IMG/VR virus record: IMGVR_UViG_3300042287_000342 | Span: 1-55,565 of that record | Direction: 5' to 3' (one strand) | DNA: 55,565 nt | DNA from: a virus | The notes under the pieces: model-generated | Told to the model about the DNA's origin: nothing | Database searches by the model: none | Seen by the model: only the letters and a program-made list of their open reading frames with translations | Program-made: the position numbers and the translations under genes | Part shown: positions 1-55,565 of the stretch, piece by piece | How the letters are laid out: the number at the start of each line of letters is the position of its first letter | Numbering within the stretch: position 1 is the first letter of the stretch

Positions 1-1
1 T

Positions 2-3000
2 AGTAGTACTGGTATTACACTAAGCAATGGAATGGTTGTTGAATTTCAAGGTACCGTTATTCCAGAAAAATATAGTCAGGAAACATGGGTGGTCGAAGGA
101 GTTGGAAAAGCTATAACATTGACAAAATTCTCTGATCTTATAGTTCCAGTGTTAACGGCCACAGTACCTGAAGTATTATTTGATAACGCAGGTTTTGACA
201 CAGAACCTTTTGACGATGCTACCGCATATCCTACCTTTAAAGATTACATCACTATAGCTAAAGACAGTATTGATTCTAATCCTTGGTCAAGATATAATCG
301 TTGGTTCCATAGAAGTGTATTAGAAACAGCTTATACTCTGCGAGGCGAAGATTTTCCTGCAGAAGAATCTACTAGAGCTAAACGACCTATTATAGAATTT
401 TCAGCTAATCTGCAGTTATTCAATCACGGATCAGCAGCTAAACAAACTGTAGACTATCTCGATGATTATACCACTGATGTATTATCTCGCATTGAAGGCA
501 GCACAGGTTACAACGTCGATGGAGAGTTTTTATTTGAAGGTGCTAGGATATTGGTTATTGCTGATACCGATAGATTAACCAACAACAAAATATATGAAGT
601 AAAATTCATTCGACACATAAACACTACTCAGATACATCTAGTAGAAACAGAAGATAGTGACAGTATATTAGGCCAAGGGGTGTTGGTGCGTCGAGGTTCC
701 AAAAACGGTGGAAAGATGTTTCACTTCAACGGAACTAATTGGATACCAAGTCAAGCAAAAACTTCAGTAAATCAGGCTCCACGGTTTGACGTATTTGATT
801 CGACAGGTGTAAGTTTTAGCGATATCGAAAAATACACCACTAGTACATTTACAGGCACAAAAATTATAAGCTATAAGCTAGGGTCAGGAAGAATAGATAC
901 TGAATTAGGTTTTAGTTTAAGTTATTTGAACATTGACAATGTTGGTGATATAGAATTTAATTTCGACTGGGATTCGGATATTGCAGAATACACAGAAACA
1001 CGAACACCTAAAAGCGTTAAAATATCTACCGGATACTATAAATTTAATCCCGATGCAGTTTATGCTAATAATTGGTTACTGGCTGGTTCAGAATTTATGC
1101 AACCTATAGTAGATAGTCAATTAGTAATCAGTGATACAAATACGTTGACCTTTGATACGATAGACTGGTCTGCGTTGAAGACAGACCCAATAATCAACAT
1201 TTACATAAACGGCACAAAGTATGCAGGAACGTACACTAGGACGGAGAACACATTTGAGTTTCCCCTCACTCTGTCTGCCAAAGACGCTGTAGTTCTAAAA
1301 GTTATTACAGATCTTGATCCCGATCAAGGTTATTATGAAATACCAGCAGGTCTAGAAAAGAATCCATTTAATACAGAACTGACATCTTTCACATTGGGCC
1401 AGGCTGTAGACCATATTGTTTCGGCTGTAGAATTTGATTCTAAGGTTACAGGTAATATACCGGGAGTTAGTAATCTAAGAGACAGCGATGGATATCAAAA
1501 ACATGCCAAACGTTTTCTGAAGCATTCTGGTATAGCACCACTGGCTATTATGACGCTGTGTGATAAAACACATAATATTATCAAATCAATACAATATGCT
1601 AAAAAAGCCTACACAGATTTTAAAAATAATTTTGCTGCTAGGGCAGTAGAAATTGACTATAATGATAGTGTACCAGATTTTGTTGATGATGTTATTAACA
1701 GTCTAGCAAAAAATAAAACTGCGGTGAGTCCGTTCGCAGACAGCGATATGCTAGGATCAGGTGCTTATACCGTTGTAACATATACTGTAGAAGATGTAGG
1801 AATAAAAACATTTTCATTAGGCGAAAAATTTGATCTAACCAGTCTCAGCAAACGTGCTGTTTATGTATATCTAAACGGCAGTCAACTTTTAAATGCAAGA
1901 GACTACTCATTCAATTCAACCTTTGGTTTTGTACAATTGAGTGTAAATCTTGAAGAAAATGATCTGGTCGAAATACGTGAATATGTTTCTACAGCTACTA
2001 GTCACATTCCACCAACTCCTACCAGCATGGGACTGTATAAAAAATACACTCCTATACGTTTCATAGACGATACCTTCCAAGAACCTCGTGAAGTCATACA
2101 AGGCCACGATGGTAGTATTACAGCGGCGTATGGCGATTTCAGAGATGACTTATTACTAGAACTTGAGTATCGTATCTATAACAATATCAAGCAGGAATAT
2201 GATTCTTCTATCTTTGATATTGATTCTATTTTAGGTGGGTATTACGGTGTTGGTCTTTACACAAAACCTCAATTAGATAATATTGTTAATCAAGAGTTTT
2301 TAAAATGGGTACAAAACACCAACATAAATTATACTTTAAACTCGTATTTTGACAGTGAGAATAGTTTTACCTATACCTATTCTAAAATGTCAGATCCTCT
2401 AAAAACGCAGACATTGCCTGGATATTGGAGAGGAGTGTATCAATGGTTCTATGACACAGATCGCCCACATCGCTGCCCATGGGAAATGTTAGGATTTTCG
2501 CAAGAACCTACCTGGTGGCAATCACAGTATGGTGCCGCACCATATACACGCAACAATTTATTGCTCTGGGAAGATCTAGAGAATGGGCATATTAGGCAAG
2601 GTAACAGAGCTGGCCGCTATGATAGATATAAGCGTCCGGGATTGATAAATCATATCCCTGTAGACGGCGATGGGTTATTATTAAGTCCACTAGATAGTGG
2701 GCTCGCCCAGGATTTTTCACTTATCAATAATCAAGGTACTTTTGTGCTAGGCGATATCGGTCCAGTAGAATATGCTTGGAGATCCAGTTCCGAATGGCCG
2801 TTTGCAGTTATAATGGCCATGTGTTTAATGAAACCTTTTGAATTCATTACAGATAACTTTGATCGTTCTAGAACTACCACTAACATATTAGATCAGACAG
2901 TTAACGGCACAACCTCTTTGTTCAGCACATTGGGCGAAATTGCACCAATAACATTGTCAGATTCGTATATAGGTCTATTAAAATATATAGCGGCCTATGT

Positions 3001-6000
3001 GAAATCAAGAGGTATCTCACAGGACAGTATTATAGAAAAAATTAACAATCTTGATGTTTCTTTGAGTTTTAGAATGAGTGGATTTGTTGATCAACAACAA
3101 CAGAAATTTTTGTTAGATTCTAAAAATCCATCTGCCACTACCAGCAGTATATATGTACCTGCAGAAAATTATGATATTATTTTTAATGTTGGCGCTCCGG
3201 TAGCTACTGTGGCTATTAGCGGAGTCATATTTGAAAAAACTCAAGGCGGTTGGATAGCCACAGGCTATGACGACATACATCCTTATTTTGAATATCATCA
3301 GGCTTTACCAAGTCAGAGAGATCCGGTAATATCTATAGGCGGAGTTAGCGAAACATTTTTAGACTGGACCTTAGATAAAAATTACAACAACGGTACCTTG
3401 GTAAGATATTCTAATGATTTTTATAGGGCGTTACGAACACATAATAGCGGAAATACATTTGATAAGTCAGTGTGGCAAAAACTCAGCGACATTCCTAAGA
3501 TAGGAGCAGTTGAAGCACAACGTCGCCGTACATTTAACACACTGGCAGTAAAACGTATTAGTTATGGCACACTGTTCACTACCGTTCAACAGGTAGTAGA
3601 TTTTCTATTAGGATATGAAAGTTATTTAAAAAGTCTAGGATTTATATTTGATAGATATGATCCAGTAAATCAGGTCAGTCAAGACTGGCTCAGCAGCGCC
3701 AAAGAATTTATGTTTTGGACCAAACACAACTGGGAACTAGGGTCGTTAATAGCCATTAGCCCTATGGCTGAAAAAGTGGATGTTGAGGTACCTGTGGGAG
3801 TAGCCGATAACATACTTGATGGGTTTTATGACTATCAGGTACTAAAGGGTGACGGCAAACCTCTAGAGCCAAGATTCATAAATGTAAATCGCAGTTTTCA
3901 AAAAATTACGGTAGAAACCACTAACACCGATGAAGGTGTATTTTTCTTAAAATTAAACTATGTTCTTAAAGAACATGTTACAGTATTTGACGATCGTACA
4001 GTATTCAATGATATAATTTATGATAAGACCACTGGCTATCGTCAAGGCAGAATTAAAGTACAGGGTTTTCGCACAGTAGATTGGGACGGAGATTACACAA
4101 GCCCGGGATTCTTATTTGATAATGTTAACATACAGACCTGGCAGCCATTCCGAGATTACAGGCTAGGCGACATAGTATCTTATAAAAGTTTTAATTGGAC
4201 TAGTTTAAGAAATCAACTTGGTTCTGAAACCTTTAATGATTCTGTTTGGACCAAATTAGATAGCACACCTCAAAAACAGCTGATTCCTAACTTCGACTAC
4301 AAGATCAAACAATTTAGCGATTATTTTGAAACATCGTCAGAAGGCACAAATCAAAATCAACGGGAATTAGCCAGACACACAATAGGATATCAACAGAGAG
4401 ATTATTTGAATAATCTGGCCGAAGATCCGGTGAGTCAATTTCAGTTGTATCAAGGATTCATACGTGAAAAGGGATCAGCTAACGCTATTACAAAAATATT
4501 TGGTAAACTTAGTCGATCAGGATCTGATAGTGTAACTCTGAATGAAGAGTGGGCGTTTTTATTAAGCAGAATAGGAGGCACTGATCAACTCACAGAAATA
4601 GAAATACAGATAGAAAAAAATAAAATAAAATTTAATTCTCAGGTATTAACTATAGAGTCTGGAGTTCGTGGTGTTGTTTCAGATCTTAATTATAGAATTA
4701 ATATCAACGACTTTACAGTACCACCGATACCGTATGTAACAAATATTAATCCAACTTCTTTAGAAATAAATCCAAGTTTCACCGCAGGATATGTGTACGA
4801 GAATCAATATGAACACGTGATAGCCACACAGACAGAATTAACTACACTAGATATCTCCACAGTTAAAGAAAATGATCATATATGGATAACGTTTTATAGA
4901 GATTCCTGGACAGTGCTTAGAGCTAACCAAGTTGAAATGCTATCTGTAATTACTGTTGAAAGGTTCGACGATACAACTGTAACAGTTACTTTTAATCGAC
5001 CGCATGTATTCTTAGTCGATACATATGTGGGATTTAGAAACATAGTTAATCTGCAGGGATTTTTTAAAATAATAACAGTGACTAACACCACAGTTAGTAT
5101 TGAAATTGATGCTGACAATGAAGATCCGGAAATAGATTCTAGTACTATAGTAAATCCTACAATACTTACTGAAAGTAGATTTGATAATTATCAGATTCTA
5201 GATAGAGGAACATCTGCGCTGTTATATAACGGTGCTAGATTGTTTATAGATAACAACGGTAACGACCTATGGGAAGTCATAGAAAAGCAAAAACAATACA
5301 CCGCTAATTCTATCACTGATTACGCTACAACTAGTCCTATCAATGCCGGTAAGAAAGTAATATATGACACAGTAAACTCTCAGCTACTTGTTAGCATACC
5401 TGGGTCTGGCATAGTAAACGTTTACGCAGAAAGTTCTACAGGACTAGTACTAAAACAAATCATTTCTCCCCCTAATGGATTCTTCGCCAATGCATTAGGA
5501 TCTTTCGGTAATGCGATGGCACTAAGTCCTGATGGTAAGGTGCTGATAGTTGGTGCAGCCGAAGCCAGCGGTGTAGCTAGTGCATTCCGAGGTCCGTGGG
5601 CCACAGATCAGTTTTATCAACAAGATGAGATAGTATTATATGGCGGCAGACTCTACCGAGCTAAAAATCCTAACACCGTAGGTGTAGACAATAGCACCGA
5701 AATAGCTATTAACACAGATGATTGGGAGCTAGCCACTATTATACCGGCGCTTGAATCAGGAGTTAATACCGGCCTGTATCAACAGGGAATGGTAGCAGTA
5801 TACACCTATACGAATGGCAGATTTTTTAACACTGCGGCTTTTGTTAGTCCAAGACCTGCTGACAATGAAAAATTTGGCAGCGAAATAACTTTATCTGTCA
5901 GCGGCAGCTCTTATTATATGGCAGTATCTGCTACAGGTTCCTATAATAATACTGGCCGAGTGTACCTGTTTAAATTCAACGGAACAGCATGGAGTCATTT

Positions 6001-9000
6001 AGAAAATCCTATGTACACAGGAGTATATGACTTTCAAAAATCCTACAAGGCAGGAGAAATTGTATGGCAGGCCGCCCAGGATCCCGTGGTTGAGGCTGCG
6101 AGAGGGAATTTGTGGATGAATCTAGAAGATTCGACCACAGACGGCAGTACGATAACTATCCAATCACAGGGATGGTTGAAAGTCAGCGATATCAGCACAA
6201 ATTGTTCTCTGCCAACTACAATATCAGTAGAGGATGATGGATCGACCTTAGAATTTGCAGTAACAGGTCTATTGAATGAAACACAAATGGCAGAACTAGT
6301 CAAACAGGGTGATAAGTTTGGATCTAGTATGGCCATGAACAGAGACGGCAGTATATTAGTTATAGGTGCTCCGGATGCAGACGGACAATATTTTGCAAAC
6401 TATCGAGGTCTATGGAGAGGCGATGTAGAATATGTAGAAGGGGAAGTTGTGAGATTCAAGGATCTCACAGCACCGGGAGATTCTTATCAATATTATCGAT
6501 TGGGTGATGCATTCCTTGGAGCAGATTCTACCTATAGAAGCTATAATGAAGATCCATCAGACAGTGCAAACTGGCAGGTAGTAGGAGACAGCACCACAGA
6601 GTCTAGCGGTAAGGTGTGGGTCTATGCTCGCACCGCAGGCGATGTCTATGAACTAAAACAAATGATCAATGCAGCATCGATCAGCTCATTTTCAGATATA
6701 GATTCTGGATTAGTTATTAGTACAGGTGACCAGTTTGGATTTGCAATGGACATGGATTTTACTGGTAATACCTTGGTTGTTTCTAGTCCTAGATCAGATA
6801 TTAATTATCAGGATCAAGGCAGTGTATATGTGCTAGAATTAGATAGTAACATTATTGAATACAGGGTGAAACAGCGCCTAGAAAGTTTCGAAACATACCC
6901 TAATGAATATTTTGGATACGGAGTTTCGGTGAGTCCGGATGCAGCAAAAATCGCTGTAGGCGCACGAAACGCTTCTAACGATATTCCTGTTGCATTCGAT
7001 ATTCTTCTCGGTACAATTTTTGATCTCGGAACTACTAGATTTAGCTCAGCTCAAGGTTACACCGGCGGAGTTTACATATTTGATAAAAAAGATCAGATAT
7101 TCTTTCTCACCGAAAAACTGCAGGAAGTCTTTTCACCAGACGAAGCTTTCGGTTCTAGTGTAGACTGTGTAGGATCTTATGTGGCAGTGGGATCTCCGTA
7201 CTATAGAGCTCCTGTGCTCGACTCAGAAGGAGAGCTAACCTACGAAGGTTCTTACATAGGAAATGCTAGATTGTTTAAGAAAGATTCTACACTGTCTTCT
7301 TGGAATATTTTAAACACACAGCAGCCTGTGGTAGATATACGAAAAATTCGGAGTATAGAATACTATGACAATGTGCAGAACATCAAAATACAAGACCTTG
7401 ATTTTATAGATTCTGCCAAAGGTAAAATATTAAACTCTGCCGAACAAGAAATTAAATTTAAGACACCCTATGATCCTGCAGTGTATACTATAGGAACTGA
7501 TCAGGTAGTTACGGATCCTGCCATAGCCTGGTACGAATCTAATGTTGGAAAATTATGGTGGAATATAGCTGCTGCAAAATGGATCTACGCCGAACAGGGT
7601 GATACTGCTTTTAGAACAGGTAATTGGAATCAATTAGCCAAGGGCAGCGATATTGCCGTGTATGAATGGATACAAAGTGTGTTATTGCCTAATGAATGGG
7701 CAGCAGTAGCAGACACCAACGAAGGACTGGCACAAGGAATTAGCGGACAACCTCTTTATCCCAACAACGATGCATATAGTGTAAAACAGATCTTGAATCC
7801 AACTACTGGACAGGTACAAGAAACTTTCTATTTTTATTGGGTAGAAAATAAAACAGTGGTACCTGCGAATATGGCAGATAGAACAAAATCGGCAGCAGAA
7901 GTAGCAAACATTATTGCAAATCCTGTGGGCACAGGCACCTCGTTTATAGCACTAATAGCCTCTGATAAATTTGTTTTGTATAATGCAAAATCAGTTATGT
8001 CATCAGATACTGCGTTGATTAATATCAAATATAGAAATGATTTGGCATCACTCAGACCTATACACAGTGAATATCAGCTATTGACAGAATCTGTTGCAGA
8101 CAGTGTGCCAACTTTACAACTAGAAAATAAATGGATCGACAGCCTGGTAGGAACTGATACACAGGGAAACAGAGTACCAGACACAGCGTTGCCTGCTAAA
8201 CAAAAATATGGCATAAATTTTAGACCGCGTCAAAGCATGTTTGTCGACAGACTAACAGCATTAAAGTTAGCAATAATCAACATCAACGAAGTATTGACCA
8301 ATCAACCGTTCGCTGACCTTATAGACTTTACAAATCTAAATGCTAAAGATCCTGCACCAGCCGAAATATTAAATCTATATGATGTTACAGTTGATACCGA
8401 GATTGATCTACAGACTGTAGGCACAGTAAGAACTAAACAAGCGGTACTTCGGGCTAATCTTGTTGATGGTGAATTAGATACTGTTGACATAGTCGATCCT
8501 GGATTCGGCTATAGAGTAGTGCCACCGATAGAGGTAGAAGGTGATGGGTTAGGAGCTAAAATAGCGGTAACGCTAGATAATCAAGGAAGAATAGCCACGA
8601 TTACAGTGTTAAACAGAGGTAAACGGTATCGAACATTGCTGGCCAAGGTAAGGAACTTTTCAGTGCTGGTGTTGAATGATTCTACTATAGATAATTTTTG
8701 GAGTGTCTATGCCTGGGATGATGTGAGAAAGGTATTTTTCCGCAGTCAATCTCAAGCCTACGATACTACCAAATATTGGAATACTGTGGATTGGTATCTT
8801 TCAGGGTACAATCAAGATTCACCTATCACTAGAGAAATTTTAAGTGTGTTTCAAGAACCACAATATCAAATTTCACCAGGAGAATTAATCAGAGTCAAAG
8901 AATACGGAGCCGGGGGTTGGGCGATATTTGAAAAAATCAACAACGCAGGTACAACTTTTTCAGATAGGTTTAAATTAGTGGCTAGACAGGACGGAACTTT

Positions 9001-12000
9001 GCAATTAAAATCTTCTCTATATGATACCACGGTGGCAGGTATAGGATTTGATAACGCACAGAGTTTTGACAACACTACCTATGATATTTCAAATTCAATA
9101 GAATTAAGAAATATTTTACAGGCTGTAAAAAAAGATATTTTTGTTGCAGATTATGCTATAGAATGGAATAAATTATTTTTCTCTAGCATAAGATATACTT
9201 TGTCAGAACAACAATATGTTGATTGGGTTTTTAAAACTAGTTTCTTAAACGCTACACACTCTGTAGGCAGTTTTGAACAAAAGCTAAATTATAAAAATGA
9301 TAATCTTGAAAGTTATCAACAATATATAGATGAAGTTAAACCTTTTAGAACTACAGTAAGAGAGTATGTGAGTCGTTACAATACTCCCGAGCCCTATCAA
9401 TCAGCTATTGCAGATTTTGACCTTGCTCCGAATTATTCAGTTATAGATGGTAAAGTAGTTCCTATAACCTTTGATCGTGCAGAATTAACACAGTACCCTT
9501 GGAAATGGTGGACAGACAATAACGGTTACTCAGTTACGGAAATTTTATTATATGAGTACGGCACCCTATATACCACTGTGCCTAGGGTGGTCATAGAAGG
9601 TAACGGTTCAGGAGCTACAGCGCAGGCCTATATATCTAACGGTCGTGTATCTGGTATTAAAATGTTGACCACAGGCAGCGGCTATACACAAACGCCCACA
9701 GTAACCTTAGTAGGGGGAAATTCCAACGACGGAACACAGGCTAAGGCTACAGCGGTGTTAGGCAATACTAAGATTAGAACTTTTAATCTCACAGTGAAAT
9801 TTGATCGTGTTAGCAAAACAGGTGATTATCAATCATATACACAAAATCAAATATTTGTAGCTACAGGCAGCACAGCGGTATTTGAACTAGGGTACGCTCC
9901 TACTAGAGACAAAACTAAAATATCAATATTTAAAAATAATCAATTAGTCTTAACCAGCGAATATACTATCAGCTTATATTATTTGGACACTGATAATTAT
10001 TCTTTGTTGAGAGGAAAAATTATATTTAATATAGCTCCAGTTAACGGCGATGTGATCACTGTAAACTATGAAAAAAATATCGAATTATTATCTGCTATAA
10101 ACAGAATAGATCGATTCTACACTCCCGTTTCCGGTATGGTAGGCAAAGAACTTAACCAACTTATGACCGGAATAGATTTTGGAGGTGTACAGATACAAGG
10201 TACTACTTTTGAAGTTACTGGAGGATGGGATGCGCTGCCATGGTTTACAGACAACTGGGACAGCGTAGAAGCCGCCAGCGACTATTACGTAGTTCATGAT
10301 GGTAGCACTAATACAGTAACTCTTCCGTACATTCCAGCGGCCGGACAAGAAATTAACATTTATATCAAGCGAGCAGGAGAAACACAGACTCGAAGAATAG
10401 ACGATCCGGCATATAATGATCAGATAGATTCATCTACAAGTGCAAATCCTAATGCAGAAATGCCTACTTTTATAGGCGATGGCGTTAACAATATTGTAGA
10501 AATTGGAGATTATCTATCAACACAAAGTGGGGATACATTAATTTTCCGTCCTTCAGAAAGCGATGGATCAGTAACAATCACCGATGATAATTTGCTAGAT
10601 ACCAAACTCAGCGGAGGCACATTATCGGCCATAGATAATATATATGTCACCGCCAGAGGGACCACAGCAGAAGAAATAGCTATAACCGGTGGTAAGTTTA
10701 TTGAACCTGATCACGTGCCTGCTCCGGAAGAAAATATTCCTGGACAGGTTATGGACAGTGTGTCTATTAAAGTGTTTCAATCGACCCCGACAGGGTCAGC
10801 GGCCCTGCAATCTAAAATTGTCAAAGGTAACGGAATCGATACCGACTTTGATATTGGACAACCTATTGTTGAAAACAACTCAGTAATTGTGTATGTAAAT
10901 AAAGTTAAAAAATACTTAGGTATAGACTATACTTTGGATCTAGTACAGAATAGAGTAGAATTTAATACAGCACCTATTAATAATTCAGTAATAGAACTTA
11001 TCTCTATAGGTGTAGGCGGAATAGGTATATTATCTTCAGATATATTCGTTGCCGATGGAGCCACTAACCTATTCCTAACAGATGCTAACTACAACGACAC
11101 AGCATTAATATTTGTTAGTGTAAATGGTGAGCCCGTAGATACTGGGTTTATAGACAGCACAGAAGTCACAGATATTCCGGGTAAAACTTTAGTAGAATTC
11201 GGAATAATTCCGTCGGCGGATGCAGTGATAAAAATAATAAGTCTTCAAGCCAGTGCCGATGTAGATAGTTCAGGAGTGTCTGTGGTGCAGGTCAATACTC
11301 AAACGGTGTATTTTGAAGGTAGTACGAGAAGTTTTGATCTTGAAGGGTTTGTAGAGATATCGAGGGGGTCGGCACCTAATTCAATGTTGGTAGAAGTAGA
11401 TGGCCAATATCTCAGAGGTGCAGATACAATCTATGTTGAATATGACGGAACTAACAACACGTTTATTCTAGGTCAAGATCCGTTAGAAGTATCTGGATCT
11501 ATTCTACCCAGCAATATTAGAGTATATGTTAATAATCGATTGAAAACTTTTATCACGGAATATACCTATAACGCTGCTACGAAGGAATTAGTAATTATCC
11601 CGGCTGTTCTCAATAACGGAGATCGAATAAAAATTGAAAATAATCGTAGGGCAGAATATTCTATAGTTGATTCTAATCTTGTAATAGATTCTGGTGTTTC
11701 TATGATTACTACCAACGAAACAGATAATGTAGAAATAAATGTTACATGGTTTAGCGAATATGCTTCATTGGATATGATATCGGATGAAATTGTAGGCGGC
11801 AAGGTACAGTATCAATTACCCCGTGCTCCTATATCTGCTAGTTATGTTTGGGTGTATAAGAACGGAACCCGCCTTACTCAGGATCAAGATTACTATGTCA
11901 ATATACCCAGAAATGTAGTTTATCTGGTTGCAGATTCAACCGTGAATGATCAGATCAAGATAGTGTTATTTTCATCAGACGTTTATCGATCACCTAGTGC

Positions 12001-12766
12001 TTTTGAAATTCATAAAGATATGTTGAATGTATATCATTATAATAGATTTTCTAGAGGCGAAGTAACACTGGCCTCAACACTTAACTATTATGATACTACT
12101 ATTACGGTTACTGACGGTTCAAAACTAACCGAACCAATTACTTCAAGGAACATTCCGGGAATTATAAATGTAGAGGGAGAAAGAATAGAATATATGAGTA
12201 AAGTTGGGAATGTTCTATCACAGCTAAGAAGAGGTTCTCAAGGCACAGCTATCGCAGAAATTTACTCTGCGGGAACCGCGGTTATTGATGTAGGATACGA
12301 AGAAGTGTTGCCTTACAATGAAACACAGCAAAGAACAGATTTCTATAGTGACGGTAGTTCACTATTAGTTGGGCCTTTAGATTTTGTGCCTATACAAGGT
12401 GTTAGAACTTCGTGGTACAGAGACACTGTGCCTAGTTCTTACAGTGCCTGTGATCAAATTGAAGTGTTTGCGGGAGGCCGTAGATTGCGCAAAGATCCTG
12501 TCGCAGTATGGGTGGAAGACAACGGAGCCTACAGCCCCGAAGCCGATGAAAGACTAGAAGCAGAATTTGCGGTGGACGGTATCACTGCTTATATTAGGCT
12601 CACAGCGCCATTGGCTGCAGGTACAAGGGTAACTGTAATTAAAAGAACAGGCAGAATCTGGTACGATAGAGGAGAAACCGCAGCGTCTAGTGGCCAAACA
12701 TTGCTGGATAATTCAACGGCTGTAGCAAGATTCATAGCGGAGAAGACTACGGTTTTACCTCGATAA
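2..12766 (+). CDS. Giant virion adhesin-like structural protein, 5'-partial
   Basis: The reading frame is open to the left edge with no stop before the first ATG at base 32, so the true start lies outside the window. At least 4254 codons are present. The middle (about 5350-7290) contains FG-GAP-type beta-propeller blades (FGSSMAMNRDGS, FGFAMDMDFTGN, FGYGVSVSPDAA, FGSSVDCVGSY), the fold of integrin alpha heads. Short aromatic modules with a W..Y..GD.V.Y pattern and a closing W.KL occur near 3361-3486, 4136-4260, 5590-5735 and 6406-6580. They resemble carbohydrate-binding modules of the CBM5/12 type. Glycine-rich units with GSGATA and GDGLGAKI lie near 8500-8640 and 9570-9720. The C-terminal part has an INVEGERIEYM...LRRGSQGT segment that I associate with marine myovirus virion proteins. 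The likely role is a very long tail or baseplate adsorption protein; the exact virion position is inferred. Confidence 0.85.
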   Translation, partial: SSTGITLSNGMVVEFQGTVIPEKYSQETWVVEGVGKAITLTKFSDLIVPVLTATVPEVLFDNAGFDTEPFDDATAYPTFKDYITIAKDSIDSNPWSRYNRWFHRSVLETAYTLRGEDFPAEESTRAKRPIIEFSANLQLFNHGSAAKQTVDYLDDYTTDVLSRIEGSTGYNVDGEFLFEGARILVIADTDRLTNNKIYEVKFIRHINTTQIHLVETEDSDSILGQGVLVRRGSKNGGKMFHFNGTNWIPSQAKTSVNQAPRFDVFDSTGVSFSDIEKYTTSTFTGTKIISYKLGSGRIDTELGFSLSYLNIDNVGDIEFNFDWDSDIAEYTETRTPKSVKISTGYYKFNPDAVYANNWLLAGSEFMQPIVDSQLVISDTNTLTFDTIDWSALKTDPIINIYINGTKYAGTYTRTENTFEFPLTLSAKDAVVLKVITDLDPDQGYYEIPAGLEKNPFNTELTSFTLGQAVDHIVSAVEFDSKVTGNIPGVSNLRDSDGYQKHAKRFLKHSGIAPLAIMTLCDKTHNIIKSIQYAKKAYTDFKNNFAARAVEIDYNDSVPDFVDDVINSLAKNKTAVSPFADSDMLGSGAYTVVTYTVEDVGIKTFSLGEKFDLTSLSKRAVYVYLNGSQLLNARDYSFNSTFGFVQLSVNLEENDLVEIREYVSTATSHIPPTPTSMGLYKKYTPIRFIDDTFQEPREVIQGHDGSITAAYGDFRDDLLLELEYRIYNNIKQEYDSSIFDIDSILGGYYGVGLYTKPQLDNIVNQEFLKWVQNTNINYTLNSYFDSENSFTYTYSKMSDPLKTQTLPGYWRGVYQWFYDTDRPHRCPWEMLGFSQEPTWWQSQYGAAPYTRNNLLLWEDLENGHIRQGNRAGRYDRYKRPGLINHIPVDGDGLLLSPLDSGLAQDFSLINNQGTFVLGDIGPVEYAWRSSSEWPFAVIMAMCLMKPFEFITDNFDRSRTTTNILDQTVNGTTSLFSTLGEIAPITLSDSYIGLLKYIAAYVKSRGISQDSIIEKINNLDVSLSFRMSGFVDQQQQKFLLDSKNPSATTSSIYVPAENYDIIFNVGAPVATVAISGVIFEKTQGGWIATGYDDIHPYFEYHQALPSQRDPVISIGGVSETFLDWTLDKNYNNGTLVRYSNDFYRALRTHNSGNTFDKSVWQKLSDIPKIGAVEAQRRRTFNTLAVKRISYGTLFTTVQQVVDFLLGYESYLKSLGFIFDRYDPVNQVSQDWLSSAKEFMFWTKHNWELGSLIAISPMAEKVDVEVPVGVADNILDGFYDYQVLKGDGKPLEPRFINVNRSFQKITVETTNTDEGVFFLKLNYVLKEHVTVFDDRTVFNDIIYDKTTGYRQGRIKVQGFRTVDWDGDYTSPGFLFDNVNIQTWQPFRDYRLGDIVSYKSFNWTSLRNQLGSETFNDSVWTKLDSTPQKQLIPNFDYKIKQFSDYFETSSEGTNQNQRELARHTIGYQQRDYLNNLAEDPVSQFQLYQGFIREKGSANAITKIFGKLSRSGSDSVTLNEEWAFLLSRIGGTDQLTEIEIQIEKNKIKFNSQVLTIESGVRGVVSDLNYRININDFTVPPIPYVTNINPTSLEINPSFTAGYVYENQYEHVIATQTELTTLDISTVKENDHIWITFYRDSWTVLRANQVEMLSVITVERFDDTTVTVTFNRPHVFLVDTYVGFRNIVNLQGFFKIITVTNTTVSIEIDADNEDPEIDSSTIVNPTILTESRFDNYQILDRGTSALLYNGARLFIDNNGNDLWEVIEKQKQYTANSITDYATTSPINAGKKVIYDTVNSQLLVSIPGSGIVNVYAESSTGLVLKQIISPPNGFFANALGSFGNAMALSPDGKVLIVGAAEASGVASAFRGPWATDQFYQQDEIVLYGGRLYRAKNPNTVGVDNSTEIAINTDDWELATIIPALESGVNTGLYQQGMVAVYTYTNGRFFNTAAFVSPRPADNEKFGSEITLSVSGSSYYMAVSATGSYNNTGRVYLFKFNGTAWSHLENPMYTGVYDFQKSYKAGEIVWQAAQDPVVEAARGNLWMNLEDSTTDGSTITIQSQGWLKVSDISTNCSLPTTISVEDDGSTLEFAVTGLLNETQMAELVKQGDKFGSSMAMNRDGSILVIGAPDADGQYFANYRGLWRGDVEYVEGEVVRFKDLTAPGDSYQYYRLGDAFLGADSTYRSYNEDPSDSANWQVVGDSTTESSGKVWVYARTAGDVYELKQMINAASISSFSDIDSGLVISTGDQFGFAMDMDFTGNTLVVSSPRSDINYQDQGSVYVLELDSNIIEYRVKQRLESFETYPNEYFGYGVSVSPDAAKIAVGARNASNDIPVAFDILLGTIFDLGTTRFSSAQGYTGGVYIFDKKDQIFFLTEKLQEVFSPDEAFGSSVDCVGSYVAVGSPYYRAPVLDSEGELTYEGSYIGNARLFKKDSTLSSWNILNTQQPVVDIRKIRSIEYYDNVQNIKIQDLDFIDSAKGKILNSAEQEIKFKTPYDPAVYTIGTDQVVTDPAIAWYESNVGKLWWNIAAAKWIYAEQGDTAFRTGNWNQLAKGSDIAVYEWIQSVLLPNEWAAVADTNEGLAQGISGQPLYPNNDAYSVKQILNPTTGQVQETFYFYWVENKTVVPANMADRTKSAAEVANIIANPVGTGTSFIALIASDKFVLYNAKSVMSSDTALINIKYRNDLASLRPIHSEYQLLTESVADSVPTLQLENKWIDSLVGTDTQGNRVPDTALPAKQKYGINFRPRQSMFVDRLTALKLAIININEVLTNQPFADLIDFTNLNAKDPAPAEILNLYDVTVDTEIDLQTVGTVRTKQAVLRANLVDGELDTVDIVDPGFGYRVVPPIEVEGDGLGAKIAVTLDNQGRIATITVLNRGKRYRTLLAKVRNFSVLVLNDSTIDNFWSVYAWDDVRKVFFRSQSQAYDTTKYWNTVDWYLSGYNQDSPITREILSVFQEPQYQISPGELIRVKEYGAGGWAIFEKINNAGTTFSDRFKLVARQDGTLQLKSSLYDTTVAGIGFDNAQSFDNTTYDISNSIELRNILQAVKKDIFVADYAIEWNKLFFSSIRYTLSEQQYVDWVFKTSFLNATHSVGSFEQKLNYKNDNLESYQQYIDEVKPFRTTVREYVSRYNTPEPYQSAIADFDLAPNYSVIDGKVVPITFDRAELTQYPWKWWTDNNGYSVTEILLYEYGTLYTTVPRVVIEGNGSGATAQAYISNGRVSGIKMLTTGSGYTQTPTVTLVGGNSNDGTQAKATAVLGNTKIRTFNLTVKFDRVSKTGDYQSYTQNQIFVATGSTAVFELGYAPTRDKTKISIFKNNQLVLTSEYTISLYYLDTDNYSLLRGKIIFNIAPVNGDVITVNYEKNIELLSAINRIDRFYTPVSGMVGKELNQLMTGIDFGGVQIQGTTFEVTGGWDALPWFTDNWDSVEAASDYYVVHDGSTNTVTLPYIPAAGQEINIYIKRAGETQTRRIDDPAYNDQIDSSTSANPNAEMPTFIGDGVNNIVEIGDYLSTQSGDTLIFRPSESDGSVTITDDNLLDTKLSGGTLSAIDNIYVTARGTTAEEIAITGGKFIEPDHVPAPEENIPGQVMDSVSIKVFQSTPTGSAALQSKIVKGNGIDTDFDIGQPIVENNSVIVYVNKVKKYLGIDYTLDLVQNRVEFNTAPINNSVIELISIGVGGIGILSSDIFVADGATNLFLTDANYNDTALIFVSVNGEPVDTGFIDSTEVTDIPGKTLVEFGIIPSADAVIKIISLQASADVDSSGVSVVQVNTQTVYFEGSTRSFDLEGFVEISRGSAPNSMLVEVDGQYLRGADTIYVEYDGTNNTFILGQDPLEVSGSILPSNIRVYVNNRLKTFITEYTYNAATKELVIIPAVLNNGDRIKIENNRRAEYSIVDSNLVIDSGVSMITTNETDNVEINVTWFSEYASLDMISDEIVGGKVQYQLPRAPISASYVWVYKNGTRLTQDQDYYVNIPRNVVYLVADSTVNDQIKIVLFSSDVYRSPSAFEIHKDMLNVYHYNRFSRGEVTLASTLNYYDTTITVTDGSKLTEPITSRNIPGIINVEGERIEYMSKVGNVLSQLRRGSQGTAIAEIYSAGTAVIDVGYEEVLPYNETQQRTDFYSDGSSLLVGPLDFVPIQGVRTSWYRDTVPSSYSACDQIEVFAGGRRLRKDPVAVWVEDNGAYSPEADERLEAEFAVDGITAYIRLTAPLAAGTRVTVIKRTGRIWYDRGETAASSGQTLLDNSTAVARFIAEKTTVLPR
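5352..7290 (+). repeat. FG-GAP-like beta-propeller blades within the giant adhesin
   Basis: Six clear FG-type blades begin near 5485, 5869, 6311, 6729, 6906 and 7142. A weaker first blade near 5352 (KKVIYDTVNSQLLVSIPGSG) would make seven, the integrin number. Each has the pattern FG..(hydrophobic).(S/D).DG..(hydrophobic)VG(A/S). At least three blades are interrupted by inserted aromatic modules, around 5590-5735, 6026-6120 and 6406-6580. Blade count and boundaries are by eye. Confidence 0.65.
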
Positions 12767-12769
12767 ATA
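12762..12769 (+). promoter_or_regulatory. Candidate T4-type late promoter (GATAAATA)
   Basis: GATAAATA overlaps the stop codon of the giant gene and differs from the T4 late consensus TATAAATA at one base. Transcription would begin near 12776, which favours the ATG at 12795 rather than 12771 as start of the next gene. Assigned by motif and position only. Confidence 0.4.
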
Positions 12770-12794
12770 CATGATGAATTCAACAGAGAACAAA

Positions 12795-13442
12795 ATGTCA
12801 GAAAATCAATCAAAAATCTCCGAGATCCCCCAGGCCCGACCAAATGAAACGGGCGGTTTCCATTTTGAAGGACACATTAAGATCTTTGATCCTAACACCA
12901 AAGAAGTGTTCATTGATAAACGTAACGCTATCCATTATGAAAATATGAGTGTGGCCATGGTGCAGAGTCTTAGCAATCAAGGTCAGGGAACAATTTATCA
13001 AATGGCGTTTGGTTCTGGAGGCACAATCGTTGATCCAACTGGCCTGATAACATATCTAACACCTAATACTATAGGAGTTAACTCTAGTTTATACAACCAA
13101 ACCTATGTAAAAGTTGTAGATCAAAACGCTATTGAAAATACAGACCCTGCTAGAAATCTCATGCAGGTAAGACATATCAGTGGCGCTACTTACAGTGATA
13201 TTCTAATCAGTTGTTTACTAGACTATGGAGAACCTCTAGAACAACAGGCCTTTGATAACTCAGTCGACATGAATGGAAATTTCGTTTTTGATGAATTAGG
13301 ATTAATTAGCTACAATCCTAATGGCGCAGGAAAACTGCTGACGCATGTGATATTTCATCCGGTGCAAAAAAGTTTAAACAGACTGTTACAGATCGATTAT
13401 ACAATCCGTGTACAGAGCTTAACCGGTTTCACAGAGGTATAA
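12795..13442 (+). CDS. Conserved virion structural protein
   Basis: This 215-residue protein lies between the giant adhesin and the fibre genes. I chose the ATG at 12795 because a late-promoter-like motif ends at 12769; a longer form from 12771 (223 residues) is possible. The N-terminal region has GGFHFEGHIKIFDP, followed by beta-rich sequence with AMVQSLSNQGQGTIYQMAFGSGGT and a C-terminal DYTIRVQSLTGF. No enzyme motif, signal peptide or membrane segment is visible. Its position suggests a baseplate or tail-fibre connector, but that is inferred from context. It is separated from the next gene by three bases only. Confidence 0.75.
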   Translation: MSENQSKISEIPQARPNETGGFHFEGHIKIFDPNTKEVFIDKRNAIHYENMSVAMVQSLSNQGQGTIYQMAFGSGGTIVDPTGLITYLTPNTIGVNSSLYNQTYVKVVDQNAIENTDPARNLMQVRHISGATYSDILISCLLDYGEPLEQQAFDNSVDMNGNFVFDELGLISYNPNGAGKLLTHVIFHPVQKSLNRLLQIDYTIRVQSLTGFTEV

Positions 13443-13445
13443 TAG

Positions 13446-15557
13446 ATGCCATATTCAGTTAATTTTACAGATAAAGAAAACAAAACACCAATAACGGTGT
13501 TTGATAATACTTCCAGCACAGACACCAGTCTAAAATTTCCAGGCAGAAATGTAACAGGATACGGACAGATTATCGCAGAAAACTTTTTGGCTCTGTTAGA
13601 AAATTTCTCTTCTGCCGACGAACCAATTAATCCTATAGAAGGACAGTTGTGGTATAATAGCACAGACGGGGTTCTTCAGATTTGGGATAACACTGCATGG
13701 AAAGCAGCTTCCGGCATACAAAAAGGTGTAAGTGAACCCTCAGTACAAACTAGTAAAGTTGGTGAACTATGGGTCGACACTACAAATCAACAGCTACGCA
13801 TTTTCACAGGTACACGCTGGATTTTAGTAGGACCAACAGAAAGCTCTGTCGACGGACTACGATATGGACCTGTAGTAGAAAGGATCGCCGACTCTGATAA
13901 CATTGACAGATTTGTTCTTACGTTTTACATTGCAGACATACCAGTAATTATTTTTAGTAAAGATAGTTTTACTCCCAAGACCATAATACCCGGATTTAAT
14001 ATTATTCGTTCCGGTATGAATATATCTGATCCCGGTACCGCACCTGAGATAGCAGCATTCGTTGGAGGTTTTGAGCCGATAATGTTTGGCACAGCTACTC
14101 GAGCTAACGCATTAAATGTCGGAGGTATTGAAATTGATTCAGGCAAGTTTTTGAGATCGGATACAATTAATACTACAGATTTTGCATTCAACGTTAGAAA
14201 TAACAACGGAATTACTGTTGGCATTGATGGAACATTTAACATTGGTACTTCTGCTACCGCAGCAAAAATATATAACAGTGCTGCCGGTAGTTCGATTGAC
14301 ATACAAACCAGTCGCGACGGAATTCCATCTACGATTTTAAAAGTTGTAGATAACAGAGTGGGCATTAATCAGGCTACCCCTAGTCAGGCATTAGACATTG
14401 ATGGTAGTCTTACACTTACAGGTTCTGTTATTGTAACAAACAATACTGCTAGCACCAATTTTAATAATGGAAGTTTAAGAACAGCAGGTGGTGCCGCAAT
14501 CACAAAAAATCTCATAGTAGGAGACGGTGTTGACATCACTGGCACTACACAGCTCAACAACCTGCAACCTAAAACGACTGATTTGTATGACTTAGGCACC
14601 GGCCTCAAACGTTGGAAAACCGTCAGAGCCAAAACAGTTATAGCAGATACTATAGAAGGCGTATTATCCGGAAATATCAGCGGTAACGCTAATACCGCTT
14701 CTAGTCTCACGAATGTAACTAGTTTTCAACTAACAGGCGATGTGTCAAGCCCCCCTGTGCAGTTTGATGGGCAGGTTGGCAGTTTCACCAAAATATTTAA
14801 TACCACCTTAACTGCTAATATCATTGTAGACAAAAATCAACCTTTTCCAAATATATCTAAATCCACAGACTTTGTGCTAGTTTATAGAGCAAGTGATGCA
14901 GCCCTAGCATCATCGGGATTATTAAAACAAACTAGAGACACCTTTGTAGGAGATTTAGGTATTCCTATTGGTGGCATAATTCCTTACGCCGGAGCAACTG
15001 CTCCTTATGGATTTTTATTCTGTGACGGTTCCGAGATTGAAAGACCAAAATTTTCTGTATTATATGACATTATAGGCAGTACATATAATGGAGCGACCCC
15101 ATTGGTCGGTGTAAACACTTTTAGATTACCAGACTTACGAGGCAGATTTCCATTGGGTAGAGACAACATGGATAATGCAGGAACAGTTCCTATAAGTACG
15201 GGTGGATTTGTAGATTCGGGTGGCGGCACTGCGGGTAGGGTATCTGACATACAGGCTACCACCACAGGCGGTGCTGCAGGTTCAAGTTCGACTACGCTTA
15301 CATTGGCAAACTTACCAGAACACAGCCATACACTAAGTTCCGGAGCACAAGATTACTCAGCTATAGCAGTGACTACAACTATCGATCCAGCTGCAACTAC
15401 AGGACTTGGACCAACTGCACCTGGTCAAGCACAATATCTCAAAGATTCAGGAGGAATTAAAAAACCGGCTCTGACTACACTGAGTACTCCGGTAGGCATC
15501 ATGAATCCATTTCTAACAATAAATTATATTATTAGATCTGGACCACCGTTATTTTAA
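13446..15557 (+). CDS. Tail fibre-like protein with C-terminal tail collar domain
   Basis: This 703-residue protein starts with a ~130-residue domain shared with three downstream genes (GYGQIIAENFLALLENF, then GQLWYNST and a repeated L.I(F/W)...W.L.GP pattern). A beta-rich shaft follows. The last ~200 residues match a phage tail collar domain: GGIIPYAGATAPYGFLFCDG, then NTFRLPDLRGRFPLGRD and a closing NYIIRSG. Collar domains form trimeric tips or attachment points of short tail fibres. A GAGGT ribosome binding site lies at 13434-13438, eight bases before the ATG. The role in host adsorption is inferred from domain content and neighbours. Confidence 0.85.
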   Translation: MPYSVNFTDKENKTPITVFDNTSSTDTSLKFPGRNVTGYGQIIAENFLALLENFSSADEPINPIEGQLWYNSTDGVLQIWDNTAWKAASGIQKGVSEPSVQTSKVGELWVDTTNQQLRIFTGTRWILVGPTESSVDGLRYGPVVERIADSDNIDRFVLTFYIADIPVIIFSKDSFTPKTIIPGFNIIRSGMNISDPGTAPEIAAFVGGFEPIMFGTATRANALNVGGIEIDSGKFLRSDTINTTDFAFNVRNNNGITVGIDGTFNIGTSATAAKIYNSAAGSSIDIQTSRDGIPSTILKVVDNRVGINQATPSQALDIDGSLTLTGSVIVTNNTASTNFNNGSLRTAGGAAITKNLIVGDGVDITGTTQLNNLQPKTTDLYDLGTGLKRWKTVRAKTVIADTIEGVLSGNISGNANTASSLTNVTSFQLTGDVSSPPVQFDGQVGSFTKIFNTTLTANIIVDKNQPFPNISKSTDFVLVYRASDAALASSGLLKQTRDTFVGDLGIPIGGIIPYAGATAPYGFLFCDGSEIERPKFSVLYDIIGSTYNGATPLVGVNTFRLPDLRGRFPLGRDNMDNAGTVPISTGGFVDSGGGTAGRVSDIQATTTGGAAGSSSTTLTLANLPEHSHTLSSGAQDYSAIAVTTTIDPAATTGLGPTAPGQAQYLKDSGGIKKPALTTLSTPVGIMNPFLTINYIIRSGPPLF

Positions 15558-15570
15558 TTAGAGAACAAGA

Positions 15571-17421
15571 ATGGCATACCAAATAAACAAAACTGACGGA
15601 ACTATTATAGCCACAGTGGCTGATGGGCAGATAGATACCCTATCCACAGACATCACACTGATAGGTAAAAATTACAGTGGGTTTGGAGAAGCATTTAATG
15701 AAAATCTAGTAAAAATGCTAGAAAATTTTGCCAGCACCACAGCACCTCTACATCCATTAAAAGGCCAGGTTTGGTTTGATAATGCAGAAAATAAGTTAAA
15801 AGTTTATAATGGCTCAACATTTATTCCTGTGAGTTCCGCCACCATTTCTAGCACACAACCCGATACCTTATCTATAGGTGATTTATGGTTTGATGATGTA
15901 GGAGCTCAGTTGTATTTCTTCGACGGGAATCAACCTATATTAATCGGACCAGCATATTCAACAGCACAAGGTAAAAGCGGATTAGAGGTCGACAGCATAT
16001 TAGATACTCTGAATCAAACCAAAGTAATAACATATCTTTATAACAATGGTATATTACTAGGAATTTTTTCTAAAGACAGTTTCACACCTAAAATTTCTAT
16101 TATTGGATTTAGCGGTAGCATAGAGCCTGGATTTAACGCAGGTACATTGGCTAATATAAAGTTTCGAGTAACCTGTACTAATTCAGAACAATTAGGAGGT
16201 GCAGTAGCTACCACATATGCTAGAAGAGATTCAGCTAACACGTTGAACGGACAATTAAGTATAAACGTAGATGCAGGTCTAGTGATAGGCTCGGGTAATC
16301 AGATGAATCTCTTGGTAAGCTCGGGAGATATAGAAGTATCCAATTTTGCCAGCGACAAAGATCTATTTCTTAAAGTTAGAAAAGGTATTGATCAAGAAAC
16401 TGCGGTATCTATAGATTCAAGCACACGAACAGTTGGAATATATTCAGGATTTCCAACCAGTATGGTTAATATCGGGGGCAGTTTAATAGTAGCAGGTGAC
16501 CTTACTGTTGAAGGAACCACTACTACTATTAATACCGCTAATGTAACTATCGAAGACAAAACACTGACATTGGCCAACGTAGCAGCGCCAACGGAAACCA
16601 CTGCTACTGGTGCTGGTATAATAATTAGATCTACTGGTTCAGATTCATCTGCCTACGATAAAGAAATAGTTTATAGATCTACCAGCGAAGGACCTCCGCC
16701 TACCGGAGTATTTGACGTTAGTGAAGATCTAAATCTAGCAGCAGGCAAACAGTTACAGATAGGCGGGGTTAAAGTCATTGACGGTAACAGTCTTGGAAGT
16801 TCAATTACCAGTATTCCGGGAGTTACAGCTTTTGGTACACAGAATGTTCTAAACATTGGTCCTGGAGTACCGCCAGTAACACAGATGCGTTTAGAAAACC
16901 ATAGGATCAGCACAGTGTCAACTAATTTTGACATCGAACTTGAACCAGACGGCTCGGGAAATGTTGCGTTAATAGGCTTGCCGAGAATCACAGGAATGCA
17001 GAATCCTGTGGGTCAACAAGATGCAGCCACCAAAGAATATGTAGATAGCACAGTAGAGTCAAGATCATTGGTATTCAGCACGGATTTATCTGATGGAAAA
17101 TCTAACACATATATTATTGCTAACATTTTAAATAATTTAGCTCCGGTAGCTGAATTTAGAAATGGTACTTATGCAAGAATATTGTGTACACTAATCAATC
17201 CTTCCAGCACCAGTTTAGCTATCAATACATTGCCTCCTGGTATCGGTACTAATCCTTTCTTGACCGATCTATCAGGAAGCAGTTCTTTAGCCATTACTAG
17301 TATTTCATTCCCCACAGCTACAATTCCTGCAGCGTCTATTTCAACAACTAGAATTATTAAAACGTTTCAAATTGTAGCTAACGTTTGGACATGGCAGTCA
17401 GATTTGAGTTTACCACCATAA
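15571..17421 (+). CDS. Tail fibre-like protein with shared N-terminal domain
   Basis: This is a 616-residue paralogue of the neighbouring fibre genes over its first ~130 residues (NYSGFGEAFNENLVKMLENF, then GQVWFDNAENKLKVYNG). The middle has a long Thr/Ile/Val-rich stretch (TTTINTANVTIEDKTLTLAN), a pattern common in phage fibre shafts. Near residue 485 comes QDAATKEYVDS, a tail-fibre repeat signature. The C-terminal ~130 residues form a separate beta-rich domain with no recognised catalytic motif, probably the receptor-binding or trimerisation end. The gene starts 13 bases after the collar-domain fibre and is read in the same direction. Confidence 0.8.
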   Translation: MAYQINKTDGTIIATVADGQIDTLSTDITLIGKNYSGFGEAFNENLVKMLENFASTTAPLHPLKGQVWFDNAENKLKVYNGSTFIPVSSATISSTQPDTLSIGDLWFDDVGAQLYFFDGNQPILIGPAYSTAQGKSGLEVDSILDTLNQTKVITYLYNNGILLGIFSKDSFTPKISIIGFSGSIEPGFNAGTLANIKFRVTCTNSEQLGGAVATTYARRDSANTLNGQLSINVDAGLVIGSGNQMNLLVSSGDIEVSNFASDKDLFLKVRKGIDQETAVSIDSSTRTVGIYSGFPTSMVNIGGSLIVAGDLTVEGTTTTINTANVTIEDKTLTLANVAAPTETTATGAGIIIRSTGSDSSAYDKEIVYRSTSEGPPPTGVFDVSEDLNLAAGKQLQIGGVKVIDGNSLGSSITSIPGVTAFGTQNVLNIGPGVPPVTQMRLENHRISTVSTNFDIELEPDGSGNVALIGLPRITGMQNPVGQQDAATKEYVDSTVESRSLVFSTDLSDGKSNTYIIANILNNLAPVAEFRNGTYARILCTLINPSSTSLAINTLPPGIGTNPFLTDLSGSSSLAITSISFPTATIPAASISTTRIIKTFQIVANVWTWQSDLSLPP

Positions 17422-17441
17422 TGAATACAGGAGCGCAATAA

Positions 17442-19712
17442 ATGGCTTACATAGTCAATAAATTTAGCGGAGCACAGTTAATAGTTCTTGAAGATGGAAC
17501 TATTGATACCTCCACCAGTCTGGGCCTAGTTGGTAGAAACTATGTAGGCTACGGTGAAACACAGAACGAAAATTTTGTGTTTTTATTGGAAAATTTTGCT
17601 AACGAGTCTCCACCATCGAGACCCCTACAAGGACAAATTTGGTTCAACACCACTACCAACTTAACCTATGCCTACGACGGTGCAACTTGGAGCCCTATAG
17701 GTGCTGCTGTATTAAGTGCAACAGCTCCCGCCGATTCTAATGCAGGAGCTCTTTGGCTAGACATCACTGCTAATCAACTGAAAATTTACACAGGGTCTAC
17801 TTGGACTTTAATTGGTCCGGAAGTGGTAGCTGGATTCGGATCGACTAGAGCCAGGGCTACTTCCCTAGATGATTCTGTGGGTAATCCTAGACCTGTAGTA
17901 ATTTTAGAAACTGACGGTGTCGCTTTCGCTATATGCACAGCACAGGCATTTACTATAAATTCCTCTAATTCAGTTGTCGGGTTTGAAAATAATTTGATAG
18001 CAGGTATCAATCTTTCAGCAACTGCAAAAGTCAAAGGAGATTTAATAGGCAATGCCGGTAGCGCAGATAGACTCAGCACCGCTAGGACTATTAACGGTGT
18101 GCCTTTTGATGGTCAACAAAATGTTACTATACAATCTTCTACCACAAGCAAACTGGTCAAGGGCACATATATTCAAGGATCAGACTTTGATGGCAGCACA
18201 GAGATCACATGGAGTGTAGATGCTACATCTTCAAATACTATAGGTAAGATAGTAGCTAGAAATTCAGAAGGCGGATTTTCAGCTGGTACTATTTCGGCAA
18301 ACCTCATAGGAAATGTCATAGGTAATGTAACTGCTGAATCCGGAACTAGCACATTTAATGTTATACAGGCCAACACATTTATCGGTGCAACACTAACTGG
18401 TAATGCTAATTCTGCTACGCAGTTAGCTACTTCAAGACAGATCAATGGTATAAATTTTAATGGTACTAGTGACATCACTGTAACAGCAGCAGCTGATACA
18501 CTAACCGGCAATACTTTAAACTCTACGATAATTCAAAGTAGTTTGCAACAATTAGGAACATTAGTTAATTTAAATGTTACTGATAGCGGAGTTAATATAG
18601 GTAGTTCTGGTCAGTTAAAAATGTTTGTAGATGCAAGTAGACCAACTATAAGATCCAGCACAGGAATACTTAATTTTGATATGGGAGTTAGTGGTCCTGA
18701 TATTTCTTTCGTAGACTCTGCGACCGCACTATCATTAGGCGGTCCTAATGCACCTGCTGTGCTAGGAGATAATACCACAAACCTAGGTATCACAGGATAT
18801 AAATTTAATAACATCTATGCTAACAATTTCTTAGGTAATGCTACTACATCTACTCTAGCCACAACTGCAACTAACATATCAGGCGGTGGCGCAGGAGCTA
18901 TACCTTTTCAAACTGCCGCCGGTATTACTTCAATGTTGGGCCTTGGCTTGCCGGGTACAGTTCTAACAGCACAGGTCGGTGGTCTGGCTTGGCAGCCAAA
19001 TTCACAAGAATCTCTGACCAAAGGTAGTTATTTGAATATGATAAACACCACCACTAGTGGCAGTTTAAGTGTATTCAACGGTAATCTTCCTGCGACAATT
19101 TCAGTAGATGCTACAACAACTAACACCGCTAGCAAAGTTGTAGCACGTGATGCTAGCGGTAATTTTGCAGCAGGAACTATCACAGCTAATCTTGTGGGGG
19201 CAATCACAGGTAATGCTGCTACTGCAACACAGTTACAAACTGCAAGAACTATCAACGGTGTATCATTTAACGGTACACAAGATATAACAATCACAGCCAC
19301 TGATACTACCAAAGTAGCATTAGCAGGCAGCACTATGACAGGATATCTAACATTAGTAGGAGCTCCTGTTAATGCAGATCACGCTACTACCAAAAACTAT
19401 GTAGACAGTAGATTACCTCAGTACACTATTATCTCTGGAGTCAGTTACAGCATAGCAGGATTTACCAACCAGGTAGGATCATTTAACGATGGTGCCAACT
19501 ACTTTGATGTGTATCCGCCTGCAGGTAAATCTATGGGGAACCTAGTAGCGTTTATACCAAGTATACATGTGGTTCACTATGCTGGAGGAGTAGATGGCAA
19601 TGACAGTATCAGATGTACCTATTCGTATTTGGGTGATAGAATTAGGGTCTATGTGCAAAACACAGAACAGCGTTCTACTCCTGCAGCTAACTATTTGGTA
19701 ATTTGGAGTTAA
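17442..19712 (+). CDS. Tail fibre-like protein with repeated shaft modules
   Basis: This 756-residue protein has the shared N-terminal domain (GYGETQNENFVFLLENF, GQIWFNTTTNL). The shaft contains at least three copies of a module with the pattern (T/S).R.INGV.F(N/D)G...I.I, encoded near 18066-18131, 18415-18490 and 19228-19299. Spacer segments between them read GNVIGNVTAESG and NLVGAITGNAATA. A HATTKNYVDSRL motif precedes a C-terminal domain of ~95 residues ending YLVIWS. An AGGAG ribosome binding site lies just before the ATG. The gene is followed directly by a small tail-fibre-assembly-like gene, which supports a distal fibre role. Confidence 0.82.
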   Translation: MAYIVNKFSGAQLIVLEDGTIDTSTSLGLVGRNYVGYGETQNENFVFLLENFANESPPSRPLQGQIWFNTTTNLTYAYDGATWSPIGAAVLSATAPADSNAGALWLDITANQLKIYTGSTWTLIGPEVVAGFGSTRARATSLDDSVGNPRPVVILETDGVAFAICTAQAFTINSSNSVVGFENNLIAGINLSATAKVKGDLIGNAGSADRLSTARTINGVPFDGQQNVTIQSSTTSKLVKGTYIQGSDFDGSTEITWSVDATSSNTIGKIVARNSEGGFSAGTISANLIGNVIGNVTAESGTSTFNVIQANTFIGATLTGNANSATQLATSRQINGINFNGTSDITVTAAADTLTGNTLNSTIIQSSLQQLGTLVNLNVTDSGVNIGSSGQLKMFVDASRPTIRSSTGILNFDMGVSGPDISFVDSATALSLGGPNAPAVLGDNTTNLGITGYKFNNIYANNFLGNATTSTLATTATNISGGGAGAIPFQTAAGITSMLGLGLPGTVLTAQVGGLAWQPNSQESLTKGSYLNMINTTTSGSLSVFNGNLPATISVDATTTNTASKVVARDASGNFAAGTITANLVGAITGNAATATQLQTARTINGVSFNGTQDITITATDTTKVALAGSTMTGYLTLVGAPVNADHATTKNYVDSRLPQYTIISGVSYSIAGFTNQVGSFNDGANYFDVYPPAGKSMGNLVAFIPSIHVVHYAGGVDGNDSIRCTYSYLGDRIRVYVQNTEQRSTPAANYLVIWS

Positions 19713-19714
19713 TC

Positions 19715-20071
19715 ATGTACTATGTATGTATAGAAAATAATCAGATCACAGGCATACAGAGTTATGAACCTGCGGTGCCTAACACAGTGTCTGTGGTTAC
19801 TATCACAGATACTCAACACGCACAGATCATGGCGCAGACACACCGATTCGATGTGGCTTCTAGAACTATAGTTGCTGTAGATCAAGCTATTATTAGTCAA
19901 AGAGAACAGGACAGGTTAAACGGTATAGAACGTGAATTTTTAAATTCAACTGATTGGAAAGTTATGCGCCATATTAGGCAAAAAGCTCTGGGAATTGCTA
20001 CTAGCCTTACTGATGCAGAGTACACAGAATTAGAGCAGCAGCGGCAGACCGCGGCAGCTCGCATAGTTTGA
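19715..20071 (+). CDS. Tail fibre assembly-like protein
   Basis: This 118-residue protein starts at ATG 19715, two bases after the previous stop, with GGAG at 19705-19708 as ribosome binding site. An upstream in-frame TTG at 19703 is less likely. The C-terminal half reads STDWKVMRHIRQKA, then SLTDAEYTELEQQRQTAA, which resembles the C-terminal part of phage tail-fibre-assembly or DUF4376-type proteins. Those usually follow a fibre gene and help its folding or attachment, as the position here suggests. The N-terminal half (YYVCIENNQITGI) looks like the short beta domain of this family. The family assignment is by pattern only. Confidence 0.6.
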   Translation: MYYVCIENNQITGIQSYEPAVPNTVSVVTITDTQHAQIMAQTHRFDVASRTIVAVDQAIISQREQDRLNGIEREFLNSTDWKVMRHIRQKALGIATSLTDAEYTELEQQRQTAAARIV

Positions 20072-20103
20072 TAAGTAATAATAATGACTAGCGGAGTATA
20101 TCA

Positions 20104-21912
20104 ATGGCATATCAAGTAGATAAATTTAACGGTGCTTTTTTTGTATCCGTAGAAGACGGTACGATCGATACCACCTCGGATCTTAGATTTGTAGGTAAAA
20201 ACTATGCGGGATACGGCGAAGTACAAAATGAAAACTTTCTACATCTTTTAGAAAATTTCTCAAACACCACTGCTCCGCCCAAAGTGATCACTGGACAGAT
20301 TTGGTTCGATAGTGCCAATAAAAAGTTAAAATTCTATGATGGTTCAAGATTTAAACTGGCAGGTGGAGCAGAAGTCAGTACTACTGCGCCTAGCGGGCTG
20401 AGTACCGGAGATTTTTGGTGGGATTCTGCAGCCAAACAATTATATGCATGGACAGGCACTGAATTTGCACTCATTGGTCCAGAAGCCAGTCCAGATCTCG
20501 GATCGTCAATCATTAGTGCTGCCGTAGTTAAAGGCACTATAAGCACCGCGGTAGGACCGCATACTATACTTAAAGTCATAGCTGATGATAAAACTATAGG
20601 CATTTTCAGTAAGACTGCATTCACTTTAGACAATGCACAGAATGCTATAGATGATTTCACGGTTATTAAGAAAGGTTTCACGCTAGCTAAGTCTCAATCC
20701 GGAATCAGCTCCGATGACTACATTCTATGGGGTACTGCAAATAACGCAAATCGTCTAGGCGGGTTTGCCGCAGATCAATATTTAAAATTAGGAGATAACT
20801 CATTTACTGGCGAAGTTAAATTCTTTGATCCAGGTTTAACAGTAGGTGACGGTAATGATTTTAGACTGCGTGTAGAAAACGGTGATGAAGTAATTGTTGA
20901 AAATCGTTTGGGAAATCCTATAACATTTAGAATCACAGTAGTTGATACCACAGATGAACGAGATGTTGCTGTAATAACTAGTACAGGAGTAGTACCCGGT
21001 GATGACGCTGCTTATGCACTAGGCTCCGCCGGATCGCGCTGGAGCAATGTGTATGCTGCTATCCATACCGGAAACTTAATAGGTAACGTTACAGGAAATT
21101 CCACCGGAGTCCATACAGGCAATGTATTAGCCTCAGACAACACGGTGATGATCAATGCCGCAACTAAACAGATTGGATTTGCAGGAGCTAACATAATTGG
21201 CACCCTAACTGGTTCAGTAACAGGAACAGCTAGTTCAGCCACCAATGCTAGTAAACTAAATGATTTAGATCCTAGTGCAACAGTACCGGGATCTGCTGTT
21301 GCTACTATTGCTGTAAGAAATGCATCTGGAAACATTTTAGCAAATCAATTCGTTGGTACATCGGATAAGTCAGATAGACTGTTTCTCGACGATAGCATAA
21401 GTGCTGGAGTATCGGATCCGGCATGGGACCCTGCAACTACCAGCACAAAATATAGAACTGCAAAAGTAACAGCTACCGCTTACAGCATAGCAGCTAGAGA
21501 TGCCAGCGGTAATATTGCAGCTAATATTTTCTCGGGTACTGCAACTGCTGCTAGATATGCAGACTTAGCAGAAAAATATTTGCCCGATACAGAATACCTA
21601 CCAGGTACAGTTGTTATGATCGGCGGAGAAAAGGAAATTACTGCAAGTGTATTCGGCAAACGTGCTATAGGAGTTATCAGTGCAAATCCTGCATTTATGA
21701 TGAATAAAGATCTAGAAGGTGGTGTGTATGTTGCTTTGAAAGGTCGAGTACCTGTTATGGTAATTGGACCTATTATAAAAGGTCAAGAGCTAGTTCCAGC
21801 AGAAAATGGCCATGCTGTATATAACGGTGATAATCCGACTAGAGCATTTGCGGTTGCATTAGAATCTAATAACAGTATAGAAGTTAAATTAATAGAGGCA
21901 TTGGTGCTGTAA
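20104..21912 (+). CDS. Tail fibre-like protein with C-terminal beta 'cap' domain
   Basis: This 602-residue protein is the fourth member of the local paralogue set (GYGEVQNENFLHLLENF, GQIWFDSANKKLKFYDG). After a shaft with GNLIGNVTGNSTGVHTGNV repeats, the C-terminal ~120 residues begin ARYADLAEKYLPD. They continue with a compact beta domain (GTVVMIGGEKEIT, GVISANPAFMMN, VALKGRVPVMVIGPI). I recognise this C-terminal type from long fibre proteins of marine phages, where it resembles an intramolecular-chaperone or self-cleaving fibre end; cleavage is not shown here. GGAG ten bases before the ATG is the probable ribosome binding site. Confidence 0.8.
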   Translation: MAYQVDKFNGAFFVSVEDGTIDTTSDLRFVGKNYAGYGEVQNENFLHLLENFSNTTAPPKVITGQIWFDSANKKLKFYDGSRFKLAGGAEVSTTAPSGLSTGDFWWDSAAKQLYAWTGTEFALIGPEASPDLGSSIISAAVVKGTISTAVGPHTILKVIADDKTIGIFSKTAFTLDNAQNAIDDFTVIKKGFTLAKSQSGISSDDYILWGTANNANRLGGFAADQYLKLGDNSFTGEVKFFDPGLTVGDGNDFRLRVENGDEVIVENRLGNPITFRITVVDTTDERDVAVITSTGVVPGDDAAYALGSAGSRWSNVYAAIHTGNLIGNVTGNSTGVHTGNVLASDNTVMINAATKQIGFAGANIIGTLTGSVTGTASSATNASKLNDLDPSATVPGSAVATIAVRNASGNILANQFVGTSDKSDRLFLDDSISAGVSDPAWDPATTSTKYRTAKVTATAYSIAARDASGNIAANIFSGTATAARYADLAEKYLPDTEYLPGTVVMIGGEKEITASVFGKRAIGVISANPAFMMNKDLEGGVYVALKGRVPVMVIGPIIKGQELVPAENGHAVYNGDNPTRAFAVALESNNSIEVKLIEALVL

Positions 21913-21913
21913 T

Positions 21914-22810
21914 ATGTCTTTGAACTCAGATATCACAGCCGCTGGATTTGTAACAATACAGAACAAAGCTGAGGGATTGTTAGGTACCGGTGCCGCCACT
22001 AGAGGATACAATCAAACAGTATTATCGTCGGATGTGTTTTCTGGAAATCAAATTACTAGAGCACAGTGGGATCTATTAAAAACTGACATTGTTAACATAT
22101 TGTATCATCAAAATGGAGAGCTGCCAAATATTGTATCTGTTAATGCCGGCGATGTAATTGGATTCGGTGCCAGTCATCCGAATACCAACTATGATACTCT
22201 GTTAACAACAGCAGATCAAAATAGATTTCAGATAGCAGCTACTCAGTCTGCGGTTAGTTCTAAAGGTTCAGCAACCTACACCAGTGCTTGGAGTTCATCT
22301 GTAGAATTTACACTAACTGTAACATTTGCGTCTGCAGACCAGGGACGATATTTTTTTAACAGCGGCGGAAAAGTTAGAATTAACACAACTATTACCGGCG
22401 GCACAAACACTGCTCAGTATAACGCCTGGCTTAATGTTTTAAATGCAGTAGGAATCCGATCATTTGGCGCAGACACCGACCCATTAGTGAACTATTATAC
22501 TCTTACTAGTTCTTTCCAAATATATTATCAAAATTCTCTTTCAACACCATATTCTGCTAATAATTATCGATTAGAAGCCAAAACTGATGTGGCTAACAAT
22601 TCTACAGGCACGGCAACTATTTTAACTTTAAGAGTAACGTTAACTGATGCATATGTTGACCCAGGACCAGCAGTTCCGCCAGGAGACTCGGTCGACGGAA
22701 CGCTGACTATATCAGTAGAAGAATTAAAAGCGTCAGGCTCACTTATACCGTCAGGAACTTTTACAATTGTTAGCCCTTCATACTCGCTCTCTGTGATCAG
22801 TGGCAGTTAA
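21914..22810 (+). CDS. Virion structural protein, copy 1 of a tandem pair
   Basis: This 298-residue protein is paralogous to the next gene. Both begin with a helical ~60-residue segment (I...(G/E)(F/Y)..I.NK..G(L/V)LGTG), then share a beta-rich core with F..AD(Q)GRYFFNSGGKVR, and end with PPGDSVDGTLTISV. The segment NNSTGTATILTLRVTLTDAYVDPG also recurs in the partner. No catalytic motif or membrane segment is seen. The gene starts two bases after the fibre stop, so it belongs to the same late structural unit. Its role in the tail or baseplate is inferred from context. Confidence 0.72.
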   Translation: MSLNSDITAAGFVTIQNKAEGLLGTGAATRGYNQTVLSSDVFSGNQITRAQWDLLKTDIVNILYHQNGELPNIVSVNAGDVIGFGASHPNTNYDTLLTTADQNRFQIAATQSAVSSKGSATYTSAWSSSVEFTLTVTFASADQGRYFFNSGGKVRINTTITGGTNTAQYNAWLNVLNAVGIRSFGADTDPLVNYYTLTSSFQIYYQNSLSTPYSANNYRLEAKTDVANNSTGTATILTLRVTLTDAYVDPGPAVPPGDSVDGTLTISVEELKASGSLIPSGTFTIVSPSYSLSVISGS

Positions 22811-22833
22811 TCGATTAAATATAAGACTTAATC
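22807..22833 (+). promoter_or_regulatory. 12-base palindrome plus TTAAATATA, candidate late promoter
   Basis: A perfect palindrome TTAATCGATTAA (22807-22818) overlaps the stop codon of the previous gene. It runs into TTAAATATA, and TTAATC recurs at 22828-22833. The TAAATA core matches the motif in other gaps of this window. It lies about 25 bases upstream of the ATG at 22846. Confidence 0.35.
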
Positions 22834-22845
22834 AAAGACAAACGC

Positions 22846-23790
22846 ATGCCAGTAAATGACATTATCACCCAAGCAGAATACAACAATATCAGAAACAAAG
22901 TACTCGGAGTGCTCGGCACAGGATCGGGGAATTCTGGCTATGGACAACCCTTTGTCAGCACCGCGGTAGCAGAAGGAAATTCTATTACCATTAATGAGTA
23001 TGCTAATCTAAGATACGATATTTTCAGTGCTTATGTACATCAGGTAGGATCTAATCCTTCTACAGTTACCGTAGTAGAAGGTAACACGGTAAGATTTAGT
23101 GCTATAGATGCGCCAGTTACTACATACGATACACTAGCTAATACACTCATATCAAATAGATTTAATGTAGGAGCTGGACAATCAGCTATAAACATTCCCA
23201 CCGCACCTTCAAGTACTACCTGGCCTGGAATATATGGTGCAGATTGGTCTAGCCTTATACAGTGTACAGTGACTGCTACATGGCCTGATAGTAATCAAGC
23301 TAGATATTTTTGGAACAGTGGTGGTCAGATTCGATTTACAGCATCTCGTACCGGCACTACTCCTACTACTCAGAACACACAATGGACGTCTATTCTCAGC
23401 ACTGCTGGTACACAGACCTATGGCGGTAATAATCCTGGCACTGGTACTAGTCCCAATGATGGCCAAAACTGGTACAGATGCACCAACACTCGACAGTTGT
23501 GGTACAGTCAAAGCGGATCTAGTCCTTACGGATCTAATACCTATAAAATATATGCTAGAACTTTAGATGCAAGCAATAACTCTACAGGCACCGCTCGCCA
23601 AGGTGAATGGCACATAGAGTTTGTTGATAACTATACAGATCCAGGTGGCCCTGCTCCAGGAGATTCAGTAGACGGAACATTCACAGTATCAGTTAGTTTA
23701 CAATATGCTACAGGTATTTTGGTACCGCCAAGTCAGGGTAGTTTTACAGTAACATTGCCTACAGTTACTATTTCAGCTATAACACCTTAA
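22846..23790 (+). CDS. Virion structural protein, copy 2 of a tandem pair
   Basis: This 314-residue paralogue of the previous gene has the same order of segments: an N-terminal helical part (IITQAEYNNIRNKVLGVLG), a beta core with DSNQARYFWNSGGQIRFTAS, and a C-terminal GDSVDGTFTVSV. Compared with its partner it carries an aromatic insertion around NNPGTGTSPNDGQNWYRC and ends in a smooth beta segment. Divergence after duplication suggests two related virion components, possibly neighbouring subunits of one structure. The gene is preceded by a 35-base gap with a promoter-like element and followed by a strong inverted repeat. Confidence 0.72.
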   Translation: MPVNDIITQAEYNNIRNKVLGVLGTGSGNSGYGQPFVSTAVAEGNSITINEYANLRYDIFSAYVHQVGSNPSTVTVVEGNTVRFSAIDAPVTTYDTLANTLISNRFNVGAGQSAINIPTAPSSTTWPGIYGADWSSLIQCTVTATWPDSNQARYFWNSGGQIRFTASRTGTTPTTQNTQWTSILSTAGTQTYGGNNPGTGTSPNDGQNWYRCTNTRQLWYSQSGSSPYGSNTYKIYARTLDASNNSTGTARQGEWHIEFVDNYTDPGGPAPGDSVDGTFTVSVSLQYATGILVPPSQGSFTVTLPTVTISAITP

Positions 23791-23791
23791 T

Positions 23792-23844
23792 TTTTCCTTG
23801 AATCTCTAAGCCGCTAAATAAAGTGCGCAGATAATCAAGGAAAA
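23792..23844 (+). promoter_or_regulatory. 10-bp inverted repeat enclosing CTAAATAAA, candidate terminator or promoter
   Basis: TTTTCCTTGA (23792-23801) and TCAAGGAAAA (23835-23844) are perfect reverse complements with a 33-base loop. The loop carries GCTAAATAAAG, matching the TAAATA motif found in other gaps. The right arm also contains the AAGG that would serve as ribosome binding site for the gene at 23848. It separates the structural block from the glycosyltransferase/radical SAM operon. Confidence 0.5.
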
Positions 23845-23847
23845 TAC

Positions 23848-24198
23848 ATGAAGGATCAACTCAAAAAAGCTTTGGAGTTTGCTAATTACAGGCAGACGTT
23901 TTCAATTCAACGTAAGATTCTAAAAGAAAAAATCGCAGCCAAGTTAACACTAGGTTATAATGGTGGACTATTTCAAATTGACAGAACGCTTCTGACTTTT
24001 ATAGAAATGTTGCTAGTCAAAGGAAGAAGCAGCGGAGTTGTATTATTAGATACAAACGAAACCCCTATAATGATCGAGGATTTAGTTGCGTTTCGAGATG
24101 AATGCTTTGATAGGTATTTCGAAGCCACTAGTGAGTATTTTGAACAAGACCAAAATCTCAAAAAAAGTAGATCAGTAGAAAAATTGCTAGAACAATGA
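23848..24198 (+). CDS. Conserved small phage protein, first gene of the modification operon
   Basis: This 116-residue protein has a charged helical N-terminus (LKKALEFANYRQTFSIQRKIL), a central segment LGYNGGLFQIDRTLLTFIEML, and a C-terminal helix rich in Glu and Tyr (RDECFDRYFEATSEYFEQ). I recall similar short proteins from marine T4-like phages but know no function. There is no signal peptide or catalytic signature. The AAGG ribosome binding site sits in the arm of the upstream inverted repeat, so its translation could depend on that structure. Its stop codon overlaps the next start by four bases (ATGA), which ties it to the operon that follows. Confidence 0.7.
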   Translation: MKDQLKKALEFANYRQTFSIQRKILKEKIAAKLTLGYNGGLFQIDRTLLTFIEMLLVKGRSSGVVLLDTNETPIMIEDLVAFRDECFDRYFEATSEYFEQDQNLKKSRSVEKLLEQ

Positions 24199-25055
24199 AC
24201 AAAGGTATATTGATCTACGCTCATAATAATCGCACTGTGGACTATGCATTAATGGCGATTATTTCTGGAGGATTAGCTAAAAAATATCTTGGACAGCCTG
24301 CGTCGTTGGTTACTGACCAAGCCACGTTAGATTGGATGATAGAATCTAAGATATACACTCGTGCTCAAACAATTTTTGAAAATATTTTTATAGTTTCTAG
24401 ACCCGAGTCAACTAATTCTAGAGGGTTGTATGATGGCACAGAACGCAGTACAGTTCAATTTATGAACGGTAACAGAAATTCCGCCTACGACATTACTCCA
24501 TATCAACGAACACTTTTGATTGACGCAGACTTTCTGATATTTTCCAATAGACTGGCAGAATATTGGGACATAGATGATGATTTTATGATTGGCGAATCTA
24601 TTAATGATATCTATGACAATCAACGACTAGGATATCATGATAACTATGTTTCGGACGTAGGTATTAAATTGTATTGGGCTACTACTGTGATGTTCACAAA
24701 AAATGATAATTCAAAAATGTTTTTTGATCTTGTGCGCCATGTTAAGGATAACTATCAATACTATGCCGACACATACAGATTTGATTCAAAACAATACAGA
24801 AATGATATTGCATTTAGCGTGGCCAAACACGTATTAGCAGGATTTGAACAGTCACCATTGGGATGTTTACCGCCTGTGTTAACATCATTAGACAGAGATA
24901 TACTACACTCTGTAGATGCCGATAAATTAACGTTTCTGATATCCCCGAAATTAGATGAGAATTATTGTGCGGCTTCGATACAGAATATTGACATTCATAT
25001 AATGAATAAACAGAGTATAGTAAGACATAGCGATAAATTACTGGAGCTGATATGA
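24195..25055 (+). CDS. GT-A glycosyltransferase-like protein (GT8-like)
   Basis: This 286-residue protein opens with a nucleotide-sugar-binding type beta-alpha unit (GILIYAHNNRTVDYALMAI). It carries a DxD metal-binding motif at residues 110-112 in TLLIDADFLIFSNRL, as in glycogenin-like or capsule-type GT-A enzymes. A later YWATTVMFTKNDNSKMFFDL segment fits the acceptor-side region of this fold. It should transfer a sugar from a nucleotide sugar, but donor and acceptor are unknown. It begins with an ATGA overlap and ends with another to a second glycosyltransferase-like gene. The family is judged from motif and fold pattern only. Confidence 0.65.
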   Translation: MNKGILIYAHNNRTVDYALMAIISGGLAKKYLGQPASLVTDQATLDWMIESKIYTRAQTIFENIFIVSRPESTNSRGLYDGTERSTVQFMNGNRNSAYDITPYQRTLLIDADFLIFSNRLAEYWDIDDDFMIGESINDIYDNQRLGYHDNYVSDVGIKLYWATTVMFTKNDNSKMFFDLVRHVKDNYQYYADTYRFDSKQYRNDIAFSVAKHVLAGFEQSPLGCLPPVLTSLDRDILHSVDADKLTFLISPKLDENYCAASIQNIDIHIMNKQSIVRHSDKLLELI

Positions 25056-25891
25056 AATTCGGATATCTGTTAATAGTAGCAGAGAATGAATTTGTGGACT
25101 ATCTACAGTTAGCCTATGCCTTGGCTATCAGTATTAAAAATACACAAAAACCTGGGTTTGATCAAGTGGCACTAGTGATCAATGACAAGCAAAAACTTAA
25201 AGATTTAAACAGCAGTTGGGTCTTTGATCATGTTATAGAATGGAATCAAGAAACATTCTGGGATGGTCGTAGCTGGATGGATCAGTTGACACCTTTTGAC
25301 CACACAGTATGCTTAGATGTTGACATGCTGTTTATGCGTGACTACAGTCATTGGGTCGAATACTTTATTGAAAACAGCGAATTATATGTTGCTAACAAAA
25401 GCTACACCTATCGAGGAGAGATAGCTGTTGATCATCATTATCGAAAGACATTTATAAAAAACGATCTCCCTAATCTTTACAGCATGTATACCTTTTTTAA
25501 AAAAGATAGCGAAGCGGTTAAAGAATTTTTTGATCTAGGAAGATATATTATAAAAAATCCTATAGAATTTTCAAATATTTTTTTATCGGATCATAAACCT
25601 CGAGTTGTAGGTACAGATGAATCCTTTGCCTTGGCAGCTAAAATATTAGATATTACCGATGATATTGCATATCCTTTAGAGTTTCCCCGAGTTGTACATA
25701 TGAAACCTATGATACAGAATTGGCCATGGCCTGCTGATTGCTGGAGTGATCATGTAGGATTTTATCTAAATCAAAAAGGAAAACTAAAGATAGGAAATTA
25801 TCAACAACATGATATTGTTCATTATGTGGAAAAAGATAAAATTAACAAGGAAATGATCAATATTCTCGAGGAAGTTTTATGGAAGAAATAA
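25052..25891 (+). CDS. GT-A glycosyltransferase-like protein, second of the operon
   Basis: This 279-residue protein resembles the preceding one in layout. It has an N-terminal beta strand and helix (YLLIVAENEFVDYLQLAYAL) and a DxD motif at residues 89-91 in HTVCLDVDMLFMRD. A downstream segment with NLYSMYTFFKKDSEAVKEFF matches the YWATTVMF region of its neighbour. The C-terminal part is Trp/His-rich (MIQNWPWPADCWSDH). Two adjacent GT-A proteins with different active-site surroundings suggest stepwise sugar addition, though this is inference. It overlaps the next gene by 13 bases. Confidence 0.62.
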   Translation: MKFGYLLIVAENEFVDYLQLAYALAISIKNTQKPGFDQVALVINDKQKLKDLNSSWVFDHVIEWNQETFWDGRSWMDQLTPFDHTVCLDVDMLFMRDYSHWVEYFIENSELYVANKSYTYRGEIAVDHHYRKTFIKNDLPNLYSMYTFFKKDSEAVKEFFDLGRYIIKNPIEFSNIFLSDHKPRVVGTDESFALAAKILDITDDIAYPLEFPRVVHMKPMIQNWPWPADCWSDHVGFYLNQKGKLKIGNYQQHDIVHYVEKDKINKEMINILEEVLWKK

Positions 25892-26496
25892 TTGATTTTG
25901 ATAATTGGCTTGCAAATTTCAAATTACCTCCTGTAAAATTTGTTGCGGTTTTTAATCCCGACACCGGCGCAGTAGTTAGTGTAGGACCTAGTCATGCCTT
26001 TAAAGATCAAAAACACAAAATATCTATAGATAAAGAATTGGCAGAATCTATAATTAATGCAGAAATTAAAATTAACAACTGCATAGTTGATATAAATTCA
26101 AATACTTTAGAAGTAGCAGAAATAAAAAATACCTATAAGATAGACGATGTGCTGCATAGAATTATTTCTAAGAAAGATTCTGAAATAAAAAACCCAGATA
26201 TCTATATTAAATATGATTCAAAACTTAATACTTTTAAAATAGAAATGTCTTCAGAATTTGGGGGAACACGTAAGGCTAGGGCTGGGATAAAGAAAAGAAA
26301 TATTGTATGGGATGGTGACACTGAAATGCAATTTTTTATTACAGAATACAACGACCCAAACTTGCTTTTTGAAACAGTAAGTGTTACAATTAACGATCTT
26401 ACTGGAAACCATAAATTGATTACAGGTTTTAACTATCCTAAATTTAGTGTGTACACTAGACGCTTGTTTAAAAACTATATGATAGAATATAAATGA
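25879..26496 (+). CDS. Unrecognised protein within the glycosyltransferase cluster
   Basis: This 205-residue protein has no motif I recognise. The first third has FVAVFNPDTGAVVSVGPSHA, a beta hairpin pattern, followed by KISIDKELAESIINAEIKIN. The second half is beta-rich with a basic patch (GGTRKARAGIKKRN) and ends FSVYTRRLFKNYMIEYK. There is no signal peptide or membrane segment. It is coupled on both sides to glycosyltransferase-like genes, so it may be their acceptor or a partner subunit; nothing in the sequence proves this. Confidence 0.6.
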   Translation: MEEIIDFDNWLANFKLPPVKFVAVFNPDTGAVVSVGPSHAFKDQKHKISIDKELAESIINAEIKINNCIVDINSNTLEVAEIKNTYKIDDVLHRIISKKDSEIKNPDIYIKYDSKLNTFKIEMSSEFGGTRKARAGIKKRNIVWDGDTEMQFFITEYNDPNLLFETVSVTINDLTGNHKLITGFNYPKFSVYTRRLFKNYMIEYK

Positions 26497-27410
26497 AAAT
26501 TATTGAATTTGATGTTGTATTTTTAAGCTACGATGAACCTAATGCAGATCTACATTATGCAGATTTATGCAACAAAGTTCCTTGGGCTAAACGTGTACAC
26601 GGTGTCAAGGGATCTGATCATGCTCATAAAGCCGCAGCAGAAGCTAGCGAAACAGATTGGTTTATCACTGTTGATGCTGACAACATTGTAGATCCTAAGT
26701 TTTTTAATATTGACCTAGATATGAGTGATCCTAAGATTCAAGTCTACGGATGGTGCGGTCGAAATGTTATCAACGGCCTTCGATACGGCAATGGCGGTCT
26801 AAAAATTTGGAAAAAAGACTTTGTGCTTAATATGAAAACGCATGAAAACTCAGACAGCGATCGTGGACAGGTAGATTTCTGTTGGGAAGATGGATATCGA
26901 AATTTTCCTTTGAGTTTTAGCGATAGTGTTATTACTGGAAGTCCTTTTCAGGCCTGGAGAGCAGGGTTCCGTGAAGGTGTTAAAATGACCTTACTCGACG
27001 GAGTTAGGGTTCCAGCCCAAGAAATACAACAGAGAATATGGTGGCATAATATTCATAGGTTACGTATGTGGTCCACAGTTGGTAGCCATGAAGAAAACGG
27101 AATCTTTGCAGTTTATGGTGCAAGATTGGGAACCTGGATGGCTAATTGCACCAACTGGAATTATGTTGACGTTAGAGATTTTGAAATACTTAGAGGTATA
27201 TGGAATCAATACGGAAGACCATATGAAGAAGTTAATGGCGAAGGTCTCGTAGACGCAATAAAAGATCTTGGAGACAAAATAAAAATTAATTTAGGATTAG
27301 ATTGGCCTTGGTTAGATGAAAGTCAAAGTAAGTATACTTTAGATCTCTACAATGAAACTATGAATTTAAACGATACATATTTTAAAATGCCGGTACCTGC
27401 CAATGTATGA
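26493..27410 (+). CDS. Glycosyltransferase-like protein of a paired family
   Basis: This 305-residue protein starts with FDVVFLSYDEPNADLHYADL, then HGVKGSDHAHKAAAEAS, and a DxD motif at residues 61-63 in WFITVDADNIVDP. These features indicate a GT-A-type nucleotide-diphospho-sugar transferase fold. The segment NGLRYGNGGLKIWKKDFVL and the PFQAWRAGFREGVKM stretch recur in the C-terminal domain of the next gene, so the two are paralogues. Length is ordinary for a single-domain enzyme. It is joined to the unknown upstream gene by ATGA and overlaps the next by eight bases. Substrate unknown. Confidence 0.65.
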   Translation: MKIIEFDVVFLSYDEPNADLHYADLCNKVPWAKRVHGVKGSDHAHKAAAEASETDWFITVDADNIVDPKFFNIDLDMSDPKIQVYGWCGRNVINGLRYGNGGLKIWKKDFVLNMKTHENSDSDRGQVDFCWEDGYRNFPLSFSDSVITGSPFQAWRAGFREGVKMTLLDGVRVPAQEIQQRIWWHNIHRLRMWSTVGSHEENGIFAVYGARLGTWMANCTNWNYVDVRDFEILRGIWNQYGRPYEEVNGEGLVDAIKDLGDKIKINLGLDWPWLDESQSKYTLDLYNETMNLNDTYFKMPVPANV

Positions 27411-29070
27411 TATTTTTTATGTTTCTAAAACTGCAGGTAATGACAGTGACTGGGAATATATCAAGTCTAAATATCCCCTTGCGCATCGGTTAACCAACAT
27501 AAGATCTTTTGACGACATTAAAATTAATTCTTTCACTAAGATGTTTTGGGTCATCTGGGATGATATACATCTAATAGACACATTTGATCTAACAGAATAT
27601 AAAGCCACTAAGTGGGACGACATGTATGTTCACGTTTTTAAAAACGGAGAACATCACGATGGAGTATGTTTATTTCCTAAAGTATTGAACATCTCGCAAC
27701 GAGAGTTTTATCATAGATTTTTTACAGAAAAAAAAGAAATAGATATTTTAGCGAGCGTTCCTAAGAAATACAATGTATACTCACCTTCAAATTATGACGA
27801 GTATTTGTCTATTGATGATGAAATGTTTTGGTTAGTTTGGCCAGAAGTTGAAATTATAGACGAATCAGTTTTTAAATTGTATTTTAGTCATCATAATACC
27901 TACGATCGTAGAGAAAATCATATTTTTAAAAACACATGTAATAACGATGAATCGTATATGAGTGGAGTTATTCTCTGTAGTAAGTATAAACAAATTTCAT
28001 CTCGAGAGTTTGAAAAACAATATGTGATCGATAAAAAAGAACATGATATAATTGCGAGTAGATTTCGATATCCGACGTATGTTATTCACAGCTATGAACA
28101 ATATCTAGAAATTCTTAAAAATTTAAAAAATAAAATGTTTTGGGGTATATGGCCCGAAGTTGAAATAATTGACACAGAAATCTTTGATTTTTACTTCGAT
28201 CCCAACAATGGAACATACGACCATGATAGAAAAGAAAATCATACATTTAAACATCTGTTTAACAACACCGAAATTTATATTAACGGTGTAGTATTATTTT
28301 CTAAAGAAAAACAAATTAGTCAAAGAGAGTTTATTCATAGATTTTTGATTAATAAAAAAGAACACGATAGAATAGTATCAAAACATCGACTATATGATGT
28401 TGTGTTTATATCTTACAACGAATCTAATGCAGATGAAAATTACAATAAGTTACTTAATAAGTGTCCTAGAGCAAAAAGAATACACGGGGTTGAAGGTATA
28501 CATCAAGCACACATTGAAGCAGCATCTATTTGTAATACAGATATGATTTGGATAGTTGACGGAGATGCAATTATTGAAGATAGTTTTGATTTTGATATAG
28601 TTATGTCTAGTTATGATATTAATTGTGTACATGTGTGGCGTAGTCGTAATCCTATTAATGATTTAGAATATGGCAATGGCGGTGTTAAGTTATTGCCTAG
28701 AAAGTTAACATTAGATATGGACAAAACTACTCCGGATATGACAACAAGCATATCTAAAAAGTTTAAAGTCATGAATACTGTGTCAAATATTAATTCTTTT
28801 AATACTGACGAATTTACTACGTGGAGATCGGCATTTAGAGAATGCTGCAAATTAGCCAGTAGAGTAATTAAACGGCAATATGAAGACGAAACACAACAGC
28901 GATTAGATATTTGGTGCAGTGTAGGGAAAGATAAACAATACGGCGATTTTGCAATAATGGGTGCTAAAATGGGTAGACAATACGGATTAGATAATAAAAA
29001 TAATCCTGAAGCGTTGCAAAAGATTAATGATTTTAAATGGCTAAGGAATATATTTAATAATGCTTACTGA
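27403..29070 (+). CDS. Three-repeat protein fused to a glycosyltransferase-like domain
   Basis: This 555-residue protein has two parts. Residues ~45-325 are three copies of a ~100-residue repeat starting MFW.(I/V)W.(E/D)(V/I).(I/L)ID, encoded from 27541, 27823 and 28135, each with a later ENH.FK and IS.REF.....I.KKE motif. Residues ~327-555 repeat the preceding gene's domain (YDVVFISYNESNADENY, HGVEGIHQAHIEAA) with a D-G-D metal motif at 386-388 and YGNGGVKLLPRKL. The repeats probably form a recognition or multimer scaffold, but I know of no proven function. It overlaps the next gene by 11 bases. Confidence 0.68.
   Translation: MYDIFYVSKTAGNDSDWEYIKSKYPLAHRLTNIRSFDDIKINSFTKMFWVIWDDIHLIDTFDLTEYKATKWDDMYVHVFKNGEHHDGVCLFPKVLNISQREFYHRFFTEKKEIDILASVPKKYNVYSPSNYDEYLSIDDEMFWLVWPEVEIIDESVFKLYFSHHNTYDRRENHIFKNTCNNDESYMSGVILCSKYKQISSREFEKQYVIDKKEHDIIASRFRYPTYVIHSYEQYLEILKNLKNKMFWGIWPEVEIIDTEIFDFYFDPNNGTYDHDRKENHTFKHLFNNTEIYINGVVLFSKEKQISQREFIHRFLINKKEHDRIVSKHRLYDVVFISYNESNADENYNKLLNKCPRAKRIHGVEGIHQAHIEAASICNTDMIWIVDGDAIIEDSFDFDIVMSSYDINCVHVWRSRNPINDLEYGNGGVKLLPRKLTLDMDKTTPDMTTSISKKFKVMNTVSNINSFNTDEFTTWRSAFRECCKLASRVIKRQYEDETQQRLDIWCSVGKDKQYGDFAIMGAKMGRQYGLDNKNNPEALQKINDFKWLRNIFNNAY
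27541..28380 (+). repeat. Threefold protein-coding repeat (MFW.IWPEVEIID units)
   Basis: Repeat units begin at 27541, 27823 and 28135, spaced 282 and 312 bases. Copies two and three are much closer to each other than to copy one. Every copy keeps the opening MFW, the W.(E/D).E.ID strand, HIFKN-like and ISxREF motifs, so the reading frame has been held by selection. Confidence 0.8.
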
Positions 29071-30421
29071 AGAAAAAAAATACAAAAAAGTTATTGAAAT
29101 TTTAGATTCTGTTAGTCCGAGTTTTTGTCTAGCAAAATGGCATCAATTAACATTGTATCTACAAAATGGATTTAATCATAGCTGTCACCATCCTAGTCCT
29201 CATCAGGTGCCGTTGGAGGAACTAGCTGTAAATCATAAAGCGTTGCATAACACACAATTTAAAAAAAAGCAGATGCAAAAAATGTTAGATGGCGAGCGTC
29301 CTAGTGAATGTGATTATTGCTGGAAAGCAGAAGATGCAGGCAGAATAAGTGATCGTGTTTATAAGAGTGCATCGTCATGGGCAAAAATTAATTTTGATTC
29401 TGTAATAGAAAATAAAACAGCAGATGTTAATCCCGCTTATCTAGAAATTAGTTTTAGCAATGTTTGCAATTTTAAATGTGCTTATTGTAGTCCAGATTTA
29501 AGCAGCCAATGGTTTGAAGAAATTAAAACTCACGGCCCGTATCCAACATCATACAAATACAATAATTTTGATTGGTTTGAAAAAACAGGAAAAATGCCTA
29601 TTAAACATAGTGACTATAATCCTTATGTTGAAGCTTTTTGGAAATGGTGGCCTGAGTTATATAGAGATCTACATACCTTAAGATTGACCGGAGGTGAACC
29701 ATTATTAAGCAAAGATGCTTGGAAAATGATAGATTATATTGAGGACAATCCTAATAAAAATTTAGTGTTTGCTATCAATACTAACTTATGTGTACCTGAT
29801 GAGTTAGTTGATAAAATAATATCGAAGATACAAAATATTTCTATAGATACTAAAGAATTTCAGTTTTTTACCAGTGGTGAAGCACTAGGAGCTCCTGCTG
29901 AATATATCAGATATGGTCTTGATTACAACAAATGGTCTGCTAATCTAGAAAAAGTTTTAGATAACACAAATGTTATTGTTGCAATTATGACTACAGTTAA
30001 CTTAACCAGTGTAACTACCTATGCCGACTTTTTGAGATACATTTTAGATCTCAGAGGAAAATATAATAAAAACGCCGATTTTAATAAAGTTCAGTTCATG
30101 ACAAACTTTTTAAGATACCCTGAATTTTTATCTTTGACACTACTAGATCGAGAAACTAAAGCAACATTTACTCAAGATATCGAAACTCTAATAGCAGAGA
30201 GAGGTGTCTGGGACGGCTTTGCTACATTAACTTTTTCTGAAGTCGATCAACTACGGCGCATGCTAGATTATATGAATTCTTCAATAGATGATGACAAATT
30301 AACATTATTAAGAACGGATTTTAAATCGTTTGTTGACGAATATGACCGTAGACGAAATACTAATTTTAATCAAGTATTTCCTGAATTAACTAACTTTTAC
30401 AACCTATGCAACAAGACATAA
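29060..30421 (+). CDS. Radical SAM protein with N-terminal twitch-type cysteine cluster (1 of 4)
   Basis: This 453-residue protein carries the radical SAM signature CX3CX2C at C136, C140 and C143 (VCNFKCAYCSP), followed by a SAM-binding LTGGEPLLS near residue 212. Before the barrel are four more cysteines, at C23 (SFCLAKW), C42 (SCHHP) and C84/C87 (CDYCWK). These fit an auxiliary iron-sulfur cluster of the kind called SPASM or twitch, though placed N-terminally here. Such enzymes cleave SAM to start radical chemistry on peptides, sugars or nucleotides. The substrate is unknown. It is highly similar in layout to the next gene and coupled to the upstream glycosyltransferase by an 11-base overlap. 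Confidence 0.82.
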   Translation: MLTEEKKYKKVIEILDSVSPSFCLAKWHQLTLYLQNGFNHSCHHPSPHQVPLEELAVNHKALHNTQFKKKQMQKMLDGERPSECDYCWKAEDAGRISDRVYKSASSWAKINFDSVIENKTADVNPAYLEISFSNVCNFKCAYCSPDLSSQWFEEIKTHGPYPTSYKYNNFDWFEKTGKMPIKHSDYNPYVEAFWKWWPELYRDLHTLRLTGGEPLLSKDAWKMIDYIEDNPNKNLVFAINTNLCVPDELVDKIISKIQNISIDTKEFQFFTSGEALGAPAEYIRYGLDYNKWSANLEKVLDNTNVIVAIMTTVNLTSVTTYADFLRYILDLRGKYNKNADFNKVQFMTNFLRYPEFLSLTLLDRETKATFTQDIETLIAERGVWDGFATLTFSEVDQLRRMLDYMNSSIDDDKLTLLRTDFKSFVDEYDRRRNTNFNQVFPELTNFYNLCNKT

Positions 30422-31734
30422 GAAAAACAATAGAGCTCATCAACGATATCAGTCCTAGTTTTTGTGCGGCCAAATGGTATAATGCCACTATCTGGTTAGG
30501 GAATGGTCGCACCGCCAGTTGCCATTTGCCTCCGGCGCACAGTATTCCCTTAGAAGAAATTAAAAATAATCCAAGTGCTTTACATAATACGACATTTAAA
30601 AAACATCGAAGACTAGAAATGATTCAAGGCAAAAGATGCAAAGAATGTGCATACTGCTGGACTGTAGAAGATAATGCTTCTCCTGATGTATACAGTGATC
30701 GTGTCTATAAGACCAGGATTTATCAAGAAAACGAAATATTGCAATTAGCCAGACTTGATCCTCAAGCAGATATTGATCCTAAAACATTAGAAATTAGTTT
30801 TGATAATTTATGTAATTTAAGTTGCAGTTATTGTAATTCAGAATTCAGCACAACCTGGGCCAGCGATATTAAACTTAATGGCCCGTATACTGAATTAAAG
30901 ACTCAGGGCGGTGGTGCATTTCAAAATTCAGGTGAACATGCATTGCCCTATGGCATTAAGAATGAAAATAATCCCTATATAGAAGCTTTTTTTAAATGGT
31001 TTCATGCTAGCCTTAAAAACAATTTACAAGAGCTTAGAATTACCGGAGGGGAACCTACACGAAGTCCTTGGTTTTGGAAATTATTAGACGAATGCAAAGA
31101 TACAAAATTTGATTTTGCAGTTAACAGTAATCTTATAATGGACCAAAATAAACTTGCACAACTCATTGATGCTAGTAAAAAATTTAAAAAGTTTGATTTA
31201 TACACCAGCGGAGAGGGCTATGGCGCTCACGGTGAGTTTATTAGATGGGGATTAGATTATAGTTTATGGAGAAAAAATTTAATTCAGTTTGCTCAAGAAG
31301 GCAAATACAGTATGATCCATGTAATGATGACTATTAGTGCTTTGAGCATTTGGTCAATAACTGAATTCATGACAGATATGCTAGAATTAAGAAAACAATT
31401 TGGTGGTCATCAATTCCACATGAGTCTTAATTTAGTGAGATTTCCTAGCTTTCAAAATTTGAATGTGTTGCCGATAGATCTAAAACAAATCCAGGTAAAT
31501 AAAATCGAAACGTGGCTCAGTGATGCTGTTGGGTTAAGTTCATCCGAACAAAATCAAATAGAAAGAATCGTTGAGTATCTTAAAAATGTTGATCGCAGTC
31601 AAGAAGACACAGATAGCCAAGAAAATAAACAGCATGATTTAAAAAAATTTACACAACAATATGCTGATAGAAAAAATGTTGATCTCTCAACAGTATTTCC
31701 AAAAGAATTCACACAATGGTTTAACACAATATGA
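30406..31734 (+). CDS. Radical SAM protein with N-terminal cysteine cluster (2 of 4)
   Basis: This 442-residue protein is the closest paralogue of the preceding gene. It has the same N-terminal cysteines (C20 in SFCAAKW, C39 in SCHLP, C78/C81/C84 in CKECAYCW), the radical SAM triad at C136, C140 and C143 (LCNLSCSYCNS) and RITGGEPTRSP for SAM binding. Both share a DLYTSGEGYGA.GE(F/Y)IR.GLDY motif that may line the active site. The C-terminal ~60 residues are Gln- and Lys-rich. It overlaps the previous gene by 16 bases and the next by four, so one transcript makes all four radical SAM enzymes. Confidence 0.82.
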   Translation: MQQDIRKTIELINDISPSFCAAKWYNATIWLGNGRTASCHLPPAHSIPLEEIKNNPSALHNTTFKKHRRLEMIQGKRCKECAYCWTVEDNASPDVYSDRVYKTRIYQENEILQLARLDPQADIDPKTLEISFDNLCNLSCSYCNSEFSTTWASDIKLNGPYTELKTQGGGAFQNSGEHALPYGIKNENNPYIEAFFKWFHASLKNNLQELRITGGEPTRSPWFWKLLDECKDTKFDFAVNSNLIMDQNKLAQLIDASKKFKKFDLYTSGEGYGAHGEFIRWGLDYSLWRKNLIQFAQEGKYSMIHVMMTISALSIWSITEFMTDMLELRKQFGGHQFHMSLNLVRFPSFQNLNVLPIDLKQIQVNKIETWLSDAVGLSSSEQNQIERIVEYLKNVDRSQEDTDSQENKQHDLKKFTQQYADRKNVDLSTVFPKEFTQWFNTI

Positions 31735-32945
31735 ACGAAGATAAATTCTGTATAATACCTTGGATACACCTTAACACAGAACCCAATGGGCGTGTTAAAC
31801 CGTGTTGTGCATATTTTGGAGAAGAGTCGGGAAATTTAAAAAATACTACACTAGAAGAAATATGGAATAACGAACATACTAAATCTATGCGTAGAAGCTT
31901 TTTAGAAAATAAAATCCCAGAAGGATGTCTAACCTGTACTAAAAAAGAAAGCAGTGGCGGAGTAAGCTACCGGATGGCAGTCACTGAAAGATTCAGTCAT
32001 CATATCGAAAAAGCTAAAAGTAATACATTGCCCGATGGTACCTATGAAACATTTGAAATAATTTTTTGGGATTTTAGATTTAGTAATATCTGTAACTTTA
32101 AATGCCGTATGTGTGGCCCCGGCGCAAGCAGTTCTTGGTACGACGATTTTAGTCCGGAAGAAAAGAAAACTAACATAAAATTCTTAGACAGTTCTTACTA
32201 TGGAACTGATTTAATGAAATATGTTGACCAGTTTATCGATAGTGTTGAAGAAATTTATTTTGCAGGCGGTGAACCGTTGCTTATGGCTGAACATTATCAA
32301 ATATTAGATAAGTTAATTTCTAAAGAACGCTATGATGTATTTTTAAGATACAACACCAACATGAGTACTATTAAGTATAAAGACTATGACTTAATCAACA
32401 TATGGAAAAGATTTAAGAGCGTGAAAATATTTGCCAGTATTGACGGTATAGAAGAAAACGCAGAATACAGCAGATCAGGCACGGACTGGCCAAAGGTAGA
32501 AGAAAATTTAAAAAAACTGGTAAACTCTAAAGTTGACTACGTTGTATCTAGTACTATAAACATCTTTAATGTTTTTAATTTTACACACTTAGTAGACAGA
32601 CTAATAGAATTAAAAATGTCAACTAGAAAGATGTTAGTAAGTCATGTTAACTGGCCTCATTACTACATGACTTCAATTCTGCCGGAAGATATAAAGGATA
32701 AAATAAGATTACAGTTAGACGAACACCTAGAAAAAATAACCCCAACAATTACAGAAGAAGAAAGTAGGTGGCTTGGTAACTTATACAACGAGATTAAATT
32801 TTATCTAATACCTACAACTTCACCAGAAGAAACTGTTAAATTGCGGAAAAAATTTAAGTATGATACTGTTAAATTAGATAGTATCAGAAAAGAAGATATT
32901 AGAATCGCTGCGCCCGAATTAGCTGAATGGTTTGATACATTATGA
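31731..32945 (+). CDS. Radical SAM protein with N-terminal cysteine cluster (3 of 4)
   Basis: This 404-residue protein opens with FCIIPWIHLNTEPNG and the cysteines C7, C25/C26, C66 and C69, an N-terminal iron-sulfur cluster pattern. The radical SAM motif is CNFKCRMCGP (C121, C125, C128), followed by YFAGGEPLLMAEHY. The segment IFASIDGIEENAEYSRSGTDW is typical of radical SAM enzymes of the SPASM branch. It differs from the first two of the set in its shorter linker between the N-terminal cluster and the barrel. Starts with ATGA overlap. It may act on a different substrate or act after the first two enzymes; this cannot be decided from sequence. Confidence 0.82.
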   Translation: MNEDKFCIIPWIHLNTEPNGRVKPCCAYFGEESGNLKNTTLEEIWNNEHTKSMRRSFLENKIPEGCLTCTKKESSGGVSYRMAVTERFSHHIEKAKSNTLPDGTYETFEIIFWDFRFSNICNFKCRMCGPGASSSWYDDFSPEEKKTNIKFLDSSYYGTDLMKYVDQFIDSVEEIYFAGGEPLLMAEHYQILDKLISKERYDVFLRYNTNMSTIKYKDYDLINIWKRFKSVKIFASIDGIEENAEYSRSGTDWPKVEENLKKLVNSKVDYVVSSTINIFNVFNFTHLVDRLIELKMSTRKMLVSHVNWPHYYMTSILPEDIKDKIRLQLDEHLEKITPTITEEESRWLGNLYNEIKFYLIPTTSPEETVKLRKKFKYDTVKLDSIRKEDIRIAAPELAEWFDTL

Positions 32946-34150
32946 ACGATAAATTTATTTGCGACTTTCCCTGGGTGCATCTAAGTGTGTTTCCACAAGG
33001 TAATTGTACAATTTGTTGTGTAGCCAAACATTCCGGAAAAGGTAACGGGCATTCATGGAATCGTATTAGCGAAGATAAAACTAAAACTGTTACAGTAATG
33101 AATAGCACAGTTTCAGAAATCATTAACTGTGATAATTACAGGGCAATTAGATTAGATATGCTTGCTGGAAAAGTTCCGACAGCATGCGAAGGATGTCACC
33201 AGGTAGAGCAAGCAGGCGGCAGAAGTAAGCGACAATTAGAAACTAATCGAAATTTAGATCATGCGGCATTAACTGCCGATGATGGAGCTATCAAATCAGA
33301 CTTACGACACATAGAACTACGCCTAGGCAACTTTTGTAATCTGAAATGTCGAAGCTGCAATGCAGATTCTAGCACAAGTTGGATTCAAGACTATTATAAA
33401 CTTAAAGATACAGTAAAGTTAGCCAGCGGTTATCATTGGATTAAAAGCAATCCCGAATTTAGCTTTGACTGGGTCGATGATGAATCGTTTTACGACCAGT
33501 TAACAGAGCTAGCACCTAATCTTGAACAAATACATATCAGTGGCGGCGAACCATTTTTAGTGCCTACGCATTTTAAATTGTTAGAAAAACTTGTTCGCGA
33601 AGGCAAGACTGATATTGCTATACACTATCATACCAATTTGAATTACAAGTGGGAGAAAATTACTCCGGCATTAGACCTGCTTACACAATTCAAAGAAGTA
33701 CATATTAATTTTAGTATCGACGATGTAGAAGAACGAAATACTTATATTAGAAGTTTAAGTGATTGGAATTTAACTATAAGTAATTTAAAATTATTTCTAA
33801 CACACTACAATTTCATTTTTGCTGTTACTCAAACTGTAAGTGTATATAACTTTATGTATGTAGAAGAATTAACACAATATCTTAAAGAAAACAATATTTA
33901 CATTAAAGTGCGTTTGAATCATGTGCAGAGTCCGGATTACTTAGATGCTAATGTATTGCCTAAGCAAGTACGCCAAGATAAGATTAATTCGTTACAAGGA
34001 ATTGTCATTCCCCGTATATGGGAAGATTTATACGGTCATTATTACAATCCGGAAGCTAACGGCCAGTGGGATTATTTTAAATACTTTACTGAAAAAATCG
34101 ACGCAGTACGTAACGAAAACTTAAATGATATTTTTCCAAAACTTGCATGA
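32942..34150 (+). CDS. Radical SAM protein with N-terminal cysteine cluster (4 of 4)
   Basis: This 402-residue protein pairs with the third enzyme. It has N-terminal cysteines C7, C22/C25/C26, C82 and C85, then the radical SAM motif at C132, C136 and C139 (FCNLKCRSCN). It has IHISGGEPFLVPTHF and the NFSIDDVEERNTYIRS segment that matches the third protein's SIDGIEENAEYSRS. The ATGA junctions on both sides imply translation from a shared message. The fact that four non-identical members are kept intact argues against simple redundancy. Confidence 0.82.
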   Translation: MNDKFICDFPWVHLSVFPQGNCTICCVAKHSGKGNGHSWNRISEDKTKTVTVMNSTVSEIINCDNYRAIRLDMLAGKVPTACEGCHQVEQAGGRSKRQLETNRNLDHAALTADDGAIKSDLRHIELRLGNFCNLKCRSCNADSSTSWIQDYYKLKDTVKLASGYHWIKSNPEFSFDWVDDESFYDQLTELAPNLEQIHISGGEPFLVPTHFKLLEKLVREGKTDIAIHYHTNLNYKWEKITPALDLLTQFKEVHINFSIDDVEERNTYIRSLSDWNLTISNLKLFLTHYNFIFAVTQTVSVYNFMYVEELTQYLKENNIYIKVRLNHVQSPDYLDANVLPKQVRQDKINSLQGIVIPRIWEDLYGHYYNPEANGQWDYFKYFTEKIDAVRNENLNDIFPKLA

Positions 34151-34947
34151 AATTTATTTTTTTAAAAACTGGTGATTATTTAGACCTAGAGCCTAATAAT
34201 ACTCCTATTGCGTCTGCGTGGTTTGATTATATTTTTTCTAAGCAGATGAATATGAGTTATTTTGCTAGAGATGCATTGTTTGTAACTCGAACTAATGACA
34301 CTATTAAAGATCTAAATTCCGCAATCGATATTGTACATCAATTTGCTATAGAAAAGAACTTGCCCCAACTTATTTTTAATAAAATTATTGACCTTGACCA
34401 ATCATGGCTTAATGCTTCTCATAAAAAGTGGGTAAAATACACACACGAATTAAAAAACATTGTTAACGGCGACGATACAAAACAACACTATCCTGCCGTT
34501 GTAAAATCTTGGCAAAACATTAATCTGTTTATCCATTCGTTAGAAAACTATTACTCGGCTTATTTTACTAATACTAAAGGCGCATATCTAGAAGACGTCA
34601 AAGTCAATATAAGACCAGAAGATTGCGAGTACGCACAACATGACTTAATTCTAAGATTTGACGATTTAGGTAAACACCAATACGATCAATGGTTGACAGG
34701 CAGTAGTGTTGACTGGGAAACTAGTAACTACAAGACAATATCGGCGAGATTTGAATACGCATATAATCCGCAAACAATTAAAGGATTACAGCCAAATCAA
34801 GATTATATTAACTGGTGTTCTAAAAACAACTTACAAGCAATGCCGCCGTTTATTATTTTAGGAAATTTTAAAAAGAATAGATGGGACGTTAAACAACTTA
34901 TGCATCAAAATCTATCGAAAGGATTAGAAGTAGGATTTGAGTTATGA
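34147..34947 (+). CDS. Unrecognised protein between radical SAM and SGNH genes
   Basis: This 266-residue protein shows no motif I recognise. It starts with a short beta strand (KFIFLKTGDYLDLEPNN), continues with a long helical part containing many Asn, Tyr and His residues (SWQNINLFIHSLENYYSAYF), and has a beta C-terminal section (NIRPEDCEYAQHDLILRFDDLG). No cysteines are clustered and no membrane segment is present. It is coupled by ATGA at both ends, so it is made together with the radical SAM enzymes and may be their substrate carrier or accessory protein; this is only inference. Confidence 0.6.
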   Translation: MKFIFLKTGDYLDLEPNNTPIASAWFDYIFSKQMNMSYFARDALFVTRTNDTIKDLNSAIDIVHQFAIEKNLPQLIFNKIIDLDQSWLNASHKKWVKYTHELKNIVNGDDTKQHYPAVVKSWQNINLFIHSLENYYSAYFTNTKGAYLEDVKVNIRPEDCEYAQHDLILRFDDLGKHQYDQWLTGSSVDWETSNYKTISARFEYAYNPQTIKGLQPNQDYINWCSKNNLQAMPPFIILGNFKKNRWDVKQLMHQNLSKGLEVGFEL

Positions 34948-35789
34948 AGATATATGTAAACGGTGATAGTTTCACCGACGGTGACGGTCTAGCTGATGCA
35001 GAAACATTCCCGGGCATGTACCCGGGACATCATCATGCAGATGGAAATCTAATTGTAGATCGCCGGTGGTCAAATGCTCGGCACGATATACTGTCAAATG
35101 ACTTGTCATTATGGGACACATATCGTAATAATAATCGGAAATATGTTTGGGCAACAATATTAGGAGAGCTTGTTGGTGCTAGTGTGGTTAATAATGCCGT
35201 TGGTGGTTCTTGTATGATGGGAATTGCAACTAGGACTATTGCAGATCTTAGCTCAATACACCTACGTGCAAATTTGCCAGACTACGTCTTTATAGGATTA
35301 ACAATGTCTGATCGTCTAGGATGGTACGATAAAGAACATACAGAAAACAATCATACAGGAAGTTGGGTTAAAACAGCTATACCCGCATTCAGCGAAAGAA
35401 TGTTACCCGAACACTATAAAAAGATGTTCATGGCTACATGGGCAACACTGTCTGACGAAGAATTGCTTATAAATTATCTAAAAGAATGTTTACAAATTAA
35501 AAATTATGTTAAGCGAAGAATTGGCCGAGATCCTATTTTTTTAAATACCTCATACCAATTTTGGGAGTATAAAAATATAGTTCAATCATCTAAAAATCAA
35601 TGGCTTAGAATGCTTTGGTTCGAGTTATTAGAATTTGATAAGATTAACCCCCAATGGTTTAATTCTGGATCGTTTGACATTGTAACAGCTTGTGGACATG
35701 CTATTCCGGAAGTTCATTCTCAATTTGCAAGAGATATAGCTAGAGAACACTTTGGTTGGGGCAAAAGTCCGGTTGACAAAGATGCCTAG
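34944..35789 (+). CDS. SGNH hydrolase-like protein (1 of 2)
   Basis: This 281-residue protein has a block I motif GDSFTDG at residues 7-13, with Ser9 as probable nucleophile. A block II-like NNAVGGSC lies near residue 82, and a C-terminal CGHAIPEVHSQFA is in the place of the block V His. SGNH enzymes remove acyl groups from sugars or lipids, which would fit a glycan-modifying operon. The usual Asp before the catalytic His is not obvious, so activity is uncertain. The last residues read KSPVDKDA, a tail that recurs in the next gene. A GC-rich 7-bp inverted repeat (35008-35027) lies within the coding region. Confidence 0.6.
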   Translation: MKIYVNGDSFTDGDGLADAETFPGMYPGHHHADGNLIVDRRWSNARHDILSNDLSLWDTYRNNNRKYVWATILGELVGASVVNNAVGGSCMMGIATRTIADLSSIHLRANLPDYVFIGLTMSDRLGWYDKEHTENNHTGSWVKTAIPAFSERMLPEHYKKMFMATWATLSDEELLINYLKECLQIKNYVKRRIGRDPIFLNTSYQFWEYKNIVQSSKNQWLRMLWFELLEFDKINPQWFNSGSFDIVTACGHAIPEVHSQFARDIAREHFGWGKSPVDKDA

Positions 35790-36678
35790 AATTTTTCTTC
35801 CAACAGTTAACGAATATCGAGAAATAAATCGCATTGTAGCATTTGGGTGTAGCCAAACCGCAGGCTCAGAACTTCTTGATTCAAAAAGATATCCAAACAT
35901 TCCTGATGTAGAATTAAAAAAACACAGCCTAGGAATAGAAGGATGGCACAAATATTCAGAGAATGAATCAAATCTGCCGTTACATTTTAAAATACAAGAC
36001 GAAGAACGTATGTTAGCGTGGCCTGCACAACTAGCAAAACTTTATAACATTCCTATTCATAACTATGCCGAGCCAGCAACTGGCAATGAGCAACAGATGG
36101 CACAATTCTTAAAAGCAAAATCTGAAGGTGTTATTAGTAACGACACACTAGTGCTCTGGGGATTTACTAGTATGAATCGAGGCTTTTGGATTGACCAAGA
36201 ACAAGGATGTTCATATTATCTGCTCGGTAATAACAAGATCTTTAAACAACCCGTTGACATAAACATGTTTAATGAAAAACTGTGGTATAACGGTATAAAT
36301 TCAGATTATATGTTAGCATGGAGATATTATCAAAGTTTATCTACTATCTTCCATTGGGCTAACGAAATATGTAACGAACAGTTTTTATTCATTCAGGCAT
36401 TACATTATTCACCAAGTTACGAACAATGGTCTGCTAAAATAGAAGGTCCAGTAAATCCAACGGTCGAGCTGTTAATGCAAAGATTTTGGGATACTATAAA
36501 ATACAATTACGAAATAAAATACCCAATTTTTAAAGATTTTGAGCAGACAAATCTGTTCACTTGGAGTAAAAGTATTGGCGGTCGACTAGGGTGCGGGCAT
36601 CCAACATTAGATGCACATGAAAAATATGCACTTTTAATTAAAAATGAGCTTGACCGGTTAGAACAAGAGTCCAGTTGA
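35782..36678 (+). CDS. SGNH hydrolase-like protein (2 of 2), possible C-terminal frameshift
   Basis: This 298-residue protein starts at ATG 35782, overlapping the previous stop; the in-frame TTG at 35752 is less likely. Block I reads FGCSQTAG, keeping Ser but with Cys in place of Asp. AEPATGNEQ resembles block II, and CGHPTLDAHEKYA holds the C-terminal His. The annotated frame ends EQESS-stop. Shifting one base at that point gives KSPVDKDAE-stop, nearly the same tail as the preceding paralogue, with its TGA overlapping an ATG in the operon's usual ATGA style. The frame may have been broken recently near 36662, or the read may hold an indel. Confidence 0.62.
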   Translation: MPRIFLPTVNEYREINRIVAFGCSQTAGSELLDSKRYPNIPDVELKKHSLGIEGWHKYSENESNLPLHFKIQDEERMLAWPAQLAKLYNIPIHNYAEPATGNEQQMAQFLKAKSEGVISNDTLVLWGFTSMNRGFWIDQEQGCSYYLLGNNKIFKQPVDINMFNEKLWYNGINSDYMLAWRYYQSLSTIFHWANEICNEQFLFIQALHYSPSYEQWSAKIEGPVNPTVELLMQRFWDTIKYNYEIKYPIFKDFEQTNLFTWSKSIGGRLGCGHPTLDAHEKYALLIKNELDRLEQESS

Positions 36679-36690
36679 CAAAGACGCAGA

Positions 36691-36756
36691 ATGATTACAA
36701 ATGCGTATCATTTTCCGTTGGATGAAGTCAATTACTTACATGAGACTGAATTTTAA
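36691..36756 (+). CDS. Tiny ORF after the second SGNH gene, possible remnant
   Basis: A 21-codon ORF (starts MITNAYHFPLDE, ends HETEF) begins at an ATG that would overlap the shifted-frame stop of the preceding gene as ATGA. It has no recognised motif. It could be a short peptide or the leftover start of a deleted gene. It ends 12 bases before the convergent opposite-strand gene. Confidence 0.3.
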   Translation: MITNAYHFPLDEVNYLHETEF

Positions 36757-36767
36757 TTGCAAATACG

Positions 36768-37073
36768 TTAGAAAATATTCTTAGAGGAATCAGTAATATC
36801 CTTCTTTAATCTTTCTACATCGACTTTAAAATCTATTTTTGTAATTTCGTTTTTGTATTCTTGAAGAGTGTTAAGTAGGATATCGGCAATATCCTCCGGT
36901 CTTTGTTTTTCTAATTCGGTATGAACATCTATTTCCCATACCCTGCCATCTTTGAATTCTAGATGTACTAGATCCAAATAGGCCACAGGCATGGTATTCA
37001 TATAGAGATCTTCAAAAACTTCCGGCCACTCTTTGACAAGATGTCGAGGTGGCCTAAACAACGGATTAGGCAT
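36768..37073 (-). CDS. Conserved T4-like phage protein, unknown function
   Basis: This 101-residue protein is the last gene of the leftward half. It reads PLFRPPRHLVKEWPEVFEDL, then AYLDLVHLEFKDGRVWEIDV, and ends with an acidic/basic helix (RLKKDITDSSKNIF). I recognise it as a protein conserved in marine T4-like phages, without known function. The start overlaps the end of the preceding gene by eight bases. No terminator-like hairpin is visible in the short convergent gap downstream. Confidence 0.75.
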   Translation of the reverse strand: MPNPLFRPPRHLVKEWPEVFEDLYMNTMPVAYLDLVHLEFKDGRVWEIDVHTELEKQRPEDIADILLNTLQEYKNEITKIDFKVDVERLKKDITDSSKNIF

Positions 37074-37701
37074 CTACTGTATCTTTTGCCTTTGTGGTTT
37101 TCTTCACTGTGGGATCTAGTTCTTCAGCTTCTTTACGCAATCTTGCTGCTTCTTTGTACATGGCGTCTGCTTGACTGCGATAGCTCTTAGCGATATCCTT
37201 GTCTGTGAGTACAGCATCGGTAGCAGCCTGCGCCCTAACTGGTGCAGGAACATCTGTGTCTATCGCAGGCGCTAGATCTTTAACTTCCGCCTTGACTTTA
37301 GGAGCACCTTTGACAAATGTGTAAAGATCGTCCACTGCGCAGTTTTTCTGTTCTGCAATCAGCGTGTTTAGACTACTTAACAGCACAGTATCATTGGTGG
37401 TAGGAGTCATAGTTACAGCATCGGTGGCCACTTTCTGCAATCTACCATCAGCCTGCATGGCCTGTAACATGGGCCTGCCGTCTGGGAATGTGCGGATAAA
37501 CATCATTTCGCCTAGTTCATAGGCTTCCTGACATTGATCAGTTTCAACCATGGTCATGATTGAATCGTGATAGGAATCGCTTAATTGTGTTACTGGTAAT
37601 ACCAGCGCCATGTTTGATTCGCCTGGCAGAGTTCTAAACACCACAAGAACCTTAACTCCTGTGTTGTTGATCCTGCCGATGTGTTTTAGTGGTCGTGCCA
37701 T
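37066..37701 (-). CDS. Conserved phage protein, unknown function
   Basis: This 211-residue protein begins ARPLKHIGRINNTGVKVLVV, followed by a compact N-terminal domain (GESNMALVLPVTQLSDSYHD). A later LMTPT-like element is present as TMTPTTNDTVLLSSLNTLI. The last ~60 residues form a charged helix suited to a coiled coil (SYRSQADAMYKEAARLRKEA). No catalytic motif or metal-binding cluster is seen. It starts one base after the preceding stop and overlaps the next gene, so it is part of the same transcript. Confidence 0.7.
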   Translation of the reverse strand: MARPLKHIGRINNTGVKVLVVFRTLPGESNMALVLPVTQLSDSYHDSIMTMVETDQCQEAYELGEMMFIRTFPDGRPMLQAMQADGRLQKVATDAVTMTPTTNDTVLLSSLNTLIAEQKNCAVDDLYTFVKGAPKVKAEVKDLAPAIDTDVPAPVRAQAATDAVLTDKDIAKSYRSQADAMYKEAARLRKEAEELDPTVKKTTKAKDTVDA

Positions 37702-37702
37702 T

Positions 37703-37930
37703 TTAGGCCTCCTTTTTAGCCACAGCTTCTAAGAAGGTGTTTAGCTTGTTGAAAGCTTTGCCCACGGCTTCTAGTTCTGCTGCTTTGAACGCTCCTCGTT
37801 GTGTAGCAACTTCGATGATGCTTCTCAGCGCAGCAAGATCGCTGACATTGAGATCTGGACCCTGTGCAGGGGCCGTTTCTGGTACTTGTGCCACAGCTTC
37901 GGGTGCTTGGTCTTTGACTTCTTCTGACAT
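37703..37930 (-). CDS. Small acidic conserved phage protein
   Basis: This 75-residue protein has a flexible N-terminus rich in Glu, Pro, Ala and Gln, then a helical part (LNVSDLAALRSIIEVATQRG, FKAAELEAVGKAFNKLNTFL). Related small proteins occur in marine T4-like phages; function unknown. A GGAG ribosome binding site lies within the end of the preceding gene, and the start overlaps its stop as TAATG. Confidence 0.7.
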   Translation of the reverse strand: MSEEVKDQAPEAVAQVPETAPAQGPDLNVSDLAALRSIIEVATQRGAFKAAELEAVGKAFNKLNTFLEAVAKKEA

Positions 37931-38199
37931 TAGGTTCTCCTTAAATGGTTACATGCAAGCATGAAATACGTTAATTCTTTTTGATCTTCAAATCCTAGAT
38001 AATGAGTAGAACGCAGATTTCCAGATTTATCAATACCTGGTTGTTTGGCCAAGCAGTAGCGGCCTTTCAATTTGGTCTTGACCCATTCTTCTACGCCTTC
38101 AAAAATTTCGTTATCTGAGATAGCAATTTTGCTGAAGTGGGGAGGAATGGTCTTAAGCCTGCGCTGTTTTAGTACATCAATAGGATTTAAATCAAACAT
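37930..38199 (-). CDS. Conserved small phage protein
   Basis: This 89-residue protein starts MFDLNPIDVLKQRRLKTIPP and contains KLKGRYCLAKQPG and STHYLGFEDQKELTYFMLAC. It looks like a small folded protein with no membrane segment. The function is unknown. A perfect TATAAATA lies only eight bases upstream of the ATG; used as a promoter, it would give an almost leaderless message. Confidence 0.7.
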   Translation of the reverse strand: MFDLNPIDVLKQRRLKTIPPHFSKIAISDNEIFEGVEEWVKTKLKGRYCLAKQPGIDKSGNLRSTHYLGFEDQKELTYFMLACNHLRRT

Positions 38200-38207
38200 C
38201 GTGAAAA

Positions 38208-38215
38208 TATTTATA
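38208..38215 (-). promoter_or_regulatory. Candidate late promoter, exact TATAAATA
   Basis: TATAAATA on the minus strand is identical to the T4 late consensus. It sits in an 18-base gap, eight bases before the ATG at 38199, so a transcript from it would begin almost at that start codon. Promoter use is inferred. Confidence 0.4.
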
Positions 38216-38217
38216 AG

Positions 38218-38625
38218 TCAATTAGATTCGAGGGTGGATTCTTGGCTTAGTCTTTTAGACATAGCCTTGGTGTGACCCAGCTTGGCAACATCACCAGAAA
38301 AAAGGTACAGTTCAAAAGCGGATTTTTCTTTCATAACTATGATATGTTTTTTATTGATGTAAAAAGGAGAATCAATAAAATGATCTAACCAAACTAAAAC
38401 CTGCGGAGTGAACGCAAATTCTTTTGGAAAATCTATTTTATAAGTTTTGATTTTAGCATATTCTTCAATGAACTGCAAGGCCTGTTCTGTCAATCTAAGC
38501 CCACCTTGAGACTTTTCTCTGAAACTCCACCACCATACAGATCTATACTGTTTTACTGTGTCAGCATCTATAGGTAGTCCTGCTACCTGCAAGAACACCC
38601 TAGTATAGGCATCCTTAGAGTCCAT
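38218..38625 (-). CDS. Conserved phage protein, unknown function
   Basis: I place the start at ATG 38625 (135 residues), just after the upstream stop. The longer form from 38667 would run back through the previous gene. The protein reads DAYTRVFLQVAGLPIDADTV, then a tryptophan-rich VWWWSFREKSQGGLRLT, and a C-terminal beta section (FYINKKHIIVMKEKSAFELY). The WWW run and basic residues may form a binding surface. No known family is recognised. Confidence 0.65.
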   Translation of the reverse strand: MDSKDAYTRVFLQVAGLPIDADTVKQYRSVWWWSFREKSQGGLRLTEQALQFIEEYAKIKTYKIDFPKEFAFTPQVLVWLDHFIDSPFYINKKHIIVMKEKSAFELYLFSGDVAKLGHTKAMSKRLSQESTLESN

Positions 38626-38626
38626 G

Positions 38627-38911
38627 TTATGCAACCTCTTCGCCGGCAGTGAGTTTAACCACAGCAAAGTCTGTGGTTTTAAAAAGTTTGTTTAATTTTT
38701 TAGCCAGATTGTGTGCATGGCCAGGATTTGAGAATGATACTTTCTTATATTTAGGACCAGGATAGCTGGCTACTAGGCTACCACTCTTTAGATTAAACGG
38801 TTGGTGTCGATAGAAAACAGCCCAAATGGCTTCCGAGTCCAGTATCTGCTCGACTTTGAAAGTTTCTTTGTTGGCATATTCTAAAAGTATCTTTGGTTTT
38901 GGTCTCGACAT
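38627..38911 (-). CDS. Conserved small phage protein
   Basis: This 94-residue protein starts SRPKPKILLEYANKETFKVE and contains YPGPKYKKVSFSNPGHAHNL, a segment I associate with conserved small proteins of marine T4-like phages. It ends with a basic helix and KLTAGEEVA. Function unknown. An AGGAA element about 11 bases upstream of the ATG serves as ribosome binding site, and a GATAAATA motif lies further upstream in the same gap. Confidence 0.72.
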   Translation of the reverse strand: MSRPKPKILLEYANKETFKVEQILDSEAIWAVFYRHQPFNLKSGSLVASYPGPKYKKVSFSNPGHAHNLAKKLNKLFKTTDFAVVKLTAGEEVA

Positions 38912-38941
38912 TTTATACGGGTTCCTAATTAACCACGTATA

Positions 38942-38949
38942 TATTTATC
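38942..38949 (-). promoter_or_regulatory. Candidate late promoter (GATAAATA)
   Basis: GATAAATA on the minus strand lies in the 41-base gap between the genes ending at 38953 and starting at 38911. The distance leaves room for a short leader with an AGGAA ribosome binding site, so this is one of the better-placed copies of the motif. Confidence 0.45.
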
Positions 38950-38952
38950 TTT

Positions 38953-39201
38953 TTAGAATGAGCCGCCGTCGAACTTAACGTCTATACTTTGACTGGATTC
39001 TTTGATCTGAGCCAGCATTGCATGTATCTGCTGCACAGTGCTACCGAGTTTTGCGGAAAAAATAGCCAGCTCGGCGGTGAGATCTCTGGCTTCCTGTATA
39101 GTGATCCTTATTTCTTTCTGCTGACTTTTTTCTGCCATTGTTATTCGTTGAAGTAGTTTCTCAACTGTAGGCAACACAGCAGGCATGTTATTTTGAGACA
39201 T
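38953..39201 (-). CDS. Small helical conserved phage protein
   Basis: This 82-residue protein is almost wholly helical (VEKLLQRITMAEKSQQKEI, LTAELAIFSAKLGSTVQQIH) with heptad-like hydrophobic spacing that suggests a coiled coil. It ends VKFDGGSF, a tail that may dock to a partner. It overlaps the previous gene by 14 bases. I recall related proteins in marine T4-like phages, with no assigned role. Confidence 0.68.
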   Translation of the reverse strand: MSQNNMPAVLPTVEKLLQRITMAEKSQQKEIRITIQEARDLTAELAIFSAKLGSTVQQIHAMLAQIKESSQSIDVKFDGGSF

Positions 39202-39664
39202 TAGCTAACACCTGTTTCATTTCCATTTCTGTTTTAAACGGACCACGGTAGGGATATCTTTCTAAGGTGATCTTTTTAGGACAGAAACTCTTGACCCAAC
39301 CTTTTTCAAATTTAATAGTGTAGTAACCTGCACAATACAAACTTTTTGAATCTAGACTTTTGGTAAACAGTGGAAGTTTTTTGCGTATGTCGAACATGGC
39401 ATTGTGAGGTGCTGTGCTGGTTGGATAACCGTGAACCTCATTAGGTAAGGCGTTTTCACTTTCTTTTACAATCTTAACAGTAAAGAATTTTTTACCGAAT
39501 GTTCTGGTAACGTGTTCTTTGGTTTCGTAGATTTTTATTCCATCTTGATTACTCATTACAAATCTATTGTCTTCGTTTTTTCTTAGAGTAGCAATCTTCT
39601 CGCCATTCTCTTCAACGATCCAAAACTTGTTATCTATTATAGGTTTGGCGTGTAAATCAGTCAT
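39188..39664 (-). CDS. Conserved phage protein, unknown function
   Basis: The start is at ATG 39664 (158 residues), with a GGAG ribosome binding site six bases upstream, inside the end of the nuclease gene. The N-terminal half looks like a small beta domain (KFWIVEENGEKIATLRKNED, FVMSNQDGIKIYETKEH). The C-terminal half includes YCAGYYTIKFEKGWVKSFCP, with two cysteines that might pair or bind a metal. Translation is coupled to the nuclease upstream, but no function is recognised. Confidence 0.65.
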   Translation of the reverse strand: MTDLHAKPIIDNKFWIVEENGEKIATLRKNEDNRFVMSNQDGIKIYETKEHVTRTFGKKFFTVKIVKESENALPNEVHGYPTSTAPHNAMFDIRKKLPLFTKSLDSKSLYCAGYYTIKFEKGWVKSFCPKKITLERYPYRGPFKTEMEMKQVLANVSK

Positions 39665-40658
39665 TTCGTTCTCCAATTAGATACCTCGCATTCAATGGCT
39701 CCGAATAACTTGCAGCTTGATCAGATATCTTCTTGAGATCATACAGTCCGCAGAATTTCATTAATCTAAGACCAACCTGACTGATATTTTTATCTGCACT
39801 GGTAGCCTTGGCAATGGTCTCTGAAATTATGGCCTTGATGTCATCGGGCTGATGACTGAGGTCAATCAATCTACGATTGCGTTCATAATCTTCTAGGACT
39901 CTGTGTTCTTTGCCTTCGTGATCAGTCCATCTCTGTAGCATGAGATTGTTCCACGCATATCCTTTGCTGCCACGATCTTCGAACGCTTCACTGAGACCCA
40001 CTTTTTTGCTTGTGCCTTTAGTACGCACACCTGGATACGCTGAGAAGACATTATCACTGGTATCACCACGCATACATTTTTCGAATAAGAGCCATTCTGG
40101 ATTCGGTGCTGGCTTGGGCTCTTGTGTTTTCTTGTCAATGATTCTTTTGCCTTTGTCATCGAAGATTCCTTCATGTGTGATTACATGTTCCATAACGCCG
40201 TTGTACTGTGTGACATTGGGTGCGATCAATTGTACAAAATCTGTGTCAGTACTGATAATCACATGTTTATCATTTGGATGACTCTGTATCCAGCCTGCGA
40301 TTAAATCATCTGCTTCTAGCTGTGGGTTCTGCATAACCGTGCAGTTTGTTTTGTCTGTGATAAACTCTTTGAACGTGTCAAAGGCTTCCCAAAACACACG
40401 ATCTTCTTCTGCTTCTTTTTCTGTGTGAGCTGCACGAGCATCTGAACGATTACGCTTGTAGGGTGCATAATAATCTTTGCGCCATGATCTACCTTCTAAA
40501 CAGAAAATGACATGACTGCCGTTGAACTGCTGCCATGCTTTGCGAATTGAATTAAGGGTGATATGAAAGGCCATGCCTAGTTTGATATCAGCATCACCGT
40601 TGATCACGTGACGAGCACGGAAAAATGTATTTGCTGTATCAACTAAAATATAGGTCAT
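39657..40658 (-). CDS. rnh: T4 RNase H-type 5'-3' nuclease (FEN-1 family)
   Basis: This 333-residue protein has the acidic metal ligands of the FEN-1/T4 RNase H family: Asp7 (ILVDTANTFFRA), E115, D117 and D118 (LEADDLIAG), D138 and D140 (ISTDTDFVQL), and D199 and D202 (RGDTSDN). A YAPYKRNR segment near residue 64 matches the flexible arch. The enzyme should remove RNA primers and 5' flaps during lagging-strand synthesis with the phage polymerase and clamp, both encoded on this strand. Length is close to the T4 protein (305 residues). Confidence 0.85.
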   Translation of the reverse strand: MTYILVDTANTFFRARHVINGDADIKLGMAFHITLNSIRKAWQQFNGSHVIFCLEGRSWRKDYYAPYKRNRSDARAAHTEKEAEEDRVFWEAFDTFKEFITDKTNCTVMQNPQLEADDLIAGWIQSHPNDKHVIISTDTDFVQLIAPNVTQYNGVMEHVITHEGIFDDKGKRIIDKKTQEPKPAPNPEWLLFEKCMRGDTSDNVFSAYPGVRTKGTSKKVGLSEAFEDRGSKGYAWNNLMLQRWTDHEGKEHRVLEDYERNRRLIDLSHQPDDIKAIISETIAKATSADKNISQVGLRLMKFCGLYDLKKISDQAASYSEPLNARYLIGERND

Positions 40659-41092
40659 TGATTTGTCTTCTTCACTGTTTTAATGTCTATAACACCTGTG
40701 TTTACAGGGCCGCCAAAATCACCATCTACCACAACATTTGCACAAAGTTCACGGAACCAACGATCTACAATTTCTTCTTCTTTGTCACCATCTTCACCGT
40801 ATCCCTCTTGCTTTAATTGTAGCACAAATTGGTCATTCCAGTCAAGCTCAAAAAAGCCATTTCGTATGTTATCTTTATTGACATGGGTGTTTATCACACC
40901 AACCCATGCTTCTTTGCGTCTAGTAGCACGTTCTTTCGGCGAGAGTTTAGCAGTTTCTTCTGCTTGTTCGGCAGTTTTAGATGCAGCCTCAGCCGCAGCC
41001 AACCTGTTGTTGGCTTCTGCCAAATCCAGTTCAGCTTTTTGGATAGAAGCTTCTAGTTTATCCAGCCCAAATAGTTTTTTAATTATTTTCAT
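40655..41092 (-). CDS. Conserved phage protein with N-terminal coiled coil
   Basis: The ATG at 41092 overlaps the QueE stop as TAATG (145 residues). Residues ~10-55 form an Ala/Glu/Lys-rich coiled coil (KLEASIQKAELDLAEANNRL). A globular part follows with AWVGVINTHVNKDNIRNGFF and ELDWNDQFVLQLKQEGYGED. I recognise it as a protein conserved in cyanophage-type T4-like viruses; no function known. It is coupled to QueE upstream and to the nuclease gene downstream by ATGA. Confidence 0.7.
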   Translation of the reverse strand: MKIIKKLFGLDKLEASIQKAELDLAEANNRLAAAEAASKTAEQAEETAKLSPKERATRRKEAWVGVINTHVNKDNIRNGFFELDWNDQFVLQLKQEGYGEDGDKEEEIVDRWFRELCANVVVDGDFGGPVNTGVIDIKTVKKTNQ

Positions 41093-41946
41093 TAAGTACC
41101 CCATTCATTCTTAAACAGTGGCACCTGTAATCTGTCTGAATATCTCAGTCCATGTTTCATTGCCAGTTCTGCTACTCTGCGGTTATTCAGTGTGTATACA
41201 CTTTCAACTCCGCCCACAGGCATGAGATAAACATTACCGGTGAAACCTTCTGCACGATAGATATCCACAGCTTCTAGAGCTTCTTCTGCATCATCCTCAG
41301 TGGCCACTACTAGTTTGAGATATACATGACCAGCTTCTTGATATTCACAGACTATGTCTGGGCGTATGGCTTCACTGGGTTGTTCTCCTGAACAACTGAG
41401 TTTGGCACTGACTGAGAATGTGATTTCTCTACTGGCAAAAGGAGGGTTCTGTGACCATTCTTGCAGATATTTTTTAAACTCCGGAGTTAGATTTTGAGTG
41501 CCGTTGGTCTCAAAAGTAATTTCTTTAAGACCTGTCATACTCGGATGATTCAACAGATCCGGATAAGCACGTTGCCAACCTAACAACGGTTCGCCACCAG
41601 TGATTACAAGATGTTCATCTTCCCATTTATTATATGGCAAGATCTCACATATTCTTTCTGCGATGGCGTCTGATGTAAGCATTGGTGAAAGGTCTTTAAA
41701 ACGTGGATCCCAACTAGCATAACTGTCGCAGCCAGTAGAAACCAATGGTAATTCTTCGTAAGTTTTAAAAGAATGTATCTGAGCCGCAATCGTTTCAACC
41801 TCATTGCTAGATTCACCTTTGGGCATACCAAACCCTGCACATTTGAAATTACAGCCAAATGTACGAAGGAATACACTGGGCACACCCATATATCTGCCTT
41901 CACCTTGTATGCTGTAAAAAAGTTCTGCTATTTTTAATTTACTCAT
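41092..41946 (-). CDS. queE: 7-carboxy-7-deazaguanine synthase QueE-like radical SAM protein
   Basis: This 284-residue protein matches QueE at the start (AELFYSIQGEGRYMGVPSVF) and has LVITGGEPLLGWQ for SAM binding and TFETNGTQ further on. QueE converts carboxy-tetrahydropterin to 7-carboxy-7-deazaguanine. The cysteine motif is unusual: C32-X3-C36 is followed by a ~36-residue insertion before C73 (STGCDSYASW, matching the usual CDTxxxW). The radical SAM triad would therefore be CX3CX36C. FolE, a QueD-like protein and a TGT/DpdA-like enzyme are encoded on the same strand, which fits a phage 7-deazaguanine DNA modification path. Confidence 0.82.
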   Translation of the reverse strand: MSKLKIAELFYSIQGEGRYMGVPSVFLRTFGCNFKCAGFGMPKGESSNEVETIAAQIHSFKTYEELPLVSTGCDSYASWDPRFKDLSPMLTSDAIAERICEILPYNKWEDEHLVITGGEPLLGWQRAYPDLLNHPSMTGLKEITFETNGTQNLTPEFKKYLQEWSQNPPFASREITFSVSAKLSCSGEQPSEAIRPDIVCEYQEAGHVYLKLVVATEDDAEEALEAVDIYRAEGFTGNVYLMPVGGVESVYTLNNRRVAELAMKHGLRYSDRLQVPLFKNEWGT

Positions 41947-42124
41947 CGTTTATTATACCACTTTTTATAAATGTTGTCAAGTCTTCCTTGACCAATTGCC
42001 AAGATCCATCGTGTCGATCAATCCAATGTAGGCAATCACCTTCTCGCCATCCTGCAGCATCTAAAAGATCCTGCGGCAACGATATTATACCGCCTTCTTC
42101 CACTGTTAGTGTCCATGTTTGCAT
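41939..42124 (-). CDS. AbrB/MazE-like small DNA-binding protein
   Basis: This 61-residue protein has the swapped-hairpin pattern of SpoVT-AbrB/MazE domains: TLTVEEGGIISLPQDLLDAA followed by GWREGDCLHWIDR. Such domains bind DNA as dimers, as antitoxins or regulators. No MazF-type toxin is seen nearby, so an autonomous regulator is more likely. It overlaps the QueE start by eight bases, so the two are probably translated together. Confidence 0.65.
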   Translation of the reverse strand: MQTWTLTVEEGGIISLPQDLLDAAGWREGDCLHWIDRHDGSWQLVKEDLTTFIKSGIINDE

Positions 42125-42125
42125 T

Positions 42126-42332
42126 TTATATATACCTATCTTTGGATTCTGTTTCTTGATTCAATCTACGCCATTCTTCTATTCTTAGTCTAGCACATTC
42201 TTGTTTGACTTCTATGGGATAGTCTGGATGCCAATGCGCATCTCTGCAGTCGTAGACTCTGCCTTCGGGTCGATATCGCACCAGCACTACAATCAACACA
42301 ATCATGATACAGATATAGACAAAATGTTTCAT
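42126..42332 (-). CDS. Small membrane-anchored phage protein
   Basis: This 68-residue protein has a hydrophobic segment at residues ~4-18 (FVYICIMIVLIVVLV), followed by a charged tail with two cysteines (DCRDAHWHPDYPIEVKQECA). The short positive N-terminus suggests a membrane anchor rather than a cleaved signal. Function unknown. Confidence 0.65.
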   Translation of the reverse strand: MKHFVYICIMIVLIVVLVRYRPEGRVYDCRDAHWHPDYPIEVKQECARLRIEEWRRLNQETESKDRYI

Positions 42333-42523
42333 ATTTTATCGCTGATCATTATTTTACACATCAATGCATCTCGATCATCAGTGAAATCAAAATGCATGTG
42401 ATCCGCAGTGATCTCAGTGACATACTTATCCCCTGGCAGACCGAAATGCTCTAAAATATTCGCACAGGTTTCATTCCACCATGTGTTGGATTGATTTTTC
42501 CAAGGCACAGTGATCCTAGTCAT
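42329..42523 (-). CDS. Small conserved phage protein
   Basis: This 64-residue protein starts TRITVPWKNQSNTWWNETCA and ends in a beta-type segment with HMHFDFTDDRDALMCKIMIS. It overlaps both neighbours by four bases (ATGA type). No function is recognised; the aromatic and acidic C-terminus suggests a small folded protein. Confidence 0.62.
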   Translation of the reverse strand: MTRITVPWKNQSNTWWNETCANILEHFGLPGDKYVTEITADHMHFDFTDDRDALMCKIMISDKI

Positions 42524-42912
42524 TTGCGATAGTTGCCCTTTTCCGGTATCACATGTCGCACACCGCCTGTAGGATCTGGCATGTCGCCCTTGCGTCTAGG
42601 GATCAAATGCACATGTGGCCAGCTACAGGTCTGTCCAGCGGCTTCACCTACATTCATTCCAAGATTAAACCCATCCCATTCGTGATCGAGTAGTTTTCTT
42701 TCTCCGTGTCTGATAGCACTGGCCACAGCATCATTCATCACAGCAATGGTATTATATTTAGGCACGAATAATAAATGTCCTTCAGTCACGGGATACATAT
42801 CACGAAATATTTTAACATGATAATCTTCGTCGACAAGTTCAGTCCAAGGAGCACCTTTTGAATCTTCGATACAGTCAGTTTCCCAAGGTATCATTTTTGC
42901 TAGGTCGTTCAC
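42520..42912 (-). CDS. HIT family nucleotide-binding protein
   Basis: This 130-residue protein has the histidine triad fold: VKIFRDMYPVTEGHLLFVPK in the first half, NLGMNVGEAAGQTCSWPHVH in the second, ending with HLIPRRKGD. The canonical H.H.H motif is present as W98-P-H100-V-H102, so the first His is replaced by Trp while the catalytic-type pair H100/H102 remains. HIT proteins hydrolyse or transfer nucleotide phosphoesters. It lies close to a phosphoribosyltransferase, which points to nucleotide metabolism. Confidence 0.75.
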   Translation of the reverse strand: MNDLAKMIPWETDCIEDSKGAPWTELVDEDYHVKIFRDMYPVTEGHLLFVPKYNTIAVMNDAVASAIRHGERKLLDHEWDGFNLGMNVGEAAGQTCSWPHVHLIPRRKGDMPDPTGGVRHVIPEKGNYRK

Positions 42913-43136
42913 CTTTTAAACTCCTTGCGTTCTTGAGGTAAATCATCTTCTTTGATAACAAATTCTCTACCGCCTATACTACCAGCAAATGCTCGTGTTC
43001 GTTCTAAGTACGACAATCTAATTTTCACTGTCTGAAAAGCCACTTCTAAAAACGCCTTGGGTTTATACCCTATTACATGCATGTCAAAACTCTTACCTGC
43101 GTCTGTGCAGTGTACTTTCACCAGCGCATCAATCAT
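42909..43136 (-). CDS. Small conserved phage protein
   Basis: Start at ATG 43136 (75 residues), an ATGA overlap with the phosphoribosyltransferase stop; the longer form from 43172 lacks support. The protein reads MIDALVKVHCTDAGKSFDMH and AFLEVAFQTVKIRLSYLERT, a beta-rich pattern. Unknown function, but coupled to both a phosphoribosyltransferase and a HIT protein. Confidence 0.6.
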   Translation of the reverse strand: MIDALVKVHCTDAGKSFDMHVIGYKPKAFLEVAFQTVKIRLSYLERTRAFAGSIGGREFVIKEDDLPQERKEFKR

Positions 43137-43720
43137 TTCGTCCACCAATCTTCCCAGGGAAAGTCCACCCAAACAGGATCTTCGGCCTTGTTTATTTCCA
43201 TCCCTACGTAATCCATTTTGACGTCACAGGCACTGGCTAAGTTATCTACTAGCACAGCAAATCGAACATTGTTGTTCCAGACTTCGTCCCAGCTAGGATC
43301 GTCCGGAAAACACCCACTCTTCCAATCGTTCATGATCCAATTTAATGTTGTGCCTTGGTCATTGATATCGTCAACTATAAGTATATTCTTATACGTACCA
43401 CCGTTTTCTAGTAGATCACTAGCAGCTGATAGTATTCCTGCTATATCATTTTCATCATTGACAAATCTATTTCTAGAATTAGGACCTAGAGCATCCTCGG
43501 CCATCCAAAGATTACTTTCTCCACTTTCACTATCACGTAGGCTTACGTTAAGAGTATGCATGGGCACATTGAGATAATGACTGAGATACAGTGCTGGTAC
43601 TAGTCCTCCTCTCACTATGCCCACTATGTAATCAGGTTTCCAACCGCTGATAAAGATAGTGCGGCCAATATTAGCTATTAGTGACTGAATTTCATGCTGA
43701 CTGATTTTGAGTTTTTTCAT
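43133..43720 (-). CDS. Phosphoribosyltransferase-like protein
   Basis: Start at ATG 43720, preceded by AAGGAG with five-base spacing (195 residues). The PRPP-binding loop is ILIVDDINDQGTT at residues 113-125. The early VGIVRGGLVPALYLSHYL carries the pyrophosphate loop RGG. Between these is a ~50-residue acidic insertion (DSESGESNLWMAEDALGP). The fold is that of type I purine or xanthine-guanine phosphoribosyltransferases, joining a base to PRPP. In this setting it could salvage a purine or a deazapurine base; the latter is only a hypothesis. Confidence 0.78.
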   Translation of the reverse strand: MKKLKISQHEIQSLIANIGRTIFISGWKPDYIVGIVRGGLVPALYLSHYLNVPMHTLNVSLRDSESGESNLWMAEDALGPNSRNRFVNDENDIAGILSAASDLLENGGTYKNILIVDDINDQGTTLNWIMNDWKSGCFPDDPSWDEVWNNNVRFAVLVDNLASACDVKMDYVGMEINKAEDPVWVDFPWEDWWTK

Positions 43721-44162
43721 ATCTCTCCTTGAGGTACTGCTCATGTTGTATCCATTGATCGTTGACTAGAAATCCCCATTCACGACGATGAGGACCAGGC
43801 ATAAACAGAGTCCAGGCCGTAACGCCTGGTTTTAATTCAATCCGGTGATAACTATTAGAACCACAAATACGAAAATGACCTGGACCTCGCCACTTCTGTA
43901 TCTCGCCAAGCATTTTACCGTCTTTACCAAATTCCGGAACCCATTCATAATATCCGCCCTTCAAAATCAATGTGGCATAGGACCAAGGATGATCATGCAC
44001 ATCATCCGGATCACCTTTGAGAAATTTGTGTAAAAATATATTAAAAGGAAAATGCTCACGTTCTTTCAAAAAGAGATAATACCTTACAAGGTAAGGTTCG
44101 TTGTGAACACGATCATAAATGATGCGTTTACGACCTAATCTCTCAAGCAGTTTCAAAAACAT
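43692..44162 (-). CDS. Cupin-fold protein
   Basis: This 156-residue protein has a cupin beta-barrel pattern: FLHKFLKGDPDDVHDHPWSY with His56 and His58, a gap, then FRICGSNSYHRIELKPGVTA with His106, and FMPGPHRREWGF at the end. The three histidines may bind a metal. Cupins cover many enzymes and binding proteins, so the reaction is open. It overlaps the DNA glycosylase-like gene upstream and the phosphoribosyltransferase downstream, implying one transcript. Confidence 0.68.
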   Translation of the reverse strand: MFLKLLERLGRKRIIYDRVHNEPYLVRYYLFLKEREHFPFNIFLHKFLKGDPDDVHDHPWSYATLILKGGYYEWVPEFGKDGKMLGEIQKWRGPGHFRICGSNSYHRIELKPGVTAWTLFMPGPHRREWGFLVNDQWIQHEQYLKERYEKTQNQSA

Positions 44163-44568
44163 CTCTTACCTCTTGGTCTAAATAACGGATTAATTCTTTA
44201 TCAGTGGGTTCTACTGTGTAATTATGTTTAAAAAAGATCTCATAACTATCTGAACCATACTTACCAATGCCATATAACATTGTAGCATCATTTCCGTCCC
44301 AAGTCAAGTAGTCTTGACTCATTCCAATTAGTCTCTTGTAACGGACATTAACCATGCCTAGGGGCTGTATGATGCTTTTAACAAATTCTTCGTCGGCATT
44401 CAACAATGCATGAGCATCAGGAAACCAATATAGAAATTCTGGCAGGCAGGTCTTTACAGGTTTTCGACTGGTTTGGTTAAGCATTATGACACCTACAAAG
44501 TGTTCCCATGAATTTGAGATCTGTTGTTGCACCATTAGGTCATCACGCAAAGCTTTGAACCACATCAT
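44143..44568 (-). CDS. MBD4-like HhH-GPD DNA glycosylase
   Basis: The start is at ATG 44568 (141 residues), an ATGA overlap with the small upstream ORF; ATG 44589 is an alternative. The protein resembles the glycosylase domain of MBD4. It has WEHFVGVIMLNQTSRKPV, FPDAHALLNADEE, QPLGMVNVRYKRLI, and the hairpin MLYGIGKYGSDSYEIFF. A VEPTDKELIRYLDQ segment places Asp123 at the spot of the MBD4 catalytic Asp (VHPEDHKLNKYHD). Such enzymes excise thymine or uracil from G mismatches. A free-standing minimal version in a phage with a deazaguanine pathway is unusual. Confidence 0.75.
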   Translation of the reverse strand: MMWFKALRDDLMVQQQISNSWEHFVGVIMLNQTSRKPVKTCLPEFLYWFPDAHALLNADEEFVKSIIQPLGMVNVRYKRLIGMSQDYLTWDGNDATMLYGIGKYGSDSYEIFFKHNYTVEPTDKELIRYLDQEVRDVFETA

Positions 44569-44639
44569 CGTTTCCTTATTAGGATCCATAAGACTATGCC
44601 GATACCTATGCCAACTATCATGCCTAGAGCAAATAACAT
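44565..44639 (-). CDS. 24-residue hydrophobic peptide
   Basis: This tiny ORF starts at ATG 44639, overlapping the previous stop as TAATG, and its TGA overlaps the next ATG as ATGA. It codes for a single membrane helix (LFALGMIVGIGIGIVLWILI) followed by a basic RKR end. The double overlap in operon style makes it likely real; role unknown. Confidence 0.5.
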   Translation of the reverse strand: MLFALGMIVGIGIGIVLWILIRKR

Positions 44640-44857
44640 TATTCTACCGCCTCACCGAACCAATCGTCGACCTGACGTTCAGCTTCTTGTTGTGTCATAG
44701 CATGTACAAATATTCTTGCAGGCTTACCTACAGTGTGTTGAATGTTGAATTTGATGATACCTGCAGGAATAAGATTCCAATCTCGTTCTACAACAAACTC
44801 TTGTAGATGTTTCATTCTATGTATGAGGTTGTCAGATATATCTTTGGCTGTGTTCAT
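44639..44857 (-). CDS. Small conserved phage protein
   Basis: Start at ATG 44857 (72 residues), with GAGGT just upstream and an ATGA overlap with the previous stop. The longer frame from 44890 has no support. The protein has DNLIHRMKHLQEFVVERDWN, IIKFNIQHTVGKPARIFVHA and a terminal EAERQVDDWFGEA. No function recognised; a small alpha/beta fold is likely. Confidence 0.62.
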   Translation of the reverse strand: MNTAKDISDNLIHRMKHLQEFVVERDWNLIPAGIIKFNIQHTVGKPARIFVHAMTQQEAERQVDDWFGEAVE

Positions 44858-45153
44858 TTTGACCTCTCGCTGGTGCACGAATCGTTCCATAGTGACTGTG
44901 CCTGTTTTTTATATTCGGATAATTCCCATTCATTTTTTTTAATTAAATAGTCATCTTCACTGAGTCCGTGCCATCCAATACATTTTCCGGTAGGCGATCG
45001 ACCACAGCCGCATGTGCCAAATTCTGTTGGATCTTCTTTAACTCTTATCTGCATGTCTTTATCCTTTTTAAAAATTAAGTTCCACCGGTTATCAAATTCG
45101 TCCTGACTAACACTGAATGGTCTTGCTTTAGATCCTTTTCCGCCGTCTCCCAT
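44854..45153 (-). CDS. CDGSH-like iron-sulfur protein
   Basis: This 99-residue protein carries C48-G-C50-G-R-S53-P-T-G-K-C58-I-G-W-H62, close to the CDGSH iron-sulfur signature (CxCxxSxxxPxCDGSH). The distance between Ser and the third Cys is one shorter, and DGS is replaced by IGW. The three-Cys, one-His 2Fe-2S ligand set is otherwise kept. It follows FolE by two bases with GAGG as ribosome binding site, so it may supply redox or iron-sulfur function to the deazaguanine path. The N-terminal ~45 residues are basic and unassigned. Confidence 0.62.
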   Translation of the reverse strand: MGDGGKGSKARPFSVSQDEFDNRWNLIFKKDKDMQIRVKEDPTEFGTCGCGRSPTGKCIGWHGLSEDDYLIKKNEWELSEYKKQAQSLWNDSCTSERSK

Positions 45154-45155
45154 AA

Positions 45156-45905
45156 TTACCTCGGCGAAAACTCTTGTTGCATCTTAATGTTGTCAAAGAA
45201 TTCTTTCTTTGTGCTTTGGTCGTTTTTAAACGCACCTTTCAATACTGTAGTCTGTGTTAGACTAGAGTGTGCCATAATGCCACGATTTTCACAGCACCCG
45301 TGGGTGGCTTGAATATACACGCCTAGGTCTTTGGCTCCTGTGGCTTTTTCGATTTCTCTAGCAATGTCATTGCAAAGTTCCTCCTGGAGAGTACCTCGTC
45401 TTGCACACCACTGGGCGATGCGTGTGTATTTGCTAAGTCCGATAAGTTTCTCAGCGGCAATAAGACCAATATAAGCAACGCCAGTAACGGGTTGGTGATG
45501 ATGGCTACACATACTGCGAAGCTCACTGCGAACAACCAGCATACCTTCGTAACGGTCCTCCGTATCATTTGGAAACGCTGTACAATCTGGTGCTGGTTCA
45601 TATCTTCCCGCCATTATTTCATTAAAGTACATCTTAGCAAGCCTGCGGGCTGTGCCTTTGCTGTTAGGATCGTTTTCTCTATCAATCAACAGGGTGTCTA
45701 GCACTTGTTCAAATGCCTCTGTTGCTTCGTCGATTAGTTTTTCTATATCACCTTCGTGTAAATAGTCGCTGATATTATCACCTGCCCAGAAACGCTTGCC
45801 TTCACGTTTCATTTTAAAGCGAATGTGATCACCCAAGTAAGCTTCTTGATACCCACCATCGCCTGCCATTGCGTCTAGTGCTGTTTCTTGTTTTTTTAAT
45901 TTCAA
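45156..45905 (-). CDS. folE: GTP cyclohydrolase I (FolE) of the 7-deazaguanine pathway
   Basis: This 249-residue protein matches GTP cyclohydrolase I. It has GYQEAYLGDHIRFKMKREG at the start, the zinc site residues C133 and H136 (SMCSHHHQPV) and C204 (QATHGCC), and the ENRGIMAHSSLTQTTVLKG end. It converts GTP to dihydroneopterin triphosphate, the first step toward pterins and deazaguanines. The start codon appears to be TTG at 45905, with GGAGA a few bases upstream; the next ATG is 12 codons in with no ribosome binding site. It is followed by a CDGSH-like protein. Confidence 0.88.
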   Translation of the reverse strand: MKLKKQETALDAMAGDGGYQEAYLGDHIRFKMKREGKRFWAGDNISDYLHEGDIEKLIDEATEAFEQVLDTLLIDRENDPNSKGTARRLAKMYFNEIMAGRYEPAPDCTAFPNDTEDRYEGMLVVRSELRSMCSHHHQPVTGVAYIGLIAAEKLIGLSKYTRIAQWCARRGTLQEELCNDIAREIEKATGAKDLGVYIQATHGCCENRGIMAHSSLTQTTVLKGAFKNDQSTKKEFFDNIKMQQEFSPR

Positions 45906-45943
45906 TTATATTCTCCGAGTTAATGTCGTGGATGACATATGTA

Positions 45944-47020
45944 TTATTTTAACTTCTCTAGCAGGTTATTGCAACTAAAAAAGTTTCCTGTTAATGTATC
46001 TACTTGTTTATTTAGGCTAGGTAGTCGAGTTCTGTAATTTTCCATATGTTCTATAATTGTTTTACAGATGTTCGGGCGATACACAGTATAAGCCTCAAAT
46101 GATTCAGTCCACTCACTAGGGTACTTAAAGGTATCAAAAGCCATCTCACTGTAGCTTAAACGATCTGGCACCATAGGAATAGCATCTACTAATGCACCTT
46201 CGTACCAACTGATGCCAAGTGTTTCTTGTAGGTTGGCACTGAACACCATCTTTGCTTCGCCTAATAAGTTGTGATATTCATTCTTTGTGAGTTGTTGATC
46301 TTGACAAACAACAAATTCATATTGTGGCAAATGATGTTTTAAATCTCTAAAAATTTCAACCTGCTTCTCAGGAGCGATACGATGCGGAAAAAGAATAAGA
46401 TCACGCTTGGACATATTCTTGTACATTGCTAGAGTATCAGGCATATACTCCATTGGCCAGCCTGAGCGTACTATTTTGCCTTTATTAATATATGAAAGTT
46501 TTGCTGTTTCATAATCTATACTTAACAAATTGTGAACAAACATATCAATATGAAAGTCTGTAGCAAAGTAGTTGTGATCAAATGCGTGAAAGAATGACTT
46601 CTCGGCATTTCTAACCCAGGGCTTATCACCTACAAGACGTCCTAGAAAGTCTTGTGGATCATATGAACCGGCATGCCAAAGTCCATGTGTGACTACTGGA
46701 ATGCCCAGCAACTCACTCATGTACTTTAAGTTTATAATGCCCGGATGCCAAGCGTCAGTAAAAATAAAGTGGTCGCCAGGATGAACGGACCCGTTACAAA
46801 ACAGTCGACCTAGTTGTTCTACTTGACTGGCTTTGTATATGTTAGTGCCACCGAAGTTAAGAAAAGCGCCAGGAGTAGTGGCTGTAGGAATATCCGTAGG
46901 ACCAGAAATAACATGAACGTCATGTCCTGCCTTTCGTAAGAGACTAGGTACATGAGCCTTCCACTGGCCCGTGTACCTTGTTTCTACAGCTTCTAGATCA
47001 ACGAGAAAAACGCGGCTCAT
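45944..47020 (-). CDS. GT4-type glycosyltransferase
   Basis: This 358-residue protein has two Rossmann-like halves as in GT-B enzymes. The N-terminal half has HVPSLLRKAGHDVHVISGPT. The C-terminal half has RDLILFPHRIAPEKQVEIFR and an EX7E motif in NLQETLGISWYEGALVDAIP, the donor-site signature of the GT4 family. It should transfer a sugar from a nucleotide sugar. It lies between the QueD-like gene and FolE, apart from the operon at 24-36 kb. It could glycosylate DNA, a nucleotide or another phage product; nothing decides which. It overlaps the preceding gene by 23 bases. Confidence 0.75.
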   Translation of the reverse strand: MSRVFLVDLEAVETRYTGQWKAHVPSLLRKAGHDVHVISGPTDIPTATTPGAFLNFGGTNIYKASQVEQLGRLFCNGSVHPGDHFIFTDAWHPGIINLKYMSELLGIPVVTHGLWHAGSYDPQDFLGRLVGDKPWVRNAEKSFFHAFDHNYFATDFHIDMFVHNLLSIDYETAKLSYINKGKIVRSGWPMEYMPDTLAMYKNMSKRDLILFPHRIAPEKQVEIFRDLKHHLPQYEFVVCQDQQLTKNEYHNLLGEAKMVFSANLQETLGISWYEGALVDAIPMVPDRLSYSEMAFDTFKYPSEWTESFEAYTVYRPNICKTIIEHMENYRTRLPSLNKQVDTLTGNFFSCNNLLEKLK

Positions 47021-47255
47021 TGTTGTGTCTAGGCCTGTTGTTATCCCACCGAGGTTTATTGCCTTGATATGGTTTTCTAGGACGCTTGCTGGCTAAGAAA
47101 GCACCGTAGTTTACAGAATCTTTGCGATAAAGATCTGCTGGATTAAAATCACACAGCTCTAGTCTGCACCAATCGTGGTAGGCTTCAAGATCCTCCCACA
47201 CCTTTACGACATCAGGACGACTTTCGAAGTACTTATAGTCCTTGTAGTTTTTCAT
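46998..47255 (-). CDS. Small phage protein with basic, repetitive tail
   Basis: Start at ATG 47255 with AAGGAA upstream (85 residues); the longer frame from 47324 would overlap the QueD-like gene. The first half is helical (NYKDYKYFESRPDVVKVWED). The C-terminus is rich in Arg, Pro, Asn and Gly (RPRKPYQGNKPRWDNNRPRH), likely disordered and suited to nucleic acid binding. Function unknown. Confidence 0.6.
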   Translation of the reverse strand: MKNYKDYKYFESRPDVVKVWEDLEAYHDWCRLELCDFNPADLYRKDSVNYGAFLASKRPRKPYQGNKPRWDNNRPRHNNEPRFSR

Positions 47256-47265
47256 CTTTGTTCCT

Positions 47266-47661
47266 TTAATATTTGATGAACGACCCGTTTTCTCCGTCTT
47301 CGGAGACCTCAATCCAGATCTCACGACCTGGATACTTCAGTGCGATGATGTTGTGTAATTCATCAGACATCATCTCACAGCTCTTATGATCAAGACTCAA
47401 AACTGAACCTTGACCCATATACAACGCTTCAAGCCATCGCTTGAATTGGATGAATTCAATGTCCCTGTCATTGTGGAGCACAGAGATCCACACCCTGAAA
47501 TGAAAGATGTGACGATGAGGATTGGCCAAAAACGAAACATCATATTCATCTCCTGTGGCTAGATTAGGGTCTGTGGCAGCTGCTGGGTAGCAGTGAATGC
47601 CTTCTTTACGGAATGTGACCCAGATCATTTTATTAGGTCGTTGGTCTTGACGGATAATCAT
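47266..47661 (-). CDS. queD: QueD/6-pyruvoyltetrahydropterin synthase-like protein
   Basis: Start at ATG 47661 by ATGA overlap with the previous gene (131 residues). The pattern GIHCYPAAATD, then ANPHRHIFHFRVWISVLHND with H49-R-H51, IEFIQFKRWLEA, and LSLDHKSC fits the T-fold of QueD/PTPS enzymes; H23, H49 and H51 would bind zinc. The catalytic Cys usually four residues before the first H of H.H is replaced here (FLANPH), though C24 is close in sequence. It would convert dihydroneopterin triphosphate to carboxy-tetrahydropterin between FolE and QueE. Activity needs testing given the changed residue. Confidence 0.68.
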   Translation of the reverse strand: MIIRQDQRPNKMIWVTFRKEGIHCYPAAATDPNLATGDEYDVSFLANPHRHIFHFRVWISVLHNDRDIEFIQFKRWLEALYMGQGSVLSLDHKSCEMMSDELHNIIALKYPGREIWIEVSEDGENGSFIKY

Positions 47662-47885
47662 ATTGACATTAATCCTTGGCAAAGAGTTTTGATTTCATCT
47701 CTAGTCATATGAAAATTATATGAACTGGAGTCTGTGACAGAGCCTTTGTCATCGAGACATTCTTGAATTATATCTACTGCCAACAGTCCTTTAGGACTCA
47801 CTGATTCCCAGGATTCTACACGAACTTTGAAAGCCGGAGTTTGTTTCACAGTGATATGTTTTACATTTAAACTGGAGTGTTTCAT
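47658..47885 (-). CDS. Small conserved phage protein
   Basis: This 75-residue protein reads LNVKHITVKQTPAFKVRVES and DIIQECLDDKGSVTDSSSYN, ending with FHMTRDEIKTLCQGL. It is coupled by four-base overlaps to genes on both sides, including the QueD-like one. No function is recognised. Confidence 0.6.
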   Translation of the reverse strand: MKHSSLNVKHITVKQTPAFKVRVESWESVSPKGLLAVDIIQECLDDKGSVTDSSSYNFHMTRDEIKTLCQGLMSI

Positions 47886-48259
47886 CTTAGTTGTTCCATT
47901 GTTATAATTTTTGCTAATTCTTCACCTAGATCTTTGTCTTCAGTAACTACATGAAGACTGTGTCGATTCTCATCGCTCTTACGATCGTACTTGGTGGTTT
48001 CTACAATAGTACCGCCGCTGGCACTAAAAACTTGTAAGCGGAAACCTCGGGAATGGAGGTCAACACTTTCACTGTCCTCAGCGTATGCTAGCTCGCAGTC
48101 GTCATTGTCTTTCATTAGCCAGTTTCGAATTCGTTCTTTAATTGATAATTTCATAGTTGTTGTCTGAATTGGCCTTGCACGTTTAATTTGATTTGCACCG
48201 GTAATTCTAGGAAGTCGTCTTTGACTAGCTGTCGATGCTACTGCGTATCCACCACTCAT
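47882..48259 (-). CDS. Conserved phage protein, unknown function
   Basis: This 125-residue protein has a basic N-terminus (RRLPRITGANQIKRARPIQT), then MKLSIKERIRNWLMKDNDDC and a beta section with GFRLQVFSASGGTIVETTKY. An internal ATG (MKLSIKER) could be the true start of a shorter form. It ends LGEELAKIITMEQLR. Coupled to the next and previous genes by ATGA overlaps. No function recognised. Confidence 0.6.
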   Translation of the reverse strand: MSGGYAVASTASQRRLPRITGANQIKRARPIQTTTMKLSIKERIRNWLMKDNDDCELAYAEDSESVDLHSRGFRLQVFSASGGTIVETTKYDRKSDENRHSLHVVTEDKDLGEELAKIITMEQLR

Positions 48260-48789
48260 TTTATAATCTCATCTTTGCCATATTGATCCCAATTAGTGAA
48301 GCGATCTCTTCCTAATAGGTCCTGCAGGTTATGGCACCACACCCCGGGATTAGTTGCTTTAAAATCTTTGTCATCTATCTTTAGTGTAGCGTTATAACCT
48401 AATTGATTTAGATAAGGTAATTTTACACTAATTTGCGGAATAAATCTACGCTTTTCGGTAAGACCGCTTTCAAGCAATCCTTCCGTTTCACTAACATCAA
48501 AGTCTAGAGTACACCAGAATCCATCTTCAGCATCAAGGCATACATAAATCATATTCTCCCATGGACGCCAGGTTTCTGTATCGTTGATGCCCTTAGTTTT
48601 GAAACTTTGATTAGCTCCAAAATAGATATGTTCGCATTTATGATTTCGAGCCAGTTCCATGATTACATAGGGATCATGCTCTCCGACCACAAATAGAGTT
48701 CGCATTCCGTATGCAGGTGTGCGTTCGATTTCTACGCCTACAAAGAATGTAATGGTATCAGCGACACCAGATTCGTAATTTCTTTTCAT
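48256..48789 (-). CDS. Conserved phage protein of the deazaguanine neighbourhood
   Basis: Start at ATG 48789 by ATGA overlap with the Cys/His-rich small gene (177 residues). The protein has FFVGVEIERTPAYGMRTLFV, HIYFGANQSFKTKG and DGFWCTLDFDVSETEGLLES. I recognise this type from marine T4-like phages but know no function. No catalytic motif is visible. Its place near queD and folE makes a link to that pathway possible but unproven. Confidence 0.65.
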   Translation of the reverse strand: MKRNYESGVADTITFFVGVEIERTPAYGMRTLFVVGEHDPYVIMELARNHKCEHIYFGANQSFKTKGINDTETWRPWENMIYVCLDAEDGFWCTLDFDVSETEGLLESGLTEKRRFIPQISVKLPYLNQLGYNATLKIDDKDFKATNPGVWCHNLQDLLGRDRFTNWDQYGKDEIIK

Positions 48790-48932
48790 CGTTGGAACCA
48801 TTTCTTGATAGTATTGAGCAAGTTGAGATATCTATAATGATAATCAGTTAACATCGAGGGATGATGAGGACAGCGGCCTTGATGATAGTCACACTGCGGA
48901 CTGTACTCTCGATGGCACAATTCACACTTCAT
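48786..48932 (-). CDS. 48-residue Cys/His-rich protein, probable zinc binder
   Basis: This short ORF starts by ATGA overlap with the upstream gene and ends by ATGA overlap with the next. It carries C3-X2-C6, C14, H17, C21 and H23/H24, enough ligands for one zinc site. The C-terminal half is helical and basic (YLNLLNTIKKWFQR). The operon-style overlaps on both sides support a real gene. Confidence 0.6.
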   Translation of the reverse strand: MKCELCHREYSPQCDYHQGRCPHHPSMLTDYHYRYLNLLNTIKKWFQR

Positions 48933-49381
48933 TGTTCGAATCCTTGTTTAATTAATTGTCGTTCTTCACGAGCAGTTCTGTGAGTTTCGCACAATGTCAC
49001 TAGCCATCCTTGTCCACCTGTTGTGCCAGAGTTACCACACTCTTCACAAGTGACTCCGCTCATGCTTTCTGCCATACGTACCATACCGTCAATAACATCA
49101 TCTCCACCTGTGTAGTAGAAACGCAGTGTGCCAAACTTTTCTTTGACTTGATCCAGCGTTACTTGCGGTACTTGTTTGTACTGTGTATAACCTTTTTCAA
49201 AGTTCTTATTGTTCCAATCAATGTGATGCTGAATATTACCCATGAGCTGATCTAGTACATTGAACCAGCCATCACCACATTCAAATCCCCAGCACATACA
49301 AGTTTCCTGCATGCTTTTGTTGCGATTAATCATCATCTTGGGATATTTTTCGCACAACAACTTATCTAGTTCTTGTTTCAT
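48929..49381 (-). CDS. Conserved phage protein with C-terminal zinc-finger-like motif
   Basis: This 150-residue protein has FECGDGWFNVLDQLMGNIQH near residue 40, then QVKEKFGTLRFYYTGGDDVI, and a C-terminal SGVTCEECGNSGTTGGQGW followed by CETHR. The CX2C...CX2H arrangement probably binds zinc. Acidic and aromatic residues elsewhere give no enzymatic hint. Similar proteins occur in other phages; function unknown. Confidence 0.66.
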   Translation of the reverse strand: MKQELDKLLCEKYPKMMINRNKSMQETCMCWGFECGDGWFNVLDQLMGNIQHHIDWNNKNFEKGYTQYKQVPQVTLDQVKEKFGTLRFYYTGGDDVIDGMVRMAESMSGVTCEECGNSGTTGGQGWLVTLCETHRTAREERQLIKQGFEQ

Positions 49382-49389
49382 ATATTTTC

Positions 49390-49557
49390 CTAATGAACTG
49401 CTTCTTTAGAGTCGCACTCACATTCGACGACCCAGTTGTTAAACTGAGTAAATTTATCAACCTCTACACCTAGACCAACTGCTTCATTTACAAAGTGCTG
49501 AAGCAATGAATTATACAGTTCATCCGGCATAGTGTGTTTGTCAAATTTGATTTTCAT
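49390..49557 (-). CDS. 55-residue small phage protein
   Basis: This short gene starts at ATG 49557, overlapping the stop of the previous gene as TAATG. It reads KIKFDKHTMPDELYNSLLQH, then FVNEAVGLGVEVDKFTQFNN and ends WVVECECDSKEAVH. The spacing and overlap with neighbours support it as real. Function unknown; a CEC near the end could bind a metal. Confidence 0.58.
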   Translation of the reverse strand: MKIKFDKHTMPDELYNSLLQHFVNEAVGLGVEVDKFTQFNNWVVECECDSKEAVH

Positions 49558-49766
49558 TACCAAGTGCTCACATCAGTGATGTCGATGGTGGTATCTTCAT
49601 CCTTGTCATGATCACCGAAAAGATTAAACTTCACGGAAACTGTAGGACCGATACCACTTGAGCTGTTTGATTCTAGGGTGAACCATTCTACTTCTTTGAA
49701 GTGATCTGCCATCTTAGCGAGTTTTTCAACCTGTGTGCGATTGAGACTAAAAGTATGCGCTGCCAT
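49557..49766 (-). CDS. Small conserved phage protein
   Basis: This 69-residue protein starts AAHTFSLNRTQVEKLAKMAD and has a beta C-terminus with SGIGPTVSVKFNLFGDHDKD. It starts two bases after the upstream coiled-coil gene. No function recognised. Confidence 0.6.
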   Translation of the reverse strand: MAAHTFSLNRTQVEKLAKMADHFKEVEWFTLESNSSSGIGPTVSVKFNLFGDHDKDEDTTIDITDVSTW

Positions 49767-49768
49767 CG

Positions 49769-49954
49769 TTATGCCTGTGTGTGAAGTTGTTGTTTATGTT
49801 TAAGTATAGCAATATTGTCTTTGAGATGCAACCTCTGTTTCTTCATTTCTTCCAGTTTTAGGTCCTGAAACACTCCTGTTTTTTCCAAAGTGTCAATCTG
49901 TTTGTCCAAAGCACGGTGAGCTTCTTCCAAATGTTTAATACGCTGTTCGTACAT
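49769..49954 (-). CDS. YdcH/DUF465-like coiled-coil protein
   Basis: This 61-residue protein matches the DUF465 (YdcH) pattern: an N-terminal helix with HLEEAHRALDKQIDTLE and the hallmark LKLEEMKKQRLHLKDNIAIL. These proteins form antiparallel helical hairpins; their biochemical role is unclear. It directly follows the TGT/DpdA-like gene, with a short spacer. Confidence 0.65.
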   Translation of the reverse strand: MYEQRIKHLEEAHRALDKQIDTLEKTGVFQDLKLEEMKKQRLHLKDNIAILKHKQQLHTQA

Positions 49955-49963
49955 ACGGTCTCC

Positions 49964-51502
49964 TTATACAATTACACTTTCTTCCAAAGCACGTAGTTCA
50001 TCATCATCGGGATTTGAGAAATCTATCTCATCAGTTTTCTTACCATCTTCAAATGTCAAGATGTTTGGTACAGCATAGGCCACTGGGCCACCCTGCAGTC
50101 GGGCACCTTCTAGACTGGTCAAGAATCTCGAAGCAGTTTCGATCATGTCAAACGCTTCTTGTTTGGTAGACTTAGAGAACAGTTCTTTTACAAAGTTACT
50201 GAAGTATAGTATCTTGTTAGGCACCCATTCGCTGTAGTCTTTTTCTTTCTTGCCTTCAATACCCCACATACGCCAATCTGGATCAAACTTAGCACACTCA
50301 ATATCCATTAAGTTGTTGGCACGTTGCACAGCACGAATATGACATTCAACATTATGACCCATCATCAATGCATAGGCAAATGAATCCCATGATGTCTTGC
50401 CTTCTTTCTTGATCTTGTTCAACATGCCTGGTGCGTAATGGCATATATCTGCGATCGTAAGTCTTCGACCAAAATCGCTTTCGAAAGGAAAAGGTATATC
50501 GTGCCGTCCGGAAAGATTCTTAGTGTCCGGGGCTTTATCCATGATAACACTGAATCGTTTATTGGAATGTTGGGCATTAGTATATACCAATCCGTGAGCT
50601 GTTGCGATGAAAGGTGATGCGCAGTCAAAGGAAATAGTGAAGTTTTCATTTATTTTTTTGATCTCCCGTTGGATCAGTGTGAGATAACAGGCCCAGTCTA
50701 GTTGAGCTGTACCTAAGAAGTGCATCCAGTCCTTGCCTTCTAACATACCTTCAAACTTTAATGTGATCAGTCTGCGTAAGGTAATAGGCATCTTGCACAT
50801 GTTAGCGCCACCCATAGCCCAGCCTTCTGCTTCCTTACCAGCATACTTGCCTTTGGGATCTGAAAACTCTTTGACACCTTCGTACCAACGTTCAGCTGTG
50901 TCCCAGTCGCTGCCTTGTAGTACGTTTAACCACTTGGTCTGACCTAGACGATTCTGTAAAAAGTAGTCGTTGTTAAATTTGGTCTTTTCTAGGCAGTCTT
51001 CAAACGTCTTTAGACCAGTCTTAGGTGAATGAATATGATCACAGGCCCATGTAGGAACGTCAAGCATCATGGACCAATCTGCAGTAACTTCTAGCCATTC
51101 CAGTATCTTTTGACGAGTCTTGTTGGCTTCTGCACCTTCAAAATTTAACCAATCGAACTTGAGTACACCTTTACCAATCTGGTATCCACCAGAGTCGCCT
51201 AGGATCATAGTTTTCGATCGATCACGGTCCTGTATCATGGATTCCTGTACGAGACTCTTGTTGAGATCCAGTTGTGCGTGACCTGCTGAATATAGACCAT
51301 ACTTGTAATAGAAATAGCCCTGTTCGGGATTTAGAAAGTTCATGCCTTCAATGCCGCGATCAAACTCTTTAGGAATTCGATCTTTAGGAATAAATTCTTC
51401 TACTCTCTGCTTGGCTATGTATGTGGAATAAAAACTGCTGATAGCAGGCAAATATACCGCATAGTCTTTTTGTAGGGGTGTTAGGTCAATTGGTTGTTTC
51501 AT
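49964..51502 (-). CDS. dpdA: tRNA-guanine transglycosylase-like base-exchange enzyme (DpdA-like)
   Basis: This 512-residue protein has TGT-fold landmarks. D103-S-G-G-Y-Q (LGDSGGYQ) matches the substrate-binding DSGGFQ, D148 (MMLDVP) fits the second base-contacting Asp, VLQG ends at residue 197, GWAMGGAN at 227-234 matches the GGLAVGE loop, and D293 (SFDCASP) matches the nucleophile in FDCVMPT. The zinc site usual in tRNA-acting TGTs is not evident, and the C-terminal ~200 residues are different. Phage TGT relatives called DpdA insert 7-deazaguanines into DNA. FolE, QueE and a QueD-like protein nearby support that role. Confidence 0.78.
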   Translation of the reverse strand: MKQPIDLTPLQKDYAVYLPAISSFYSTYIAKQRVEEFIPKDRIPKEFDRGIEGMNFLNPEQGYFYYKYGLYSAGHAQLDLNKSLVQESMIQDRDRSKTMILGDSGGYQIGKGVLKFDWLNFEGAEANKTRQKILEWLEVTADWSMMLDVPTWACDHIHSPKTGLKTFEDCLEKTKFNNDYFLQNRLGQTKWLNVLQGSDWDTAERWYEGVKEFSDPKGKYAGKEAEGWAMGGANMCKMPITLRRLITLKFEGMLEGKDWMHFLGTAQLDWACYLTLIQREIKKINENFTISFDCASPFIATAHGLVYTNAQHSNKRFSVIMDKAPDTKNLSGRHDIPFPFESDFGRRLTIADICHYAPGMLNKIKKEGKTSWDSFAYALMMGHNVECHIRAVQRANNLMDIECAKFDPDWRMWGIEGKKEKDYSEWVPNKILYFSNFVKELFSKSTKQEAFDMIETASRFLTSLEGARLQGGPVAYAVPNILTFEDGKKTDEIDFSNPDDDELRALEESVIV

Positions 51503-51851
51503 ATTCTCTCGATAGGTGTGCTATTATTGTTAGTTGGTCTTGTGCCTCTTTTACATTTTCTAGCGCAATGCGAACTGCTTCATTTTTCATAGCTTTTTCT
51601 AAAATCTCAATCTCTTGGCGTTGTTTACTTTTTGCCCAAGACAATAAATTTTGTGTTTCTTGATCTAGTCCTACAGTGGCATAACTGGTAGTTAGGTTCA
51701 TCCACGTACTACCATCAAATACCTGCATGTCTGATCCCCATACACGGACCATACCTTGCATTGGATTGGTAATATTCATATTAATATATGGCACACTGGT
51801 GTTACCACCAGATACTGTTAGTCCGCTAACACCCTGTAGACCTTTAATCAT
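51486..51851 (-). CDS. Conserved phage protein between clamp and DpdA-like genes
   Basis: This 121-residue protein has a beta N-terminus (INMNITNPMQGMVRVWGSDM, QVFDGSTWMNL) and a C-terminal helix (EIEILEKAMKNEAVRIALEN). The N-terminal pattern MVRVWGSDMQVFDGSTW is like short modules in phage structural proteins. It overlaps the DpdA-like gene by 17 bases and begins two bases after the clamp stop. No function recognised. Confidence 0.6.
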   Translation of the reverse strand: MIKGLQGVSGLTVSGGNTSVPYINMNITNPMQGMVRVWGSDMQVFDGSTWMNLTTSYATVGLDQETQNLLSWAKSKQRQEIEILEKAMKNEAVRIALENVKEAQDQLTIIAHLSREYETTN

Positions 51852-51853
51852 AT

Positions 51854-52591
51854 TTAGGCAGCTTGTGCAGGAACAATATATTTGTAAGTGGCTAATCCAC
51901 TGTCGAGTGTGATCTGAATAGCACCTTCATTGCTCAGAGACATCTTGGTGTTATTAACATCAGCGATCTTAAGGATACTTAAGATTGGAAGCACTGGCCA
52001 AGTCCAACCACGATCCAGTTTACCTGCTACGTTCTGTGCAAAAATAAACTCACCACCGTGTGTGCTTGCATCACCAAAGATAAACTTGAGATTACCGCCG
52101 TCTGTCTTGGCCAAGAATGTTGGATGCTCGTTGTTAGCACCTGCCTGGAAGTTGAAACGCTGTACCGCGGCCACGCTAGGTTCCAGTTCCACATCCCACT
52201 TGACACCACGGAACTTGACAGTTTTCATCTTTTCGTTGATGATTTCTGCATTCATAAAACGATAATCGTTTTTAAAATCGCTGTCTTTGTTTTCAAAGTG
52301 AATGCCTACAGGAATAACGTCACCGTTGCGTTCTGCAGTAGTGATTGAAATCTTTGCATCATCCTTGTATTCTGCCCCGTCTAACAGATACTTTAGTTTG
52401 TTGAGCTGCGGCATACCAAACACACCCAACATGTCTGGATAAGGGTTAACAGTTTCTGCTTCCATGATCACTGAACGGTCATCAGCCATTGAGTTGATTG
52501 TGGTTTTTTCTTCTGTGCCTGTGACCTTGACCGTGGTCAAGAAGCCTAGGTTCTGTGTGTGGCTTACGATGTCTTGTAGTATATCTTTCAT
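51854..52591 (-). CDS. 45: Sliding clamp, gp45-like
   Basis: This 245-residue protein resembles T4 gp45 (228 residues), the trimeric DNA clamp. It has IVSHTQNLGFLTTVKVTGTE at the start, MLGVFGMPQLNKLKYLLDGA in the first domain, and a second domain with GRGWTWPVLPIL-like sequence and MSLSNEGAIQITLDSGLATY. The clamp tethers the polymerase to DNA and, in T4, also activates late transcription. GGAG precedes the ATG, and a CTAAATATAA motif lies in the 62-base gap upstream. No clamp-loader genes are in this window. Confidence 0.82.
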   Translation of the reverse strand: MKDILQDIVSHTQNLGFLTTVKVTGTEEKTTINSMADDRSVIMEAETVNPYPDMLGVFGMPQLNKLKYLLDGAEYKDDAKISITTAERNGDVIPVGIHFENKDSDFKNDYRFMNAEIINEKMKTVKFRGVKWDVELEPSVAAVQRFNFQAGANNEHPTFLAKTDGGNLKFIFGDASTHGGEFIFAQNVAGKLDRGWTWPVLPILSILKIADVNNTKMSLSNEGAIQITLDSGLATYKYIVPAQAA

Positions 52592-52617
52592 TTAGAGATT
52601 CTCCATGTATATTAAGA

Positions 52618-52627
52618 TTATATTTAG
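52618..52627 (-). promoter_or_regulatory. Candidate late promoter (CTAAATATAA)
   Basis: CTAAATATAA on the minus strand lies in the gap between the polymerase stop and the clamp start, about 27 bases upstream of the clamp ATG. It contains the TAAATA core found in the other gaps of the window. Promoter use is inferred from motif and place. Confidence 0.4.
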
Positions 52628-52653
52628 ATCTTGAGAAAAAATCAACCTAGAAA

Positions 52654-55317
52654 TCACTCAAAATCAAACAGTTTGCTGAATGTGTTATCCGACCTTGTTG
52701 AACTGATGTCCCATTCCAAAACACCAATAAGGTTTTCTAGCTTTTCGTCAATGACAGTGGTTTCCATTTCGCCATCGTCGAAAGGCAGATCTTTGAACCA
52801 TTGCGGCAGTCTCAGTTCATCCACAGGATATGCCACTGAGGTATAGCCCATAGGATTGTCTTTGACCTTGCAGACAATGACTTTAGCACCATCTACGATG
52901 TTCATAGAATATTTGTCATCCATCATTCGCTTAAGAGTGTTCCAGTTTAGACTAGCTCGAACATGACCGGGCATGTTGGTTTTGCCGGCTTTCTTTTCTT
53001 TGTCACGATAGTCAGTGATGTTATTGGCACGTTTAGGTGAACCTTTTTCCCAGCCTGGCCGTGTCTTGAATTCTGTGCGAAAGTTAGTGATGTATTCCAA
53101 CACTGATTCCTTAGTCTCGCCGTTTAGCACTCGGGTCAGTACCGCACTCAAGAAGTCTTGGATAACAACCGGGGTATCTGACCGCTTGAGGTCAAGCCCC
53201 ATGGCTTTGATTTTGCCTGGACCGTCGACATCAGCACGTTTGCCTTCTTTGTCGTAGTAGAGAACTGCGTATCGTTTTTTGGTGATAAACAGTCCTTTGC
53301 TTGCAACAATCTCGCGACCTGCTTTGATGACGTCCCCTCGAGTCTTTGGACAGTGGAAGGCGTCCTGCATGAATTTGACAAATGTTCCATTGACTGTTTC
53401 TCCTATGGTATCGTAAAGTTCAACCACTGATTCTCTGTTCCAGGGAATCAGTCCTTTCTCAATGTCTTTCTTCAGCGTAGAATACGCAGAGAAATAACAA
53501 GAGTCTGTGTCACCGTAGATAATAGCACGACCAACATGATCTGCTTCTCCGGTAATGATTTCATTGACTTTTGACGCCATATGGCGAGCAATAGCTCTGC
53601 CAGTGAGTGTAGTCGATTGACCGATTCTGTTATCAAAGAATCTGCAGCCTGGATTTAAGATAGCACCATACAGGCTGTTCAAGTTAATCTTCTTAACCAG
53701 CTGTCGCTTGTCCCAGTATTCTTCTTCGATCTTGTTGCCAGCGGCAATACATTCTTTGAGTTTGGCCTGCATTTCTTTGCGTTCTGCATACCAACGTTTC
53801 AGCAGTCCGGGAATGATACCTTCTTTCTCATAGGTAAAGATAGTGCCGTTGGCGCTCAGCATCCAAGGTTGATTTGATTCAAAAATTAAATCGTAGATCT
53901 GTGCTGCGCTTAAAGTATCAGATCCACCATCTTCCCAGTCAATGGTGATTTCACGCCCTACCTTTCTTTCAAGTACGTCAGTGTATTCGATACTGCCAAA
54001 CATTCCTTCCCAGGCTGAGGCAAAGGATTTATTTTTAGCCATTTGACCGTCGATATATTCCTTGGTGCCATCTTGGCGCAGTTGTCCCACGATGGTTTCC
54101 GGTCCCATGTTCAGCGCACGAATCGCACTAGGATACAGTGAATTAATATCTAGTGAGCCAATCCATTCGTGTATGCCCTTCTTGGGATAGGCCACATAAG
54201 CACCTGCAGCCTGTGTATCTATGCCATCACGATTCACACGATTAGGAACGATCATACCACGCTTGTGTGCTTCGTTGATGATGGCCTGTTCTGTAACCGC
54301 CACGGCACCCATAGTGGTAGCCAACAGCACTGTGCATTCGTGCGCCAGTGTGTTAGCCAGAGCCAAGAATTTTAATTTCTTGTCTAACTTGTCCAGTAGA
54401 GCAGTGTCTTGCCTGTTGTATTCTATGAATCTACGGAAGTCATTGTTGTACAATTGGTCTAAGGTGCCTTCATAGACAGTCTTGTTTTCCCCAATTTCCA
54501 TTTCACCAATGGCATCCAGTCGATAGGTATGTCGTTCTTCATAGGTATATTTGCGATACAGTTCAAGACTGTCGAGGTGTACACGACCGATGAAGTCATA
54601 GGTCACGGCAGTTTTGCCATACTTTTCGTATTCTCGCTTTTTAGGAAACTGATTCCACAGACAGAAACGGCGTGTGTCCTCTTTGCTTAGGACCTTGGTC
54701 ACACGATTCACTGTATAGGGAATATCAAAACCTTCTGAGTTCCAACCGCTGAGAACATCAACATCTTGTATGATATCTAAAAATGTGTCCAGCATTTCTG
54801 ATTCAGTTTCGAACAGCATAGTATTGGGGATGTCTTCGATCTGACGCTTGGCTTCGGCCATGCTGAGTGTTTTAGGAGGGATGGCCAAACATATCATGGT
54901 CTCCATCCATTGTAGATACACAGCAATAGCGGTGATAGGCATGAATGCATCTTCTGGTGATGCATAACCGCGTTCTGGATCAAAGTCTACTTCGATGTCG
55001 AAGAATGCTACATTAAGTTTAGGAGCGTCGGTGTTAAGATAATGATCTTCGAGGCAACGATATATGGGATTGATATCGCTTTCGTAGAGTTTTTTGTTGC
55101 TGTGTATGGCTAGTTCTTTGCGATGTTCTTTGACATTTTTTGAACTAACACGGCTTAATGGTTCGCCTTTGATTGATTGGAACTTGCCGCGGGGATCGAT
55201 GTAATAAAAAACATGCCTAGCTGGATATTCTTTGAAATGTCTCTGACCTTTGTCATCGCGTTCAACCACACGGATGATATCATTGTCGCGATCATAGAAA
55301 GCGTCTACGTAACTCAT
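52654..55317 (-). CDS. 43: DNA polymerase, T4 gp43-like, family B
   Basis: This 887-residue protein is near the T4 length of 898. The proofreading exonuclease has Exo I (FFDIEVDFD, D107/E109), Exo II (SGWNSEGFDIP, residues 190-200) and Exo III (YNRQD, Y300/D304). The polymerase has motif A (LDINSLYPS from residue 389), motif B (KKINLNSLYGAI near 542), motif C (YGDTDS, 601-606) and a KKRY element. The last residues NTFSKLFDFE form the probable clamp-binding peptide. AGGAG is the ribosome binding site and a short stem-loop lies directly upstream. It should copy the phage genome with the clamp at 51854-52591. Confidence 0.95.
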   Translation of the reverse strand: MSYVDAFYDRDNDIIRVVERDDKGQRHFKEYPARHVFYYIDPRGKFQSIKGEPLSRVSSKNVKEHRKELAIHSNKKLYESDINPIYRCLEDHYLNTDAPKLNVAFFDIEVDFDPERGYASPEDAFMPITAIAVYLQWMETMICLAIPPKTLSMAEAKRQIEDIPNTMLFETESEMLDTFLDIIQDVDVLSGWNSEGFDIPYTVNRVTKVLSKEDTRRFCLWNQFPKKREYEKYGKTAVTYDFIGRVHLDSLELYRKYTYEERHTYRLDAIGEMEIGENKTVYEGTLDQLYNNDFRRFIEYNRQDTALLDKLDKKLKFLALANTLAHECTVLLATTMGAVAVTEQAIINEAHKRGMIVPNRVNRDGIDTQAAGAYVAYPKKGIHEWIGSLDINSLYPSAIRALNMGPETIVGQLRQDGTKEYIDGQMAKNKSFASAWEGMFGSIEYTDVLERKVGREITIDWEDGGSDTLSAAQIYDLIFESNQPWMLSANGTIFTYEKEGIIPGLLKRWYAERKEMQAKLKECIAAGNKIEEEYWDKRQLVKKINLNSLYGAILNPGCRFFDNRIGQSTTLTGRAIARHMASKVNEIITGEADHVGRAIIYGDTDSCYFSAYSTLKKDIEKGLIPWNRESVVELYDTIGETVNGTFVKFMQDAFHCPKTRGDVIKAGREIVASKGLFITKKRYAVLYYDKEGKRADVDGPGKIKAMGLDLKRSDTPVVIQDFLSAVLTRVLNGETKESVLEYITNFRTEFKTRPGWEKGSPKRANNITDYRDKEKKAGKTNMPGHVRASLNWNTLKRMMDDKYSMNIVDGAKVIVCKVKDNPMGYTSVAYPVDELRLPQWFKDLPFDDGEMETTVIDEKLENLIGVLEWDISSTRSDNTFSKLFDFE

Positions 55318-55328
55318 TTATTCTCCTA

Positions 55329-55347
55329 TGCAATTTTTAGGCTTGCA
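55329..55347 (-). promoter_or_regulatory. Stem-loop touching the polymerase ribosome binding site
   Basis: TGCAA and TTGCA arms (5 bp) with a nine-base loop lie one base upstream of the AGGAG used by the polymerase gene. T4 gp43 represses its own translation by binding a 5-bp hairpin with an eight-base loop at the same place. The loop sequence here is different, so the parallel is one of position and shape. Confidence 0.4.
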
Positions 55348-55385
55348 AATACCAATGTGCGGTTTATGGCCACGCCTACCATCTA

Positions 55386-55396
55386 CTTTTATTTAA
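55386..55396 (-). promoter_or_regulatory. Candidate late promoter-like motif (TTAAATAAAAG)
   Basis: TTAAATAAAAG overlaps the stop codon of the partial gene at the right edge and lies about 70 bases upstream of the polymerase ATG. It carries the shared TAAATA core. For an early gene such as the polymerase the assignment is doubtful. Confidence 0.25.
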
Positions 55397-55563
55397 CTAC
55401 TTAGCATCCTTACTAGGCCAACGCTGTCAATACTGACTAGCAAGAGGTAGTTAGCCAACATGCCAAACGATTTCCTAGTATAAGCAGCCCAAGCATACAT
55501 GGCACAACCAGAAATCCATATAGGATAAAGAGCCAGTAAAGGCGGAGTGGGGACGGTGACTGC
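55393..55563 (-). CDS. Membrane protein, C-terminal fragment cut by the right edge
   Basis: The frame is open to the right edge and ends in TAA at 55393-55395, leaving 56 residues. The visible part holds hydrophobic stretches (PPLLALYPIWISGCAMYAWA, then MLANYLLLVSIDSVGLVRML), as in small multi-pass membrane proteins of phages. No family can be named from this fragment. The other two frames are stopped earlier or lack a plausible product. Confidence 0.5.
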   Translation of the reverse strand, partial: AVTVPTPPLLALYPIWISGCAMYAWAAYTRKSFGMLANYLLLVSIDSVGLVRMLSS

Positions 55564-55565
55564 CA

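Follow-up and report, generated by a model that had tools for sequence, protein, structure and literature searches.

A conserved chain of glycosyltransferase-like, radical SAM and SGNH-like genes behind phage tail fibres: a candidate cassette for a late-made virion glycan

The 55,565-nt stretch of viral DNA analysed here (the window) carries, behind its tail-fibre genes, a chain of overlapping genes for glycosyltransferase-like, radical SAM and SGNH-like proteins, and among metagenomic viral loci this gene set recurs in at least 185 non-redundant groups. The reading that we prefer, and to which we give about an even chance, is that of a late-expressed phage cassette that builds a glycan and tailors it, the most likely acceptor being a virion protein produced alongside, i.e. 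c0 or a neighbouring fibre protein. Gene order, gene families, the conservation of a leader motif and hairpin, and the presence of a late sigma factor family were all computed here.

Twelve + strand ORFs account for the whole of 24195-36678 and, as the original prediction had it, they form an uninterrupted series: All 11 junctions overlap, by 4, 13, 4, 8, 11, 16, 4, 4, 4, 4, and 38 bases, the last of which shrinks to 8 bases if the in-frame ATG at 35782 is taken as the start of SG2. The chain, counted from ORFs of at least 80 aa, has a thirteenth member at its 5' end, where the gene at 23848-24198 (s23848, 116 aa) shares 4 bases with the one at 24195; the leader lies upstream of s23848 and not of 24195. 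Profile and alignment analysis bore out the anticipated mix of sugar transfer, radical chemistry and SGNH proteins, with four glycosyltransferase-like proteins, four radical SAM proteins (rSAMs) of one family and two SGNH-like proteins, although part of the glycosyltransferase calls rest on weak or indirect matches and the SGNH-like pair scores below the Pfam cut-offs. No membrane-like segment was detected in the 13 chain proteins by Kyte–Doolittle analysis over 19 residues (highest value 1.36). GC content within the block is 31–36% in 2-kb windows and about 40–42% in its immediate flanks; AT-richness is not unique to the block, as parts of the first 12 kb are down to 36% GC. The features are, all on the + strand:

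21914..22810, +: c0 family, first copy; 298 aa, Ser/Thr-rich (S+T 24%), candidate virion protein and candidate acceptor
22846..23790, +: c0 family, second copy; 314 aa, directly 5' of the chain
23792..23844, +: leader hairpin; its 3' arm holds the Shine–Dalgarno-like AAGGA (23837-23841)
23815..23820, +: TAAATA, T4-late-promoter-like; sits at the hairpin loop, 33 nt 5' of the ATG
23848..24198, +: s23848; 116 aa, conserved first gene of the chain, one Cys
24195..25055, +: GT_A; GT8-like glycosyltransferase by weak evidence, D110 and D112 invariant
25052..25891, +: GT_B; GT8/glycogenin-like glycosyltransferase
25879..26496, +: U1; conserved two-domain protein, a small alpha/beta part followed by a beta-rich part
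26493..27410, +: GT_C; GT2-like glycosyltransferase, D61 and D63 invariant
27403..29070, +: GT_D; glycosyltransferase domain at aa 331-553, preceded by three degenerate repeats
29060..30421, +: rS1; N-terminal-twitch radical SAM, NF033640 347.8 bits
30406..31734, +: rS2; N-terminal-twitch radical SAM, NF033640 282.6 bits, CxxxCxxC at 136
31731..32945, +: rS3; N-terminal-twitch radical SAM, NF033640 380 bits, CxxxCxxC at 121
32942..34150, +: rS4; N-terminal-twitch radical SAM, NF033640 334.6 bits, CxxxCxxC at 132
34147..34947, +: U2; perhaps distantly related to the rSAM-associated c14 family
34944..35789, +: SG1; SGNH-like enzyme, either a hydrolase or an acyltransferase
35752..36678, +: SG2; SGNH-like as well, probably starting at 35782

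The comparison set comprised 185 non-redundant groups of viral loci, and adjacency fractions refer to judgeable groups only. The order is near-invariant: The tail fibre is followed by c0, s23848, GT_A, GT_B, U1 or a short protein (c13), and GT_C, with the rSAMs downstream. Adjacency holds for c0 and s23848 in 124 of 127 groups, for s23848 and GT_A in 133 of 134, and for GT_A and GT_B in 150 of 151, while the succession of GT_B, U1 or c13, and GT_C is kept in 139 of 155. The set is thus kept next to the fibre genes of other phages, which was a check proposed with the original prediction; in new loci selected by c0, s23848-GT_A-GT_B continues in 69/71. Where GT_C-selected groups extend 4.5 kb or more downstream, a radical SAM gene lies there in 36 of 36, and the rS1-type is the first rSAM after the glycosyltransferase block in 108 of 145 groups. 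The contrary picture of scattered, unlinked genes does not apply to the glycosyltransferase block, which stays linked, and applies in part to the rSAMs: They occur without any gene of that block in 18 of 83 rSAM-selected groups, as judged from the stretches analysed, some of which are short, and relative to GT_C they are all on the opposite strand in 6 of 141 groups and on mixed strands in 4. Neighbouring genes in relatives encode, among others, carbamoyltransferases, UDP-sugar dehydrogenases and DegT-type aminotransferases. A Bacteroidetes contig has a twitch rSAM gene clustered with carbamoyltransferase, SGNH-like, glycosyltransferase, epimerase and UDP-sugar dehydrogenase genes; of the 80 bacterial loci that contain a relative of the twitch rSAMs, however, only 4 have the carbamoyltransferase and 7 the SGNH family.

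The single promoter-like element originally placed before the chain has to be redefined. Sigma-70-type promoters are at chance level between 22500 and 37300 (69 sites; shuffled sequence gives 66.2 on average, sd 8.8), whereas a T4-late-type TAAATA is present in the leader of s23848. The consensus octamer of T4 late promoters is TATAAATA; the window carries GCTAAATA, which contains the TAAATA core and falls short of the full octamer. TAAATA occurs in 102 of 128 s23848 leaders (11.7 expected from single-base shuffles), at 31–35 nt before the ATG in 78 of these 102, and in 38 of 80 fibre leaders. At internal starts it was counted in 0/137 cases for GT_A, 0/152 for GT_B, 1/115 for U1 and 3/154 for GT_C, and at the starts of GT_D and the rSAMs in 9/128 and 11/163, respectively.

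The window's leader folds with −20.9 kcal/mol (z −4.10), and the mean hairpin z-score is −3.29 in 60 relatives, whereas four sets of control leaders average between −0.24 and +0.28. Moreover, the two arms co-vary, as an arm-swap test gave a total of −809.0 for the leaders' own arms versus −507.7 (sd 21.8) for permuted ones, with 25 of 63 leaders in the best 5% and 12 failing to beat the mean swap; RNAalifold on an ordinary alignment returned zero consensus pairs. An unpaired motif together with a Shine–Dalgarno sequence located mainly in the 3' arm was observed in 45 of 60 s23848, 20 of 51 fibre and 9 of 60 c0 leaders. Because fibre and c0 leaders show this arrangement as well, the count alone is non-specific, and it is the stability z-scores that separate the leader sets. 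The gp55 family (phrog_234, partial matches) was detected in 10 of 12 chosen records and 0 of 14 controls, including all 10 chosen records of at least 113 kb, one of which is a 280-kb record with the same locus; it is absent from the 55-kb window and a 32-kb record, both of which are far shorter. Taken from the sequence, TAAATA, hairpin and gp55 family point to late rather than early expression, the latter of which would have spoken against a link to virion assembly. T4 gene e, with its late promoter and a hairpin that hides the ribosome binding site (RBS), provides a precedent for such a switch (PMC3014915, PMC2988022). Seven leaders of inverted or glycosyltransferase-less rSAM blocks have 160 nt visible: TAAATA lies 10 nt 5' of the start in L031 and about 130 nt before it in L007 and L012, and is missing from four, among them L016, whose stretch is without the glycosyltransferase block. 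Late co-expression of the rSAMs is therefore not universal.

Regarding the enzymes themselves, the GT_B profile retrieves glycogenin-1 chains (best E 2.3e-6), which marks GT_B as GT8/glycogenin-like; its DxD is located at position 89, and D91 of this motif is invariant. For the GT_A profile, glycogenin chains are the sole matches and are weak (E 0.23 and above). GT_C, which has at least 596 relatives in viral contigs, and GT_D have a glycosyltransferase domain in common, which in the Pfam GT2 comparison (PF00535, PF13704, PF13641; cut-offs 23.3, 27.5, 27) remains below the cut-offs with 12.5 and 13.4 bits for GT_C and 13.2 bits for GT_D. The first GT_D repeat reaches 40.5 bits against the GT_D domain profile, its DxD aligning with WDD; repeats 2 and 3 score 4.1 and 5.0 bits, yet they share 37–49% identity with the other repeats.

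All four rSAMs exceed the curated cut-off of 170 bits of NCBIfam NF033640 (N_Twi_rSAM) and have kept the CxxxCxxC motif. Four N-terminal cysteines (C7, C26, C66, and C69 in rS3 numbering) are invariant in 12 aligned sequences and, judging by this pattern, may bind an auxiliary cluster. In SG1, Ser9 and His252, which we take to be the block I serine and the block V histidine of SGNH proteins, are invariant in five aligned sequences; a counterpart of the block V Asp is not apparent. Against the Pfam GDSL models PF13472 and PF00657, SG1 scores 15.9 and 15.1 bits (cut-offs 32.9 and 23.6), and SG2 has no Pfam match; both resemble the recurrent neighbour family c3 (hhalign E 1.5e-18 for SG1 and 7.8e-31 for SG2). 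In the nearer relatives (L007-, L012- and L018-type), SG2 gave no tblastn match and was not seen at this place.

The original suggestion that U1 or U2 could be the carrier or substrate was not borne out. The place between GT_B and GT_C is regularly taken by U1 or c13, and U1 is modelled as a two-domain protein (AlphaFold2, mean pLDDT 83.5, pTM 0.60) with an N-terminal part that resembles c13 (hhalign E 2.4e-5, probability 75%). U2 is confined to near relatives (17 loci in the U2 scan); its alignment with c14 is collinear with 11 invariant columns, but hhalign gives E 0.015 and a probability of 3%. We consider c0 the better acceptor candidate. The S+T content of the c0 family averages 25% versus 9–13% in the cassette families, and the window's two copies align with 41% identity; neither PHROG nor Pfam profiles match the first at E 0.1, and a tblastn search of 50,697 phage records with the second gave no hit at E 1e-3.

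In the mechanism that we propose, which is our interpretation as regards the late timing, the acceptor, the role of the adaptors and all of the chemistry, read-through transcripts from upstream would fold the leader hairpin and thus be poorly translated. A gp55-type sigma factor would start transcription inside the hairpin, leaving the RBS free, and the coupled chain would then be produced together with the virion. The GT8-like GT_A and GT_B and the GT2-like GT_C and GT_D would transfer sugars in the cytoplasm, with U1 and s23848 possibly serving as adaptors that guide them to the acceptor, while the twitch radical SAM enzymes might modify the sugars (or acceptor residues) and the SGNH proteins might add or remove acyl groups. 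Surface modification, be it of the virion or of the host, would be the presumed outcome. More speculatively, and in our view rather doubtful in its full extent, a widespread class of mostly uncultivated phages might decorate c0 as a dedicated virion adhesin with a glycan remodelled by twitch rSAMs, SGNH proteins and, in relatives, carbamoyltransferases, with the degenerate half-glycosyltransferase repeats of GT_D as scaffold or ruler and the promoter-in-hairpin switch limiting the pathway to virion assembly. A literature search found no account of a radical-chemistry glycan pathway for virus particles.

The same enzymes could instead remodel the host surface, where a late change of LPS or O-chain would keep progeny off debris or bar rival phages. 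The authors of the pelagimyophage study read the glycosyltransferases of host-recognition clusters as modifying the host O-chain, and GT8, the commonest family there (PMC7029224), is represented here by GT_B and, weakly, by GT_A; furthermore, a twitch rSAM gene was found within a bacterial cluster of the polysaccharide type. This makes host remodelling conceivable, but we consider it improbable: The 13 chain proteins lack membrane-like segments, no flippase, polymerase or lipid-carrier transferase was recognised among them, the chain is tightly linked to c0 and the fibres, and a late switch would fit virion assembly better than the exclusion of rivals.

We deem it unlikely that the twitch rSAMs tailor a virion polypeptide by introducing cross-links, epimerised or thioether residues, with the glycosyltransferases decorating the same peptide, although orphan SPASM/twitch rSAM gene clusters have yielded new enzyme functions, e.g. 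spliceotides (PMC11002830). While CxxxCxxC in 4/4 rSAMs and the four invariant N-terminal cysteines would suit such chemistry, the end-to-end overlapping chain holds no precursor-like small gene among ORFs of at least 80 aa, its only short gene being s23848 with a single Cys, and both its wealth of glycosyltransferases and the carbamoyltransferase, UDP-sugar dehydrogenase and DegT-type aminotransferase neighbours in relatives speak against this reading. Mixtures of rSAMs, carbamoyltransferases and glycosyltransferases also suit natural-product pathways, and QueE and GTP cyclohydrolase family genes are present elsewhere in the phage. A diffusible small molecule or a nucleic-acid modification as the product nevertheless appears very unlikely, given the strict placement behind fibres and c0; moreover, the genes of the QueE and GTP cyclohydrolase families are not part of the chain and run on the other strand.

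If the acceptor of the preferred virion glycan is indeed an adhesin, host recognition would be tied to a phage-made glycan with radical-SAM-tailored sugars, and the many radical SAM genes of aquatic phages that are still unexplained would gain a purpose. The set recurs in metagenomic loci, yet tblastn finds no counterpart of six of its proteins in 50,697 deposited phage records, so that a strategy common among phages may have escaped culture. The leader switch predicts late-only translation, and c0 provides a defined candidate for the question of the glycan acceptor.

The closest precedent is the host-recognition cluster of pelagimyophages, likewise a hypervariable region with tail fibres, several glycosyltransferases and radical SAM cassettes; compared by gene content, the fixed gene order, the c0, s23848 and U1 families and the leader switch are unnamed in the relevant parts of that account (PMC7029224). 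A large T4-like TARA genome has 12 radical SAM genes, which are treated there under Fe–S cluster metabolism and not as a fibre-linked glycosyltransferase cassette (PMC5332604). Moraphages, compared by description, are large phages of aquatic habitats whose core glycosyltransferases form four groups, and for which virion glycosylation is considered by the authors; in contrast to our case, their predicted hosts are mostly Bacteroidota and "radical SAM" occurs 0 times in the main text (PMC12619734). Mycobacteriophages carry glycans on capsid and tail-tube subunits (Freeman et al. 2023, cited in PMC12619734), but these are other phages, and neither radical SAM nor SGNH genes figure in the account as cited there. 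For KVP40 and K566, both Vibrio phages, the rS3 profile matches 3 and 4 genes, respectively, in the stretches examined; these are without the GT_A, GT_B, GT_C, U1, s23848 and c0 families, and the rSAMs lie near NAD-salvage genes. The leader, finally, resembles those of T4 gene e and I-TevI, where a late-promoter-like motif is placed such that late transcripts would lose the 5' arm of the RBS-hiding hairpin, while for T4 soc and 49 the likeness is confined to the hidden RBS; the T4 cases described control lysozyme, a capsid protein, a nuclease and homing endonucleases, whereas the putative switch described here heads a 13-gene enzyme chain (PMC3014915, PMC2988022).

The original prediction of twelve coupled genes was borne out: 24195–36678 is filled by twelve genes on the + strand with overlaps at 11 of 11 junctions, and a thirteenth gene extends the chain upstream by a 4-base overlap with the first of the twelve. 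The features are as follows:

21914–22810 and 22846–23790, two genes of the Ser/Thr-rich protein family c0, between the tail fibre (c1) and the chain

23848–24198, + strand, s23848 (family s), first gene of the chain

24195–36678, + strand, in order: GT_A, GT_B, U1, GT_C and GT_D, four radical SAM proteins (rS1–rS4), U2, and the SGNH-like SG1 and SG2

The 55,565-base virus record shares this locus with the 280-kb record L006, in which protein identity is 100% over the chain and the compared neighbours. It carries a DNA polymerase gene (phrog_262, 52654–55317), and its protein encoded at 49964–51502 is 40% identical to a protein of PA5oct-like Pseudomonas jumbo phages. A single open reading frame of 4,244 aa (32–12766) precedes the collar and fibre genes. 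Separate from the chain and both on the − strand are genes for a QueE-like radical SAM protein (phrog_2076, 41092–41946) and a GTP cyclohydrolase (phrog_2197, 45156–45905), which may form a deazaguanine DNA-modification set. In phage records, a DNA-level search with 15000–39000 gave no match. Eight proteins were used as tblastn queries against these records: GT_D had no match at E 1e-5, U1 and U2 none at E 0.01, and GT_C, c0 and GT_B none at E 1e-3, while rS1 and rS3 matched Vibrio phages only (~22–26% identity).

For a comparative analysis of gene order, we scanned viral contigs with family profiles, which returned at least 583 relatives for radical SAM and at least 596 for GT_C, and only 17 loci for U2. 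The best 80 loci were kept per scan, for radical SAM, GT_C and c0 among the matches listed, so that the relatives nearest to the window are over-represented. The resulting 264 loci formed 185 groups at 95% DNA identity, and adjacency was counted wherever it could be judged. The proposed check of conservation beside fibre genes in other phages came out in support: c0 follows the fibre in 98 of 99 groups, s follows c0 in 124 of 127, GT_A follows s in 133 of 134, and GT_B follows GT_A in 150 of 151. Thereafter, U1 or its short counterpart c13 and then GT_C come next in 139 of the 155 GT_B-bearing groups, three of which end at GT_B. The c0 scan, which selects for neither glycosyltransferase nor radical SAM genes, contributed 71 new loci among its best 80, and s–GT_A–GT_B follows c0 in 69 of them; in one exception the contig ends after s, in the other a radical SAM gene stands between c0 and s. 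Three contigs binned as Rickettsiales MAGs (L276, L284, L299) also carry fibre–c0–s–GT_A–GT_B and are probably phage contigs.

Downstream, a radical SAM gene is present in all 36 of the GT_C-selected groups that have 4.5 kb or more of downstream sequence, and the first gene after the glycosyltransferase block is of the rS1 type in 108 of 145 groups. The partners in the 81 groups where 7 kb or more follow GT_C, a set that includes radical SAM-selected loci and whose radical SAM count is partly due to selection, are SGNH (57), the further family c2 (54), GT_D (52), c14 or U2 (32) and carbamoyltransferase (26). Unlinked occurrence, which would have spoken against a common system, thus receives a divided answer: the glycosyltransferase block is strictly ordered, but 18 of 83 radical SAM-selected groups lack any gene of this block in the stretch examined. 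In several lineages, including L007, L154, L181 and L200, the radical SAM and glycosyltransferase blocks run on opposite strands; L007 and L012 are near relatives of the window with such an inversion. For this reason, we rejected the notion of one late operon everywhere.

The promoter expected before the chain was not recovered as a sigma-70-type element, for which a scan gave nothing above chance. Instead, 102 of 128 s23848 leaders have TAAATA within the 80 nt before the gene (11.7 expected), and in 78 of the 102 it lies 31–35 nt before the ATG. Counting one gene per family per group, with expectations from single-base shuffles, the motif is likewise enriched before fibre genes (38/80, 9.8 expected), mildly enriched at scattered positions before c0 (21/108, 9.9 expected), at chance before SGNH genes (12/72, 10.7 expected) and rarer than expected before GT_A, GT_B, U1, GT_C, GT_D and the radical SAM genes. 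Of seven leaders of inverted radical SAM blocks, one has a close TAAATA (L031, 10 nt upstream of the start).

The s23848 leader is moreover predicted to fold into a hairpin that would bury the ribosome-binding site, with z −4.10 in the window. Across 60 non-redundant motif-bearing leaders the mean fold z is −3.29, with z below −2 in 43, versus +0.28 for fibre, −0.12 for c0, +0.09 for GT_A and −0.24 for radical SAM leaders; s23848 and fibre leaders were pre-filtered for TAAATA, made non-redundant at 80% and limited to 60 (51 fibres), and the other three sets were taken without this pre-filter. In 45/60 s23848, 20/51 fibre and 9/60 c0 leaders, TAAATA is mostly unpaired and most of the Shine-Dalgarno (SD) region lies in a 3′ arm; because this placement also occurs in the latter two, the specific sign is hairpin stability. 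RNAalifold on a MAFFT alignment of 20 s23848 leaders gave 0 consensus pairs, in our opinion because the position of one arm against the other varies, and shuffles and an arm-swap test were run besides. Foreign 5′ arms weaken the fold: over 63 leaders the own total is −809.0 versus −507.7 for permuted arms (sd 21.8), which is a permutation figure rather than a phylogeny-corrected probability; 51 leaders fold more stably than the mean of their swaps, and 25 are among the best 5%. Rfam gave no match in 23000–37500 at gathering thresholds. A gp55-type late sigma family is encoded in 10 of 12 hand-picked records, three or four of them near relatives (behind L014, L020 and L023, with L006 more distant); these ten are all the records of at least 113 kb, and 0 of 14 control genomes encode it. 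These sequence signs suggest that the cassette would be expressed late.

Among the glycosyltransferase-like proteins, GT_A and GT_B have no Pfam match, and GT_C and GT_D stay below the Pfam GT2 cut-offs; the profile built from GT_B relatives hits glycogenin-1 (E 2.3e-6), the GT_A profile matches glycogenin weakly (E 0.23), and GT_A has the two invariant Asp of a DxD. GT_C and the related C-terminal part of GT_D have an invariant DxD in common. Profile searches of the PDB with GT_C, radical SAM and c0 gave no useful match. Residues 1–330 of GT_D (27403–28392) appear as a degenerate array of half-glycosyltransferase repeats, cut by us into three of ~105 aa: in a two-sequence search with the GT_D domain profile, repeat 1 reaches 40.5 bits, with WDD aligned to the DxD, and repeats 2 and 3 only 4.1 and 5.0 bits; the latter two share 49% identity, and each is 37–38% identical to repeat 1. 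Since 140 GT_D relatives, some cut by contig ends, show several length peaks from ~200 to >750 aa, we read the repeat number as variable between phages.

All four radical SAM proteins exceed the cut-off of NF033640 (twitch domain-containing radical SAM), keep CxxxCxxC and have four invariant N-terminal cysteines in common; the 346,856-base record G005 (behind L057) holds 21 matches to the twitch family, 16 over the cut-off. SG1 and SG2 are related to c3, an SGNH-like family that recurs among the neighbours (hhalign E 1.5e-18 for SG1 and 7.8e-31 for SG2). The N-terminal part of U1 is related to c13 (E 2.4e-5, probability 75%), which stands in its place in other cassettes. We assign no fold to U1, because Foldseek found no PDB match at E ≤ 0.001 and the best Z in VIA-align was 4.9; three BFVD matches reached E ≤ 0.001, two of them called uncharacterised and the third without a name. 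U2 aligns end to end, with 11 invariant columns, to c14, a family found beside radical SAM genes in other phages; with hhalign at E 0.015 and 3% probability, we dropped firm membership and grade the kinship as possible. The same comparison was null for c2 with c14, c2 with U2, U2 with c20 (a further family) and c0 with c1. The U2 model (mean pLDDT 62; best Z 9.2, to a designed protein) was set aside as resembling common helical arrangements only. We set aside the suggestion that U1 or U2 is the carrier, of which neither the sequences nor the models, that of U2 being poor, give any sign.

Most simply, the cassette would be a late pathway in the cytoplasm for building and tailoring a glycan on a virion protein, with the radical SAM step as a putative tailoring of the glycan. 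Hydropathy shows no membrane-like segment in any of the chain proteins. The prime acceptor candidate is c0, whose family has the highest Ser+Thr content (mean 25%, versus 9–13% in cassette families and 20% in fibres). The main rival is that the cassette enzymes act on the host surface, a role put forward for pelagimyophages (PMC7029224), whose clusters resemble the cassette in gene content. Regarding the chemistry, single proteins examined among phage-cassette neighbours belong to the carbamoyltransferase, UDP-glucose dehydrogenase, B12-type radical SAM, 2OG-Fe(II) oxygenase and DegT aminotransferase families. Two Bacteroidetes contigs have carbamoyltransferase- and SGNH-family genes after a twitch radical SAM gene, and in the contig examined further Pfam also identifies UbiA, group 1 glycosyltransferase, epimerase and UDP-glucose dehydrogenase families; such loci are a minority, as among the best 80 bacterial ones four have the carbamoyltransferase and seven the SGNH family. 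Neither this bacterial context nor the kinship of U2 and c14 carries the reading of a virion glycan pathway.

Phage glycosyltransferase clusters next to fibre genes are known, as are radical SAM genes in phages, each by itself and in combination (PMC7029224, PMC5332604). Our searches of the open-licence PMC literature turned up no account of this cassette's fixed gene order, of degenerate half-glycosyltransferase repeats, or of a promoter-in-hairpin leader at such a cassette. The predicted fold of the s23848 leader resembles the arrangement of T4 gene e and I-TevI reviewed in PMC3014915 and PMC2988022: in the longer, early transcripts of these genes a hairpin conceals the ribosome-binding site, the 5′ part of this hairpin is absent from late transcripts, and soc and 49 are also named for a hidden ribosome-binding site.
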